Source: Antedon mediterranea
Taxonomy: Eukaryota > Echinodermata > Crinoidea > Comatulida > Antedonidae
Reading direction: 5' to 3'
NCBI RefSeq assembly: GCF_964355755.1
Contig: NC_092678.1
Span: 3,296,922-3,360,921 of the forward strand
DNA length: 64,000 nt
Positions 1-64,000 of the stretch are shown here, piece by piece. The notes under the pieces are model-generated. The model did not search any database, was not told where the DNA came from, and worked only from the letters and a program-made list of their open reading frames with translations. The translations under genes were made by a program, and so were the position numbers. The first letter of the stretch is position 1. The number at the start of each line of letters is the position of its first letter.

Positions 1-89
1 TTCTCTCTGATTTTCTTCATAACGCTAACTGGTATGTTGTCTTTGTCGTAGTCTTTTAATGACTCAAGGAATTTCATATCACCAAGCAT
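1..89 (-). CDS. DNAH3: DNAH3 exon 46 (partial at window edge)
   Basis: Starts [20 protein letters not shown] directly after exon 45 in phase 0 and continues off the window towards the microtubule-binding domain. Confidence 0.95.
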   Translation of the reverse strand, partial: MLGDMKFLESLKDYDKDNIPVSVMKKIRE

Positions 90-3000
90 CTGTAAAATTT
101 TAAAATAAAAATATTAACTGGGCTCTGGGGATCGGACCATGATCAGCACACTTGGAGGCAATTTACTCTTGGCAAACAATGTACTTTATTGTGCACAGAT
201 GCTATTAGGTACACAGCTTTAAAACATCCCATGGAAGGCAATAAAGAGTAAAGGGTCTTGCCTAAGGATACAAATGGCAAATGTATTGAACCCATGCTTT
301 TCACATGTTAGTCCAATATCACTTGCAATTACACCCTACATATCTCCCCAGTATTATACCAAAACCTTAAGATAAATGGAATACTGCCAACATTCACTAT
401 TCTGAGCATGAGTTTGGATGAGAGTAACATGAGATTCTCTTGACAACTCACTCTTTTAGCAGCAGGCCAGTAATCATCCACCATTTTGCCTTGATCATTA
501 GCTTTCTTCTCTGGCTTGATTCCTTTCATTATACAGATTGCTTCCATAACAAGCTTAACTCCTGGTGGTGGATTGGTCATTGACTTGACCACAGTGATGT
601 CAGCTTGCTTAAGAGTGTCCAGAGCGCGGATCGCAGCATTTAGAGCTGGCATTGCCACTGCAAGTTTTTGTTCACATTCATCTTTGATGGATTTTGCTTC
701 CATTGCTGCGTTGTTGGACAGTTCTTCATCTGCAGAGATCACCTGGCGTTTTGCATCTACTTCCATTGTCTCTGCTTGGATGATCTCGATTAGTTTTACA
801 GTCTCTTCACTGGTTTCAATCAGCTTTGGTTGAAGAGCTGTTAACTCTTCCTGCATTACAGCAATCTAAAGTGAAAACCAATGATGTTTAGTAAAAGCAT
901 ATACAAAAAAGAGATATAACCTTAAGGAATAATAAATAATAATAACAGGATTTTTATAGCGCACATACCACTCAAGAGTGCTCAAGGCGCATTCAAAAAA
1001 TAAAAACAAATCATACAAATGCCTGACAAATAAAATGCAATTTCTTTGGAGGGTGCCCATCCGTTCTCGTTCTGTCGCGGTCCCGGACCCCTACCTAGGT
1101 GACCAAACAAAGGAGCAGGATACACATTTGCCTTGCCACAGACGACCGGCTGCTCAGAGACAACAACCAAGACAGAGGCACCCCAAAGATAATGCTGGTC
1201 AGGAAAAAGTATACTATAAAATTCTAGAACTTTAAGAAACCTCATGATTTCCATATGCCTTAATGAATAAATGTGTTTTTAATAATTTCTTAAGGAATCA
1301 CTAAAATTAGTAGCATCAAGGCAATGAAACAACAGGACACCGAGCTTACCTTGCCGATATAGGAACTTAACAGTCCTTTGACTTTGTCTGGCTGCAACAA
1401 ATACCAACCAATTTTTTTTCTCCAGTTATTATACAAAAATATTAGGTACCAACCTGATTAGCTGCAAACTCCAGTTTTTCAAGACCGACAATGTAGCGGT
1501 TTTTCAGAGTTAAGATCTCTAGCCGTTTCCTACTCATTAAATTCTTAAATGTCTTGATCAATTCCAAGTACGATGTTGGCGTCACATAGATGCGTCGCCG
1601 AAGAGCAGAGTAGAACCTGAAAAGCACAAATGTAAGAAATGAAAATCTTCTAAATGCCAGAAAGTAGAATAAAAAAAACCTCAAGTAGTCTAGTGGCATA
1701 TCAAGTTATATCACATTATATGAAAAAATGGAACTGGACGTACGTATCAGACATCGCTCTAACACTTTCATGGAAGTGTTTGCACATGACCACAGTCTCA
1801 GACTGGAGTTCATCAGACATTTCCACATCGTCAAGGAACTTGTGAGCCACCATCTCTAGAGCATCCTCAGGCCATGCCTAAAGGAATTATAAATAACAAA
1901 TAAATAATAGTGGACTGTAGCCCATGTAAACTTGTTGTATGGTGATGTTTGAAGAACGAAAAAATGTTTGGAGTTGATTTAGAAATATATTCAGTTTACC
2001 TTGAACCAGTCAATGGTACAACAGTTGATAAGAGAAGGAAACATTCGTAGTCGGTTACGGAACGCATCACCAATTGGACTGAATGCTAAAACAACATGCA
2101 GATTCCGTCGAACACGCTCCACAAACTTGTTATACATGTTCAGGGGTGTGGTCTCTATCTTGGGGTTCTCAGCTACTGCGATTTGTTGCATCTATAAGGA
2201 AGAAGTTTCACATTCAATACACAATCAGATGGTCACATTTGGTATGAAGTCAAATTTTTTTGTTCTGGTAGTATGAAATGCCTCACTATTTTCCCTTTAT
2301 GTTCCTTACCTTTTCAATTATTTCTAATCTCTCTTCGTTCTCATACAGGTTAGGAATATCACCTGTATTCAGTATCATGTTAACATCTTCTAAGAACGAC
2401 TCATCCTGTAAGGGAACAAAGAAATTATTCTTAAAACATAATTATCTATTGCTATGTTTTCTTTCTCTAGGCATGGAGTGTGTCCATGATCACATTGACA
2501 CTTTCATTAAGACATGTTGGACAGATAGTTGTACTAACCTTTATCTGGTGATCTCCAAACAAGAATACTGTTTGTAGCCCATCATCACCAGCCTTCCTCA
2601 AGAGTTTACGAAGGTCATCTTTCCAGTCATTGATGGTATAATTCTTGGTTATTTCTATGGTAACAAGTTCATACATAGCCATGAAGGCAGCTAAGCGGGC
2701 TGCACTTTGACGTCCACTGCCACCGATACCTGTCAAGAACAAAACAACAATAGGGAGCTTTTGATTCGTGCAGACCTAGGATGTACTTATTTATCATTGG
2801 CTGATTGTCAGTTGTGCCTAGAAAAACTGTGTCTGTGAGGAAGCATGTCACAATGTCCATGTATGGACCTAATATAAGTTATATATTGTTGTAAATTGAA
2901 AACAATGCTTGATAATGAATTTGATGTTAAAAAGAACATCTTTATTACCAACGAGTAGAGCATGTCCATTAGGTTGTTTGAGTACACGACTTATCCTGGA

Positions 3001-6000
3001 GATGTGCTCAATTGCGAATCTGAACATGACCAAGTCCATAGGAGCCTTACTCATTAAATTATACTCATCTAGGCACTTCTCAATGGTCTAAAGGAGAACA
3101 ATAAGAATCAATCAAGGGCACTTTTATCTTGCATAAGCTGTGTATATTCAAATCTTGGTGAGGAATTCGGAAATTACTAATACACTAGAAAACAGTCTTT
3201 AGTTATATAATTTTTCTCTATCAAAGTTGTTTATTCAATATTTCTATTCAACTTTAAACCTATTTCAAATCTTGTACTTTAAAAATAATAGGTTTTTAAA
3301 TACCTCTTTTAGAGCTCCAAAGTCAGTTATTTCATCGTAGACTTTATCTTCATTATTTGTTTTGACATAATCTCCAAAGAACAAACTGTAAATAAGTACA
3401 TATTCTTGATAAAAATATCATGGATAACTTATCAAGTATTCACATACCAAAAGTGCGTTAAAGTAAGGTGAATCCAAACACCAAAATTCCTATGTTTGTG
3501 ATTATATTATACCCACTGCTTTACCTGGTGGTACTGTTGACAGTGCCGTAAAAATGAAAAAATTAAGTGGTGCGGTAGTTGCAAGAAAAGGGGACAATCT
3601 CTGTGCAGGCTACAGAGTTGTCGAAGGCCTCTGTCAAAAAGTGGTCAGGTTGAAATCTTACCAACCCTGGTGGCTATAACCCCGGTTGATGGTTATAATT
3701 TGTAACATTTTACAGTTGAAAAGAACTTTATAATATATAGCTTGTGAATGGCAATCTTTGATTACAGTCTAAAAATATTAGGTTCAAAGGGGAGTTGATT
3801 TGCTGCTGTAAGTACGGTCATTGCTGCTCAAATTAACCCCCAGCTCAAACAAGATTAAGTCGTTCAAAATACATAGTGTAGTGTTGTGTCTAAACCAGAA
3901 AAAATCAGATTTAAAATTGTTTAGACTATCTTGATGGATGCAAACCATTGAATAAGGTTAGGTAGGTTGTTAACAAATATTAATATTAGTGAATTATTAG
4001 CAAACATCTAAACCGTGAGTTAGGAAACAACCGGCAATATTGTATACCTTCGTAAATTCTCATCTCGGAATTCCGGGCCAGCACTATTACTTTAAATATC
4101 AAATTCAAACATAAATTAGAAATTACAAAGGACACATGCATGCATACAGTATAAATTCATTTATTTTTATTGATATTGTGAAGAAAATCAAAATATTGAG
4201 AACTGTAGATTTGTACCGTGTAATCATAATTATAGTATTTTTGTAGGTTAATTTGAAATCTTACCTTCGCATATTGTCATCGTTGACCTCCTTAGAGACA
4301 GTCAGATGCGAGAAGACGGCATTCATCTTCTCTTTAAACTGACTTTGGACAACATTCTGTGAATGACCCAATAGTAAAAGCAAATAATAAATGAGTATCT
4401 TTCACTGTGTTTATTACTGTAGGCATACTGCCAACAGGTTGTAAACGTAATGTTAGGGAGACACAGAAAAGAACAGACACTGAACGACATGAGCAATATG
4501 AGCAACTGAATGCAACTGGCATAAAATATATGTCGACATGTGCACAGTTGCTTTGAATTGTGTTGAGTTTCATTCAGTTGAACAGAACTTCAAATCATGT
4601 TGCATGTCCAGTATGGGTAACTGCGACTAGTTACAATCAGTTTCATATCATCACCCTCATCATGCCACTCCTTTGCAGTTATATTCAGCTGCTCGAAAGT
4701 GGACATGAGTGCACCTTGCACAACTAGTTCCTTTCAGTTAAGATCAAATTTGAAATAGTTCTGGTGCAAAATAATCCATATTGATATTAGCAACTGTCTA
4801 GTCCTCAGAGAGGAGGTGTCATAATAAACCACATTATCAATCATGTTTCAGTCTTACCTTAATAATCTTAAAAAATGTCTGCCTGTCATCCTCGTCTACC
4901 AGTCGATCATAGAAGACACGATACACCTCATGCACCCACAAGCGAATGAGCTTCTTAGCTCCTTCATTGCCTGATGGAACACAGTCTGGTTTGATAAGCA
5001 GAATGCCTTGGACAACCCTGGCAAAATCTCGCAAGTTAAACAAGTAGTGTGATTTGGTTGGAGTTGGCAGAAAGTTGGAGATGGATTCAATGTAAACCGC
5101 TGTTGTTGCGTATACCATTATCTAGAAATGAAAATAAAAATAACATCTAATGCTCTGTTTCACTATCAAACTAGTTTGACAAAAAAGGTGTTAAAAAGAT
5201 GTATCCAAATATGGTGGTGATATGCTCAAATATGGTACTGATATGACATCATCAAGTCCATAAAGTTTGATAATGTAGACAGAGCTTAATTTTATATTGT
5301 GATGTGCTTATAAAGTCCTATAATACAAATCAACTCACTCTAGAATATCGTTTCAAACTATTTTCAAATCCTTTGTCAAAATGCCAGTCCATAATAGGAG
5401 CAAAGATGTTCTTCATTGTCTCCTCATCAAATGAATCGATTGTGATGATATTGAAGTGTCGCAAGAAGCGTGATGTCACCGTGTTTCTTCCACCGCCAGG
5501 TGGTCCCATTGCCGACACCATCAAAATATCAATCAGCTGTAAAACGCTTGTGTCTTTACGATCAAACCAATACCCGTGATCAATCCACTGTCGCAATAAC
5601 TCAATTGGGGGCTGAGCGCCATATTTCTCCTTAGCGGGCATGTTCAAGTCATCAACAAAAACAATAAGCTTCTTTCCGATTGGTGGACCATAAGTGCCCT
5701 TCTTTCTTCGGTCCAATTTTGAAAATATAATATCCTGTGTTTGGTTGGCACTTGTCTGCGCAGAGAAGTTCACATTATTTGGAATGTAGTTCTGTGCTGC
5801 AAGATCTAGCAGAAAGTTGTTTGTGATTGCGGACTTGCCTGTGCCGGTTGGACCAACAAAAAGAAGTGGTTTTCCTTGTAACAGAAACTTGCGTAGGAAA
5901 TAGAGCTGTCTCTCGGTTTCTACGGTTTTAATAATAAGCTCATTGACCTATAAAGAAATGGCATAACCCAAGTTAAATTATGTAACTATAGATAGATCTA

Positions 6001-9000
6001 AATCAATTTTTATCAATAGATTTTAGACAAAAATTATTTTACAATAGTCAGTAAATTTATAATTAGGTGATACAGTAGAACACTCATTCACAACCTTATT
6101 AAAGGGACACTTCCTGTGAAAGTAACAAGGAAAGATATGTTTCAACACTACAAAGTTCTTATTTACAAATAGCTTAGATCACGATTGTTTTTAGATGTTT
6201 CTCTTACCATAACCTGATGCATGTCATCAGCCTTGAGATGAAGCCAGTGAGAAGTATAAGAAGTGAAGATAAAAACAGCAAGATGAAAATCAAAGAATGA
6301 GAGTGATTAGTTCACAACAAATAGAATAAGAATAAAGAATATAATACCCCTTTCATACCAAAAGCAAAACTCCGGAGACACTCCGGAGTTGACGCCCCGC
6401 TGTTTGGTGTGAAAGGTAAAATCAAGCAACTCCGGAGTTTAAAACTGCGGGGTTGAACAGCTGAACGGAGAGCGAACTGCGGGGACACCCCGGTGTTTTG
6501 GTGTGAAAGGTACCAACATCAAACTCCGGAGTGTTTCGGGTCAAAAGGTTATCCTCGCAATCAATTATTTATTTAGTTTTATTTTAAAACACTATAAATA
6601 TTTGTAAAAAATATATAGCGGGTCTAGAAAATAATAAGTAGTATAAATAAAACATTATATTACTTCTGAGACTTTTGAAAGTAATTATTAAATTTAAAAT
6701 ATTATTAATTAAAATGATTCTAATGATCGTCGCTATGTAAACAAACAAAATAGAGGGCGACATTTGCAATTTTATTTTATAAACCCCGGTGTTGCTAGGT
6801 TGGTGTGAAAGGGGTATCTCCGGAGTTTCTCGACGTTTTGAATGGTCATAAACCCTGGGGTGTCTCCGGAGACACTCCGGAGTTTTGGTGTGAAAGGGGT
6901 ATTACACTGTGCTAACATACCGTATTGAACAAACCAAAACTTGGCATAGTGGGCTATTGGAAGAATTGGAGTGGTCTAATATTGGAGGAAAATTGGAGTG
7001 GTCTAATATTGGGGCATTGGAGTGGGCTAGCAATTGGGGGCATTGGAGTGGGCTTTATACCAATATGGTATAAAGTTAGTACAAATTTTTCAAGAAGATA
7101 AATAGAAAATATAAAAAGTTTGTGGTGAATAATTAGCAAATAATATAGATTAGATTTTGATAGAAATCTATTCTCATGGCCCATAAAAGTAAAGCATTAA
7201 AAAAGTAGTTTTTATCAATTTTAAAAGCAGTACAACACACATTAAAAGCAAAGGTAAAACAGCAAAATAATTTAGCTCAAATAATCAATTTTAACAGCAA
7301 GTACACACATTAAAAGCAAATGTTTTTTCTGGTTTGAGAAAATTAATTACAAAGAGAAAAGCAAAACAGCAAAATACTTCAACTCAACAATGTATTTCCT
7401 ACCTGTGTTTTAGGACCAAGCTCTGGTTTTTCCACCAGATTTTCCCAAGAAGTCCATGATCCGTAGGTTTTCCGCATGAATACAAAATCATAGACGGACC
7501 CTTTCTTGGGAATGATCAAGCTACGCTGGAATTTCAAATCCTTGGGTCGTGGGAATTTGCCAGTTGTGTCCATGTCACAGAGTTGCTTGAAGAACTCACT
7601 AAAGCTATGAAATAACAGTGTGAATATTTACTTAAAAGTAGGTGTTCAACATGGTTGCCTAAGAATCACATATTCCTGGGATATATTCTAGATTCTGCCA
7701 CAGAACCAACGGCATTGATATGCGCAAGCCTTATGACAAGACTTGTCTAAAAGCTCTGTCTACACTATGAAACTAGTTTGACAAAAAAGTGTGATGTACC
7801 CAAATATGATAATTATGTCATCATGTCCATGTATGAGCCCATCACATTATATTTTGTCACATTAAGTTTGATAGTGCGGAGGGAAGAGGGTATGTGTTGA
7901 CACTGTTCACTGTCACTTAGGATGTTAGACGTTGCTGCTGCAGCAACTGGTTGCACAATGCAAGTTCAAAACATTTGGCATTGATTAAAACATACTTTTC
8001 TCTTGAGGATCCTTCGACAACGCCACCTACTGACCAGACAATGCTGAAGAGGAAGTAACATATGACCATATTGGTTCTCTCATCATTCAACTTCTGCTCA
8101 GATAAAGATGGAGTAGAATTATCTGCATCCTCCTCTTCTCCAAAATCGTCATCTGTGTCCTCTCTGAAATTTGCAAATACAACTGAAACTTAATGCTTTT
8201 TGAAATATCAAATTCTATGGATATGAATATCATAGTTAAATTATCATACAAACAATTATGAATGTCAAATTTGACATTTGAATACAAAATCAAAATTAAC
8301 ATGCAATATTTTATATTGCCTTTATACAATAACTGTCATGACCAAATTAAAACATCTACTGAGTTTGTTTACAGTTTGAATGTGGATAATGAACATGCAT
8401 ACACTTAATTATTTGACTATGTTGGAAGAATATACATAAGAAACTATACAAAATAATGATAAAACATTTTTTACATATAATAGACGATGATGAACAAAAC
8501 ATATTTTACCCATATATGGAATAAAAATGTTTATTCTTCCTGTATTTGAATAAATAGCAGCAAAAATGTAGAAACACAATTAAAACTGTTAATTTTATTC
8601 ACAATTGACTTATAGCCATGCTGAGGATCATTTCTTTTTCATTCTAAGCGCCATGCTCGGCATTGTGGGACTTTTTTATAAGTTAATAAATATACTTCTT
8701 CAAATAAGAAAAGCAGAGTACAAAGGTCACCAAATCAAAGACGCCAATTACGGGTACATTTTGTCAAAGTCGGTTTGCTATGTGGCACTAAGTTGCTAAC
8801 ACTCAAAAATAAAAATAGTACAAATTTAGTAAGCAGTATCAAAGAAAATAATAAATCAAATTAATTATAAATAAGATACTTTAATAATAAGTAATACAAA
8901 TATATAAAAAAGTCTGAAATTTTGAAATGCATGATGGTTGGTTGTTACTATATGCAATGATAAAAAACAAAATGTAAACAAACAACAAAAACAGCAAAGC

Positions 9001-12000
9001 CTTACCTATTTCGAATTAGGCTGCAAAAAAAGCAAAAAGCAATCGTCACATGGTGAACAAAAACAAACCAACATCAATCAATGTGAAACAACAACATTAT
9101 ATATATCACATAAACATTATATTATTAATGATAACAATAAGTATTAATTATTAATAAACAATGTACAAAAGTCAACAGATAAATAATATTAGTATTAATA
9201 AAGCTTGATTGTTATCAAAAATATTATAAACAAATACAGTATTAGAACAATTACATTTTGATTTGAAAAAGCAATATGTATAAAATATATATATATAAAT
9301 TTACAATTTACAATAGGAAATCAAAACATATAATTATTAATAAGAACATATTTTATATGAAAAAGCACCAAATTTACACTAGTAAATTTCCATTGTTTCA
9401 AATTAAAAACATTTTTGGTAATGAAACCAACAGTGATTGCATTATATTGGAGCTGTGTATGTTTATTTCTTACCGCACATCATTTAGTAAACAACCATAG
9501 AGTTTAATCATGGACATTGTCAGGTGCATTGGAGATGCTTGAACGATTAGACGACAATTCTTAGTCACATGGTTTAAGCAGGGAGGAAGTAACCAATCAT
9601 AGAGAAGCTGTTGACAAATTAAAATAAAAATTTATTAATTTTTTATTTATTTCATACGCATCCAACAGCGAGTAACTCACCAATTACAGTTAAACATAGA
9701 ACATTTTTCAAGTAATAGCATGGATTTTTCATGTATAGTATATGGACATTTAAAGATTTTTAGCACAAATATATGACTTTACAAAACTAGAAAAAGTGTT
9801 CTTTCCTTGATTGTGAGTTGTTGCTGTTTGTTTATAAAGTCAGGCACGTCATTCTCCAACCAAGATGTCACTAGAGGTGACCATCCAAGCTGCAATGGCT
9901 CCATGTAAATCATACCACATCTGGTAAAATACAAAATCGTATTTCTTATATATGTGTTGGAGTTAGCTGAGCAAGGAAACAACTAGTCCACATTGAAATG
10001 GATGTTATAAAGTCCATTCTAAACATGAAACTACTTAGGTGGAAAATACATATTGTGTAAGTTTCAACCTACCTACTGACTGTTGCAGGTGATGCCTGCT
10101 CCAAATCTTGTGGTTCAAAGATCATGTTTTGTTTGTTGTTCATCTGAATTATTTCACCACTCATCAGACACAGCTGCAAGATAAAGAAGAAAGGTAAATG
10201 CAGGAAAAATCTCTTATTACAAAGTTAGGAGAAAGACAACTGACAGTTTCCAGTTTGCAATGACCTAGGAGCATTGTGTCGTCAGTCGTCATCTGGACCT
10301 AGAAAGAACCAAAGCACGTTCAAAAATTCCCTGAATGCCAACAATGAAACGATCTAACTTCTTGTTAGTCAGTCTTCGCAAATCGAAAGCTCCCTGATGA
10401 GTCATTCTTACGAAACCTAGGATTGGTAAAATAGAAGAACATCTTATTTATATATACCATATTCCAATGTATCAAGCATACCTTTTTATTGTCATCTAAC
10501 ACTGTGTTCATATTCTCAATCCACACTGCATCAACAGGGCCATCAAATACTAACCACTTCCGGTTATCAGAAGTATCGCTAGCATGTTCACGGAAAATGT
10601 TTGCAAGAACACCATCTGACCATTCATGTGAGATAGGGTCAAAGCGTCCATACAGCTGACCCATGGTTATGGCCTTCGGATTCATAATTCGATAATCAAC
10701 CTTAGAGAAATAAAACTTTTGTTTAATAACTCATTCAAATTAAATTGAGTGGGGCAGGTGTGGGTGATAAAAGGTGATAAATCGGCACAGGTTCAAGGCT
10801 CTCAATTGTTCTAGTGGTAAAACATCTTCTTAAGAAGATAAAAACTTCAACATAGAGGTCCAGTGTACACATATGGCTTATGTGCACTTTAAAGAACTCA
10901 GTTCATCTTTTCAAAGAGTAGGGAGTAGTACTGGTCCATCTCAGCCCCCGTCGTTCAAGGTAGGCACTGCACTGTTGGGGTAATAATGTTCAGCACTTAG
11001 AGGTTTCACAACATTAGGCGCTATATAAATCCAGGATATTATTATTATTATTAGAGGAATTCATCCAAATTTCCTCAATTCAGTTGAATGATGTAAACAA
11101 AAACCAAACAAGTAAAATGAAACTAAAAGATTGAACAAAGTAATTAAAAAGTTACCATAAACTCCTCCATTTCCTTGTTGACACAAAGGTCATGTAGAGC
11201 GCCAGCCAATACCTTGAATGCACTCGTTTTACCACCAATGGTTTCACCCACAATCATCAAACCATGCCGCACTAGTATCATTTCATAAATCTTACAATAC
11301 AAATAAAAGTAACAAGAAAATTAGGAGAGTAGTAGCAACTAAGAAATGGAGAGATAAGTACCTGTGATTGTCCATTCTTTATTGTCCAACTTTATCAGGA
11401 TAAAAATGAGCCACTACCTAAGAGTCTAAACAAGACTTAATGTAAAAATACATAGATTAATTTCTATCCTGTAATTGGTTAAGTGTGTGCTGTGTAGAAC
11501 CATTCTCAGATAACAGTATGCTAGTTGTTCTTCAACAGATAACTATTCTTACCTGAACTATCTTTTCAATGAACCAAGGCACAGGTTGTAAGCCTCTTTT
11601 AGCTATGTTGCTAATAAGAGCATTTTCCAAAATGCTTCTGTCAGGTTTTGGTAACTCCAAACCTGGAAACAGGTCAGATATTATGCCTTCGAAAAGAGGG
11701 ATGTCAGGAGAGAGGAACTAAAGAAGTAAAAGACGGAATAACTTATTCATACATCATGAATATCATTATAAAAAGGCATTGCCAAAAATAGAGCTAAATG
11801 AATCTTGTAAAAGAGTCATTGAATAAATATAAAGCGTACCTTTGGTAAATTAACATCCTTGATTGATCGCAGAACCAGGACATCTTCTGGTGTGTCTGGG
11901 AACTTGAGCTTGAGGTTACCAGCAGCTGTCAGGACAGACTTCACTGCCCTCATGCCATAATCATAGTGGTGTTGAGAAGATAACTGGAGAAAAAAGGCAG

Positions 12001-15000
12001 CTTGTTAAGACTTTGTTAAAGCAAGATTTACCTAACATTCTGACATACTATTTCCCAATTCAGTAGAACCCATCTTAAGGGGGAGCAATTAAGGGAGCTC
12101 TTTCTGTGGTCCCTGAATAGGAGTTCTGCTGTGAAGCACACAAAACATACAAGTACCTGTTCAGAGCAGAGCTTGTAGGTAGCGACAATCTTGGTAGCGA
12201 GCCCTCTTGCACTCACAAATCCCATAGAGTACAGACTAATAGCAGCAATCAAGGCATAGTCTGGTACCATCATAGCAACAGTACGGAATAACACCTGTAA
12301 ATGTAAAGTTAAACTAAATAAGTAATTAAACCATAGTGTGAATGTAGATAGTGTGAAAATCTGAGCATGCTAGAAATCAATTGCCATTGAGACAGATTTT
12401 TCCCATCAAACGAAACTCTGGTGCTGTTGAGTTGCCGATCGGTTAAGGCAGGAGCACAGCAAACCATAGCAATAAAATCAGTATAGGTTCAATGTCCACT
12501 TCAGCCATAGTTTTGGTGGTCGAAAAGATAAGGACTTAAAACTGGAGTTTCAGTTTACACACCTGACTTTTCCTTACTTTAAAGAACCCAATGCACCTTT
12601 CGGAAGTCCCCAGTGTACTGGTTCATCTCAGCCCTCATCATTGTGGACAGATAGATGAGCTTCATTTGTTGCTAGCTTGACACAAAGAAGTCCCCATATG
12701 TGCAACTATACTAAAAATAAAGATCTAAACACTAAAGGAAGGTGATGCTGATAATAAAGTTGCTGTTCTTCTTTACCTTTAAGTTATCAGGTAGCTCTGC
12801 TCTCCCAGCATACCCAGGGTTCATTGTGATGAACATTGTGCACGATGGATCCAATGAGATCTTGGTGCCTTCAAACACAAATGTCTCTTTACGCTCTGCT
12901 ACTGCTCTCTGGATACTCTGAATCTGCTGAGCAACCACAGACAAAACCTCCAATTCTATCCTGTTGAACTCATCAAAACAAGCCCAGGCACCAGACTGTG
13001 CGAGTCCCTTGAAAAACTTGCCCATGGCTTTGTAGTCTAGGCCATCGGAGCAGTTGAAAACAACACACTAAATAGGAAAAAAAACAAAGTAAAGTATTCA
13101 ATCATCAAATACTTTCTAAGCTGAGGTAGTGGCTTTATGTTAGCAAGGATTTAGCATAGCACCCATAGATTGTATACCTGTTTTGCAACTGCCTTAGCAA
13201 GATCTTTACAAGTTTCGGTTTTTCCAGTACCAGCTGGACCTTCTGGGGCACCTCCAAGATTCAGTAAAAGAGCTCCCATTAGAGTCCTGCAAATAAAACA
13301 GATATAAATTAAGACAAATTTCCACAAGATTTTAGAGAAGGTGGATAAAAAAAAATTCAAAATACTTTTTACAAAAGTTTATATTTAAAAGTTTGCCTCT
13401 TTCTACTGACAATTGTCCAATGAGTGATTTCCAAACTGTGGCCACACTAACCTGTAACATCTATCTGTAAGAGGTGTGATAACAAGTCTTCCTGTGTTGC
13501 CTAGATACTCATAGCCATAGGGTACGGTCGTCGTAATCATGCGTACAGCTACTGTGCTCTCTTCGAAGTAATAACGAAGCTGACTTATCCACGCAAAGCA
13601 CAGCGGGTCACTAATGTTGTTGTCGTGGAGACTGGTGACAACATCCCGAGCTATAAGAAAATTGATTGATTGAGTATACAATTTGTTTTGGCATATCAAA
13701 CCAGTTTAAATCATTACAATAAATGACATACAATAACATTACACTACCCGCATCTGTTTTGTAGACGTTAATATTGTGGGTGGTCTAAAATGATTTAGTT
13801 GAATGTTTGTCAACATCAATATCATGTCTTACCGTGTACATCAATAACAATAAGTGCACCTAATGTTGTACGCGTCATTTTGCTCTGTCTGCCACGTACT
13901 AAACAAACGATATCATCTATTTGTTTATTGCACTGGTCAAGATATAGTTTCAATCCATCTTTTTTACTTATAGCCTGGTAAATAAGAATAACACAAAGTT
14001 AAAAAGATAATTATTTTTATTTCTCTATTTGGTAGTACCATAGAAAACTTAATACGTAACTATCATGGAGTAACATTTTCTTTGAAAACAAGTTCACAAA
14101 AGAAAAATAAATGATCAGCAAGAATTACCTCAGTAACATCCAATGTCCAGTAAGTTGTGCCAACAGCCAGAACTATTTGTCCAGGCCATTTCAGCACCCA
14201 GCTTTCCCTTGGTGCCTCTGCATACGCTTCCATTGATTTGATCATTTCTTCACGTAAACTCTTTTTCATCATTTCTTCTACCTAAAAGAACATGAAACAT
14301 TATCTTTTTAGTAGATTTAATAAGGAAATGGAAAAAAATATGTTGCTGAAACATGAATGTGCATAGATTTATTTGAGGTTCAAACTCATCACTCTCTTTT
14401 TAAAAACCATATGTATGTCATCCTAATAATGAAAATGGACAGTGTCTTGACAATTAAGATGTGTCTCAAAATCAATCATACTTTTGAATGAAATGTAAAC
14501 GCTAAAAAACACATCCAATAAAAAAAACCCATAAACATCATAGTGTTTAAAGAGACGAACCTGAATCAGCCACATCTCCACGAGACCTTTAGCATCTGCA
14601 GGAATGATCTTATTACTTAGTGTAACCTTCTCTTTTTCCGCTGATTCCATCGCCACAATCTCCTTGTCTTCTGTAAATGTCAACTGTGCGATTCCTTCAA
14701 AGCACTTCTTAAGATGTGGTTGGACACGTAGAGGATCTTTGGTTTCGGAGAGAATCTCAAGCAGTTCATCGTTGGAAAGAAAGAAGAACCTAATAAAGAA
14801 ATCAAAATAAATTGGTTAAGTCTACAGGCTGTCGTCTTTCAAACTTCCACTAAAATTAGTAACTAGTAATAAATAATAATAATAATAATAAGATTTTTAT
14901 AGCGCACATACCACTCCAGAGTGCTCAAGGCGCATTTAAAAATAAAAAAGAAATAAAGAAAAATATGCGATATTAAACATTACTGAATAGTAATTGGCTC

Positions 15001-18000
15001 TTAATAGTTTTCAATTTAAACTTTTCTGACCTTGGAAAAAATAACCTCTTCTTCTCCAAGTACTCATTAAGCCCTCGTTGGATGTTGTCTAGCAGACTCT
15101 CAGAATGCTGCAATTTCTCCAGCATTTGTTCTTGGGATGTCACAACAAGCGCCTTTGTGTTTAGCACAGAGGTTGTCATGACTTCTTTCCTAGGAAAAGC
15201 AATAAAATAAACAACTTTATAAATATTGTAATAAATTACCATTCCCTAACATATAGAGTAACATAGTATTTACATGAACAATTCTAGAATAAGATGTTTT
15301 GATTTAAGAAACCATGTATAGTTAATAAGAACAATCAAGAACATTCCAGAAGTGCTATTAATAGAAACTGTAATCATGTAATAATGAGAAGTATAAAGAA
15401 TGATCTAGAAGGATAGGAGCATCTTGTATATAAAGGGATGTAAACTATTGTAAGGTTGTTGGATTAGAGGTTGGATAATATATTGTAAAGTTACTGTGAA
15501 GCTGTTGTTTAAAGTGCTTACTCGATTGTTAAAAGTTGAAGTTGATTGAAATTAAAGCTTTGTTTTTTAGTTATTTTACAACTTTGTGGATTTTGTGTGT
15601 ATACTTTTATGTCACAAGGGAGTTCCTAAAGTATTTTCAACCGCTCGGAAACATACGTGAGAGGAGTTCGTGACAATATATATTTACATTTCCATAATCA
15701 GATGACTAAAAAAATATAAAAAACAAAAACCAATGTGTTTTACCAGTTAGCATCAACTATGGTGAACATTTCTCCTTCAATTGGAATTTGTCTACGAATG
15801 TCCTCTGAGCCGAAAATCGGTTCTAAATAAAGCCACGCTGCTTGTACTTTCAACCAGGAATCAAGGATGTCTCGCATGCGATGCTGGAAAGAAATTAACA
15901 ATTCATACAGTAATTACAACATGTAGAGTGGGAGTGAGTCAGTGGGATACAGAGTTGGACAAACAGCTCTGGGATTTGGCAACAATGTTTCATATGGATT
16001 TTGTAATTCATTGAGGTACGAAGTGAGGTTAGCTTCTGAGTAATCCTGAGCATGTCATAGCTATGCAGGCTAATCCTTTCAATCTCTATTAATCATTAGC
16101 AAAATAAAGGTGGACAGATAAAAATTCAATTAGTACATGTTTCACACCCTGTTGCTTCTCAGACAAAAGTACAATAAGCAAGTGTACCTGGACATCCAGA
16201 AAAACTTGGATTACTCACCAAACCAACTTCCCACTCTTTGATCTCTGCCTCGAATGGTGCTATGAATGGCGATCCTCTCATTGTGGAAGTCTTGACCACA
16301 TGATCTTCAAGAAGCACCTGAATGTCATCTGGTGCTGAGAGGATGCTTATCTGTGTGTCTTTGTATGGAGTGAAGTTAAAGTTCATCTCTTCCCAGTCAC
16401 CTTTCATCTTAATTAGGGCCTACGCATGTTAAAAATAAAACAACTGTAAACATAAACAATGCAACCCAGAAAAGCTGTGTCAGTTTGAACTTTAACCTGA
16501 TGAGTGTATCTAGCGTGCTGGCACTACATAATTGGGAAGGAAAGATGAGATAGTAATTTAATGACAGAATTGTAAGTATTAGTCCTACCTTTTCCAAAGC
16601 ATACTCTTTGCTTGCCTGTGAGCTGATTTCACTGAGATCTTCTAAATTCTTTTCAAGACCCATCTGAAGGCGTTCAATCAGTGGTGTTTCTGGTGATGGT
16701 GTCATATCAAATCCAACCTAAAATAAAATTCACTTATGTTAGAAGATTCAATTTAGTATGGTAGGACTTTTACTTTTTCCATAATAGAGAAAGCTGCCAT
16801 TACAGTACCTTTTGACTCATCATATCCCAATGGCGTTGTTTTATTCCTGGGTTACAAAGAGCGTTTATCAGTGGCATGTTAATCTTGAACTTTTCTAGCT
16901 TCCCTTTGATGGTTGCTGCAGCACGCATCGGACCCATAAACTCTGGATGTGCAAAGATCTTTGTCAACTTGTAACTTGTCTTCCACATGGTCTGTACTTC
17001 TTCTTCAACATCTTCAGCATTGACTTCCAAAAGAGGACCATTCATCCATTTGTCGTACATGAGGTGGAATTTTACGGCGGCACTCCAGAGTTTGTCATAC
17101 GGTTCTTTAGCTTCTTTCATTTCGTCTAACTGAGGGTACTGACTTACTTCACCGACGTCCAACATCTGTTCCTCTTTGTTGATTTGTAATTTCTAAGAAG
17201 GTTGAGAAGTAAAATAAGTAAGAATAAAAATTACTTATGCATATGGTAATTAGTAATCGTATATGGGCTTTAAACTGGAAGTCCAGTGTATTCATCTCTT
17301 TAGAGATCCCAGTGCATCTTTCGAAATCTTATCTCAGCCCTTGTCAGAACACAAAAAGACCCTTAGTGGAGATGAAAGTTGTTGTACGTGATGTCTACAC
17401 CATTGAGCAATTTAGCTCATTTAGCCAGCAACTACTAACCTCTTGGTAAAACTCCTCAAGTTTTTGACCAATCACATTCAAGGCATCTTGATAACTATTA
17501 GCCTCAGACATGCGGTCTTTAGACTTAAATGATTTCACTTCATCAATGATCTCTTTTTTTATTCGAGCTGTGAATTTCTTCTTCCAATCGTTGAGTTTTG
17601 ACACAGCATAGTCATGCTCCTTCTGCAGCTTGGTCTCACTAACAGTGGAAAAATTATTACAAAAAAAGTTGTTTCTCTTGAGTTTAGATTAGCAGTTGAC
17701 CCTTTAGGGTACCATTGCCTTGGGTGCACTGTATACTACTTTTATTCAATATCTTCAGGCTTCGTATGATATTGTCCCTCATGCGGTTATTCACCCACCA
17801 GGCTATCAACCACCAGGCCATGACCCACCAGACTATCACCCACCAGGCTATCACCCACCAGGCTATCACCCACCAGACTATCACCCACCAGACTATCACC
17901 CACCAGGCTATCACCCACCAGGCTATTACTCACCAGACTATCACCCACCAGGCTATCACCCACCAGGCTATCACTCACCAGACTATCACCCACCAGGCTA

Positions 18001-21000
18001 TCACCCACCAGGCTATCACCCACCAGGCTATCACCCACCAGGCTATCACCCACCAGGCTATCACCCACCAGACTATCACCCACCAGACTATCACCCACCA
18101 GGCTATCACCCACCAGGCTATTACTCACCAGACTATCACCCACCAGGCTATCACCCACCAGGCTATCACTCACCAGACTATCACCCACCAGGCTATCACC
18201 CACCAGGCTATCACCCACCAGGCTATCACCCACCAGGCTATCACCCACCAGGCTATCACTCACCAGACTATCACCCACCAGGCTATCACCCACCAGGCTA
18301 TCACCCCTCCAGGCTATCACCCACCAGGCTATCACCCACCATGCTATCACCCCTCCATGCTATCACCCACCAGGCCATTTCACCAACTTACCTGTTTCTT
18401 ATAAGTGGAATAATCCTATTCGGCCAAGTAAACGTATTATCATTCAGCATTATATCATCTTTAGGAAGGTAAGCATAGTCCATCAAAAAAAGAACGTTCG
18501 AGGCTGCGATTTCAAGTTTTTCTCGCAACTGCAATAACTGTCCTGTACGGAGTCTGTCTACATACTCTTGTAGCCCTACGAGTTGATCTGTGCTTTCGGA
18601 CTGTGCGGTAATCTTTCGTACAATGCCGTCATATTCTTGGCAAATGCTACGGTTGAACTTGCGACTAGTACTTGTGATTTTGTTGATCATGATGGAAGCT
18701 AGGTTTCGTGCTCTTGCAATAAGCCACTGGAAAAATAAAAAACATATTGATATAATCAGTTAGTGGTTATTTACAAAATGTATCCTACACAGTACATGGT
18801 AACACAATACAGTGGAACACAGCTTTTGGGACACCAAGGGGATACTTGCGCAAAATGAACATAAGGAAGTATATGTTTCATTTCAACCCCTATTCAACCC
18901 ACCTAAAAAGGGACACTTTATGAAGCCCAAAGGCATCTCTGTAATAGGTTATACTGTAATTATAGATACAAATCTTTGCAGTATTTTGGTTGTTGTTGTT
19001 GAAACCATACAAGAAAGAAAACTTACACTATTTATATTGTTACAATCTAATAGAAATAGATGCATTGGAACAAAGACGGGTAGTAGGGCAGCTTCATCTG
19101 CCATTGTTTTTAATTTCTCAATTTCACGAACGTAATCACGCAGATGTTGCTCTTTGTTGACAAACTTTTCAACTTTTACGTCAGATTGTTTGGACAACAA
19201 ATATTCAAATGGTTGATAAACACTTGTGTACCTAGAGAGAATTTAAAGGAAATTTAAGTTTTAAAAATGATTAATTCATTTACTACAAAGGTAAATTCAA
19301 AATACAATTATTAATAACCATGCATACCTATTGGGACCATGGCCATTAGCATATATCACAACTTCTATTCGTTGCTTGGCAACATCAACAATCTCTTCAT
19401 CTCTTTTTACAGTACTGATGAATGGAATTTTCAATTTATCAACAGATTCAAACAGCAACGACTCGATCCTTGGAAACTCTTCCATGCTTTGAACAATCGT
19501 GTCAACTGCTTGATGAGTGATGCCAATGACCTCTTCAAATGGCGGTACAAACCGGCAAGCCACGTTTTCCGTAAAGGCTTCCATGAAGACAGTGAAGGGA
19601 TGTTCCATAACTGGGAAACTTAGACCACTTTCCTTGTATTCAACTTCATAGCTGTTCCCCTTGAAATACAGCTCTAACCATGTGACAAGGTCATAGATTG
19701 ACCTCTTTATAGCACTACGCATGCACTTTGACATTAATGTTGCTATAGAACCGAAGAAACAATCCATTTCATTCATTCTAAATACCTTTGAAAAAAAAAT
19801 TTATTGTTTTTAATTAGAAATTTTACTTAACGATGAATAGGAGGAAGACAAATAAGATAATAATATAATATAATTTGTATAGAGCATTTCCAAATTGATC
19901 AAGGCACTTCACATTCTAATGCTTTATTTTAAAGATATCACATATTAAACATATTTTTAAACTCATAATAATTACAAGGAAGATCTTGCAAGATACTGTA
20001 GGATAGGTAGTTAAGTATTCATTTTACAATTTTTAGGCTTCCCAAATTTAATAATCATAGATCTAAACTTATTATCTAATAATTAATTTAAGAATAATAA
20101 TTACTATTGACAGACATTTAATGTATAGATCAATAGATATTAGTAAACTCGTTGATTAAACATGTTTTGGAAAAACAATTTTCATTAGTGCAGAGATACG
20201 GAACTAACACTGTATTACCGAATGAATCTATAACATTAAATATAAATTTCACCCAACAATCAAGCGTTAAATGAACTTAAATGACCTCATCCTCTGTCAT
20301 TAGTTCTTCAATATTTGCTCTCTGATCACCGACAATATTAGCGCACTCAACCAACCACTCGTTTTCAAGTCGTTGTCGCCCTCGTCGGCATGATTCAACA
20401 ACATACTCAAAGAACTTCTCTAGCGTGATGGGTTGTATGGATTTTAAGCCTGGGATGTCTATGAGTCGAAAGTCGATGTACCTGGAAAAAAAAATTTAAT
20501 TTACAGAACATACTGTTTGTTGGCAAAGTTTGTACTCAACTACTTGTCACCTTGTACTTACAAAAATCCTAATCCAGAGAATTATAAGCTTCTTTTCCCA
20601 ACTGTAAACATAACATTGACGAATGACAGAACATCATGTCAACGTCAGTTGCGTGACCAAGGCTACTGTAAATAGCCGAAACGTAGCAAGTAAGTACTTG
20701 ACAACTGGTTTAACAAAAAAGTTAACATTTATTTTCTAAATAATATTTCACATTTTATATTTAGTATAATTATAATAAATAGCACTAGAATTATTTCCCT
20801 CACAGCAGAACATAAGGCATTTGTAAAGCCAAACTCAATCCCTTTGTTGTTTTTGTTTTGGCAAATAAACAAACAATTATTTTGAAATAGTACAGAAACA
20901 CCCAACATTGTAGCCCAAGCACAGCACCTATTCTTATGCTTTTGTTTCAGGGCATAACATCTTTTAGAGGATAAGGGATCTTTGATATGTTCTCTGGTAT

Positions 21001-24000
21001 TTTGCTTAGAATAGAAATTAATCTTATTATTTATAATGCACAACCTATATCATTAAAGCTCTAGTATCTTAAAGCTCTGCCTACATTATCAAACCAAACT
21101 ATAGTTTGACAAAAAATGATGTGCATAAATATGGTAATGATATGCCCAAATATAACATCATCATGTCCATATATGGCACACAACATTTTTGTTTTAAATA
21201 AAGTTTGATAGAGTAGACAGAGTTTAAAGGCTGATTAGTTGAAATTAATGCCTACCACATTCGAGAAAAAAATAATATGTAATCGTTTCGAATATAATCA
21301 TCATTATCATTGAAACTAGTCAACGCAATAACATCAATGCATCAAGCACAACATAGATGCACCTTGATGACATTAATGGTTATTAGATGAGAGTAGGAAA
21401 TGAGGGGGTTAAACAGGCAGCAAAAAAAATAATTGAAAGGTTTTTTTTTTCTAATTTCTAGACCTTCTAATATAAATGATGATTTAATCAATATTCAGCT
21501 TATTGGGAGTGTTAATCACTTGATACTGGCCTATATTTCATTACTATGTTGCATACATTTGGACAACATTTGAGAGCTAGAGCTAATGTTTTAATCTTGA
21601 AGCAATGGTGTCCGGATTGATTGTTTGATCATAATTAAAAACAGTATTATTTTAGCACTTTTTCTGGATGTTTTTTCTTTCCAGTTAAAATTCACCTTTA
21701 ATTAGTTATTAATGAATGGCTGGACTAAACATAATGCTTCAATAATACAATTAATGAAGTGACTAGGCGATTAGTATAATTAATCTTTAGTATTTATACA
21801 TTTCTAGTCTTTTTAACAAGCTTGTTATTAATTTTAAAAGTTTGTCTTCAAATACCCATATTTTGGCCTGCTTGTGTATTTATTCATACTAGCGTAATTT
21901 TGTTTTTTCACGCTGCTGCTCTAGCCCGCTACGTCCCATTAGGACTACTCAATCAGAAGCTAAAGCAAGCAGCAGTTATAGTTCTAAGGACAGACAGTTT
22001 TGTGAAAATGGAAACTCCACTATGATTTATTGATTCCAGCTGCTACAGTAGACCCAAAAAACGGCTGGGAAAGAGTCTATTAGGACATGTCATGCTAAAA
22101 TTACAAATCCCTATATTCACTGTCAGATATTCATTGAATTATTATCGAAACAGTCCATTAAAGTTTGTGTTTGTAATAGGATACTTCACAATTGAAATAT
22201 CTAGGGTGATGAAGTGACCCCCAGATTTGACCTTAGCAATAAAATTAACTAAAGTGACAGAAATTGAGTATTCACTTCTGTCACAAAAAAGTAATATTTA
22301 TTCACATATAAAAAATGAAAAGAAACCCAAAAACCATTGTCTGACAGACAATTTAAGTATTTGTTGCTTTAAATTACATTTTTTCAGGTAAAATAACTAT
22401 CTATTATGTGACAATAAAATGACACATTCAAAAACATTTGAAATAAAAAATATTTTTCAATAAGCGAGCAGCGTTTTTTGTAAGAAATATTTCTTGTTTA
22501 GTTGTAAATAGTAATTGTTATATGTGTGCAGAAAAACCCCAAAAAAAGTAGAATAAAAGATCATACTTTGTTTCCCATAGGAATAGAATTTCCGACATAA
22601 TCGGATGTGTAATGTACAGATGTTTCTCCATAAAATTGCGGGCGATGATTACAGCTGTTTTCCACGGAAAAGCGTCTCTTCCTGCTGGGTTTGTGGTCTT
22701 CTGTGGCAATGGAATACCAAGCCGTTGTTGTTCCAAAGGGTCTCTTAGAATGTAGTCCAGCATGCTTTGTTTTACGCTTGATGTATAGTCTGTACGCATC
22801 TCCTATAAGAATAAAAAAATGTTTAGAAACACAGATACTTTGAAAAGGTACATAATGCAAGTGAACTTAAGCTCTGTATAGACTATCAAACTTCAGACAA
22901 ATGTGATGTGCCTATATATGGACATAATAATGTCATATCACTATCTGGGCACATCACACTTTTTTTGGCAAACTATTTGATATTGTAGACACGAGCTTAA
23001 ATGCTAAAGTAAAAAATCAAAAACAATTTCAGAAGTTGTTCAGTAATGTAAGTGGTTAATTTTTTCTAAAATAAATATTAGGAGCAATTAATATCAAGTA
23101 GGTAAGTTGATTTTCTAGAAGGCAGGAAGCAAATGTCACTGTTATCTCAAATAACAACTCCCAACTATTTGGTAAACAAAGTTAAATGTAAAACAATGGA
23201 CCTAAAAATATGAATGACAAAAGCCTATTGCATCCCAAACAATGGGTGAAGCAGGGAGTTGTTAATAACAACTCCCTGGGTGAAGCTTGCATTTTAAGGG
23301 TGGACACCTCACTTAAGCATCACAGTCTAGAGTTTAGCATCATTCTAGCTTCTGCAGTCATCGGTATAACATCTACTTCTACGCCTTGCATTATATCTTA
23401 TCTTAGCTCTTGATTGAAGATTCTAGCTGCTACGGTTTCAGCATACTGTACAGTACAAGGTAAGTTAATTAAGTGAACACTCCACAGATATAAAGATTAC
23501 TAGAGTATTAATAATGATCACTTCCTTGGTTGTTGTTTAGAATGCTGTACATTGGTGATCTTGGTACTTGCCTCCAATCCCAAGGTCCGGGGTTAAATTG
23601 GATTGCCGTTCAATTTATGTGTAACTTTTGTAACTCACAACTGTTAAATTACTTCACTCCAGGGGATGCAAGAATAAGACTTTTTATGAAGGTTTTATAA
23701 GCAGTATTATTCATTCTGTAATTCTTCTTTAACTGGCTGTTAGATGTGAATAATACAAAAGAATAGAGTGGAAATCAAAACATTTTGGAAGCTGATATTA
23801 CAGCTTGAAATTAATTCTGTTTCAGATGGGGAAAAGAAAGCAAACAAAAAAACCAACGAAAGAGAAAGGCTCCAAGATACTAAAGCTAGATATGGAGCAG
23901 ACAACTGCCAGTATCAAGGAAGGAAGCAATTTGAATAGTGTAGTCAACTCAATGTCCACCAATCCGACAAATGAAGTGGTTAATCCGGTGTCTGTCAATC

Positions 24001-27000
24001 CACCAAGTAAAGTAGTCAACCAAGAGTCCACCAATTCAACAAGCAAGGTAGTCAACCAAGAGTCCACCAATTCAACAAATAAAGTGGTCAACCCGGTTTT
24101 TGTCAATCCAACAAATGTATCAAGTGGCGCTGCTACTAGCATTACAGCAACACCTCGTTCTGGAAAAATGGTAAATTTCTGATTTTTATTTAATTGTTAT
24201 GTTGCTATATTATTATTTCATGGAGCAATTTTACTGAAATTCATAGATTTTACAACATGATTTTAGTTTTCATCATAAAAAATGAACAAATTTTAATGCT
24301 GATTCTCAAGATTATAACCTACTTTATATACTGCCGCAGAAGCACATTGATTAATCATTTACAATTTGAAACTATAAAAAGCTATCATGGTAAAAACGTA
24401 AAGCTCTGTCTACACTATCAAACTTTATGTGACAAAAAAAATGTGATATGCCCATAAATATGGACATGATGATGTCATATCACTACCATATTTTAGCACA
24501 CCCCAAACTAGTTTGATAGTGTAGACAGAGCTTAAGACACAGGGTGAATTTGTTATAGTCTGATAATAGTGTGCATACATTCATTATTTATTTTCTGTCT
24601 TTAGTCTACTACAACAAGCAATGTACAAACAACAGCGAGGGAGACCAGTACATCAAGTCAGAATGCTACTGCTCGTACAAGAGAGCTTCCATTATGCATA
24701 GCACCTGGTAAAAGAGGTTTCATAACTGTTGGTAGTATCTGTACATTTTCAAAAGTAACAGTGTTGGTTTATGACATGAAATACTCGGAAGGGGGCGGGA
24801 TTGCCGATTGCATGGTCTGCGAAAGGATTCCAGGCTCACATACGTTGGAAAGTAAAAGTTCTTGTATCTTACGCTGTCCTGCAAATGAATTGACAGCAGT
24901 TCGTAATACTTCAAAAAGTTTATCATTGGCATATTATTGTGCCAAATATGCATCAACATCAATGGACAAAGTCCTTAATGAATGTGTGCACAATATTAAT
25001 TCTAAGTACTTAAGTTACAGCTATAAATTTGAACTCGGATATTTCTTTTGTGATTCATTTAATAGTCTTTTTGATAGTCAATGTGAAAGAAGTAGCTTTA
25101 TAATTCCATATAATGATAGAGTATTGAAATTATTTGGATTGGAGCCAATCTATTTTCAAAAGACGTTCTATATTAAAAGTGACTACCATATACTAGACCC
25201 TATTTTTGGGCCATTCTGGGATGTAAAAGAGAAAAGGACTGGGGGTTTCTCCTATATTCAATCACTAACATTTCATATGCAAGAGTTTGTAATTACTTGC
25301 TATGTTAATATAGTAACTTCAACCAACAAATTTAGTAAAAACTACCGTACTGTTGTCGCACCTCTACCATAACAATCTGGTGCTTGTGTCAAATTTTCGG
25401 CCCTCTAATCCATAAGGTGAACAGAAAATAAATAGTTTTTATGAAAAGTCGATAACAAAATGTAAATAATTTTACAAACTGATACACAGGTTATTAATAA
25501 TATCTTCTATGTTTCACTGCCTATGAATAAAATCAAAGTTGTTTAATTCGTGTTTTATTTTGCTGCATCTAAATAAAATTGATATTGTTTTGATTAAAGT
25601 GTTCATTTTGTGTTTTTTTAGCATTTAAAGTTGCATACAGTCTGCTCTCCCATTCTTAGATTCTCAACGGAAACTAAACAAGAAATATTTCTTACAAAAA
25701 ACACTGCTCGACATTTCAAAATTATTCATTGTTCTTTCTTCAGATATATTTATGATTAATTATTGAAAAGATGTCCTTTAAATGCCAAAAATACATACAA
25801 ATCAAAGATAGTTCTTTAGTTATGAATCACATGCCCATTTAAAAATGGTCAATTTTGAACTTTAATGTGCTGTGTGTGTGACCTCAATGTATGCAACTGA
25901 ATACCCTCTAGAGACAACGTGACTTCAAGCAATGAGCGATATATATTCTTTGTTTGAAGTGAGAAAATTCTATCCAGTCTGTTGATTCGCGTCAACCAAT
26001 AAAAGGGCAAGAATCCAAAATCGTTCAACCGTGAGCCCTCATAGCAGCTGGGATCTATAAATTATAGTTGAGTTTACAAATTAGCAAAAATGTCAGCCTC
26101 TAGTACTACTGTATAACTGCAGAATCTCTTGTGGGGGCTAGAGCAGCAACTTGGAAAAAAAAACCAGAGTTTCCTAAAGCTGTCTACACTAAAACAATGT
26201 GCCCATATAAGGTAGTGATATTCCCAAATATGGTAGTGATATGACATCATCATGTCCATATATGGGCACATCACATTTTTTTGTTACATAAAGTTTGATA
26301 GTGTAGACAGAGCTTAAGATGTTCCAGTCCTCCAAAGATACCATTGGGTTTTTGGGAGGGTTTGAAAATGATTTTTTTTTAAATAGTTTTCATGTCAACT
26401 TACATAAAAATGATACACCTTTCAGTTGGAAAAAAATATCGGGAGGCTTTATCAAAGCATGTGCAAACTATAGAGGGCACTATAAAGAGAAAATAATAAA
26501 CCACCAACCAGTGCCTATAAAAGTACCTACGTAAAAGAGCTAATAAAGTGCTTTCTCGGCTAATACAAAAAGCTGGTGGAGACAAATAAAACAGTTTCTC
26601 GGACTAACTCAGGTTTTACTAATGAGTGGTACTTTTATGATACAATATTATTTTAACAACGAGGTACAAATGAAATTTTGTTGGTTGGTTTACATTTTGA
26701 TTTACATACAATTATACAATGAATAAAAAAAAAATGTGTAAATACTATTAAATATGTGAATTGAATTATAAAAAAATGATTGTCGGCAGCTTTTAGTGTT
26801 TTGATTCAGAGTGATCAGTCTACCAGTTTGGCTAGGCTTAAAGAATTTATTTAGAGGGTGATCAGGTCCTGGCAAATTTTATTTTACAGTTTTTACACTT
26901 TCATGAAGTGAAATAACAGGCTAATGCCGATGATTTTACTGTCCCACTTTACAATTTCAGCTAGTTTGCTTTTTTCCCCTTGAGTAAGATTCAAGAACCA

Positions 27001-30000
27001 GACAATAGAGCAGAATACAAGAACACTTCTAATAACGCTATAAAAAAAAGTTAAGAAATTGACATGTGATATGAAGGTTTTAAGTTTTCGATGGGAAAAA
27101 AAACATTCTCTAACTTGCTCTTTTGGTTATAGTGTTGGCTTCCCAGAGGTCTATTGTCTCTATCAGTTATACTAATTGGAAGTGTTCTTTTAGAGCATCT
27201 AAAGTAAAAAATGATCTCTTTAGTTTTATCTGATTTTTATTTGTTTTTTAAATTGTTACTATACCAAAAGATTTTGGCCGAGACGGTTTAGGGTCAACTT
27301 GACCTGCACCCCTCTATGCATTAATTGACTAAGTGAATAAGTTTTTTACTAAAGGAATTGCATAAAACAAACAATAAAATATCTAAATAAAATTAAACAT
27401 AATGTTAGCATATAATTGATAACATTCTTTTTCATAAAACCCTACCATGTGCTGTAGAAATTAAGACGACCAACAATTGATAAGTTGTCAGTAATATCTT
27501 CAGTTTAAAAAAAAGTTGTTAATTTTTTTTGGAAATGCAATTTTTTCCCCCGTGATTTTAAGGAAAATAAGTAACTCTTCTTCAGAATGTAAATAATATT
27601 ATAAATTTTAAGTTGATTTTCTAGAAAGCAGGAAGGAAATGTCACTGTTATTTCAAATAAAAACTCCCAATATAAACTATTGGTAAACAAAGTTAAATGA
27701 ACTATATAAAACAATGGACCTAAAAATATGAATGACAAAAGCTATTGCATCTCAAACAATGGGTGAAGCTTGCATTTTAAGGGTGGAAACCTCACTTAGG
27801 CATCACAGTCTAGAGTTTAGCATCATTCTAGCTTCTGCAGTCATCGCTATAACATCTACTTGTACGCTTTGCATTATATCTCTATCTTACGTCACGATTG
27901 AAGATTTTAGCCGTTACTCTTTCAGCATTTACTCTACAGTAATTGGTAAAAGGTAAGTCTTAATTAAGCAGCTTAAATTTGAAAAATCACACTCAGTGTG
28001 TCTAGAGGTAGAGTAGCTTATCTTGGATTAGGCCAAGTTGAGCCACCGACAAGTTGAGCCGCCGCCAGAAAAACGTTATTTTCTATGAAAACGGCAAATG
28101 CTAACTTTCGCTGGTGCTCGTTTCTTTTTAATAGAAGTTCTATTTATATTAGGGATAACGATGTACATTCAAAAGTTTAAATATCACGGTTTTTAGTATA
28201 TATATTATTAATTAAAAAAATAATTATGAAAATCTGGCTTGTAGATTCCTTGTGGATTAGGCCAAGTTGAGCCGCCGACAAGTTGAGCCGCCGCCAGAAA
28301 AACGTTATTTTCTATGAAACGCCAAATGCTTACTTTCGCCGGTGCTCGTTTCTATTTAATAGAAGTTCTATTTATATTAATTATTAGATATAATAACGAT
28401 GTATATTCCAAAGTTTATATATCACGGTTTTTAGTATATATTATTAAATATTATAATTAAAGAGAAATAATTATGAATATCTGACTTGTTTGTAGATTCC
28501 AAAATATAAGGCCTAAAACATGACTGAAAGTGATCGTTTTTAGCCAAAAATGACGTAAACATGTTGCCCCCTTAGGCGGCAGTTGTATGAACTAGGCCTA
28601 CTCCATTTTTCGGTAAAATAATTGCATAAAATCACCGTTTTTTAGTAAAATATTCTGTGTATTAACATTGTAAAATTCAATCAAATATGATATTAAAAGA
28701 TAGTAGATAAAAAATAATAATTATTTAACCTCATTCGAAGAGTATCAATACTCTATTAGTCCTGAGAGACAACGTGATTTTACGCGAGAAAAAATATTAT
28801 GGAGTGCAATTAAAAACAATTAAATTATTAAATATGACTACTTTCCTTTGCTGTGTTGTTATGGCGGTTCAAACCAACAAAATTGTAGTATGTAATTATT
28901 ATTTATTTTCATGACACAATAAACCTAAAGACCATGAACTTATGTACTAGGAAACCCCTCTATCACTACGCAAAATGTCGTAAAAGACGCACTGGGCGTT
29001 TCATAGAAATTACCGGCGGCTCAACTTGTCGGCGGCCCAACCGGTCATATCCCCAAAATATAAGGCCTAAAACATCACTGAAAGTGATCGTTTTTAGCCA
29101 AAAATAACATAAACATGTTGCCCCCCCCCCCCCCCCCCACCCAATCGGCAGTTGTATGAACTAGGCCTACTCCATTTTTCGGTAAAATAAATATTACTAC
29201 TTTCCTTTGCTCTGTTATGGCGGTTCAAACCAACAAAAATTTAATATGTAATTAAATATTATTTATTTGCATGACACAATAAACCAAGACCATGAACTTA
29301 TGTACTAGGACACCATCCTAATCACTACGCGAAATGTCGTAAAAGACGCATGCACTTGGCGTTTCATAGAAATCACCGACGGCTCAACTTGTCGGCGGCC
29401 CAACCGGTCATATGCCCTTATCTTATAGAGGTGCTTAATTATGGAACTACTAAGTAACGATCTCAAAACAATTAAATAAATGTTCACATTTTGCCTATCA
29501 ATTAGTATATTAAATACAATGTTGATTAAGTTGCGTAAATAATAATCTGTTCGCTTAAAAGTAGTTTTAGTTATTTTGTTTTTATATTTGTAATCTAGTG
29601 AAATGTAATTTTTGTACTTATTTTTCTATTCTACTTGTATTCCATTAAAATTAAATAAATTATTTACAGTCTTGTTGTCACCGCAATCAAATAAAGTATT
29701 ATTATTAAGACCAAGTTGAAGTATTTCCTTTTTTAAACTAGCTTTTCTTTAATTTAAATAATTGCCATCATCTATTTTAATTTATGTAACAGCGAATCAA
29801 GATATATAAGATTATAATATGCGCTATATAAGAATGAAATATTATTATTCTTATAGTATTGTATTTTTTATTTATTTTACATTTATTCGGTAATAAAAAA
29901 TCACAACAATCCCAGCGGGCAAACCGGTGATTTACAAATACAAAACAAAGAAGAACACAATAAAAAAAGCAAGCAAACAATCTTAATTACATATGAAAAA

Positions 30001-33000
30001 AAAAAACGAAAAAAAGAGATTATAAAAAAACAAAAAAAGGAGATGATAAAAAAACGGAAAAAGGAGATTATAAAAATATACTAAATTATTATTATTTACC
30101 AATTGAAACTATTTATTTTTCAGATGGCGAAAAGAAAGCAAACAAAAAAAACAACAAAGAGCGCCAAAATACCCAAACTAGATAAGGAACAGATTCCATG
30201 TTCTGACAATGAAACCAAAGAAAAGCAGGCAGCTATTAAAGACAATCAAAATAGTGTAGTCAATCCAGTGTCCGTCAATCCGAAGCCAGTCAATCCAACA
30301 AAGAGTGTAGTCAATCCAGTGTCCGTCAATCCGAAGCCAGTCAATCCAACAAAGAGTGCAGTCAATCCAGTGTCCGTCAATCCGAAGCCAGTCAATCCAA
30401 CAAAGAGTGCAGTCAATCCAGTGTCCGTCAATCCGAAGCCAGTCAATCCAACAAAGAGTGTAGTCAATCCAGTGTCCGTCAATCCAAAGCCAGTCAATCC
30501 AACAAAGAGTGTAGTCAATCCAGTGTCCGTCAATCCGAAGCCAGTCAATCCAACAAAGAGTGTAGTCAATCAACAAAATGGGGTGGTGAAAGTCATCTCG
30601 AAGTCTACTAATCCAACAAACAGAGTCGTCAATCCGGTGTCCTTCAATTCATCAAATAGAGTAATCAATTCGAAGTCTACCAATCCAACAAACAGAGTCG
30701 TCAATCCAGTGCTTGCTAATTCATCAAATGGAGTAGTCAACGCCAAGTCTATCAATCCAACGAACAAAGTCGTCAATCCAGTGCTTGCTAATTCATCAAA
30801 TGGAGTAATCAACGCCAAGTCTACTAATTCAACAAACGGAATGGTCAATTCAGTGTCTGCCAATTCATCAAATGGAGTAATCAACTCGAAGTCTACCAAT
30901 CCAACAAACAGAGTGGTCAATCCACCAGTGTCTGCCAATTCAACGAACAGAGTCATCAACCCAGTGCTTGCTAATTCTACAAACAGAGTGGTCGACCCAG
31001 TGGTGGTAAGTTCAACAGGCACTGTCAATGAAGGAGAAACTATTGTGTTTAGACCGAGTATAACAAGCAGTCCTGTTAATGCAACACCACAATCTGGAAG
31101 CACAGTAAGTTTCTGCCATTTCTACTTCCTTTATTTCTCGTCATTCCATTTTTTTATCTTCAGTTTCTGTGTTTGAATTCCCTGTATAATTGTTCTTTTA
31201 TCTCGATGTTCTCTTTTCATAGCTTTGGATGTTGTACTAGTAATTTTAAATAATCTTTATTTTTTCCATTTTGTCTTGTTAATGTTACAAAAAATGTTTT
31301 TTTTTCTCGTGTCAGTTTTTAAAAATCTAACTAAAATTAGTTCTTCAGTTTTAACAACAACCAATTTATCATTTACAACAATGTGAATAATTACAAATTT
31401 GATACTAAATATTTATCAATTTGTTTTAAAATAAATGAAAGTTGATTCGACAGCAAATAAATTGTCATACTGCAGGTAGAGTTATAGTTTCAAACTTTAT
31501 CATACTATAACAACCATCATGGTCAAACATAAACCCAGATTTGAGAGTATTTGATAGTATGTATGCATGCATTATTTATTTATCTTCTGTTTTTTAGACG
31601 ACACCAAGTAACGTTCAAACGACAGTGAACGAGCAAGTAAACTCTGCTGTTCCTCATACAAAACAGCTTCCGCTGCTCATAGCACCTGGTAGAAGAGGTT
31701 TCGTAAGTGTTGGTGATGTCTGTATTTTTTCCAACCTAACTGTGATGGTTTACGACATGATATACTCCAAAGCAGAAGGCATCATTGCCGGTTGTATTAT
31801 CTGTGTACCAGCAAATACAGGTTTGTTAGACAGAAAGAATTTTTGTACATTAAGCTGCCCTGTAAATGAATTAGACGTACTCCAGAATCCTCCAAGAAGT
31901 CAGCCACTCAGAACATTTGGTAAGGAATGTGCATCAAGATCACTGGAGATGGTGCTTATTGAATCTCTTGAAGCTGATTCTACCTATTTACACAATACCA
32001 ACAAATTTAGGCTCGGACATTTCTTTTGCGATTCCTTAGATAAGATTCTAGGACATAGAAGTTTACTTAACAGCTTCTATTTTCTGTACGATGATAAAGT
32101 ATTGCAATTGTTTGGACTGACAAAGGGAAATAATTTTTCTAAGACATTCTTTATGAAAAGCGACTTCCATCTTCTCGATCCTATCCTAGGATCACTCTGG
32201 GACGTGAAGCAGAATGGTGAGCTCACCTACTATGTCCAATCACTAAGATTATCCGTAGACGGTTCCATGATTGTTTGCTATGTGGATTTAACAACTACAA
32301 GGAAAAGATTATGCCACGACTACCGTTCTGTTTTTAGCTATAACACACTTTTGTTATAAGTATGTGCACAAATATTTTGTCGCAGTTTTGGTCGTAGAAT
32401 GTTCATGAGGTACATGCTTCTGCATATAGTTAATGTAAATAATTATTATAAACACTGATACACATGTTGCTAAATCATCTATGTTTTACTGGCTCTGAAT
32501 AAAGTTGATTCATGTTTTACTGCATATAAATAAAATTGCTATTGTTTTTTTAAAGTATTAGTTTGTGTTTTTTTAGCATTCAACGTTACTGTACAGTCTA
32601 ATCCTAGCCAGGTTTTCTACAAGTGGAAACTCCAAAAATGTTTTAAAACATTCCAGTCCTCCAAAAACTGGATACCATTGTAATAGTTTGGGTTTTTGGG
32701 ATATCTGGAACTTTTGAAAACTCTGATTTAGAGTTTTCTGTCATCTGTGATTTTTTATTGATGATAATAAATGTTTAAATATTGAATCAAAAACCAATAT
32801 TCATACCTCAGTTACTCTTTCCAAACATTTTTTAAGGAACTTTGTTTTAAGATGTTGCGGGATGAATCGATACGCCCCTTGGATACTTCCTTCGGACAAT
32901 GCTGCCACCGACTTGGTGTCAATTGAATCATGCAAAAGACTGTAGTATCTGAAATACAAGAAAAGACAACTATTTACCTGCAAATTGAAATCACGAATTT

Positions 33001-36000
33001 GAATAACGATACAGTGTCGTATCTGAAATGAAAAATGTACTATAACAAAAGTGCAACGCAAGTGATTGACCAATGACAAGCAACAAGTTAAATAATTCAT
33101 TTATTGTGATTGCTCAAACTACTTGCATTGCGCTTGTGTCCTAGTGGGAAGCAAGGTTTGATTTGAAGAAAATACATACAAAGCGATAACATAAATTACG
33201 GACATTACAAATAATACATTTATAAAAGGTTTTCCAGGATAGCCCAAAAAGCTTATCAGCTTATTTCCATTGGGATCCTTTACAATCTAAAATAAAAAAT
33301 ATAAACATTACAAAGTATTGCATTAAACACGTAAATATAACAAAAACAATAATATAAAAAACAAGTTAAATTAAAGACTATGATTGACTTATATAGTTAT
33401 TTGGTAGAACAGAAATGTGATTTAACATATTTCTTTAAATTAAATTTGTTTTCTATTTGCTGAATGGAATGAGGTAGGTTATTCCATGCCTTTATGCCTG
33501 TATAATAAAACGTTTTAGATATTTGACTATCAGATTTAGGAACTGAAAATCCATTGACACTACTTCTAGTCATATAATGGTGGTTAGATGAAACTCTTTC
33601 AGTTAAATAAGGTACTGATTTTCCATAAAAAATCTTATGAACATGATTAAGTTTGAGTTGGCAAATTCTATCCTCTAGACATAATTGACCGATTTGGTTC
33701 AGTTCGTCTTTACCAATATGTGCACGATTATTTTTATTTAATATAAACCTAGCAACTTTACAGACCACACAATTAAAATGCGGTTTAAGAAATCCAGAAT
33801 GATTAATTCAACCACTAAAAAATTATCAAGAATATGTCAGAAGGAGCCCACAAACATCGAGATGGATCAGTACACCGAGGTAACCGGTAACTACTCTTCT
33901 GTAAGATGTACTGGGCACACAAGCCAAACGTGTATACAATGAACCTCCAGTTTTAAGTTCTTGACTTGTATTACCATCAGAACTATGATGTAACATAGCC
34001 TTGAATCTGTGCTGATTTGATTTGAAGGCCAGGTGCGGGCAAAAAATTTCTATTGATCATACATTCCAATAATTATCGATCTATAGTTTCCCCTATGTTT
34101 CATAATTTTTTGGATTTTATTTGTGTTACACGAGCTTGTTGAAAATAAGCACTTTCTTATCAGTGGGTGGATAGTTCAAATTACACAGTAAAATCTCTAT
34201 TCTTTTGTACACAAATTTTGTAAATAGAGAGGCATTTTAAAAAGCTATGAAAAATAAACGGTGTGGTAAAAAATGTTATCAGATGACTAAATGCCATCCT
34301 GAGATGAGTAGTAGTAATTTTGTTTATTTTATTTATTTCATTTATATGTAATTTACTTTCTATGGACAAGAGTTTCCGAAATAAAAGATTGAATGAATGA
34401 ATAATATAACTTGAATTTTACATTTCTGGTATTTTTATTCAACTTCAGATTTTTATTTTCATGCTATAGCAAAAATTATCCACCGTATATCCACTAACTT
34501 TTTTCACCTTCTAGGGAGTCACCAGACATGTTATTACATTAGGTTAAACTACCTAACTACTAAAAAAAAAGTCTTCCTGGTTTTTATGGCAGAATTATGC
34601 CAAATTTTGTATTTGACCATATTAAGGGAAATTCATGTTTTTTCATCTTGATTTCTGTTACAAATATTTGATTTATGTACAATTAACCAGATATTATATT
34701 TAAAAGTATCTATGAAAGTATCTTTGCATACCTCTCTTTATCAGGTTCATCTGGTGTAGCAGGCCTTGAGAGACCTAGGGTAGAGAATGTGTAGGAAGGG
34801 AAGACGACACTAAGAACTGCTTTAGTAGGCTCATCAAATTCTCTGCTAGATTGTTCTATATCAATGGTGCCATTCAGTTTTGTGGGCTGAGAACCTGAAA
34901 AAAATTATAATTAAATATGTTAGATACCATAGGTCGTGCGTTTGATGTACTTGGTTTCTCGGAAACCTGGATAAATAAGAACACGCCAATTGACTTATTA
35001 AATATCAATGGATACAATATGTACACTTGTAATAGAGAAGGTAGAGTCGGTGGTGGAGTTTGTCTATATTTAAAAGAACAAATCAACACCGTAACACGTG
35101 ATGATTTTGTATTTAACGATAACTCCATTGATTCACTTTTTCTAGAAATAATAAACACAAACGGCAAAAATACTATTGTAGGTATGTTGTATCGACCACC
35201 AAATTCAAACGTCAACTCGTTTAAATCTGATCTAGAAGAAATCTTACATAAACTTAATCGCAAAAACAAAAACTGCTATATCTTAGGAGATTTTAATCAA
35301 GACTTATTAAAATATGACATTCAAAAAACAACACAGGAATTCACAAACATTATTTACTCAACATCTTTTAGTCCATTAATCAACTTACCCACCAGAATAA
35401 CATCGTCTTCTGCTACAATTTTAGATAATATTATTACAAATGATGATAACATTTCGCATTGTAGAGTAATAGTCACTGACATTACCGATCATCTACCCAT
35501 TTTCATGACAACACACTTGTCATTAAATACTAACACACAAGCTCCAATTACAAAACAAAAAATAATTAATGATACAACATTAAATAACTTGCTTATTGCT
35601 ATTTCTAATGAGGATTGGGGTGAACTATATTTATGCACAGATACCAATACATCATATAACCTATTTATTAAAAAACTATCCAATCTCATAGATAATAACA
35701 TACCTACAAAAAGTAATAAGCCAAATGGTAATACAAAGAAAAAACCATGGATCACAACAGGAATTTTGATTTCAATAAAAAAGAAAAATAAACTTTATAA
35801 AAAATACCTTAAAAACCCAACACAATTATTAAAAAATATATATAAAAAGTACAAAAATAAATTAACTCATTTAATTAGAATTCGGAAAAAAACAATATTA
35901 TTCCAAAAAACTGGATGCAGCTCGACACGATTCAAAGCAAACATGGAAAGTTTTAAATGAAGTTCTAAATAGAAAAAAATCGAGTGTTAAGCCAAATGAG

Positions 36001-39000
36001 GTAATTAACCATAGTAATAAAACTTTGGTATGTGATCCAAAAGGTATGTCTGACGCTTTTAATGACTTCTTCTCCAACATTGGAAATGAATTAGCAAACA
36101 AAATACCAAATGTAAACAATTCTGACTTTAAACAATATATGAGAGAGAGTCAATCCCAATCCATATTTTTCAATCCTACGAATGAAGAAGAGGTCATTGA
36201 AATAGTTAGTCAAATCAAAAATTCAAATTCAGAAGGTGTTGATAACTTAAGTAATCGCATTCTAAAACATATTATTGCTGCTGTGGCATCTCCTCTTGTA
36301 CATATCTTTAACCTCTCTCTTGAGACAGGCATGGTCCCTGATAGTATGAAAGTAGCTAGAGTAGTTCCAATTTTTAAATCTGGCAATAAAAGTGACGTCA
36401 GTAATTATAGGCCGATCTCTATTCTGCCTACCGCTTCAAAAATTCTTGAAAAAATTGTTCAAATTAGAGTAAATAATTATATCACAAAGTTTAACATCCT
36501 TAATAATGCACAATATGGTTTCAGAAAAAACAGTTCTACTTTTATGGCCGTTATAGATCTGGTTGAACGAATAACCGATGCGCTTGATAAGAAAAAAAAT
36601 ACCATCGGAATATTTATTGATTTGTCAAAAGCGTTTGACACCATCAACCATGATATACTTCTTAAAAAATTGGAACACTATGGCATAAGAGGCACGGCCC
36701 TTAAATGGTTTAGAAACTATATTAATGGAAGGAAACAATTTACGTCTATTGATAACACAAGTTCGTGTTTGATGGATATAAATTGCGGTGTACCACAGGG
36801 TTCAATTCTGGGGCCTCTACTTTTTATTTTGTACATTAACGATGTATTTAATTGCTCAAACTCGTTATCTTTTGTTTTATTTGCTGACGACACAAACATA
36901 TCTGCATCTCACGAAAACTTGGATACGCTCATAGAACTAGTTAATGGTGAACTAAAAAATGTTTCGGATTGGTTCATGTGCAATAAACTATCAATCAACG
37001 TTAAAAAAACTAATTACATAATTTTCCGCAATCAGCGAAATCCAAGTAATTTAGAGAATGTAAATATTTATGTCAACAATAAAAGAATAGATAGAGTTAA
37101 ATCGACTAAATTCCTTGGAGTACATATTGATGAATTTCTCACATATAAGAACCACATCAATGTTACAGCTAGGAAAATATCTCGATATGTAGGCATACTA
37201 TATAAAGTAAGACATTTTTTACCAACCTATGCTCTCTGGACAATATACAAATCACTCATTGAACCAGTATTAAATTATTGCAACATAATATGGTGTAGCA
37301 CATTTCCAAGTTATTTAGATGAGTTATTTAAACTCCAGAAAAGGGCATTACGAGCTATAACATGGTCAAAGTTTAATGATTCAATGACTGAATGTTTCTA
37401 TAAATTTAAACTTCTTAAAATTGCGGATATCAATAAGTACCAAATTGGGCTTTTCATGTATAATGTTACTACTAATCAGGACGTGCGTTTTTCATCGCTC
37501 TTTATTAAAAATGGTTCTTACCATAATTATAATACAAGATCTAAAGACAAAATGATACTCAGAAAACGTAATCGTACTTCTACTAGTTTTACTGTGTCAT
37601 GTGTGGGACCCAAATTGTGGAATGACTTGAATTACGAACTACAAAGTACCAAATCAATATATATATTTAAATCATTGTTTAAAGAACATTTATTATCATT
37701 TTACAAATAATTTTAAAAATAATACTTGTTGCAGGATTTAGCTTTTTTTATTATTTATGTTTTAGGTTTTTAGGCTAGTTTTTAGGGACATAGGGGGACA
37801 CAACTAATCAAGCTCTTTTGAGTTTTTATGTGTTTCCTTTTCATCTTTTTTATGTTCTCATATATTGTTGTTGTATATTTTCATGATTGAGGATGAATAA
37901 AGAATATTTGAATTTGAATTTGAAATATCAAGGACAATTACATTTGAGTTTATTGTGATAAATATTTCTGACACAAAAAAAATGAAAAAATTATTGAACT
38001 ATATATTGTTGAATAATGATTCATATAGGCAGACAACGTACATTTCCATTCTCAGACTTTATGACCCCATTTATGATTATGATTGGGTCCTGGACCGCTC
38101 CAGGATCGTGTCCAAATTTAATTGTTTGGTGTTTACCCTTGGATTCCAAATGATGGCCTTTACTTCAATTTCTTAAGCCCTTGGTCACGGTTCACTGCAT
38201 AGGTTGGCCCAAACATAAAAGTTACTCCTGGATCCACCTGGGCAGGCCCAAATCGTAAGTGTAAAAGGGGTCTATGATAAAGAAGGCTGAGTTGGTTTGT
38301 ACGTACCATTACTTTCAGGGGAACTTGATGAAATGGAAGACCCATTCTGTGATTGTCTTCGAACATTGCATGCCGACCCGGTCCGACTAGAACGTAGGCG
38401 AGGACTTGACAATGGTCTTGGATTCAAACCTGCTTCAAGGCGGTCGCTGAGATCTTGGCGTGGACTCAACGGTCCAAATCGGGGTGAAATGTCATCTTGA
38501 CGTGGACTTGGTGGTGTGCTATTTATTGGCGGTAGAGTGTATACTGCAGATTGAGTTGCTGTTAAAGGTCTTTGAGTTGTTAGGCTAGCGGCAGGCTCAG
38601 AATGTCTTCGATTGTGGTTAATATCTCGAGGGCTGAAAAAACAAAATAGAAAAATATTGGTTGTTTTTATTTATATACAGTAAACCGCCATCAAGCATCA
38701 AGGACACAGGCTTTTTTACATTCTATAGCAATCAGGTTTCCCCCCGTGCACATCAGCCTTCATTAGAAAAGTTCACATTCATTTTGATTCGCTTTAACTG
38801 TATTTTGTCTTTATGTCTTTTATGTGTAAACTGACTTTGGGGTTGGGTCAACCGGCTCAGCTACAGTTCACTTAGGTTGACCCTGGTCTTCCCCAATTTG
38901 AAATAGACTGCGTAAATAATGAAATAAAATGAAATTCATCCTAATACCGGACAACTTTTGGCTCAGGGCCAAATATGTCTGGTTTTCCGGAAAGTCTGGT

Positions 39001-42000
39001 ATTCAAAATGATTTAAATAGAAAATGAATTTAGGACTGTTTGGGAGAGTTGACTGTATACAATAATATTATAAATAGGAGTTGGATAGCTGTGTGGTTAG
39101 GACACTTGACTGTCATACAGATAGACCCGAGTTCAATTCCCGACAACTCCCAGTCCACTGAGCTGTAAATGAGTACCTGGTTAAAAATAATTGGGAGAAA
39201 AAAGGCGGCGTGGAAAGGAACTGGCCACCCTACCACATAATGCCGAGGCTTAGTACAATGAGCTCCTAACAGCTCATTCCCCTACATTCAGAGAACACAG
39301 GACTCACCTTTACCTAGACAGTATATTTATTATTACATTGGATGGTCAAAAAGTTAATTATTTTTTTATACCGGTTTATTCTTTGATAAGTGGAAATTTG
39401 TGACATGTTTTTTTTTTATCTGATTGATAAAAATGTTTGAATTGAAAATTATGAAATATTTAGTCATATGCTGAAATATGGACTGTTTTGTGTTGATGTC
39501 AATCATTGGTTTAGACACACAGACACGCACAGATACTATACGTTAATTGTCTGTATCACAAAACTCATCTTACCAATGTAAATATTTGTTGAACGCAAAC
39601 ATTGATAGTACTCTATTCACTGAACACATAGGTAGTGTTTAATAATAAATAATAAAACTTATACCTAATCTTCTAAAATCCCCAGGGATATGTAGACACT
39701 GTGTACAGTTGCCCATAGCAATGGACAACAAAACGTTTTTGTTAACAGAGAACAAGACATTGTGTGGGCAACACCTTAATATCTAAGGTAGCATTACATG
39801 AATAAACATGATCATGATTTGTGGTTTATAGTTTGAGATTATTATGTAAAACATTAATTGTGCTGCCATACAATATAAGGTCTAAATTTTAAGCCCCGTA
39901 CAGCATCCGATTCTTTGTATTGTATCTCCACATATGGCATTATATGCCCATGATCATAGGCTAATTCTGTAATAAAATGCAACATGTTCATCACATTTGA
40001 AACCTGTATTTATGCTTATGATAGGCAATTGTCAAATGTGACACTCTATCAGCGAATTGCTTGTAAGACTGTACAAAAAAAAATTGTTCTAAATGCCAAC
40101 TTTATGTCAATGGCTACCAGATGTCTTTATGAAGATGGTAACCTGAACCAGTCCCATTGTTCAACCAATTAATTATTGGACTTTATTGTACCAACCAACT
40201 GTTAAAAGGTGTAGAAGAAATTATAGGAGATCTACACTTTTCTCATCTTAGAATTATGGCATTGAAAGAACTAGCCACTTTAAATACTGTTTAATGCGAT
40301 CTTAACAATTACATATGTCTAGATGCTAGTGTCTTCCTAAATTATCATGGTGTTGTTTGATAAAGTTGCGTCTATTTATAACATTATGTAAGGTACATTA
40401 AGTCAAACATTTACAGACGTACTGTGAATGCTAAAGCTACCGACACTTGATACTTCACCAGCATGTTATTCTACACTCCACTAATCGGTTCAATGAAGTA
40501 GGCAGATAAAACGACCGTACTTAAATTTCACTTTGCTGTAATTTCAATGCAGAATCACAGTCTTTTACGGATAATTAATTAAATGAAGTGTTAGATTCAC
40601 CATAACAGTATCAGTAGCTTTATATCATCCGACTTAATTAGGCGTAACATATTATTTTTGATACAAGATAATTGCCCGACTTTTTTTGTTTATTATAAGT
40701 GCAATGTACTTTGAACATGTGACGTATTCTGTCTGTTTAGATTCAGGATTTATAAATATTTTAAAGATTTAACTTATTTAAATCATTCATGTGTGAGGGC
40801 TTTAAATTCAGCCTAGCAAACTAGGAATTTCCTAGTTGATTTTTCATAATTTATAGCCAGTTCATGTTTCTGGTTGTAATGTATTTAAAATAGTTTTGGC
40901 TCGAACTGCTAATTTGTAAAAAATATTATCAGTTTAAAGAACTACGGTGAACATTTAAATATTTCTTAATGTTAGTCGACCTACTGTATCTATCTATTTT
41001 CATTATAAGTTTATTATTTTCCACGGCAAAATGTCTTATATGTATTGATTTACAATGCCAACCAATTTACCGGCAACCACTTACATAATATTAATAATAG
41101 ACGTCATTTCATCCAAGCACCTTTATCAAACTAAACCACGCTCATTAAGACTAACAACAGGCTTGGTTATTTTTAAGATAGAAGTATTAGTTTGAGCTAA
41201 CCTTGCATTCAAAATGCAATATCAAATTACGTAGCATATTTGCTAAGTAATTTCGCAAACATTGAGTAGGCACGTTTTCTAATATGTGTGAATATGTGTA
41301 AGTGCTGGATTGAGTAAAAGTACTTTAATTAGAAGAACTTTAAAATTAAGGCCATACGAAATTAATTATTGTTTAGCTAAACATTGTTCAATAGCGAGCT
41401 TTTGATTTGCAAAAACCTACAAACAACATTATGTTATTATACCCATACAGAACATTACGATTTGCTGCCTGATTCCTCTGAACAGTTAGGTCTAATCGAA
41501 AGCTTCCATTTAATTTTTTTTTAATTTATAAGTTAGGCCATTGTTAGTTAAAGACAGGCTGCTTTGTATTTCTTGTTGTAGATGTCTCGTGGTTTTTAAT
41601 CATGGGGAATATTACTATAGGCCTACAGTATTTATACTGCCTCTATCTGACCTTGATGTCAAACAGTTACCTCCAAGACTCACTCAATGATAAGCAAATA
41701 ACAAAGAGCCTTGTGAGCTTCATTAATAAAACATCCATAACAATAGGGAAAGAATTAAATGTACCTGAACTCTTAAATACTAAATGAGTCTGAATGAAAT
41801 GTTATCTAAACACTAGGAATGAGGATAAAAGTGATGAACAAGTCGTCCAAAGCTCTGTCTACACTATCAAACTAGTTTGATCTGCCCAAATATGGTAGTG
41901 CTATACCCAAATATGGTGATATGATATCATGCCCATATGTGGGCATATCGCATTTCTTTGTCACATAAAGGTTGATAGTGTAGACAGAGCTTAACATAGG

Positions 42001-45000
42001 TTGATTTAAAGTTGATTGGATGATTGATTGAAAGAATATACTCAACCTTTTTCTTGATGTAGGTCGTGTCTTTTCAGGTAGCATTATATATTCTGGTGAT
42101 ACCGATCGAAAGCGCACACTGTCAGAGTGACTTCTTCGCGGGCTTGTAACGGATGATTGACCATTCTCGACTGCGAGTCGTTCTGTAACGACAAGTAAAT
42201 TAAACATTTAAAAACGTAGTAAAACAGAGTAACCCAGACTGGTTATAGATAAAGAGTAGGAGGATAGGAACAACATGGCACAGACATGTACCTCCAGTTT
42301 TAAGTCAGAGAAGACTTGTTCTACCACCAGGAGTGACTTGAAACTGTGCTGATTGTATAGCTATGGTTTGCGGTGCCCCTGTCTTAACCGCTTGGTCACT
42401 CAACCTGACCACTTCTACCAATTTTATTAGTTTTAATAATGAACAACATACCTTGTTTTTTCGTTATTTCATATATATAAGAGCTGGTGAGGTTACGAGC
42501 CGTTGGAGTGTAGTTGTTTGCTATGGCATCACTAACACGACGGTAAAACTTCTCTTCTTTAAAAGGTACTGCTTTCGTCCAGGCACCACTTTGTACTATT
42601 TTGGGGTTTTTACTAAACGCAGGCTAAAAAAACATTAAAATTTGATAAATATTAATAACCATTTTTTAAACAGGGGGATGCTCTTTTCCAACAAAAGGGG
42701 CAAACCTCGTCATAACCTAGGCTGGTTAAGCATATCCACTTTTTCTGATAGTCTTTAGTTTCAAAAGGGCACTTTCAGGAAAACTGACAAATTATTAATA
42801 TATTATTTATAGACATATATTTTTAGAACCTTATATAAAAAATGAAAAAAAGAAAAACATTAATAAGTCTTGTTTAGTTCATTCATGTTTAAAACCAATC
42901 CCGTAAAGCCAGTTGTTTTTTCTCGGAAATGTCAAAAGAGATCACACATCCTGTATAGGCTAGCAACGCGCGTCAGACAATAGAACAAAGTTAATTACCG
43001 CAGCGCAATCACTGAAGTTCAATATTCCCCTCCACCGCACACCTGTCGTCTATATTGTGACAGTAATTTATTGTTGCTGTGATAAATCACCAAAGAATAG
43101 CCAAGGTTCCTCTTAACACATTGAAAAAAAGACCCCAGCATTTCAAGCATTTATCATTAAACTTAAATTACACCTAATTATTTTCCCGTCAATTTTATTC
43201 GTAGATGCTAAATAATTTTTTTCTATAACACCTGTCTATTAAGCAAACCTTTCAATTAATATTATTACTACTTTAAAACTTAGCAATTTGAAACTGTGGT
43301 ATACATTTTGTAATCACTATTTTATACTGTAAGTAGTTAAGATTTTTGATATGATATGATCCCATCAACCAACATTATATCAGGATTTTCTGAATTTAAA
43401 ATTGAGTGAGGTGTATAAATAATGATTATACCTGTCTAGCACTTAGAGGTGGCAAATGGGATATTATATCTGGCCTGTGGTTTCGTTCAAAATCATTCGG
43501 CTGTGACGGACAATGGCGTACATGAGCCTAGAAAGAAATAAAAAATGTTGTCATGGTAAATAAATCACAATAGAATTGAATACAAAATAATACAGAGTTA
43601 ACTTTACTTTTACTCACAATTTCTATAAATGTCAGACACAAAAAATAAAACCCTTTTTGTTGATATTTTAATTGTATTAGTTATTTTTATTTCAAAACAT
43701 AAAATTCTTAACAGTCTCATTAAACTGTTTCAAGGCAATATAAATCTTTTAGAAATAAATTAAAATCCATTTTACGACCTTACTAAACAAAACTACATAT
43801 CATATTTTACAAAGTTCATTGTTCCTATCAATCAAACTATGATTTCAAAAGCTCAACTTCAATCACCTCTCTGCACCACCTCATCAATAAAGTCTAATTA
43901 ATTTTCTCAGTTGTTAATTTCTCACAACCTTCGTGACATCCACTAAGATGCCAAGACAATAAATATCAATTTTTACTTCTACTCTGATAATGTTAGTACA
44001 GTAACAATGATGTACACAAGAAAAATACGATTCAATATTTTAAATATATTCATTTTGTTTCAAATTGATATTAAATGCATAAATCTGTATTGAATAATCT
44101 TATATTTTTAGTTTTTAGTTTTTTGTTATTGTTTGTCGTCTTGTTTTGTTGAGGACTCCATAACATCAACTTAGATACTTGCTAGTTCACCCTCTTGAAA
44201 TATAGTGAAATAGTAAATAAATAATTTTAGTTTTCATTAAATTATTACAAATCTCTTAAAGCAAACCATTAAATAATGGTATTACCTATCTACGCATATT
44301 TATTTGAAATTAATACTGCTAAAAAAAACTGTATAATTAAAGTCTTCTGGATATCAGAATTGTAACACTAGTAGTGAAAGAATTGATAAATCAATTATAT
44401 ACTAGAATTAGGATGTATAACAATAGGCTTACAAAAACTGTAATGGGATTAACTTCAGAATATCTCTATCTAATCCGTTACTTAATCGGATCAATATTAT
44501 CTTATCTGCGCTTTTTAACATTGTTGTTTTAGTCAAGTGTAGGGCTTAGGTATAAAATATCACCTGCACTATAAATAGAATCCTGTCAGAAGACGACATA
44601 TATCTATAAATTTTATGTCAAAAAGGGAACATTGTTTATACTGTACTTTGTACTTAAGCAGTTAAATCAACAGTATGGGGGATGGTATTGTGGCTTGGTG
44701 GTTATGATGCTTGGTGGTTATGATGCTTGGCTACCAATCTAAGGGTCCTGGGTTCAAGTCCTGTCATATGTCAGGGTTTTTTTCTCATGACAATTTACAA
44801 CTCCACTCCCAAAGACTTAATAATAAGTCTTTGTTTATGTAGAGCATCTTGTGTATATGTTTGTCTTGTGAATGGGATTGCCACCTTTGAGAAGGATAGT
44901 GAATGAATTCACTTGTGGTAATCCTTGGCAATTTGCCTAAAATGAGAATTAAAAAAAAAAAAAAAAAAAACATAACATAAAATAAAATGGTTAAAATTGT

Positions 45001-46072
45001 TAAGTAGATATATATTGTATACAATAGCTCAAAACAAAAACCTGTCTTTAAATAAAAATAGTTTATGTAAAATTAAGTTATTACTTGTAAAAACATACTT
45101 ATTTCTTTATTAACATTACTTTTAAAATATGGCCTTTAGAATGTAAACATTAAAGTAGGATTATAATACTGTGTGATGTGTAAACTAGCATTGCGTATTT
45201 GTTGTCAGTGTGATCGTAACTTAAGTAAATGTTGTTTATCTTATCCAATCAATGATAGGCTTATGGTCATGTAGACATAAGATTAAGTTGCACACACTTA
45301 AAAATACAGTAATTGAAAAGATGTTTAACAGTGGTCAGTTGCAAGTGTTTTAGGTCTCTGAGTATTAACCGCCTTAATGTCAACCTGAAATTAAACTCTG
45401 TATAAAAATGCACTAGCGCTTAAATTACAAATCACACTGCCTTGTCCAATGTGAACCTGGAACTAAACTCTGAAAGTGTATTAATGCTTAGAGCTTTTAA
45501 AAATAATGAAACATACAGTACACATTTTACCACTAACATTCCGAATACCAGATTTATGAAAACCACAGATATTTAGGGACAGTTCAATTGTGCATTGAGT
45601 TCCAAAAAATGCCTCAACATGGACTTAACAGGGAGGTTATAACATTTGAGAAAAGCCCTGGTTTGTACCACTACTTTCTATACAAAAGGGGGTTCTGATT
45701 CTGAATAAAAATAATGGGGTTATTCATTGTCAGTGTCACCCTGTCACTGTATTCGGGGGTATAAGACTTCACAGTCACTTACGATACTGTGTGGGGATGA
45801 ATGTTTTAAATTGGATATAGACAGTGCAAAAGTAAAGTAGCGCCAATGTTGCTGGAAAGGTTAATTTAAATAAACTATATAAATTTCAAACCCGGAGGTA
45901 CGCTTTAAATTATCCTATAGTAGGGCCTACACAATTTTTGTATAGCATAAATACAGTAGCATAATATTAAATATACTTTTTGTACCTCAAATGAACAATT
46001 AAATTACAAAATAAGTAAATAAAATATAGTAATACAATTGATACTCACATCTTGTTGTGTACGTCTCGACAT
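1..46072 (-). CDS. DNAH3: DNAH3 locus: axonemal inner-arm dynein heavy chain (46 exons seen, 3' end beyond base 1)
   Basis: Motor subunit of a ciliary inner-arm dynein, which hydrolyses ATP to slide axonemal doublets. I assembled 46 exons with AG/GT borders; their lengths and phases join into one frame of about 2,940 residues from the ATG at 46072 to the left edge. Domain order: disordered Ser/Pro/Arg-rich N-terminus, tail and linker, AAA1 (P-loop GPAGTGKT, Walker B CFDEFN), AAA2 (GETIGGKT), AAA3 (GPTGTGKS), AAA4 (GIGGSGRQS), start of the stalk. DNAH3, DNAH7 and DNAH12 form one family group; I choose DNAH3 because the N-terminal PFKEEKF...SDAIANNY stretch and most core segments resemble human DNAH3 as I remember it. 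At human length (about 4,100 aa), AAA5, AAA6 and the C-terminus, about 1,150 residues, lie off the window. Intron 7 (10 kb) carries two plus-strand genes, intron 5 a retrotransposon, intron 12 a minisatellite. Confidence 0.93.
120..330 (-). mobile_element. SINE-like repeat (minus strand)
   Basis: Reverse complement carries a B-box-like GGGTTCAATAC followed by CCTTAGGCAAGACCCTTTA, a common SINE body motif. Lies in a DNAH3 intron. Confidence 0.45.
452..865 (-). CDS. DNAH3: DNAH3 exon 45 (stalk coiled coil)
   Basis: 414 nt, phase 0 to 0. Contains [20 protein letters not shown], a Lys/Glu-rich coiled coil, then [20 protein letters not shown] and DDYWPAAKR. This is the stalk that carries the microtubule-binding tip. 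Confidence 0.96.
930..1005. repeat. Dispersed repeat end (TAA)n-TTTTTATAGCGCACATACCA
   Basis: The same sequence with GAGTGCTCAAGGCGCATT occurs at 14868-14945, both times after a (TAA)n run. Probably the terminal part of a SINE or similar element. Confidence 0.55.
1454..1616 (-). CDS. DNAH3: DNAH3 exon 44
   Basis: 163 nt, phase 2 to 0. Encodes [19 protein letters not shown] ... [17 protein letters not shown]-like stalk entry (read here as [18 protein letters not shown]). Confidence 0.95.
1744..1877 (-). CDS. DNAH3: DNAH3 exon 43
   Basis: 134 nt, phase 0 to 2. Encodes [20 protein letters not shown] and the helix to MSD. Confidence 0.94.
2000..2191 (-). CDS. DNAH3: DNAH3 exon 42
   Basis: 192 nt, phase 0 to 0. 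Contains [20 protein letters not shown] and CCTIDWFK, a very conserved AAA4 block. Confidence 0.97.
2310..2405 (-). CDS. DNAH3: DNAH3 exon 41
   Basis: 96 nt, phase 0 to 0. Encodes [20 protein letters not shown] and the following acidic helix. Confidence 0.94.
2539..2729 (-). CDS. DNAH3: DNAH3 exon 40 (AAA4 P-loop)
   Basis: 191 nt, phase 1 to 0. Contains [17 protein letters not shown] (AAA4 Walker A) and [18 protein letters not shown]. Confidence 0.96.
2949..3087 (-). CDS. DNAH3: DNAH3 exon 39
   Basis: 139 nt, phase 0 to 1. Encodes [20 protein letters not shown] and [12 protein letters not shown], entering AAA4. Confidence 0.95.
3304..3385 (-). CDS. DNAH3: DNAH3 exon 38
   Basis: 82 nt, phase 2 to 0. 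Encodes [19 protein letters not shown] and TDFGALKE. Confidence 0.9.
4265..4356 (-). CDS. DNAH3: DNAH3 exon 37
   Basis: 92 nt, phase 0 to 2. Encodes [18 protein letters not shown] ... VNDDNMR. Followed by an intron of about 880 bp. Confidence 0.85.
4858..5121 (-). CDS. DNAH3: DNAH3 exon 36
   Basis: 264 nt, phase 0 to 0. Encodes [20 protein letters not shown], then [20 protein letters not shown] (AAA3 C-terminal part). Confidence 0.96.
5339..5947 (-). CDS. DNAH3: DNAH3 exon 35 (AAA3)
   Basis: 609 nt, phase 0 to 0, the longest exon. Holds AAA3: P-loop [28 protein letters not shown], Walker [33 protein letters not shown] and [10 protein letters not shown]. Confidence 0.97.
6208..6231 (-). other. 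Candidate 24-nt microexon in DNAH3 intron 34
   Basis: A 24-nt segment with acceptor TCTCAAG and strong donor GTAAGAG would add ADDMHQVM in frame between PKTQ (exon 34) and VNELII (exon 35). Skipping it also keeps the frame and gives the length I expect for the family, so it may be an unused or alternative exon. Confidence 0.2.
6343..6903. mobile_element. TIR/foldback element built on CTCCGGAG modules
   Basis: Ends are AATACCCCTTTCA and TGAAAGGGGTATT, inverted to each other, followed inward by inverted blocks of CTCCGGAG(A)CACTCCGGAG. Internal extra copies of TTTGGTGTGAAAGG lie near 6400, 6500 and 6800. No ORF of note. Lies in DNAH3 intron 34. Confidence 0.75.
6953..7060. repeat. Short imperfect tandem repeat (ATTGGAGTGG type)
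   Basis: Several copies of ATTGGAGTGGTCTAATATTG and of GGCATTGGAGTGGGCT follow each other just right of the TIR element. Confidence 0.7.
7403..7604 (-). CDS. DNAH3: DNAH3 exon 34
   Basis: 202 nt, phase 2 to 0. Encodes [17 protein letters not shown] ... [15 protein letters not shown] ... PELGPKTQ, leading into AAA3. Confidence 0.93.
7996..8163 (-). CDS. DNAH3: DNAH3 exon 33
   Basis: 168 nt, phase 2 to 2. Starts with an acidic run ([14 protein letters not shown]), a variable AAA2-AAA3 loop, then [19 protein letters not shown]. Confidence 0.92.
8164..9473 (-). other. DNAH3 intron 32 (1.3 kb), no gene seen
   Basis: Very AT-rich. A 64-codon plus-strand frame at 8605-8799 has no family signal and no partner exon. 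Confidence 0.6.
9474..9607 (-). CDS. DNAH3: DNAH3 exon 32
   Basis: 134 nt, phase 0 to 2. Encodes [19 protein letters not shown] ... [12 protein letters not shown]. Confidence 0.9.
9788..9920 (-). CDS. DNAH3: DNAH3 exon 31
   Basis: 133 nt, phase 2 to 0. Encodes [16 protein letters not shown] ... KERTLFL. The phase-correct donor is GTTTTG, which is weak. A better-looking GTAAAGT five bases further would break the frame into exon 32. Confidence 0.82.
10073..10173 (-). CDS. DNAH3: DNAH3 exon 30
   Basis: 101 nt, phase 0 to 2. Encodes [20 protein letters not shown] and [12 protein letters not shown]. Confidence 0.95.
10482..10700 (-). CDS. DNAH3: DNAH3 exon 29
   Basis: 219 nt, phase 0 to 0. Encodes [20 protein letters not shown] and [20 protein letters not shown] (AAA2 Walker B region). 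Confidence 0.97.
10749..11055 (+). repeat. Dispersed SINE-like repeat S1, best copy
   Basis: GGCACAGGTTCAAGGCT ... TCCAGTGTACACATATGGCT ... TTTAAAGAACTCAG ... ACTGGTCCATCTCAGCCC ... GCGCTATATAAATCCAGGAT then ATT repeats. Further partial copies: 12425-12660 (+), 17250-17345 (+), 33830-34040 (-), 42240-42375 (-), 50400-50500 and 54655-54860 (+). Confidence 0.65.
11156..11290 (-). CDS. DNAH3: DNAH3 exon 28 (AAA2 P-loop)
   Basis: 135 nt, phase 0 to 0. Encodes [20 protein letters not shown] with P-loop GETIGGKT of AAA2. Confidence 0.96.
11553..11717 (-). CDS. DNAH3: DNAH3 exon 27
   Basis: 165 nt, phase 0 to 0. Encodes [20 protein letters not shown] ... [11 protein letters not shown], the AAA1-AAA2 connector. 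Confidence 0.95.
11840..11983 (-). CDS. DNAH3: DNAH3 exon 26
   Basis: 144 nt, phase 0 to 0. Encodes [18 protein letters not shown] and [12 protein letters not shown]. Confidence 0.96.
12157..12294 (-). CDS. DNAH3: DNAH3 exon 25
   Basis: 138 nt, phase 0 to 0. Encodes [16 protein letters not shown] ... [13 protein letters not shown], the C-terminal part of AAA1. Confidence 0.96.
12777..13067 (-). CDS. DNAH3: DNAH3 exon 24 (AAA1 Walker B)
   Basis: 291 nt, phase 0 to 0. Carries [20 protein letters not shown] (Walker B DE) and [19 protein letters not shown] (sensor region). Confidence 0.97.
13178..13286 (-). CDS. DNAH3: DNAH3 exon 23 (AAA1 P-loop)
   Basis: 109 nt, phase 2 to 0. Contains the catalytic Walker [11 protein letters not shown] inside [22 protein letters not shown]1 is the main ATPase site of dyneins. 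Confidence 0.97.
13452..13650 (-). CDS. DNAH3: DNAH3 exon 22
   Basis: 199 nt, phase 1 to 2. Encodes [16 protein letters not shown] ... [20 protein letters not shown], the entry to AAA1. Confidence 0.96.
13833..13974 (-). CDS. DNAH3: DNAH3 exon 21
   Basis: 142 nt, phase 0 to 1. Encodes [19 protein letters not shown] ... [13 protein letters not shown], the linker end before AAA1. Confidence 0.94.
14129..14281 (-). CDS. DNAH3: DNAH3 exon 20
   Basis: 153 nt, phase 0 to 0. Encodes [16 protein letters not shown] ... [19 protein letters not shown]. Confidence 0.94.
14561..14789 (-). CDS. DNAH3: DNAH3 exon 19
   Basis: 229 nt, phase 2 to 0. Encodes [19 protein letters not shown] and [14 protein letters not shown], the most conserved dynein linker block. 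Confidence 0.96.
15031..15189 (-). CDS. DNAH3: DNAH3 exon 18
   Basis: 159 nt, phase 2 to 2. Encodes [16 protein letters not shown] ... [13 protein letters not shown]. Donor is GTCAGAA, chosen because it joins to FFFLSNDE in phase. Confidence 0.92.
15275..15675. mobile_element. Possible solo LTR
   Basis: Starts TG, ends GTTCGTGACA, contains a TATATAAAGG box near 15427 and AT-rich downstream sequence. TATTTACA occurs on both sides (15267-15274, 15681-15688), but the right copy is offset by five bases. Located in DNAH3 intron 17. Weak case. Confidence 0.3.
15744..15883 (-). CDS. DNAH3: DNAH3 exon 17
   Basis: 140 nt, phase 0 to 2. Encodes [20 protein letters not shown] ... FTIVDAN. This WLYLEPIF block is a linker signature. 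Confidence 0.95.
16219..16419 (-). CDS. DNAH3: DNAH3 exon 16
   Basis: 201 nt, phase 0 to 0. Encodes [14 protein letters not shown] ... [17 protein letters not shown] and [12 protein letters not shown]. Linker. Confidence 0.95.
16589..16717 (-). CDS. DNAH3: DNAH3 exon 15
   Basis: 129 nt, phase 0 to 0. Encodes [17 protein letters not shown] ... [12 protein letters not shown]. Linker. Confidence 0.93.
16809..17192 (-). CDS. DNAH3: DNAH3 exon 14
   Basis: 384 nt, phase 0 to 0. Contains [30 protein letters not shown] and [14 protein letters not shown], hallmark dynein linker sequences. Confidence 0.95.
17440..17638 (-). CDS. DNAH3: DNAH3 exon 13
   Basis: 199 nt, phase 2 to 0. Encodes [18 protein letters not shown] ... 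EEFYQE, a charged helical part of the linker-proximal tail. Confidence 0.92.
17790..18378. repeat. 15-bp minisatellite in DNAH3 intron 12 (about 39 units)
   Basis: Unit CCCACCAGGCTATCA with GGC/GAC and CCC/CTC variants. A 13-unit block (195 bp) is duplicated: the rare GGCTATTACTC variant occurs at 17921 and 18116. Open in several frames (plus-strand YHPPG or ITHQA repeats), but this follows from the 3n unit and is not evidence for a gene. Confidence 0.95.
18392..18726 (-). CDS. DNAH3: DNAH3 exon 12
   Basis: 335 nt, phase 0 to 2. Encodes [17 protein letters not shown] ... [14 protein letters not shown]. The donor GTAAGTTGG is followed after about a dozen bases by the 15-bp minisatellite of intron 12. 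Confidence 0.92.
19027..19231 (-). CDS. DNAH3: DNAH3 exon 11
   Basis: 205 nt, phase 2 to 0. Encodes [15 protein letters not shown] ... [17 protein letters not shown]. Donor GTAAGTTT is strong. Confidence 0.9.
19328..19785 (-). CDS. DNAH3: DNAH3 exon 10
   Basis: 458 nt, phase 0 to 2. Starts [18 protein letters not shown] and ends ANGHGPNR. Tail domain, DHC N-terminal region 2 type. Confidence 0.92.
20286..20481 (-). CDS. DNAH3: DNAH3 exon 9
   Basis: 196 nt, phase 2 to 0. Encodes [18 protein letters not shown] ... ELMTEDE. Tail region. Donor GTCATTTA is weak apart from GT. Confidence 0.88.
20482..22566 (-). other. DNAH3 intron 8 (2.1 kb), no gene seen
   Basis: Holds a MITE copy (21069-21229) and the left arm of the inverted-repeat pair (22467-22505). 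No supported ORF. Confidence 0.7.
22567..22802 (-). CDS. DNAH3: DNAH3 exon 8
   Basis: 236 nt, phase 0 to 2. Begins [20 protein letters not shown] and ends LFLWETK. Tail region. It is bracketed by a distant pair of inverted repeats (22467-22505 and 25672-25709). Confidence 0.92.
23210..23459 (+). other. Nested gene A, noncoding 5' exon (approximate start)
   Basis: Ends at donor GTAAGTTA after 23459. It aligns closely with the 5' exon of gene B (27735-27954). The exon carries upstream ORFs that do not run into the main frame, so I treat it as 5' UTR. It also contains a 25-bp palindromic insertion at 23253-23277. The TATA-like box seen in gene B is degraded here. Confidence 0.5.
23826..24170 (+). 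CDS. Nested gene A, coding exon 2 (Lys-rich N-terminus plus VVN repeats)
   Basis: The acceptor TTTCAG is immediately followed by ATG, so translation starts at the exon edge. Encodes [15 protein letters not shown], a basic, nuclear-localisation-like start, then about 12-residue repeats such as [12 protein letters not shown]. Ends in phase 0 at ATG|GTAAAT. Frame and border position match gene B exon 2. No known family recognised. Confidence 0.65.
24399..24535. mobile_element. Palindromic MITE family, clear full copy
   Basis: TIR TAAAGCTCTGTCTACACTAT at the left and its inverse ATAGTGTAGACAGAGCTTAA at the right, with an interior of inverted TGTGATRTGCCC / CATATCACTACC motifs. Other copies: 5151-5289, 7749-7885, 21069-21229, 22867-23000, 26174-26316, 41849-41994, 46908-47046, 49948-50074, 55558-55724, 62158-62284, 62947-63062. 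This copy lies in intron 2 of nested gene A and has no counterpart in gene B. Confidence 0.8.
24605..25372 (+). CDS. Nested gene A, coding exon 3 (conserved cysteine-patterned domain)
   Basis: Follows acceptor CTGTCTTTAG in phase 0; 255 residues, giving a protein of about 370 aa with exon 2. The domain begins [20 protein letters not shown] and ends near YRTVVAPLP. Cysteine spacing shared with gene B: G-x-[IV]-C, C-x2-C, C-x3-C, FFCDS and CYV; also shared are VYDM, LDPI and WDVK. No signal peptide or transmembrane helix is evident. Function unknown; I do not recognise the family. A polyadenylation signal AATAAA lies at 25526-25531. Confidence 0.7.
   Translation, partial: STTTSNVQTTARETSTSSQNATARTRELPLCIAPGKRGFITVGSICTFSKVTVLVYDMKYSEGGGIADCMVCERIPGSHTLESKSSCILRCPANELTAVRNTSKSLSLAYYCAKYASTSMDKVLNECVHNINSKYLSYSYKFELGYFFCDSFNSLFDSQCERSSFIIPYNDRVLKLFGLEPIYFQKTFYIKSDYHILDPIFGPFWDVKEKRTGGFSYIQSLTFHMQEFVITCYVNIVTSTNKFSKNYRTVVAPLP
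25373..27600. other. Spacer between nested genes A and B
   Basis: No convincing gene. Contains the gene A poly(A) signal, one arm of an inverted repeat (25672-25709) and a MITE (26174-26316). Confidence 0.6.
27701..27710 (+). promoter_or_regulatory. TATA box of nested gene B
   Basis: ACTATATAAA lies about 30 bases before the presumed 5' exon. The aligned position in gene A reads TAAATGTAAAA, so the box appears lost there. Confidence 0.5.
27735..27954 (+). other. Nested gene B, noncoding 5' exon (approximate start)
   Basis: Ends at donor GTAAGTCT after GGTAAAAG. A uORF from the ATG at 27762 would run across the junction out of frame with the main ATG and stop soon after. Strong nucleotide match to the gene A 5' exon. 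Confidence 0.5.
28025..29416. mobile_element. Non-autonomous TIR element with 8-bp target duplication
   Basis: Flanked by CTTATCTT at 28017-28024 and 29417-29424. The left end reads GGATTAGG...CCGACAAGTTGAGCC; the right end is its inverse (GGCTCAACTTGTCGGCGGCC). Each terminal module is present twice (second left copy from about 28253; inner right copy ending near 29050). No transposase ORF. An 8-bp duplication fits hAT, Merlin or P-type families. A poly-C run sits at about 29119-29137. Confidence 0.75.
30124..31104 (+). CDS. Nested gene B, coding exon 2 (Lys-rich N-terminus plus two tandem repeat classes)
   Basis: Starts at TTTTTCAG|ATG and encodes [15 protein letters not shown], then six near-identical 17-residue units ([17 protein letters not shown], 51 bp each, 30255-30560). 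Diverged units of about 24 residues ([15 protein letters not shown] type) follow. 327 codons, phase 0 end at ACA|GTAAGT. Low-complexity Asn/Val/Pro/Ser composition; likely disordered. Homologous to gene A exon 2 but almost three times as long through repeat growth. Confidence 0.7.
30255..30560 (+). repeat. 51-bp coding tandem repeat in nested gene B (6 units)
   Basis: Units start at 30255, 30306, 30357, 30408, 30459 and 30510 and differ at only one or two bases, which points to recent unequal exchange. Confidence 0.92.
31598..32359 (+). CDS. Nested gene B, coding exon 3 (conserved cysteine-patterned domain)
   Basis: After acceptor TGTTTTTTAG, phase 0; 253 residues, giving about 580 aa with exon 2. 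Domain begins [20 protein letters not shown] and includes [26 protein letters not shown] and VCYVD, aligned in order with gene A though clearly diverged. Function unknown. AATAAA lies at 32498-32503, about 140 bases past the stop. Transcribed against DNAH3. Confidence 0.72.
   Translation, partial: TTPSNVQTTVNEQVNSAVPHTKQLPLLIAPGRRGFVSVGDVCIFSNLTVMVYDMIYSKAEGIIAGCIICVPANTGLLDRKNFCTLSCPVNELDVLQNPPRSQPLRTFGKECASRSLEMVLIESLEADSTYLHNTNKFRLGHFFCDSLDKILGHRSLLNSFYFLYDDKVLQLFGLTKGNNFSKTFFMKSDFHLLDPILGSLWDVKQNGELTYYVQSLRLSVDGSMIVCYVDLTTTRKRLCHDYRSVFSYNTLLL
32807..32948 (-). CDS. DNAH3: DNAH3 exon 7
   Basis: 142 nt, phase 2 to 0. Encodes [14 protein letters not shown] ... [11 protein letters not shown] ... 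LERVTE, the conserved start of the dynein tail. It is followed by the 10-kb intron 7 that houses nested genes A and B. Confidence 0.9.
33395..33790 (-). pseudogene. Relic of another non-LTR retrotransposon C-terminus
   Basis: Minus-strand 123-codon frame with HYMTRSS ... [17 protein letters not shown] and a terminal lysine-rich helix, the same type of C-terminal end as in the 36025-37710 RT but clearly diverged. Lies in DNAH3 intron 6. Confidence 0.7.
33830..34040 (-). repeat. S1 repeat copy (minus strand)
   Basis: Reverse complement shows ATCAGCACAGATTCAAGGCT and GTATACACGTTTGGCTTGTG, as in S1. Another minus-strand copy is at 42240-42375. Confidence 0.55.
34300..34405 (+). mobile_element. 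3' end of a further non-LTR element
   Basis: ATGGACAAGAGTTTCCGAAA, then ATAAAAGATTGAATGAATGA: a 3' UTR tail with a short TGAA microsatellite, typical of CR1/L2-like elements. No coding part. Confidence 0.4.
34732..34894 (-). CDS. DNAH3: DNAH3 exon 6
   Basis: 163 nt, phase 1 to 2. Encodes [14 protein letters not shown] ... TPDEPDKE. Its acceptor (TTTTTTTCAG) sits within about 15-20 nt of the 5' end of a plus-strand retrotransposon. It joins exon 7 to give [12 protein letters not shown], a motif seen at this place in the family. Confidence 0.85.
34917..35960 (+). pseudogene. Retrotransposon APE endonuclease part (truncated, frameshifted)
   Basis: Apurinic-endonuclease-like domain: GFSETW (metal-binding Glu), [17 protein letters not shown], then ITDHLPIF (catalytic Asp-His). 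The N-terminal segment with the first active-site Asn is missing. The frame is lost at the A-run 35905-35910: reverse-transcriptase homology continues in the next frame from 35911. Confidence 0.85.
36025..37710 (+). pseudogene. Retrotransposon reverse transcriptase part
   Basis: 561 open codons with RT motifs: [56 protein letters not shown] and the active site FADDT. The C-terminal region has the typical NYNTRSK ... LWNDLN end. Open upstream in this frame to about 35911. Intact enough to be young, but part of an element already disabled at the 5' side. Confidence 0.92.
38307..38632 (-). CDS. DNAH3: DNAH3 exon 5 (disordered N-terminal region)
   Basis: 326 nt, phase 2 to 1. Encodes a Pro/Ser/Arg-rich low-complexity stretch with repeated SPRQD and SPR motifs, ending SSSPESNG. 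Both junctions are phase-consistent. No folded domain is visible. Confidence 0.78.
39078..39302 (+). mobile_element. tRNA-derived SINE
   Basis: A-box-like TAGCTGTGTGGTTAGGACAC and B-box-like GAGTTCAATTCCC, followed by a conserved body (AAATGAGTACCTGGTT, GGCGGCGTGGAAAGGAACTG). An inverted second copy lies at 63440-63617. Confidence 0.75.
39708..39722 (+). promoter_or_regulatory. X-box-like RFX motif inside DNAH3 intron 4
   Basis: Reads GTTGCC-CAT-AGCAAT, matching the RFX X-box palindrome (GTTRCC, spacer, RGYAAC) at all but the final base. RFX factors drive ciliary genes, so an intronic site in a ciliary dynein gene is plausible; a single match in 46 kb could be chance. Confidence 0.3.
42047..42182 (-). 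CDS. DNAH3: DNAH3 exon 4
   Basis: 136 nt, phase 1 to 2. Ser/Arg-rich disordered segment (ERLAVENGQ ... [12 protein letters not shown]). The donor is GTTGAGT. A MITE copy lies just downstream in the intron (41849-41994). Confidence 0.75.
42452..42623 (-). CDS. DNAH3: DNAH3 exon 3
   Basis: 172 nt, phase 0 in, phase 1 out. Encodes [15 protein letters not shown] followed by [12 protein letters not shown]. This block resembles the human DNAH3 N-terminus and is the main reason for choosing DNAH3 over DNAH7 or DNAH12. Confidence 0.85.
43432..43527 (-). CDS. DNAH3: DNAH3 exon 2
   Basis: 96 nt, phase 0 at both ends. Encodes the N-terminal disordered segment beginning [10 protein letters not shown] and ending LPPLSARQ. 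Confidence 0.75.
43528..46048 (-). other. DNAH3 intron 1 (2.5 kb), no gene seen
   Basis: Contains the poly(A)-tailed SINE at 44686-44972; otherwise unremarkable AT-rich sequence. Confidence 0.7.
44686..44972 (+). mobile_element. tRNA-derived SINE with poly(A) tail
   Basis: A-box-like GGCTTGGTGGTTATGATGC, directly duplicated, then B-box-like GGGTTCAAGTCC; the body ends in a run of about 20 A at 44951-44970. A different family from the SINE at 39078. Confidence 0.7.
46049..46072 (-). CDS. DNAH3: DNAH3 exon 1 (start codon)
   Basis: Encodes MSRRTQQD and ends at the strong donor GT-GAGTAT. It is exactly 24 nt, so exon 2 ([10 protein letters not shown]) follows in phase 0. No upstream in-frame ATG is needed. 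The 5' UTR continues to the right of 46072. Confidence 0.75.
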
Positions 46073-47421
46073 TTTGATAAATTCTGTATTTGTAGGCCTA
46101 GATTGTCTTAAGTTTCCAAGTTAAGTTTGGCCTACATTATGCCTCTGGACAGGGCTACATAGGTGCAGCTTACCACACCACTGTGAGTTCGGTCACTGTG
46201 AGTTCTTACTCGTACCGTACACATGGACAACAAACACAAATATTTCCCCACTAAAACGAATATTGTACAAATACGACTTTCAGATAAATATCATAATAAT
46301 CATTACATCTCGAGTCTAGTTTATGTCATTTTACAAACTTCTAGAATGTTGCATTAGAAAGTTCCAATACAAGTCTGCTTTGATTTTAGTAGCTAACACC
46401 TTGTATTGTATTGCTAAGGAAGTATATAGAGGGCGCTATATCATTTTATACTATAATACACAGTTATCATAGTATTTGTGCTTTAATGGCTGTTTGCATG
46501 AAATCTGCTTTTCAGCCTGCTTTTTATAAAACATTTTAGCAGTCTGCCATCGAAAGCTGTCTAAATCATTCTTTACAAAATGAATACAAAAAAACATATT
46601 GCAACACAATTTATTTATTACAACAGATTGTAAATAAAAATATTTCATTAAATATACACCATCACATAAACATTAAAAAGGTACAGAATCTTTCCTGTTA
46701 AAATAGAGTTCAGTTGTTGATTAAACTAATCCTCAAGCAAAGCCTCCTCATCAGTGATGAGTTTAAAACTCTACTATCATTTTTTCTAATACAAAAAACT
46801 GAAAATTATTCTGTAGAAAGAACAAATATGAAGAAACATTTTTTAATTCATTTCTCAGTATTTTACAATTAAATTGGTTAATACAAATGTGTAATTAATA
46901 CTATTTCTAAACCTCTGTCAACACTATGAAACTAGTTTGTCGAGAAGTGTGATATACCCAAATATGTTAGTGATATGACATCATCGTGTCCTTATATGGG
47001 CACATCACATTTTTTTGTCTGGTAAAATTTGATAATGTAGGTTAAATCCTAAAATCAAGGTTACGTTTTCAATTTTAATTGATTCACAATTTTTAATGAA
47101 TCAAATTCTTTTTTTTACTGTAAAATGATCACTTTATGATTTAAAAATAAATTGTAAATATGTAAGTATGACAAAACAAATGGATGGAGCTACAGTGAGA
47201 AAAAGAAGTCATCTAAGAATCAAATTTAGAATATTCTTAGTGTGAATAATATGTTCGATAACATAATCTAAAATGCAGCATTTAGCAGAAATTTAATCCC
47301 TGAAGCTCTAATAAGTAGTATTATATAATAATTTATTCTATTATTTTACATATATCTACATAATCGGTAAAATTTCTTCATGTTTGCTGTTCTGTACTAT
47401 AAGTTTTTTCTCCGTAAAAAT
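46073..47421. other. Intergenic stretch: DNAH3 promoter side and 3' flank of CUB/EGF gene
   Basis: DNAH3 5' UTR and promoter must lie at the left of this segment. I see no TATA box or clear RFX X-box close to the ATG. One MITE copy is at 46908-47046 and an antisense AATAAA at 47332-47337. Confidence 0.5.
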
Positions 47422-47564
47422 TTAGTTTGAATGGCTGTATAATTCATTATACTCTGGCGGCGGAGCGCTAGGCACCACATCAGTTGACTGGGCCGGGGTA
47501 GCAATGTACGTGGTTTGTGTGGGCTCTGAACACATTGGTGCACCGTGACCTTTGGTCTTCTTAC
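47422..47564 (-). CDS. Alternative tail B, last exon
   Basis: 143 nt with stop: KKTKGHGAPMCSEPTQTT ... PSAPPPEYNELYSHSN. One PPxY (PPPEY) motif. AATAAA on the minus strand at 47332-47337, about 85 bases past the stop. Confidence 0.55.
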
Positions 47565-50500
47565 CTGAAAGAAAAATATCAAATATAATATTAAGTATAA
47601 AAAGCTTTATTTTATTTGAGAAAAACTATTAGCAGTATTACACTTTATGAAATTTGGTTTATGTATGTAGGAATATAACAGGAATTGGAGGGTGCATGGG
47701 TAATATTAATTGGGGTTCAATTTACCCGTCTTTAGGACGCAACCGGAGGATGAGGCGGTAGTTTGCTTCTCATCAGAATCGGATCCTTTGACGGCTTTGG
47801 TGACCTTATTCTTCACGTAGCCCACCGCTGTTGATAAAACCAAATTGACACATATTATTACATAGGCCTACGATAATCAATAGTTTTTATTACTCCACAA
47901 TGCTGTGGTTTTATTATTATATATAGCCTAGATAGTACAACAATAAAGTCACCTTTAATACTACCCAAATATCATTAGGCCTAGGCCAACAACTTAACCC
48001 TTTTAAAGCTCACTCTGCAGCCCAATTCCGTGTACTTAATTAACCCACTAAGGGCTCTAAACAAAGACCAGATAGGCCTAAACAAAAAGTCATTATTTAT
48101 ACTATTATATTTTGTTTACAAACAAACTTACCATCAATTATTAGTCACACCATCTTCTTTAAACAGTTTTACCCAATTTACAGGGTTTATTTTCGTTTAA
48201 TTATATTAAAAATAGCTTGTTTTATGAGGTGCAAATTATGTGCTAAGTGACTACTCAGCATCAGATGACGTAAGATAAACAAACTCTGCTGCCCTCTATG
48301 TTTTTAATTTGCAAAGCTTAAAGGGTGACTCCGGGTTTAAAATTTGTGAAATTAAAAAAAAAACAAACTTGTGTTTAGTTTTGATTTAAGTATTTTTATT
48401 TACATATTACAAATTAAAAAAAATTGCAAAGTTTGGCACTCGAATCAATAAAAAAAAGTTTAGGATGATAAAAAATAAACTAAAAAAAACATCGGGAAAA
48501 CAATCTTATAATATTGAATAGAGTATTGCACACTTCGATAATGGGGACATATCTAACTATGTACACTCTAAATCTTTGTGACAAAAATTGATTAAGAAAA
48601 TAAATAAAGAACATTGAATATTCACAAACTTATTATTATTATACAACTCTTCATTAATATGTTTTCCAAAAAGAAAGTTTTATTTTCTGTACAGTTCAAC
48701 AAAAATGTCACTAGCAGGATTTGTACCAGCGACCTCTCACTAACAAGGTGTGTGTCATACCGTAAAACCATATTCCATTGTTCAGTACTCAGTGTATATT
48801 ATAGTCTTTAAGCACAAATAATTGTGTCATCCATCTTGTAAGCTGTGTGTTGATCTCTCCTCCACAGCGATTTGTCTATATCTTCACTGTTACTGTTTCT
48901 ATCTACGACAACGATAACATCTTCATATTTTGGTGGCGGTGGCTCCGTCACCTGATTACCAGATCTCGGTCTCAACACGACTTGTTCATACGACGGTGGA
49001 CGATCATGATACAGTTGGTTTCTGTGATTGACACTCTGGTCGGGATAATTTCCTGGCCATGCTTTAAAAAATATAATTATAACAAATCATTAAAATATTC
49101 AAAGTATCAAAACATGTTTGTCAAATTGCTTTTTATCAACATAATAAAAGTTATATATAAAAAAGTAAAGCAAGTCATAAAACTTCATCGTGTTTAAAAG
49201 AGCGCTCACTTCTTTTCTACGTGTACGATTATCTTCTGAGTTTAATATGATCTGGCCCCTCAGACAATAATCTTGAAATATCTATCTTCATTTGTAATTT
49301 TGATGACGTCATCGTTTAAAAAATTGGAATAAAAGATGGGTCTCGTAATTTCATCTATAGTACACTGTATAAATTACATACTGTATATTTTTTATATTTT
49401 TAATTATTCTTATACCGTCACGTCTCTCCCAAAATTTTGATTTTATTCTTTGAATTGATGCTTATTAAAAACAAAAATATTGGTACAGTTTTAGAGACTG
49501 TATTACAGGTAATGTACAACTAGAGAGCTAAATGACATATTACATCTCCATACTAGTGGATTGCTTTTGTTTAGTTGTATTAGCTGTTAGACATACATTT
49601 TCTTTTGCACTTGTAAATCATGTAGATTATTATCAGCAGACAAACTGGAACGATCATTGTCAATAGGTACTGTGTCTTGCTACCAGAAACAGCAGTAAGA
49701 TTATTCACTGAAATATAAAAACAATGTTATATAAAAAATATATATATTTAAACAAAGTCTATTTTTTTAATGATAAATGTTGCAAACATCTGCTTTTTTA
49801 TTTGAAAAAAAGGTCTAAACTATTAGAGGCATATATGATAATGTATAAAGTTTGGTTCACCCTAGGACGTAATGCAACGTAAGCAATTTAACCAATCACA
49901 AGTAATAGATTATCCAAATTTTTACTGGTGATTGGTGAATTCGCTTGCGTGATGTGCCAATATACAGACATGATGATGTCATATCACTACCATATTTGGG
50001 TATATCACTACCATGGTATATCACTACCATATTTGGGCACATCACACTAGTTCGATAGTGTAGACAGAGCTTTAGTCTTGATGCAGACCTCACCTTCAAC
50101 CTGTTTCTGGATGCAGAATTCACCAGTATAAAGTGGCGGACAGTGACAGTAATAGCCATCTTGTGAATGGTAACACGTTCCTCCATTAAAACAGTGGTTC
50201 TGCAGAGGGCATTCATTTATTGTTCCTGTAAAATCTAATGGAAGAGAAAGAGGATTAACATTCAGTAATCAATGTCAAATCTTGCCATTAAGCAGAACTC
50301 CAAACACTTTAGTTTAAGTGAGTGAGTGGCCAAGAGTTTAAGTGAGTGAGTGGTCGAGAGAGCGGAACCCTAATATGTAGGCATAACATTGGCAAGCGAT
50401 TAAGGCTCACTCGCTTCATTGTTCTTATCGGATAAGGCTATAAACCGTAGGTCCAGTGTACACATCCAGCTCATGTGAGAGAGATGGTGCAAGACCTGTC

Positions 50501-53500
50501 TGTGGAATTTACTTGTTTTCTCATTGCCTCGTCTTTTGAGTGAAGCATAAACCACAGTTGGTTTTATGTACATACAATGCACATGGAAAGAGTTTGGGAT
50601 TGTCTCTCAGTGTGCTGATCATGGCTCCACACTGAGAGAACGGTCTTGTACTAAAGAGTTCATTTAGTGTGGCTCCACACTGAGAGAACGGTCTTGTACT
50701 AAAGAGTTCATTTAGTGTGGCTCCACACTGAGAGAGCGGTCTTGTACTAAAGAGTTCATTTAGTGTGGCTCCACACTGAGAGAACGGTCTTGTACTAAAG
50801 AGTTCATTTAGTGTGGCTCTACACTGAGAGAACGGTCTTGTACTAAAGAGTTCATTTAGTGTGGCTCTACACTGAGAGAACGGTCTTGTACTAAAGAGTT
50901 CATTTAGTGTGGCTCCACACTGAGAGAACGGTCTTGTACTAAAGAGTTCATTTAGTGTGGCTCCACACTGAGAGAACGGTCTTGTACTAAAGAGTTCATT
51001 TAGTGTGGCTCTACACTGAGAGAGCGGTCTTGTACTAAAGAGTTCATTTAGTGTGGCTCCACACTGAGAGAACGGTCTTGTACTAAAGAGTTCATTTAGT
51101 GTGGCTCCACACTGAGAGAACGGTCTTGTACTAAAGAGTTCATTTAGTGTGGCTCCACACTGAGAGAGCGGTCTTGTACTAAAGAGTTCATTTAGTGTGG
51201 CTCCACACTGAGAGAACGGTCTTGTAATAAAGAGTTCATTTAGTGTGGCTCCACACTGAGAGAGCGGTCTTGTACTAAAGAGTTCATTTAGTGTGGCTCT
51301 ACACTGAGAGAACGGTCTTGTACTAAAGAGTTCATTTAGTGTGGCTCCACACTGAGAGAACGGTCTTGTACTAAAGAGTTCATTTAGTGTGGCTCCACAC
51401 TGAGAGAACGGTCTTGTACTAAAGAGTTCATTTAGTGTGGCTCTACACTGAGAGAGCGGTCTTGTACTAAAGAGTTCATTTAGTGTGGCTCTACACTGAG
51501 AGAGCGGTCTTGTACTAAAGAGTTCATTTAGTGTGGCTCTACACTGAGAGAACGGTCTTGTACTAAAGAGTTCATTTAGTGTGGCTCTACACTGAGAGAA
51601 CGGTCTTGTACTAAAGAGTTCATTTAGTGTGGCTCTACACTGAGAGAGCCGTCTTGTACTAAAGAGTTCATTTAGTGTGGCTCCACACTGAGAGAGCGGT
51701 CTTGTACTAAAGAGTTCATTTAGTGTGGCTCCACACTGAGAGAACGGTCTTGTACTAAAGAGTTCATTTAGTGTGGCTCCACACTGAGAGAACGGTCTTG
51801 TACTAAAGAGTTCATTTAGTGTGGCTCCACACTGAGAGAACGGTCTTGTACTAAAGAGTTCATTTAGTGTGGCTCCACAATGAGAGAGCGGTCTTGTACT
51901 AAAGAGTTCATTTAGTGTGGCTCCACACTGAGAGAGCGGTCTTGTACTAAAGAGTTCATTTAGTGTGGCTCCACACTGAGAGAACGGTCTTGTACTAAAG
52001 AGTTCATTTAGTGTGGCTCCACACTGAGAGAGCGGTCTTGTACTAAAGAGTTCATTTAGTGTGGCTCTACACTGAGAGAACGGTCTTGTACTAAAGAGTT
52101 CATTTAGTGTGGCTCCACACTGAGAGAACGGTCTTGTACTAAAGAGTTCATTTAGTGTGGCTCCACACTGAGAGAACGGTCTTGTACTAAAGAGTTCATT
52201 TAGTGTGGCTCTACACTGAGAGAGCGGTCCTGTACTAAAGAGTTCATTTAGTGTGGCTCTACACTGAGAGAGCGGTCTTGTACTAAAGAGTTCATTTAGT
52301 GTGGCTCTACACTGAGAGAACGGTCTTGTACTAAAGAGTTCATTTAGTGTGGCTCTACACTGAGAGAACGGTCTTGTACTAAAAAGTTCATTTAGTGTGG
52401 CTCTACACTGAGAGAGCCGTCTTGTACTAAAGAGTTCATTTAGTGTGGCTCCACACTGAGAGAGCGGTCTTGTACTAAAGAGTTCATTTAGTGTGGCTCC
52501 ACACTGAGAGAACGGTCTTGTACTAAAGAGTTCATTTAGTGTGGCTCCACACTGAGAGAACGGTCTTGTACTAAAGAGTTCATTTAGTGTGGCTCCACAC
52601 TGAGAGAACGGTCTTGTACTAAAGAGTTCATTTAGTGTGGCTCCACAATGAGAGAGCGGTCTTGTACTAAAGAGTTCATTTAGTGTGGCTCCACACTGAG
52701 AGAGCGGTCTTGTACTAAAGAGTTCATTTAGTGTGGCTCTACACTGAGAGAACGGTCTTGTACTAAAGAGTTCATTTAGTGTGGCTCCACACTGAGAGAG
52801 CGGTCTTGTACTAAAGAGTTCATTTAGTGTGGCTCCACACTGAGAGAACGGTCTTGTACTAAAGAGTTCATTTAGTGTGGCTCTACACTGAGAGAACGGT
52901 CTTGTACTAAAGAGTTCATTTAGTGTGGCTCCACACTGAGAGAACGGTCTTGTACTAAAGAGTTCATTTAGTGTGGCTCCACACTGAGAGAACGGTCTTG
53001 TACTAAAGAGTTCATTTAGTGTGGCTCTACACTGAGAGAACGGTCTTGTACTAAAGAGTTCATTTAGTGTGGCTCTACACTGAGAGAGCGGTCTTGTACT
53101 AAAGAGTTCATTTAGTGTGGCTCCACACTGAGAGAACGGTCTTGTACTAAAGAGTTCATTTAGTGTGGCTCTACACTGAGAGAACGGTCTTGTACTAAAG
53201 AGTTCATTTAGTGTGGCTCTACACTGAGAGAGCGGTCTTGTACTAAAGAGTTCATTTAGTGTGGCTCCACACTGAGAGAACGGTCTTGTACTAAAGAGTT
53301 CATTTAGTGTGGCTCTACACTGAGAGAACGGTCTTGTACTAAAGAGTTCATTTAGTGTGGCTCCACACTGAGAGAACGGTCTTGTACTAAAGAGTTCATT
53401 TAGTGTGGCTCCACACTGAGAGAGCGGTCTTGTACTAAAGAGTTCATTTAGTGTGGCTCTACACTGAGAGAGCGGTCTTGTACTAAAGAGTTCATTTAGT

Positions 53501-56500
53501 GTGGCTCTACACTGAGAGAGCGGTCTTGTACTAAAGAGTTCATTTAGTGTGGCTCTACACTGAGAGAGCGGTCTTGTACTAAAGAGTTCATTTAGTGTGG
53601 CTCCACACTGAGAGAACGGTCTTGTACTAAAGAGTTCATTTAGTGTGGCTCTACACTGAGAGAACGGTCTTGTACTAAAGAGTTCATTTAGTGTGGCTCC
53701 ACACTGAGAGAGCGGTCTTGTACTAAAGAGTTCATTTGGTTTTAAGAATAAAAATAACAATAGAATGTTTTACCGTTTACTTTGATAAATTCACAAGTTC
53801 GTCCGTAGTAGTCATCGGGACAGACACAGAATGGAGTGGCGTAGATTGTGTCTCGGCAAGTACCTCCATTCTCACAGTACATGTCATGACACCCTAGTAT
53901 GTATCAAATTAAATATATAAATTGAAAAAAATAGTATAAATTCATCAGCTGTAGCTATTGTCAAAATTTTTAACATACAAAATAGATTTAGTGTCGATAC
54001 AATGCATTTGGTTTCACAGCCTTGTTATATTAAGTACTTACCATTCGAGCGTGTGCATCCAAGTGCAAAATATCCCGGAGCACATTGGCAACGAAACTGA
54101 CCATTGGTCAAGGCCTGGCAGGTACCACCATTGGAACATGTCACTCCTTGACAGGCTGTTAAATCTAGAAAAAAAAAACCAAAGAAATATATTACCATAC
54201 CACTTTGGTTTGAGCCTAGCCCTCTTAAACAGAAAAGTAGTGTCAAAGCATTTATGTACATTTTAAAAATTTGGTCTTAATATTTGGAGGCGGGCGTAGT
54301 GTATCTGTCAGTACAGTACTATGTTTGGTAAAATATAATTTTATTTCAAAATCATATGTACTGTAAAGGGCATGCAAGTACATACCATTCTCCATACCAA
54401 ATTCAAACACACCCTCTATTCCATGAGGCGATTCCTTCAAATCCTGGGAGCGTATACGCATGTACAGGTTGTTCTTTTTTGAGTTGATAGTGAAGTTACG
54501 CTGTAGGTTTGTAGTGAGCCAATTGCCTTCGAGAAGGATGGGAGATTTAGAGGTCAAGCCATCAAGAACTTGTATGTATAGGATTATGCTGTCAATTGAA
54601 CCTATGAAGAAAGAAAAACATTTTTAATAAGGTCGAGTCAAGTTGCTAAGCAGGTCAAGACTGGCACAGGGCCAAGGCTCTCCTCAACTGGTGGTAGAAT
54701 AAGTCTTCCTGGGTGAGGATTGCACTTTAAAGAACCTAGCACATCTTACAAAATCGTAGAGGGTTACCCCAGTGTACTGGTCATTCCATCTCAGCTCGTT
54801 GTTTGAGGAAGGCAATGTAGGACCTAATCCAAGTTTCCTAAATTGAAGGATGTTTGTTGTGGGTTAGAGTCCCATGCACGATTTATAGTACTTGCAATGG
54901 TTTTGAAAAATGTTCTAAATGAAACTTACTGGGCTCCTTGTGTAACACTACTTCAACCATTAATGCAGTTTATGGCTGTAAAATCATTGTTGTACCATAA
55001 TTAGGATATACTTACTGATGTCAACATCAATGAATAGAGTGAGGATGTGATCAGCACTAAATAACCACAACACATCAAAGTCTTCTTTGTACTGGCGTAT
55101 TGGAAAGCTAACCGGCGTTTCTAAATTCTCTGAAGTCATGACTGTTTCAACTGAAAAAGAAAACCGTATCAAATATATTAATCCATAAAAAAAACTAGCC
55201 AAGTACATGTTAAATTTACCTTTTTTTATTTAAAATATAAACTGGTCATAATTACAGTATGATAAGACAAACAAATTGTTAGTAAGGGAACCAACAAGAG
55301 TGGGGTAAGTGTCATTAATTATCAATGCACAATGTAGAAAAGAATTTACCCTGACATACCATAACACATAATAAATAGCTTGACGCCAATGGGAACCTCG
55401 CTAAAATACAAATTAATTAAGGAGAGTTATGATATTGGAGAATGTAATAAAATACTGTACATGATATCAAGCTGGGAAATAACCTCTTCATATGAAATAA
55501 CTTAACGCTTAAAGAGCATAAGGTAACCACAATAAAAAACAGCTATTCAAAACAGCCTTAAGCTCTGTCTACACTATCAAACTAGTTTGACATACAAAGT
55601 GTGATGGGCCTAAATATGGTAGTGATATGTCCAAATATTGTAGTGATATGACATTATCGTGTTGATATATGGGCACATCACATTTTTTTGTCGCATAAAG
55701 TTTGATAGACAGACAGAGCTTTAGCCTAGAATAAACCACAATCTAGATATACTTACCCACCGTATTGCTAACTTGTACATGAGGGGGCATAGACTTGTAA
55801 CTTGCACGAAACCCAGAATATTCATATCCCAAGTATTCCGATCCTACAATGTATTCAATGTACATCATTTCGGATGAAACAAATTCCAGAGGTCTTTCAG
55901 AATTTATTCTATATTCTCCAAGCAAAGGGAAACTTGCATTTTCACCATCATACACCTATAGGGAAAACGTATGATATAATATTAATTAATTATTAATTAA
56001 TTAATTCACATCATGCTCTAAAATGAGATACCATCCAATGCCTGCATGCAGACTAAAAGGCTAAACAGATGAGCGGTAACAGTAACAACAATATAGAATC
56101 TATGTTATTTCTTATGACCATTTACACACAACGCACACGAATGGCCAGGATAGATACAGGATTCTGTGTCCGACAAGCTACGCAGTTTTCCCGGTTGTCT
56201 GTGTAAATTGGCCTTAAGGGTATGTTCAGACCTATATAGTTATGATATTGTATAATAAACCGATACAACATTTTAATCTGTATCTTAACAACTCAGAATC
56301 ACTCAACTAATGTATTCATTGTTTGGTTGGTGATTTCGTTGAAACTCGTAAAATGTGTCTTACGCTAATCTCTACCTTGAGCTTTTGCATAAAACTTGAG
56401 GCCAATGTTGTAGCATTTTTTTAGTTCAGATTGATACTAAACAATTACACTGTAGGTGTGAACAGGTCCTAACCTACAGTACCTTGATTTAGGTGTGAAC

Positions 56501-57393
56501 AGGTCCTAACCTACAGTACTTTGTTTTTGGTGTTAACCGGTCTTAACCTACAGTACTTTGGTTTAGGTGTGAACAGGTGCTAACCTGTACTTTGATTTTA
56601 AGTGTGAACAGGTGCTAACCTACCTTTATTACATCATTCTTCTCACAGTCTATATCACCTTTACAGACTGTTAAGAAGTCATCAAATATCAAGTAAATCT
56701 GCCAATTTTCCAGGTGTGATTTTAGTCGATATGTACAGGTGTAAGGTCCAGGTGGTCGCACAAGAGGAAAATCTGGAGATTGAATCGTTTTCTTGCTCGA
56801 TTCTGTTGTCAACTGTGTGGTCTGCGTACAAGCTGTGGACAAAAAGGAAAATGATTTTTGTTAACTGAAATTTTATTCATATATGCTTATTTTAAACTGA
56901 ATAGCAAGAACAAAAATTGTAATAAACAATGCAGGCAGGTGTGAAGGTTCATTCTTTAATTGTAAAGCTATAACATTTCATGTTGCTATAGAAACAAGGG
57001 GTTGTCACTGTAACATCAATTAATGTGGAGAAGCACACCTGTCGTCGTGGCAACCTTCAAACTCGACTCAACGAAAGAAGGTTACAAATCAGTAAGCAAT
57101 GCCAAATACACGGATAGAGTAAACATGAAAACCCAATCAAGCAGATCAAGATTATCATGTATATTATTTGTCTTCTTAAGAACGCAATTCTTCTCAATGT
57201 CTCTGTAATTCATACTTTTAAATTACGGACATAAATTTTAATATCATATAAATCAATGAATACTTTTTACAATATGCATTTATTTTTATGTCTCAATATT
57301 CTGAATAGTTACCAAGAAATGAAAGTTACAAAGTTACTTACGATTTCCAAAGACAATAGCCAAGTACACGCTGAACCATAGTAACACGAGCAT
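47422..57393 (-). CDS. CUB/EGF type I transmembrane protein locus
   Basis: Ten exons from ATG 57393 to stop 48808 give about 516 residues; nearly every internal junction is phase 1, as is usual for extracellular modules. Order: signal peptide MLVLLWFSVYLAIVFG, CUB domain, a second CUB-like domain, three EGF repeats, one transmembrane helix, and a cytoplasmic tail with PPSY and PPPKY. PPxY motifs bind WW domains, for example of NEDD4-family ligases. Likely a plasma-membrane receptor or adhesion protein; I do not recognise a named orthologue. Two further exons (47726-47827, 47422-47564) are phase-compatible with the transmembrane exon and encode a different PPxY tail. One intron carries the 48-bp array. 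Confidence 0.82.
47726..47827 (-). CDS. Alternative tail B, first exon (or exon of a separate gene)
   Basis: 102 nt, phase 1 to 1: VGYVKNKVTKAVKGSDSDEK then TTASSSGCVLKT. Acceptor TTATCAACAG, donor GTAAATTG. Fits the phase of exon 9, and both tails would begin with the same split serine codon. I found no ATG-bearing first exon between 47828 and 48807 that would make it an independent gene. Confidence 0.5.
48808..49061 (-). CDS. CUB/EGF protein exon 10 (cytoplasmic tail A, stop)
   Basis: 254 nt. Starts (S)WPGNYPDQSVNHRN, carries RPPSYEQVVL and PPPPKYEDVIVV, ends DDTIICA. Two PPxY motifs. A minus-strand AATAAA at 48679-48684 lies 125 bases past the stop. Confidence 0.8.
49597..49707 (-). CDS. 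CUB/EGF protein exon 9 (transmembrane helix)
   Basis: 111 nt, phase 1 to 1. YLLTMIVPVCLLIIIYMIY is a single hydrophobic helix followed by KCKRK, a stop-transfer basic cluster; the exon ends one base into the next codon. Confidence 0.85.
50094..50225 (-). CDS. CUB/EGF protein exon 8 (EGF 3)
   Basis: 132 nt, phase 1 to 1. CPLQNHCFNGGTCYHSQDGY then YCHCPPLYTGEFC. Confidence 0.93.
50622..53738. repeat. 48-bp minisatellite array (about 65 units) in CUB/EGF gene intron
   Basis: Unit GGCTCCACACTGAGAGAACG-GTCTTGTACTAAAGAGTTCA-TTTAGTGT, varying mainly at CTC/CTT-type sites (CTCCACAC or CTCTACAC; GAGAAC or GAGAGC). Rare variants recur exactly 768 bp (16 units) apart: AGAGAGCCG at 51643 and 52411, CCACAATG at 51875 and 52643. 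The minus strand is open over about 1,080 codons (NELFSTRPLSQC repeats) because 48 is a multiple of three. Confidence 0.96.
53774..53893 (-). CDS. CUB/EGF protein exon 7 (EGF 2)
   Basis: 120 nt, phase 1 to 1. CHDMYCENGGTCRDTIYAT then FCVCPDDYYGRTCEF. Its donor (GTAAAACATT) lies 36 bases from the 48-bp array. Confidence 0.93.
54042..54164 (-). CDS. CUB/EGF protein exon 6 (EGF 1)
   Basis: 123 nt, phase 1 to 1. CQGVTCSNGGTCQALTNG then FRCQCAPGYFALGC: six EGF cysteines. Confidence 0.93.
54386..54601 (-). CDS. CUB/EGF protein exon 5
   Basis: 216 nt, phase 1 to 1. ILYIQVLDGLTSKSPILLEG ... LYMRIRSQDLKES ... GVFEFGMEN: completes the CUB-like domain. Confidence 0.8.
54655..54860 (+). repeat. S1 repeat copy in CUB/EGF gene intron
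   Basis: Shares GGCACAGGGCCAAGGCTCTC, TTTAAAGAACCTAGCACATC and CCAGTGTACTGG with the S1 copy at 10749. Confidence 0.6.
55016..55150 (-). CDS. CUB/EGF protein exon 4
   Basis: 135 nt, phase 1 to 1. SFPIRQYKEDFDVLWLF ... LTLFIDVDI: strand-rich start of a second, cysteine-poor CUB-like domain. Confidence 0.78.
55558..55724. mobile_element. Palindromic MITE copy in CUB/EGF gene intron
   Basis: Both TIRs present (CTTAAGCTCTGTCTACACTA ... AGACAGAGCTTTAG) with tandem CCAAATATGGTAGTGATATG-type interior. Confidence 0.75.
55757..55955 (-). CDS. CUB/EGF protein exon 3 (CUB, second half)
   Basis: 199 nt, phase 0 to 1. Begins VYDGENASFPLLGEY and ends the CUB with SGFRASYKS (GFxAxY motif). Confidence 0.87.
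56624..56832 (-). CDS. CUB/EGF protein exon 2 (CUB, first half)
   Basis: 209 nt, phase 1 to 0. CTQTTQ ... IQSPDFPLVRPPGPYTCTY ... FDDFLTVCKGDIDCEKND: SPDFP and paired cysteines are typical of CUB domains. Confidence 0.85.
57342..57393 (-). CDS. CUB/EGF protein exon 1 (signal peptide)
   Basis: 52 nt: ATG then LVLLWFSVYLAIVFGN, hydrophobic core and small residue before the exon end; donor GTAAGTAAC; phase 1 out. Another ATG just upstream is in a different frame. Confidence 0.8.
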
Positions 57394-59886
57394 TGTGATG
57401 GCATTGACAAAACTCTGATAACTGGAGATATACGGATGATGTAGTTTAATGATGTAAATTATAAATGAATGGTGAAAAAATATGATTAAATTTTCGATAT
57501 GCGTGATGTAAATAAAAAGTCTTACAATAATAAAAGGAGTATATTAGGATTTGTTAATGGTTTTAAATATTTATAATAATAATTCTAGAGAGAGAATTCA
57601 AGAATTTAAATAGTTTTTTGATGATGTTTATGATAGACAGGTTCATACAAATCTGAAATTAGAAAAGAACAATTACAAAAGATAAACAAGAAATGAAGAG
57701 GTTTTAAATTGATTAGCATTACACAAGGTCAGGGGTCATGATATCAATCAGCAGTCTAATTTAGTTTGTTTTAAGGCTACTATATGCATTAATACAAAAT
57801 TAATACATGCAATGAATGACAGAACATCAATTTGTCTGTATTTATAGTCTGAAATTGAGAGTTTACTGTAATTAATCAAACGCTAGCAATTTCAAATGTA
57901 AAACAAACTATTTTTGCATATATTATGCATGATTGATATACAAATGAATGTAAGGTAATGATGATATAAATAATAATATTATAATATAGATTATTAATGT
58001 ATACAAATGTTAAATTAAGTTTAGGAAAATCTAATTCAGTGTTTATTAGGCAGAATTAGAAGTATGGATCAATATATATCATACAAATGCCATTAATCCA
58101 CCAGAAACATAAACACAAAAAAATATTCAATAATATTCAAAGAACTCATCTTTTAGGACACTCCTATTCAGGGGACAATTAGTTGTGTCCCGTGGGTGTC
58201 CCCTGAATAGAGATTCCACTGTATACAATAAGCTAAAATTAATTTTAATATTTTAAAGATACAGTCATGATTCAATGATCTTTATTGATCATCATCATTG
58301 GTCATTATCATAATAACAATATTTCCATAGGCTATCTATGAAACGTATCAAGTAATAGTGAACTAATTTAATATGTAAACACTATTTAAGAAAACAAACA
58401 TACCCGTGTTGCTGTTTATTCTTCCTGTTACTGTACAGCAATCGATTAACCATTCCAATATTCTAAAGACACTAAACATAAACACCAATTTCAATTAAGA
58501 TTCTCTCATTACTAAAAAACAAAAACATCGATTTAGTATTATCTCAAGGAGATGGTAATGTCTCTAATCTAACTCTGCTTGTAGCTACGATTACACGTCA
58601 CGCTTCAGTAACCATAATATGAATATGATACTTGTGACCGTTCAAGTGTGACTTGGGTCATTAATTATAATTTCGGAATAATTGTTTACTTTCAAAATAG
58701 ATTTATTAAGTACAATATACTTTGTTAAATATGTAATTTAAAAAAAATACAATATTACGCTGTCGTCAAAAGTAACAATATATGTTACTAATTATATTAA
58801 TTTTTTTTAAAATAATTTTCATTGACACCTGTAAAATTTAAAATAATCAATAACTTTTTAAAATAATATATGTCACACATACACCATAGGAATGGTCACA
58901 CATTTCGAATAAATATCATATATAATGAATCCTGATATATCACAGACACAGCAGGCTATCAACCAGATACTAACTATGCCAACATAACAAATGTCAACCG
59001 GCAAATAGCATTGGAAAGTGTCATCTGTGATATATAGGAATTAACAGAATCAAATCAAGAAATTCTAAAGTAATTTGAGAAAGAAGAATTTTTTAACAAT
59101 GCATAGCAATATTACAGGTACAGTGAATTAATTTTAAACTTAAAATGTTATATATAGTTTACTATGTAAATGATGTTGAATGCATGGCATGTGTAGAATG
59201 TGAATAGGAGGCTAGTGTGTTATAACAGGCTCTGCTAATATAATATGAACACTGCTATCAATATTAATTTATGATAATTAATATGTATATTATTACTGTA
59301 GTTAAATGACACAAGACATATTTGTGACAGATAATGTTGATTTAATATCATAATCAGTTTTACCATTATTAATATCATGATTAACATATATGCATAATAT
59401 TAACAAAGATTGGATTAATTGAGGTCCTCCAAACACCATAATTTCCTCCAGAAAAGGTCAAATTAAAGGTGACTGTATTGGGATAGTTGACTCCAATAAA
59501 ATTTCAGTGAAATATAAAACAACATAACAGTCATTGATTATTACTAATGATATAATTATGTTTAAGTTCAAATTGTGACACACAAAATTAACAACAGACG
59601 AATACATTACAAAACAGATAAAAAAAAATCAATCATAAAACTTATAAACCTGTCTTATTTTATTACAATAATTGAAAATAATACGTTATTTTTTCTTTCT
59701 TTTTGGGATGCATTATATTATTTAGTTAGACAAGAATATATTATTTTTAACTGTAAAACAATATTACTTATCAATATGGTCTTAGGTGTAATTACTGTAT
59801 AATAATTAGTAATTTTAATTTTTGTGGGCATTTAATGCATTGATGTGATTCTTTGCAAGGGCATATCATCTTCTGTATATTAAGGG
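57394..59886. other. Intergenic stretch between CUB/EGF gene and DDX20
   Basis: AT-rich and without a supported gene. A donor-like GTATGTTTG at about 58412 (minus strand) could end a noncoding first exon of the CUB/EGF gene, but nothing else supports it. Contains the hairpin repeat at 58160-58225. The DDX20 3' UTR occupies its right end. Confidence 0.5.
58160..58225. repeat. Hairpin repeat CTATTCAGGGGACA / TGTCCCCTGAATAG
   Basis: Short inverted repeat ending AGATTCCACTGTATAC. Related fragments (CCCTGAATAGGAGTTC near 12112, CAGTGGAACACAGC near 18812) suggest another small dispersed family. Confidence 0.45.
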
Positions 59887-61703
59887 TTAGGAATGCGGGT
59901 CATAAGGATTTTGATAAAATGAATTGTATAGATGCCAATATGGTGCATTCCAATAATATGGCCCTGTGTACCACCAGTTAGTATTATAGAAGGGTGATCC
60001 ATAATATTGACCCATGTGGCTCATTTGATGCTGAAAGGAGCCTGAATTATCATAGTTATAATACGATTGGTAGTCACTATAGTTATAATAAGACGAGTTA
60101 TTATAATATGAAAGGTTGTAGTCATGTGATCTATCATGTGATGTGTGAGGGTCACCAGAATATCCATATGCATAGTCATGTGATATGTGAGGGTCACCAG
60201 AATATCCATATGAATAAGAATCCATGTTACTATTGTTATTATATAAAGGATACATATTATTATAGTAGTCGTAATATGCAGATGTATCACAAATTCCATC
60301 ATCCGTTAGTTTAGTATTTTTTTTCCTTCTTTGTTTTCTTTTGTTTCTCAACATTTCTTTGTTTTCATCCTCATCAATACTTGTTCCATTCGTTTCTGAC
60401 ATTTGGTAATATGTTTTCACTTCACTGTTTTCTGATTTTTCCTTTCTTTGTTCGCTACTCAATTTAGAATACTTTGCGCCGATCTGGACAACTACTCCAT
60501 CTTTAACAATAAAAATATCGCTTTCCGATTTGTCGCCCTCTTCAAAACATTCATCCTTTTCAGAAGTGCCATCATCAGTGATATTGGTAGACTGTTGGTC
60601 ACTATAATGCGATTCCACATCAATGCTAGTTTCAACTGATTGTTCTTCCCATTTTAGCTCACTTTCTTCATCCAGAATCTCAATTTCTTCTTCTTTCCTC
60701 CGAAACACGGTATTTCCAGTAGAATCAACAGACATCCTTGAAATGTTGTCAGCATCTACATTTTTCTGACAAAAGTCAGCTTTAGGTTCCTTTTCCACAA
60801 TTGTATTATCTGTAGTTTCTTTTAACTTTATAGAATGAAATAATTGATCGCTTTGCTCTGTTTCGTATACAGAAGAATTGAATTCACTGCAAACATAAGG
60901 TATAACAGATTCCTTTGAAAATGATTTAGTTTTTTCTTTATTCAACAAAGTAAGATTTGCTTTATAAGTTTGTTCTTCCAAAGGTAACATACATTCTTCA
61001 ATTTTATCTTCTCTGTATTCCTTCTGAAGTAAACAAGGACCAGGGGACTCTTCAACAAATAAATTATTTTCAGTAGTTTCGTTCATGATATGAAAGTTAT
61101 CATTCAAATTAATTTCTTCTGATTGATTCTCATTGGTTTCTATGTCACAATGCTCCAAAATAATACTTTTCTTAGAATTAGCTTCTTGAAGTTCTGAATA
61201 ATCATTGTTTTTTATATAGGAGTTACAGCTAGTATTCTCAATCACTGTATTTCCAATCTCACCTGTACTTAAAAAATGTCTAAAGTCTTTCACAGCATCT
61301 GCAAACGACCATTTTGGAGATCTTCTCAAGCCTAAAGTTTCTTTTAATGATGGTATCTCAGAGGTTATGATACTAAAAACGGAATTTGGGTCAATTGTCT
61401 GACAGCCTTTATCTAACATTACTTTCTGTAACGTTGATATCTTCCGGATAGCACCAGTATTGGACCTAATTTTATCCAAATGAATCATTGTGTCATTTGC
61501 CAGAAAAGAATCGTGTCCGTTAAAAGAGGTTGCAGAATCTTCGGAAATTATGCGGGATGGTGATGCACTTCCTTTTGACGTTGTACTGAGCTGTTTTAAG
61601 GTCACTGCTTTTTCTACACATTTTTGTGTTGTAGTAGATGCACCGTCTGTCTTTATAGCAGCAACTCCAACATTTGGACTTAAAAGGTCAGAGGGCACTG
61701 GAT
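59887..61703 (-). CDS. DDX20: DDX20 last exon (C-terminal extension)
   Basis: 1,817 nt including stop. Acidic, Ser/Glu-rich disordered region with a short conserved-looking patch [18 protein letters not shown], then a Tyr/Asn/Ser-rich end ([13 protein letters not shown] ... [12 protein letters not shown]) like the Tyr/Trp-rich tail of vertebrate DDX20. Contains a 14-residue tandem duplication ([12 protein letters not shown] / [12 protein letters not shown]). Confidence 0.93.
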
Positions 61704-63816
61704 CTGAAAGAACAACAAAGAAACTTAAGATCAGAACCTCCACATAAGAGCACAATTTGGCACTTCTACTTTACTTTAAATTCTTTGAGGAAATATGTAA
61801 AATACTATAGTGTTACAATCCTTGATATCGTAGATAACTTTATGATGACGAGGCAAATATTAGAATTATGGAGACATTGTGCTCATACAAAGAACTTGTC
61901 AATTTCATCATAGTTCTAGATGGCAAACCAACACTAGTAAACTTTAAAGCAACATTTGCAACATACAATGTGTATTAATTCATATAGAGCAAATCCCATA
62001 TAGATATGTTTAAAAGACTTTATTACCCCGGTTATTTTTAACAAGCCAGTTATCAGCGAAGTTGGTGCTTCGACCTAAGCAGGTAACCATTTGTACACCT
62101 GTATACTAAGTATGGACTAGATTGATCAGACAATTGTGGAGGCACTTTGGAATAATGTAAAGCTCTGTCAACACTATCAAACTTTATGGGACAAAAAAAT
62201 GTGATGTGCCCATATATGGACCTGATGATGTCATATCACTACCATATTTTGTCAAACTAGTTTGATAGTGTAGACAGAGTTTAAGAATCATTTGTGAGCT
62301 AACCTGGTAATGGGCGAATAGGTACATGACACTCTTTCTGGATGCTGTGAAGCAAGAGTTCTTCTCTACCGAAACTAGCGAGTGTTATTGAAGCGCCATA
62401 GGTTCCAAATCGTCCAGCTCTGCCAATGCGATGCATGTACGTTTTGACATCAACTGGTACATCCAGATTGATCACTAGGTTCACCTTCTCAGCGTCAATA
62501 CCTCTTGCAGTCTGAAAGATCATAGTTTAACAAAATCTAAGCTGTAATTAGGCTATGAGGGCTCACTGGCCAAACCACCCAGAGGCCCCACAACATAACA
62601 GTCCCAATACTAACTAACCAGCATTGAAGGGCCTAGGAGTGCTAAATATTTTCAATTTTATTGCCAGAAATAACCACAACAATGACATTTAGAAAATGGA
62701 CAATAGGTTAATAAATAGATATTGAACACAAATTTGATAGTTTACCAGATCAGTTGAAATGAGAACTCTGCATTCAAACTTCTTAAACGTTGACATTGCG
62801 TGAAGACGTTGTTTTTGTTCTAACCCTCCAGAGATGAACATACTCGGCCAACCTTTCTGACAAAGAATATCACAAAGGTTTTCAGCTCTAAAAAATTTAA
62901 AAATAATTAATATTCAGTATATCACCGGGCACTTTAGAATTCGAATTTGTGCCCAAATATGGCAGTGACATGCCCAAATATGGTAGTAATATGACATCAT
63001 CATGACCATATATGGGCACATCAAATTGTTTTGTCACATAAAGTTTGATAGTGTAGACACATTTACTAATTTATTCCAGAATGAACAATACAAATAAATG
63101 TTACCTTGTATGCAAATTTGAGAAGATCAAGCACTGTTGAAAGGTCACATTAGACAAAAGGTCAATAAGATCATTGACCTTTAAAGCAAACGACTTATGA
63201 GGAAGATCATGAGATTCAACTAATTTGTAATACTGACGAATTCCTGAAAAAATGGAAAGTAAATATGAGTAACATTAGTGAAGAAATCAACATTTGAATT
63301 GTGCTAGGTGGGGCATCCAATCTAAATATACATAGATCACACACCCTGCCCCAATTTCAACATAGCACCCACTAACGAAACCTCTGGGTATCTGCAAGAT
63401 TTTCACCACTAATAGACCAATATTAACATGATTTTAGCAGTAGGTAGGGGAATGAGCGTTAAGAGCTTGTTTTACAATTATGTGTAGGGTGGGTAGTTCC
63501 TTTCCATGCCGCCTTATCCTCCCTGGTATTTCCAACCAAGTACTCATTTACAGCTGAGTAGACTAAGAGTTGTTGGGAAATAAACCCGGGTCTTTCTGTA
63601 TGACAGCCAAGTGCTGCCAGTAATCTGGTTGAAATGTTTTTATCAAGCATAAAAGAAAGCCAAGATATAATACCATGTAAAGCAATCTCTTTTGGGTTTA
63701 ATCTCACGAAGGTTGCGTCTCTCATGTACGTTGTCAAGTGTTGCGCAAGGTATTCTGGGTAAGTTGCGGAGGCAGCCACAATCTGCTTGCTGTATGGCAG
63801 CTCATTATAAATCCAA
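59887..63816 (-). CDS. DDX20: DDX20 (Gemin3) 3' half: DEAD-box helicase of the SMN complex
   Basis: Five exons seen (63674-63816, 63105-63243, 62746-62887, 62304-62511, 59887-61703); phases agree throughout. Encodes the last part of helicase domain 1 (motif III within [11 protein letters not shown]) and all of domain 2: [16 protein letters not shown] (IV), [16 protein letters not shown] (V), [15 protein letters not shown] (VI). A 604-residue C-terminal extension then begins DPVPSDLL. In animals DDX20 works in the SMN-Gemin complex that assembles snRNPs. Assignment rests on recalled human DDX20 similarity, including LPDPVPS after the helicase core and a Tyr-rich C-terminus. The N-terminal half, with the Q motif, P-loop and DEAD box, is off the right edge. 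Confidence 0.94.
62158..62284. mobile_element. Palindromic MITE copy in the last DDX20 intron
   Basis: TAAAGCTCTGTCAACACTAT to GATAGTGTAGACAGAGTTTA. It lies about 20 bases from the DDX20 exon that starts at 62304. Confidence 0.75.
62304..62511 (-). CDS. DDX20: DDX20 exon with motifs V and VI
   Basis: 208 nt, phase 0 to 1. [20 protein letters not shown] then [17 protein letters not shown], ending IRPLP. Confidence 0.97.
62746..62887 (-). CDS. DDX20: DDX20 exon with start of motif V
   Basis: 142 nt, phase 2 to 0. [20 protein letters not shown] then [10 protein letters not shown]. Confidence 0.95.
63105..63243 (-). CDS. DDX20: DDX20 exon with motif IV
   Basis: 139 nt, phase 1 to 2. [18 protein letters not shown] then [11 protein letters not shown]. 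Confidence 0.94.
63440..63617 (-). mobile_element. tRNA-derived SINE, minus-strand copy in a DDX20 intron
   Basis: Reverse complement matches the 39078-39302 SINE: CACTTGGCTGTCATACAG, CCCGGGTTTATTTCCC, AAATGAGTACTTGGTT and GGCGGCATGGAAAGGAACT. Confidence 0.75.
63674..63816 (-). CDS. DDX20: DDX20 exon with motif III
   Basis: 143 nt, phase 2 to 1. [20 protein letters not shown] then [20 protein letters not shown]. Confidence 0.93.
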
Positions 63817-64000
63817 CTATAAAATCAAATAAAATGGGAAATTAAAGGCATTTGTATCCTCAAACTTGCAACTGAGGAAATTCGGATTCGGCCTCTACAG
63901 ACCCACAGCAGCCAGCAGGCCTACCTCTCAAGATCAGAACACCGGGGACGATCCCCTGCTTTTTGTAATAGTGAACCAAGTTCTTTAACGTGCTCTGTTT

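Follow-up and report, generated by a model that had tools for sequence, protein, structure and literature searches.

The closest described parallels to the genes considered here are those of the VTD type, which, in the part of PMC9741609 available to us, are said to come from transposons. A second parallel is provided by the accessory open reading frames of giant eukaryotic transposons, which, according to the accessible portion of PMC6431247, are large elements with extra genes that bear regulatory domains, as are the elements reported below. Among the papers listed on transposons with BRCT, kinase, USP or chromodomain parts, and in the available parts of PMC9741609, PMC6431247 and PMC9587614, no description of elements like those below was recognizable. 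Among the matches listed for the literature on nested genes and DNAH3, in the portions accessible, DNAH3 is unmentioned.

Here we analyze a stretch of 64,000 nucleotides (the window) from the genome of the crinoid Antedon mediterranea, in which an intron of DNAH3 houses two genes, A and B. We report that exon 3 of both genes ends in some 110-120 residues matching the C-terminal domain of a companion protein, whose gene neighbors that of a putative transposase in four large DNA elements (C1, C3, C5 and C7) of 10.9-12.8 kb in the same genome. On balance, we think it rather probable that this transposon companion domain was captured by the host, where it underlies A and B, and that it was duplicated in tandem and retained.

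Two intact genes antisense to DNAH3

The host intron, 10,004 nt long, belongs to DNAH3 on the minus strand, and both genes lie within it on the plus strand, antisense to their host. The identity of the host comes from a window exon at 5333-5947 (minus strand) that matches DNAH3 at 3e-94, with DNAH7 second at 5e-72, and the exon edges flanking the intron, 22802 and 32807, agree with splice signals; the first-pass annotation, made from the sequence alone, was right to place both genes opposite DNAH3. Its coordinates, frames and splice signals (a cag/ATG start, phase 0) also held when re-read in the sequence. The whole genes, A at 23826-25372 and B at 30124-32359, are intact and look spliced, with predicted proteins of 370 aa (A) and 580 aa (B). 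Their parts are as follows.

22803-32806, minus strand: DNAH3 intron hosting A and B, from splice signals, with DNAH3 identified by an exon elsewhere in the window
23826-24170, plus strand: exon 2 of A, with ATG, lysine-rich N-terminus and 36-nt (12-aa) repeats
24605-25372, plus strand: exon 3 of A, with a Cys-containing domain of about 225 aa and the stop
30124-31104, plus strand: exon 2 of B, with ATG, lysine-rich N-terminus, and 51-nt (17-aa) and 36/72-nt repeats
31598-32359, plus strand: exon 3 of B, with the Cys-containing domain and the stop

In both genes exon 2 begins at cag/ATG and ends with a GT donor in phase 0, and exon 3 follows an AG acceptor. Exon 2 opens with a basic stretch (MGKRKQTKK in A, MAKRKQTKK in B), so that the basic N-terminus previously ascribed to the pair is indeed lysine-rich in both, and continues as a linker of repeats, with 36-nt units in both genes and a 51-nt unit in 6.3 copies in B. 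The ordered cysteines claimed for the two proteins (C-x2-C, C-x3-C, FFCDS, CYV) are common to both by alignment. Exon 3 of A or B has no match below E 0.1 in Pfam, PHROG or NCBIfam, and PDB has no match up to E 10 to A or to a 4-row profile; a Pfam scan of exons 2 and 3 of both genes gave two chance-level matches (0.76 and 1.9) and no reader module. AlphaFold models, made from an alignment of A and B only, were poor (pLDDT 43.4 and 51.1), and for that reason no fold search was made. A viral origin, prompted by the basic N-terminus, was rejected: a viral-contig scan with the 4-row alignment gave 24 pattern matches, none of them confirmed, and PHROGs gave one match at 0.3.

Elsewhere the window holds a minisatellite at 17791-18375 (15-nt unit, 38.9 copies) and another at 50622-53737 (48-nt unit, 64.9 copies, 97% matches) that lies inside a stop-free frame of 1082 aa on the minus strand. 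Two overlapping plus-strand frames of 349 and 611 aa at 34911-37710 read by eye as a LINE endonuclease and reverse transcriptase.

Constraint on the proteins and a conserved 5' block

The exon-3 proteins of A and B are 45% identical, with dN 0.41, dS 0.79 and dN/dS 0.52 between the paralogues, and a pN/pS of 0.65 (bootstrap 0.52-0.80). In neutral simulations the two frames never stayed open together (0 of 5000 pairs); one or both remained open in 15 of 5000 pairs when the observed distance was used, and in 0 of 5000 at the synonymous distance. We conclude that selection kept A and B, which look like real, long-preserved protein genes. The earlier suggestion that an intron-hosted pair duplicated locally and then diverged is supported, with constraint on both copies.

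Upstream of each gene lies a block of similar sequence.

23104-23459, plus strand: conserved 5' block of A, with 93% identity to the corresponding block of B and a GTAAGT donor at its end
27610-27952, plus strand: conserved 5' block of B, 93% identical to that of A

The identity of 93% extends over 320 aligned sites, with 61 gap columns, and rises to 97% over the 161 sites of the upstream portion. Elsewhere A and B are 72% identical in exon 3, 78% in exon 2 and 83% in the 3' region, and about 70% in intron 2 in a forced alignment, so that the 5' block is more conserved than either exon 3 or intron 2; the ranges used for exon 2 and for exon 1 of B overrun the donor by 2 nt, with a trivial effect on the percentages. 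The block is probably a promoter together with a noncoding exon 1, and its similarity may be held by gene conversion or by regulatory constraint. A genome search with the block of A gave seven places, namely A, B (80%) and five short ones around A's inserted palindrome only, and the full-length block was listed at A and B only.

This palindrome, 27 nt long (CAGGGAGTTGTTAATAACAACTCCCTG, within 23249-23292), sits inside the 5' block of A and is missing from B. A 9-nt repeat (GGGTGAAGC) flanks it on both sides, overlapping its outer bases, and short matches to it occur at five other genome places; it looks like a minimal mobile insertion. Intron 1 of B (28024-29417) contains a poly-C run as well as inverted repeats whose arms measure 28 nt.

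Distant relatives and the elements that carry them

Among the best candidates scored, a genome search with exon 3 of A found A and B alone, and one with exon 3 of B found A, B and a weak third place, L005, at E 0.0048; close copies thus number two. L005 is an uninterrupted open frame of 447 aa, whose C-domain resembles exon 3 of A and B and whose start is weakly chromo-barrel/Agenet-like (Pfam 0.0057 and 0.0086, both under cut-off). Further relatives were chained from B to L005, from L005 to L007 and a decayed copy (L008), from L007 to L013, and from L013 to L020 and the fragments L021 and L023, giving seven other places that carry the domain, with two additional weak places at E 1.98 and 3.9. 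Many dispersed copies, which the first-pass annotation had named as the mark of a transposon reading frame, therefore exist as distant relatives (the seven other places) and not as close copies (two). Six of the seven lie in a transposon context; near L021 no transposon neighbor was found, and L023 has transposase fragments inside and beside it. L008, a second, deleted copy, has an end like the right end of C1 (97.6-97.7% identity over 981 and 133 nt), and L008 and L021, both decayed element copies, carry stops.

The four elements end in terminal inverted repeats (TIRs) of 40 nt in C1 (11.4 kb), 28 nt in C3 (10.9 kb) and 36 nt in C7 (12.8 kb); C5 (12.1 kb) is less sure, with a weaker 19-nt pair chosen among several short candidates for its likeness to the C3 repeat. 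Target-site duplications were not identified by eye. A multi-exon gene encoding a transposase-like core precedes L007 and L005 in the same orientation. L013 and L020 stand upstream of one long frame each (1811 and 1759 aa), which encodes that core too. These frames, at 167-5602 of L024 and 4554-9833 of L020 respectively, both combine the core with BRCT, and since they are open, these elements look little decayed. Three aspartates, D116, D160 and D196 in C1 numbering, occur in all 5 of the 5 aligned core sequences, and the second part of the core has TE.GE.SHY in 4/4, a pattern compatible with a DDE-type enzyme; Pfam gave no transposase match in the elements. Core matches in the genome number 14, some being pieces of one copy.

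Other parts vary among the elements. BRCT is found by Pfam in C5 (1.3e-9) and C3 (4.7e-6, exactly at the cut-off) and is unsupported in C1 (0.21) and C7 (none). In C3 a UCH-like start scores weakly (0.0016); such a start was seen in L024 tested alone and weakly in the whole scan of L020. A protein kinase gene is present in C7 (2e-11) and C1 (1.7e-18), and a piece of one remains in L029, a third copy that has decayed.

L025, 6868-8445: transposon kinase gene
L027, 1079-2471: transposon kinase gene
L029, 6574-6954: fragment of a transposon kinase gene

In C1 the kinase gene comes after that of the companion, in the same orientation; in C7 it lies on the other side and strand. In the examined stretches of C3 and C5 no kinase was found, the one match being a chance-level 16 residues at 0.56, so that no single element is shown with every part. 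The N-terminal parts of the companions L005 and L007 score weakly with PF22732, PF05641 and PF21743 (0.0057 to 0.15, under the Pfam cut-offs). KilA-type and HMG-type domains, suspected by eye in the elements, were dropped, Pfam giving no KilA and half an HMG box at 0.06.

Homology to the companion C-domain

A profile built from the transposon rows L005, L007, L013, L020 and L023, with A and B left out, recovers both genes.

31961-32329, plus strand: stretch of B homologous to the companion C-domain, frame residues 122-244, E 2.2e-8 with the transposon-only profile
25028-25351, plus strand: stretch of A homologous to the companion C-domain, frame residues 142-249, E 1.3e-4 with the transposon-only profile

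Among 558 window frames of at least 40 aa, B ranked first (2.2e-8, 28.9 bits, 123 residues) and A second (1.3e-4, 16.6 bits, 108 residues), the next frame standing at 0.1, and 4000 shuffled versions of A and B scored no higher than 6.2 bits with the 5-row profile. When each element was left out in turn, B always came first (5e-8 to 6e-7) and A second, if weakly (0.00015 to 0.01); without L005, A scored 0.01 with an unrelated frame next at 0.019. L005 and L007 alone gave 2.1e-6 for B and 0.015 for A, and L013 and L020 alone, which had been reached stepwise from B through L005, L007 and L013 and not directly, gave 1.9e-5 for B, 0.0029 for A and 0.003 for an unrelated frame. In the reverse direction L005, L020, L013 and L007 were top among 1406 frames, some from overlapping loci; BLASTP linked L005 to B at 2e-7 and to A at 0.001, and hhalign, with 117 columns aligned, supported the C-terminal homology at E 1.6e-6. 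Most rows have the core LFGL, LD..LG..WD and a final YR. The domain had been described as unassignable and the family as purely of the host, a view that finds no support in that form, the C-terminal half of the domain being common to A, B and the companion protein of large DNA transposons.

The shared region is the C-terminal one. A CPxNEL block looks alike by eye, and homology over the full length of the domain was considered and rejected, as two profiles of the cysteine-bearing N-terminal half list neither A nor B. The motif C-x2-C-x(13-14)-C-x3-C, whose cysteines are candidate zinc ligands, is kept in A and B and not in L005 or L007.

That the similarity is convergent or spurious, A and B being an orphan family, would suit the identity of A to L005 and L007, which is only 16-18%, its weakness in several profile variants, the lack of any Pfam, PHROG or NCBIfam match below 0.1 for exon 3, and the lack of a PDB match for A. 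We nevertheless judge it very improbable, since a profile of either element group alone finds B as the best window frame and shuffled sequences attain at most 6.2 bits with the 5-row profile.

How the domain came to be shared is a separate matter. In a tree of the seven domains A and B group with L013 and L020 on a long branch, with support of 94/92, short of the value that the tool treats as firm, whereas BLAST places B nearest L005. Given the long branch and this conflict, the capture may have run the other way, from host to transposon: A and B would come from an old animal gene family, and the transposons would have taken the C-domain as a companion module. A spliced, host-like layout, an own 5' block and purifying selection all fit such an origin, as does a tree without strongly supported nesting of A and B inside the elements. 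However, all four other intact carriers found adjoin a transposase-like gene, and B is about as far from the two element groups as these are from one another, a pattern easier to explain by a long presence of the domain in the elements; we regard this host-first order as fairly unlikely.

Search of the window for element parts

Transposase and kinase queries from the elements had no match in the window, the best covering 14 and 22 residues at E of at least 0.35. With up to 3 mismatches allowed, no TIR word of C1 or C3 occurs in the window, and those of C7 and C5 have one 3-mismatch place each (40870 and 2299), unpaired, outside the DNAH3 intron and taken as chance. With these queries and words, neither gene has an adjoining transposase match or lies between paired TIR words of C1, C3, C5 or C7. 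A and B also lack the chromo-like part of the companion, having instead the short basic N-terminus and the long repeat linker.

These results bear on whether A and B are simply the undecayed companion gene of a transposon insertion, with no host function. Their companion homology would be expected of such a relic, and the DNAH3 intron does hold other repeats of mobile-element type. Yet both frames are open at a dS of 0.79 (0/5000 in simulation), no transposase match or paired TIR was seen nearby with the queries of the four elements, and the decayed element copies L008 and L021 do have stops; a relic is, in our estimation, quite improbable.

Discussion

Capture by the host is the simplest account, because six of the seven other places have a transposon context and around A and B the element queries gave neither a transposase or kinase match nor paired TIR words. 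We infer that the transfer went from element to host. The companion domain of a large DNA transposon would have ended up in the DNAH3 intron, equipped with a 5' block and a noncoding exon of its own, and the intronic unit would then have been duplicated in tandem, giving A and B. In C1 and C7 the companion plausibly helps the transposase on chromatin, as it has a weakly chromo-barrel/Agenet/Tudor-like part ahead of the C-domain and its gene comes just after the transposase-like gene.

For A and B our guess is a role as nuclear adaptors, in which the C-domain would bind the companion's partner, be it the transposase, DNA or a chromatin partner. Nuclear location and binding are proposed on account of the basic N-terminus, which points to the nucleus, the long linker and the C-domain as a binding module. 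The two proteins might perhaps be competitors that restrain their parent elements. In a stronger form, which we hold to be distinctly unlikely, they would be host-made antagonists that use the captured domain to bind and restrain the elements, with the shared 5' block giving joint, possibly germline, expression.

Two orphan intronic genes thus become a testable case of a host using the accessory domain of a transposon and not its transposase. They also point to DNA elements of 11-13 kb that pair a transposase-like protein with a chromatin-reader-like companion, with a kinase in two of the four (C1 and C7), and raise the question whether such elements steer themselves through chromatin or kinase signals.

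Compared with known chromatin readers of the chromo-barrel, Agenet or Tudor-like kind, the companions L005 and L007 are weakly alike, and A and B have no such match. The words kinase, BRCT and chromodomain are absent from the main text of PMC6431247, as far as it was available, which sets the elements reported here apart from the giant transposons described there. Unlike the VTD-type genes, as presented in the accessible part of PMC9741609, A and B are known from sequence alone, and their source would be the companion domain of a TIR element and not a Helitron deubiquitinase. What they would have in common with those domesticated transposon genes is the outcome, a host gene that keeps one domain of a transposon protein after mobility is lost.
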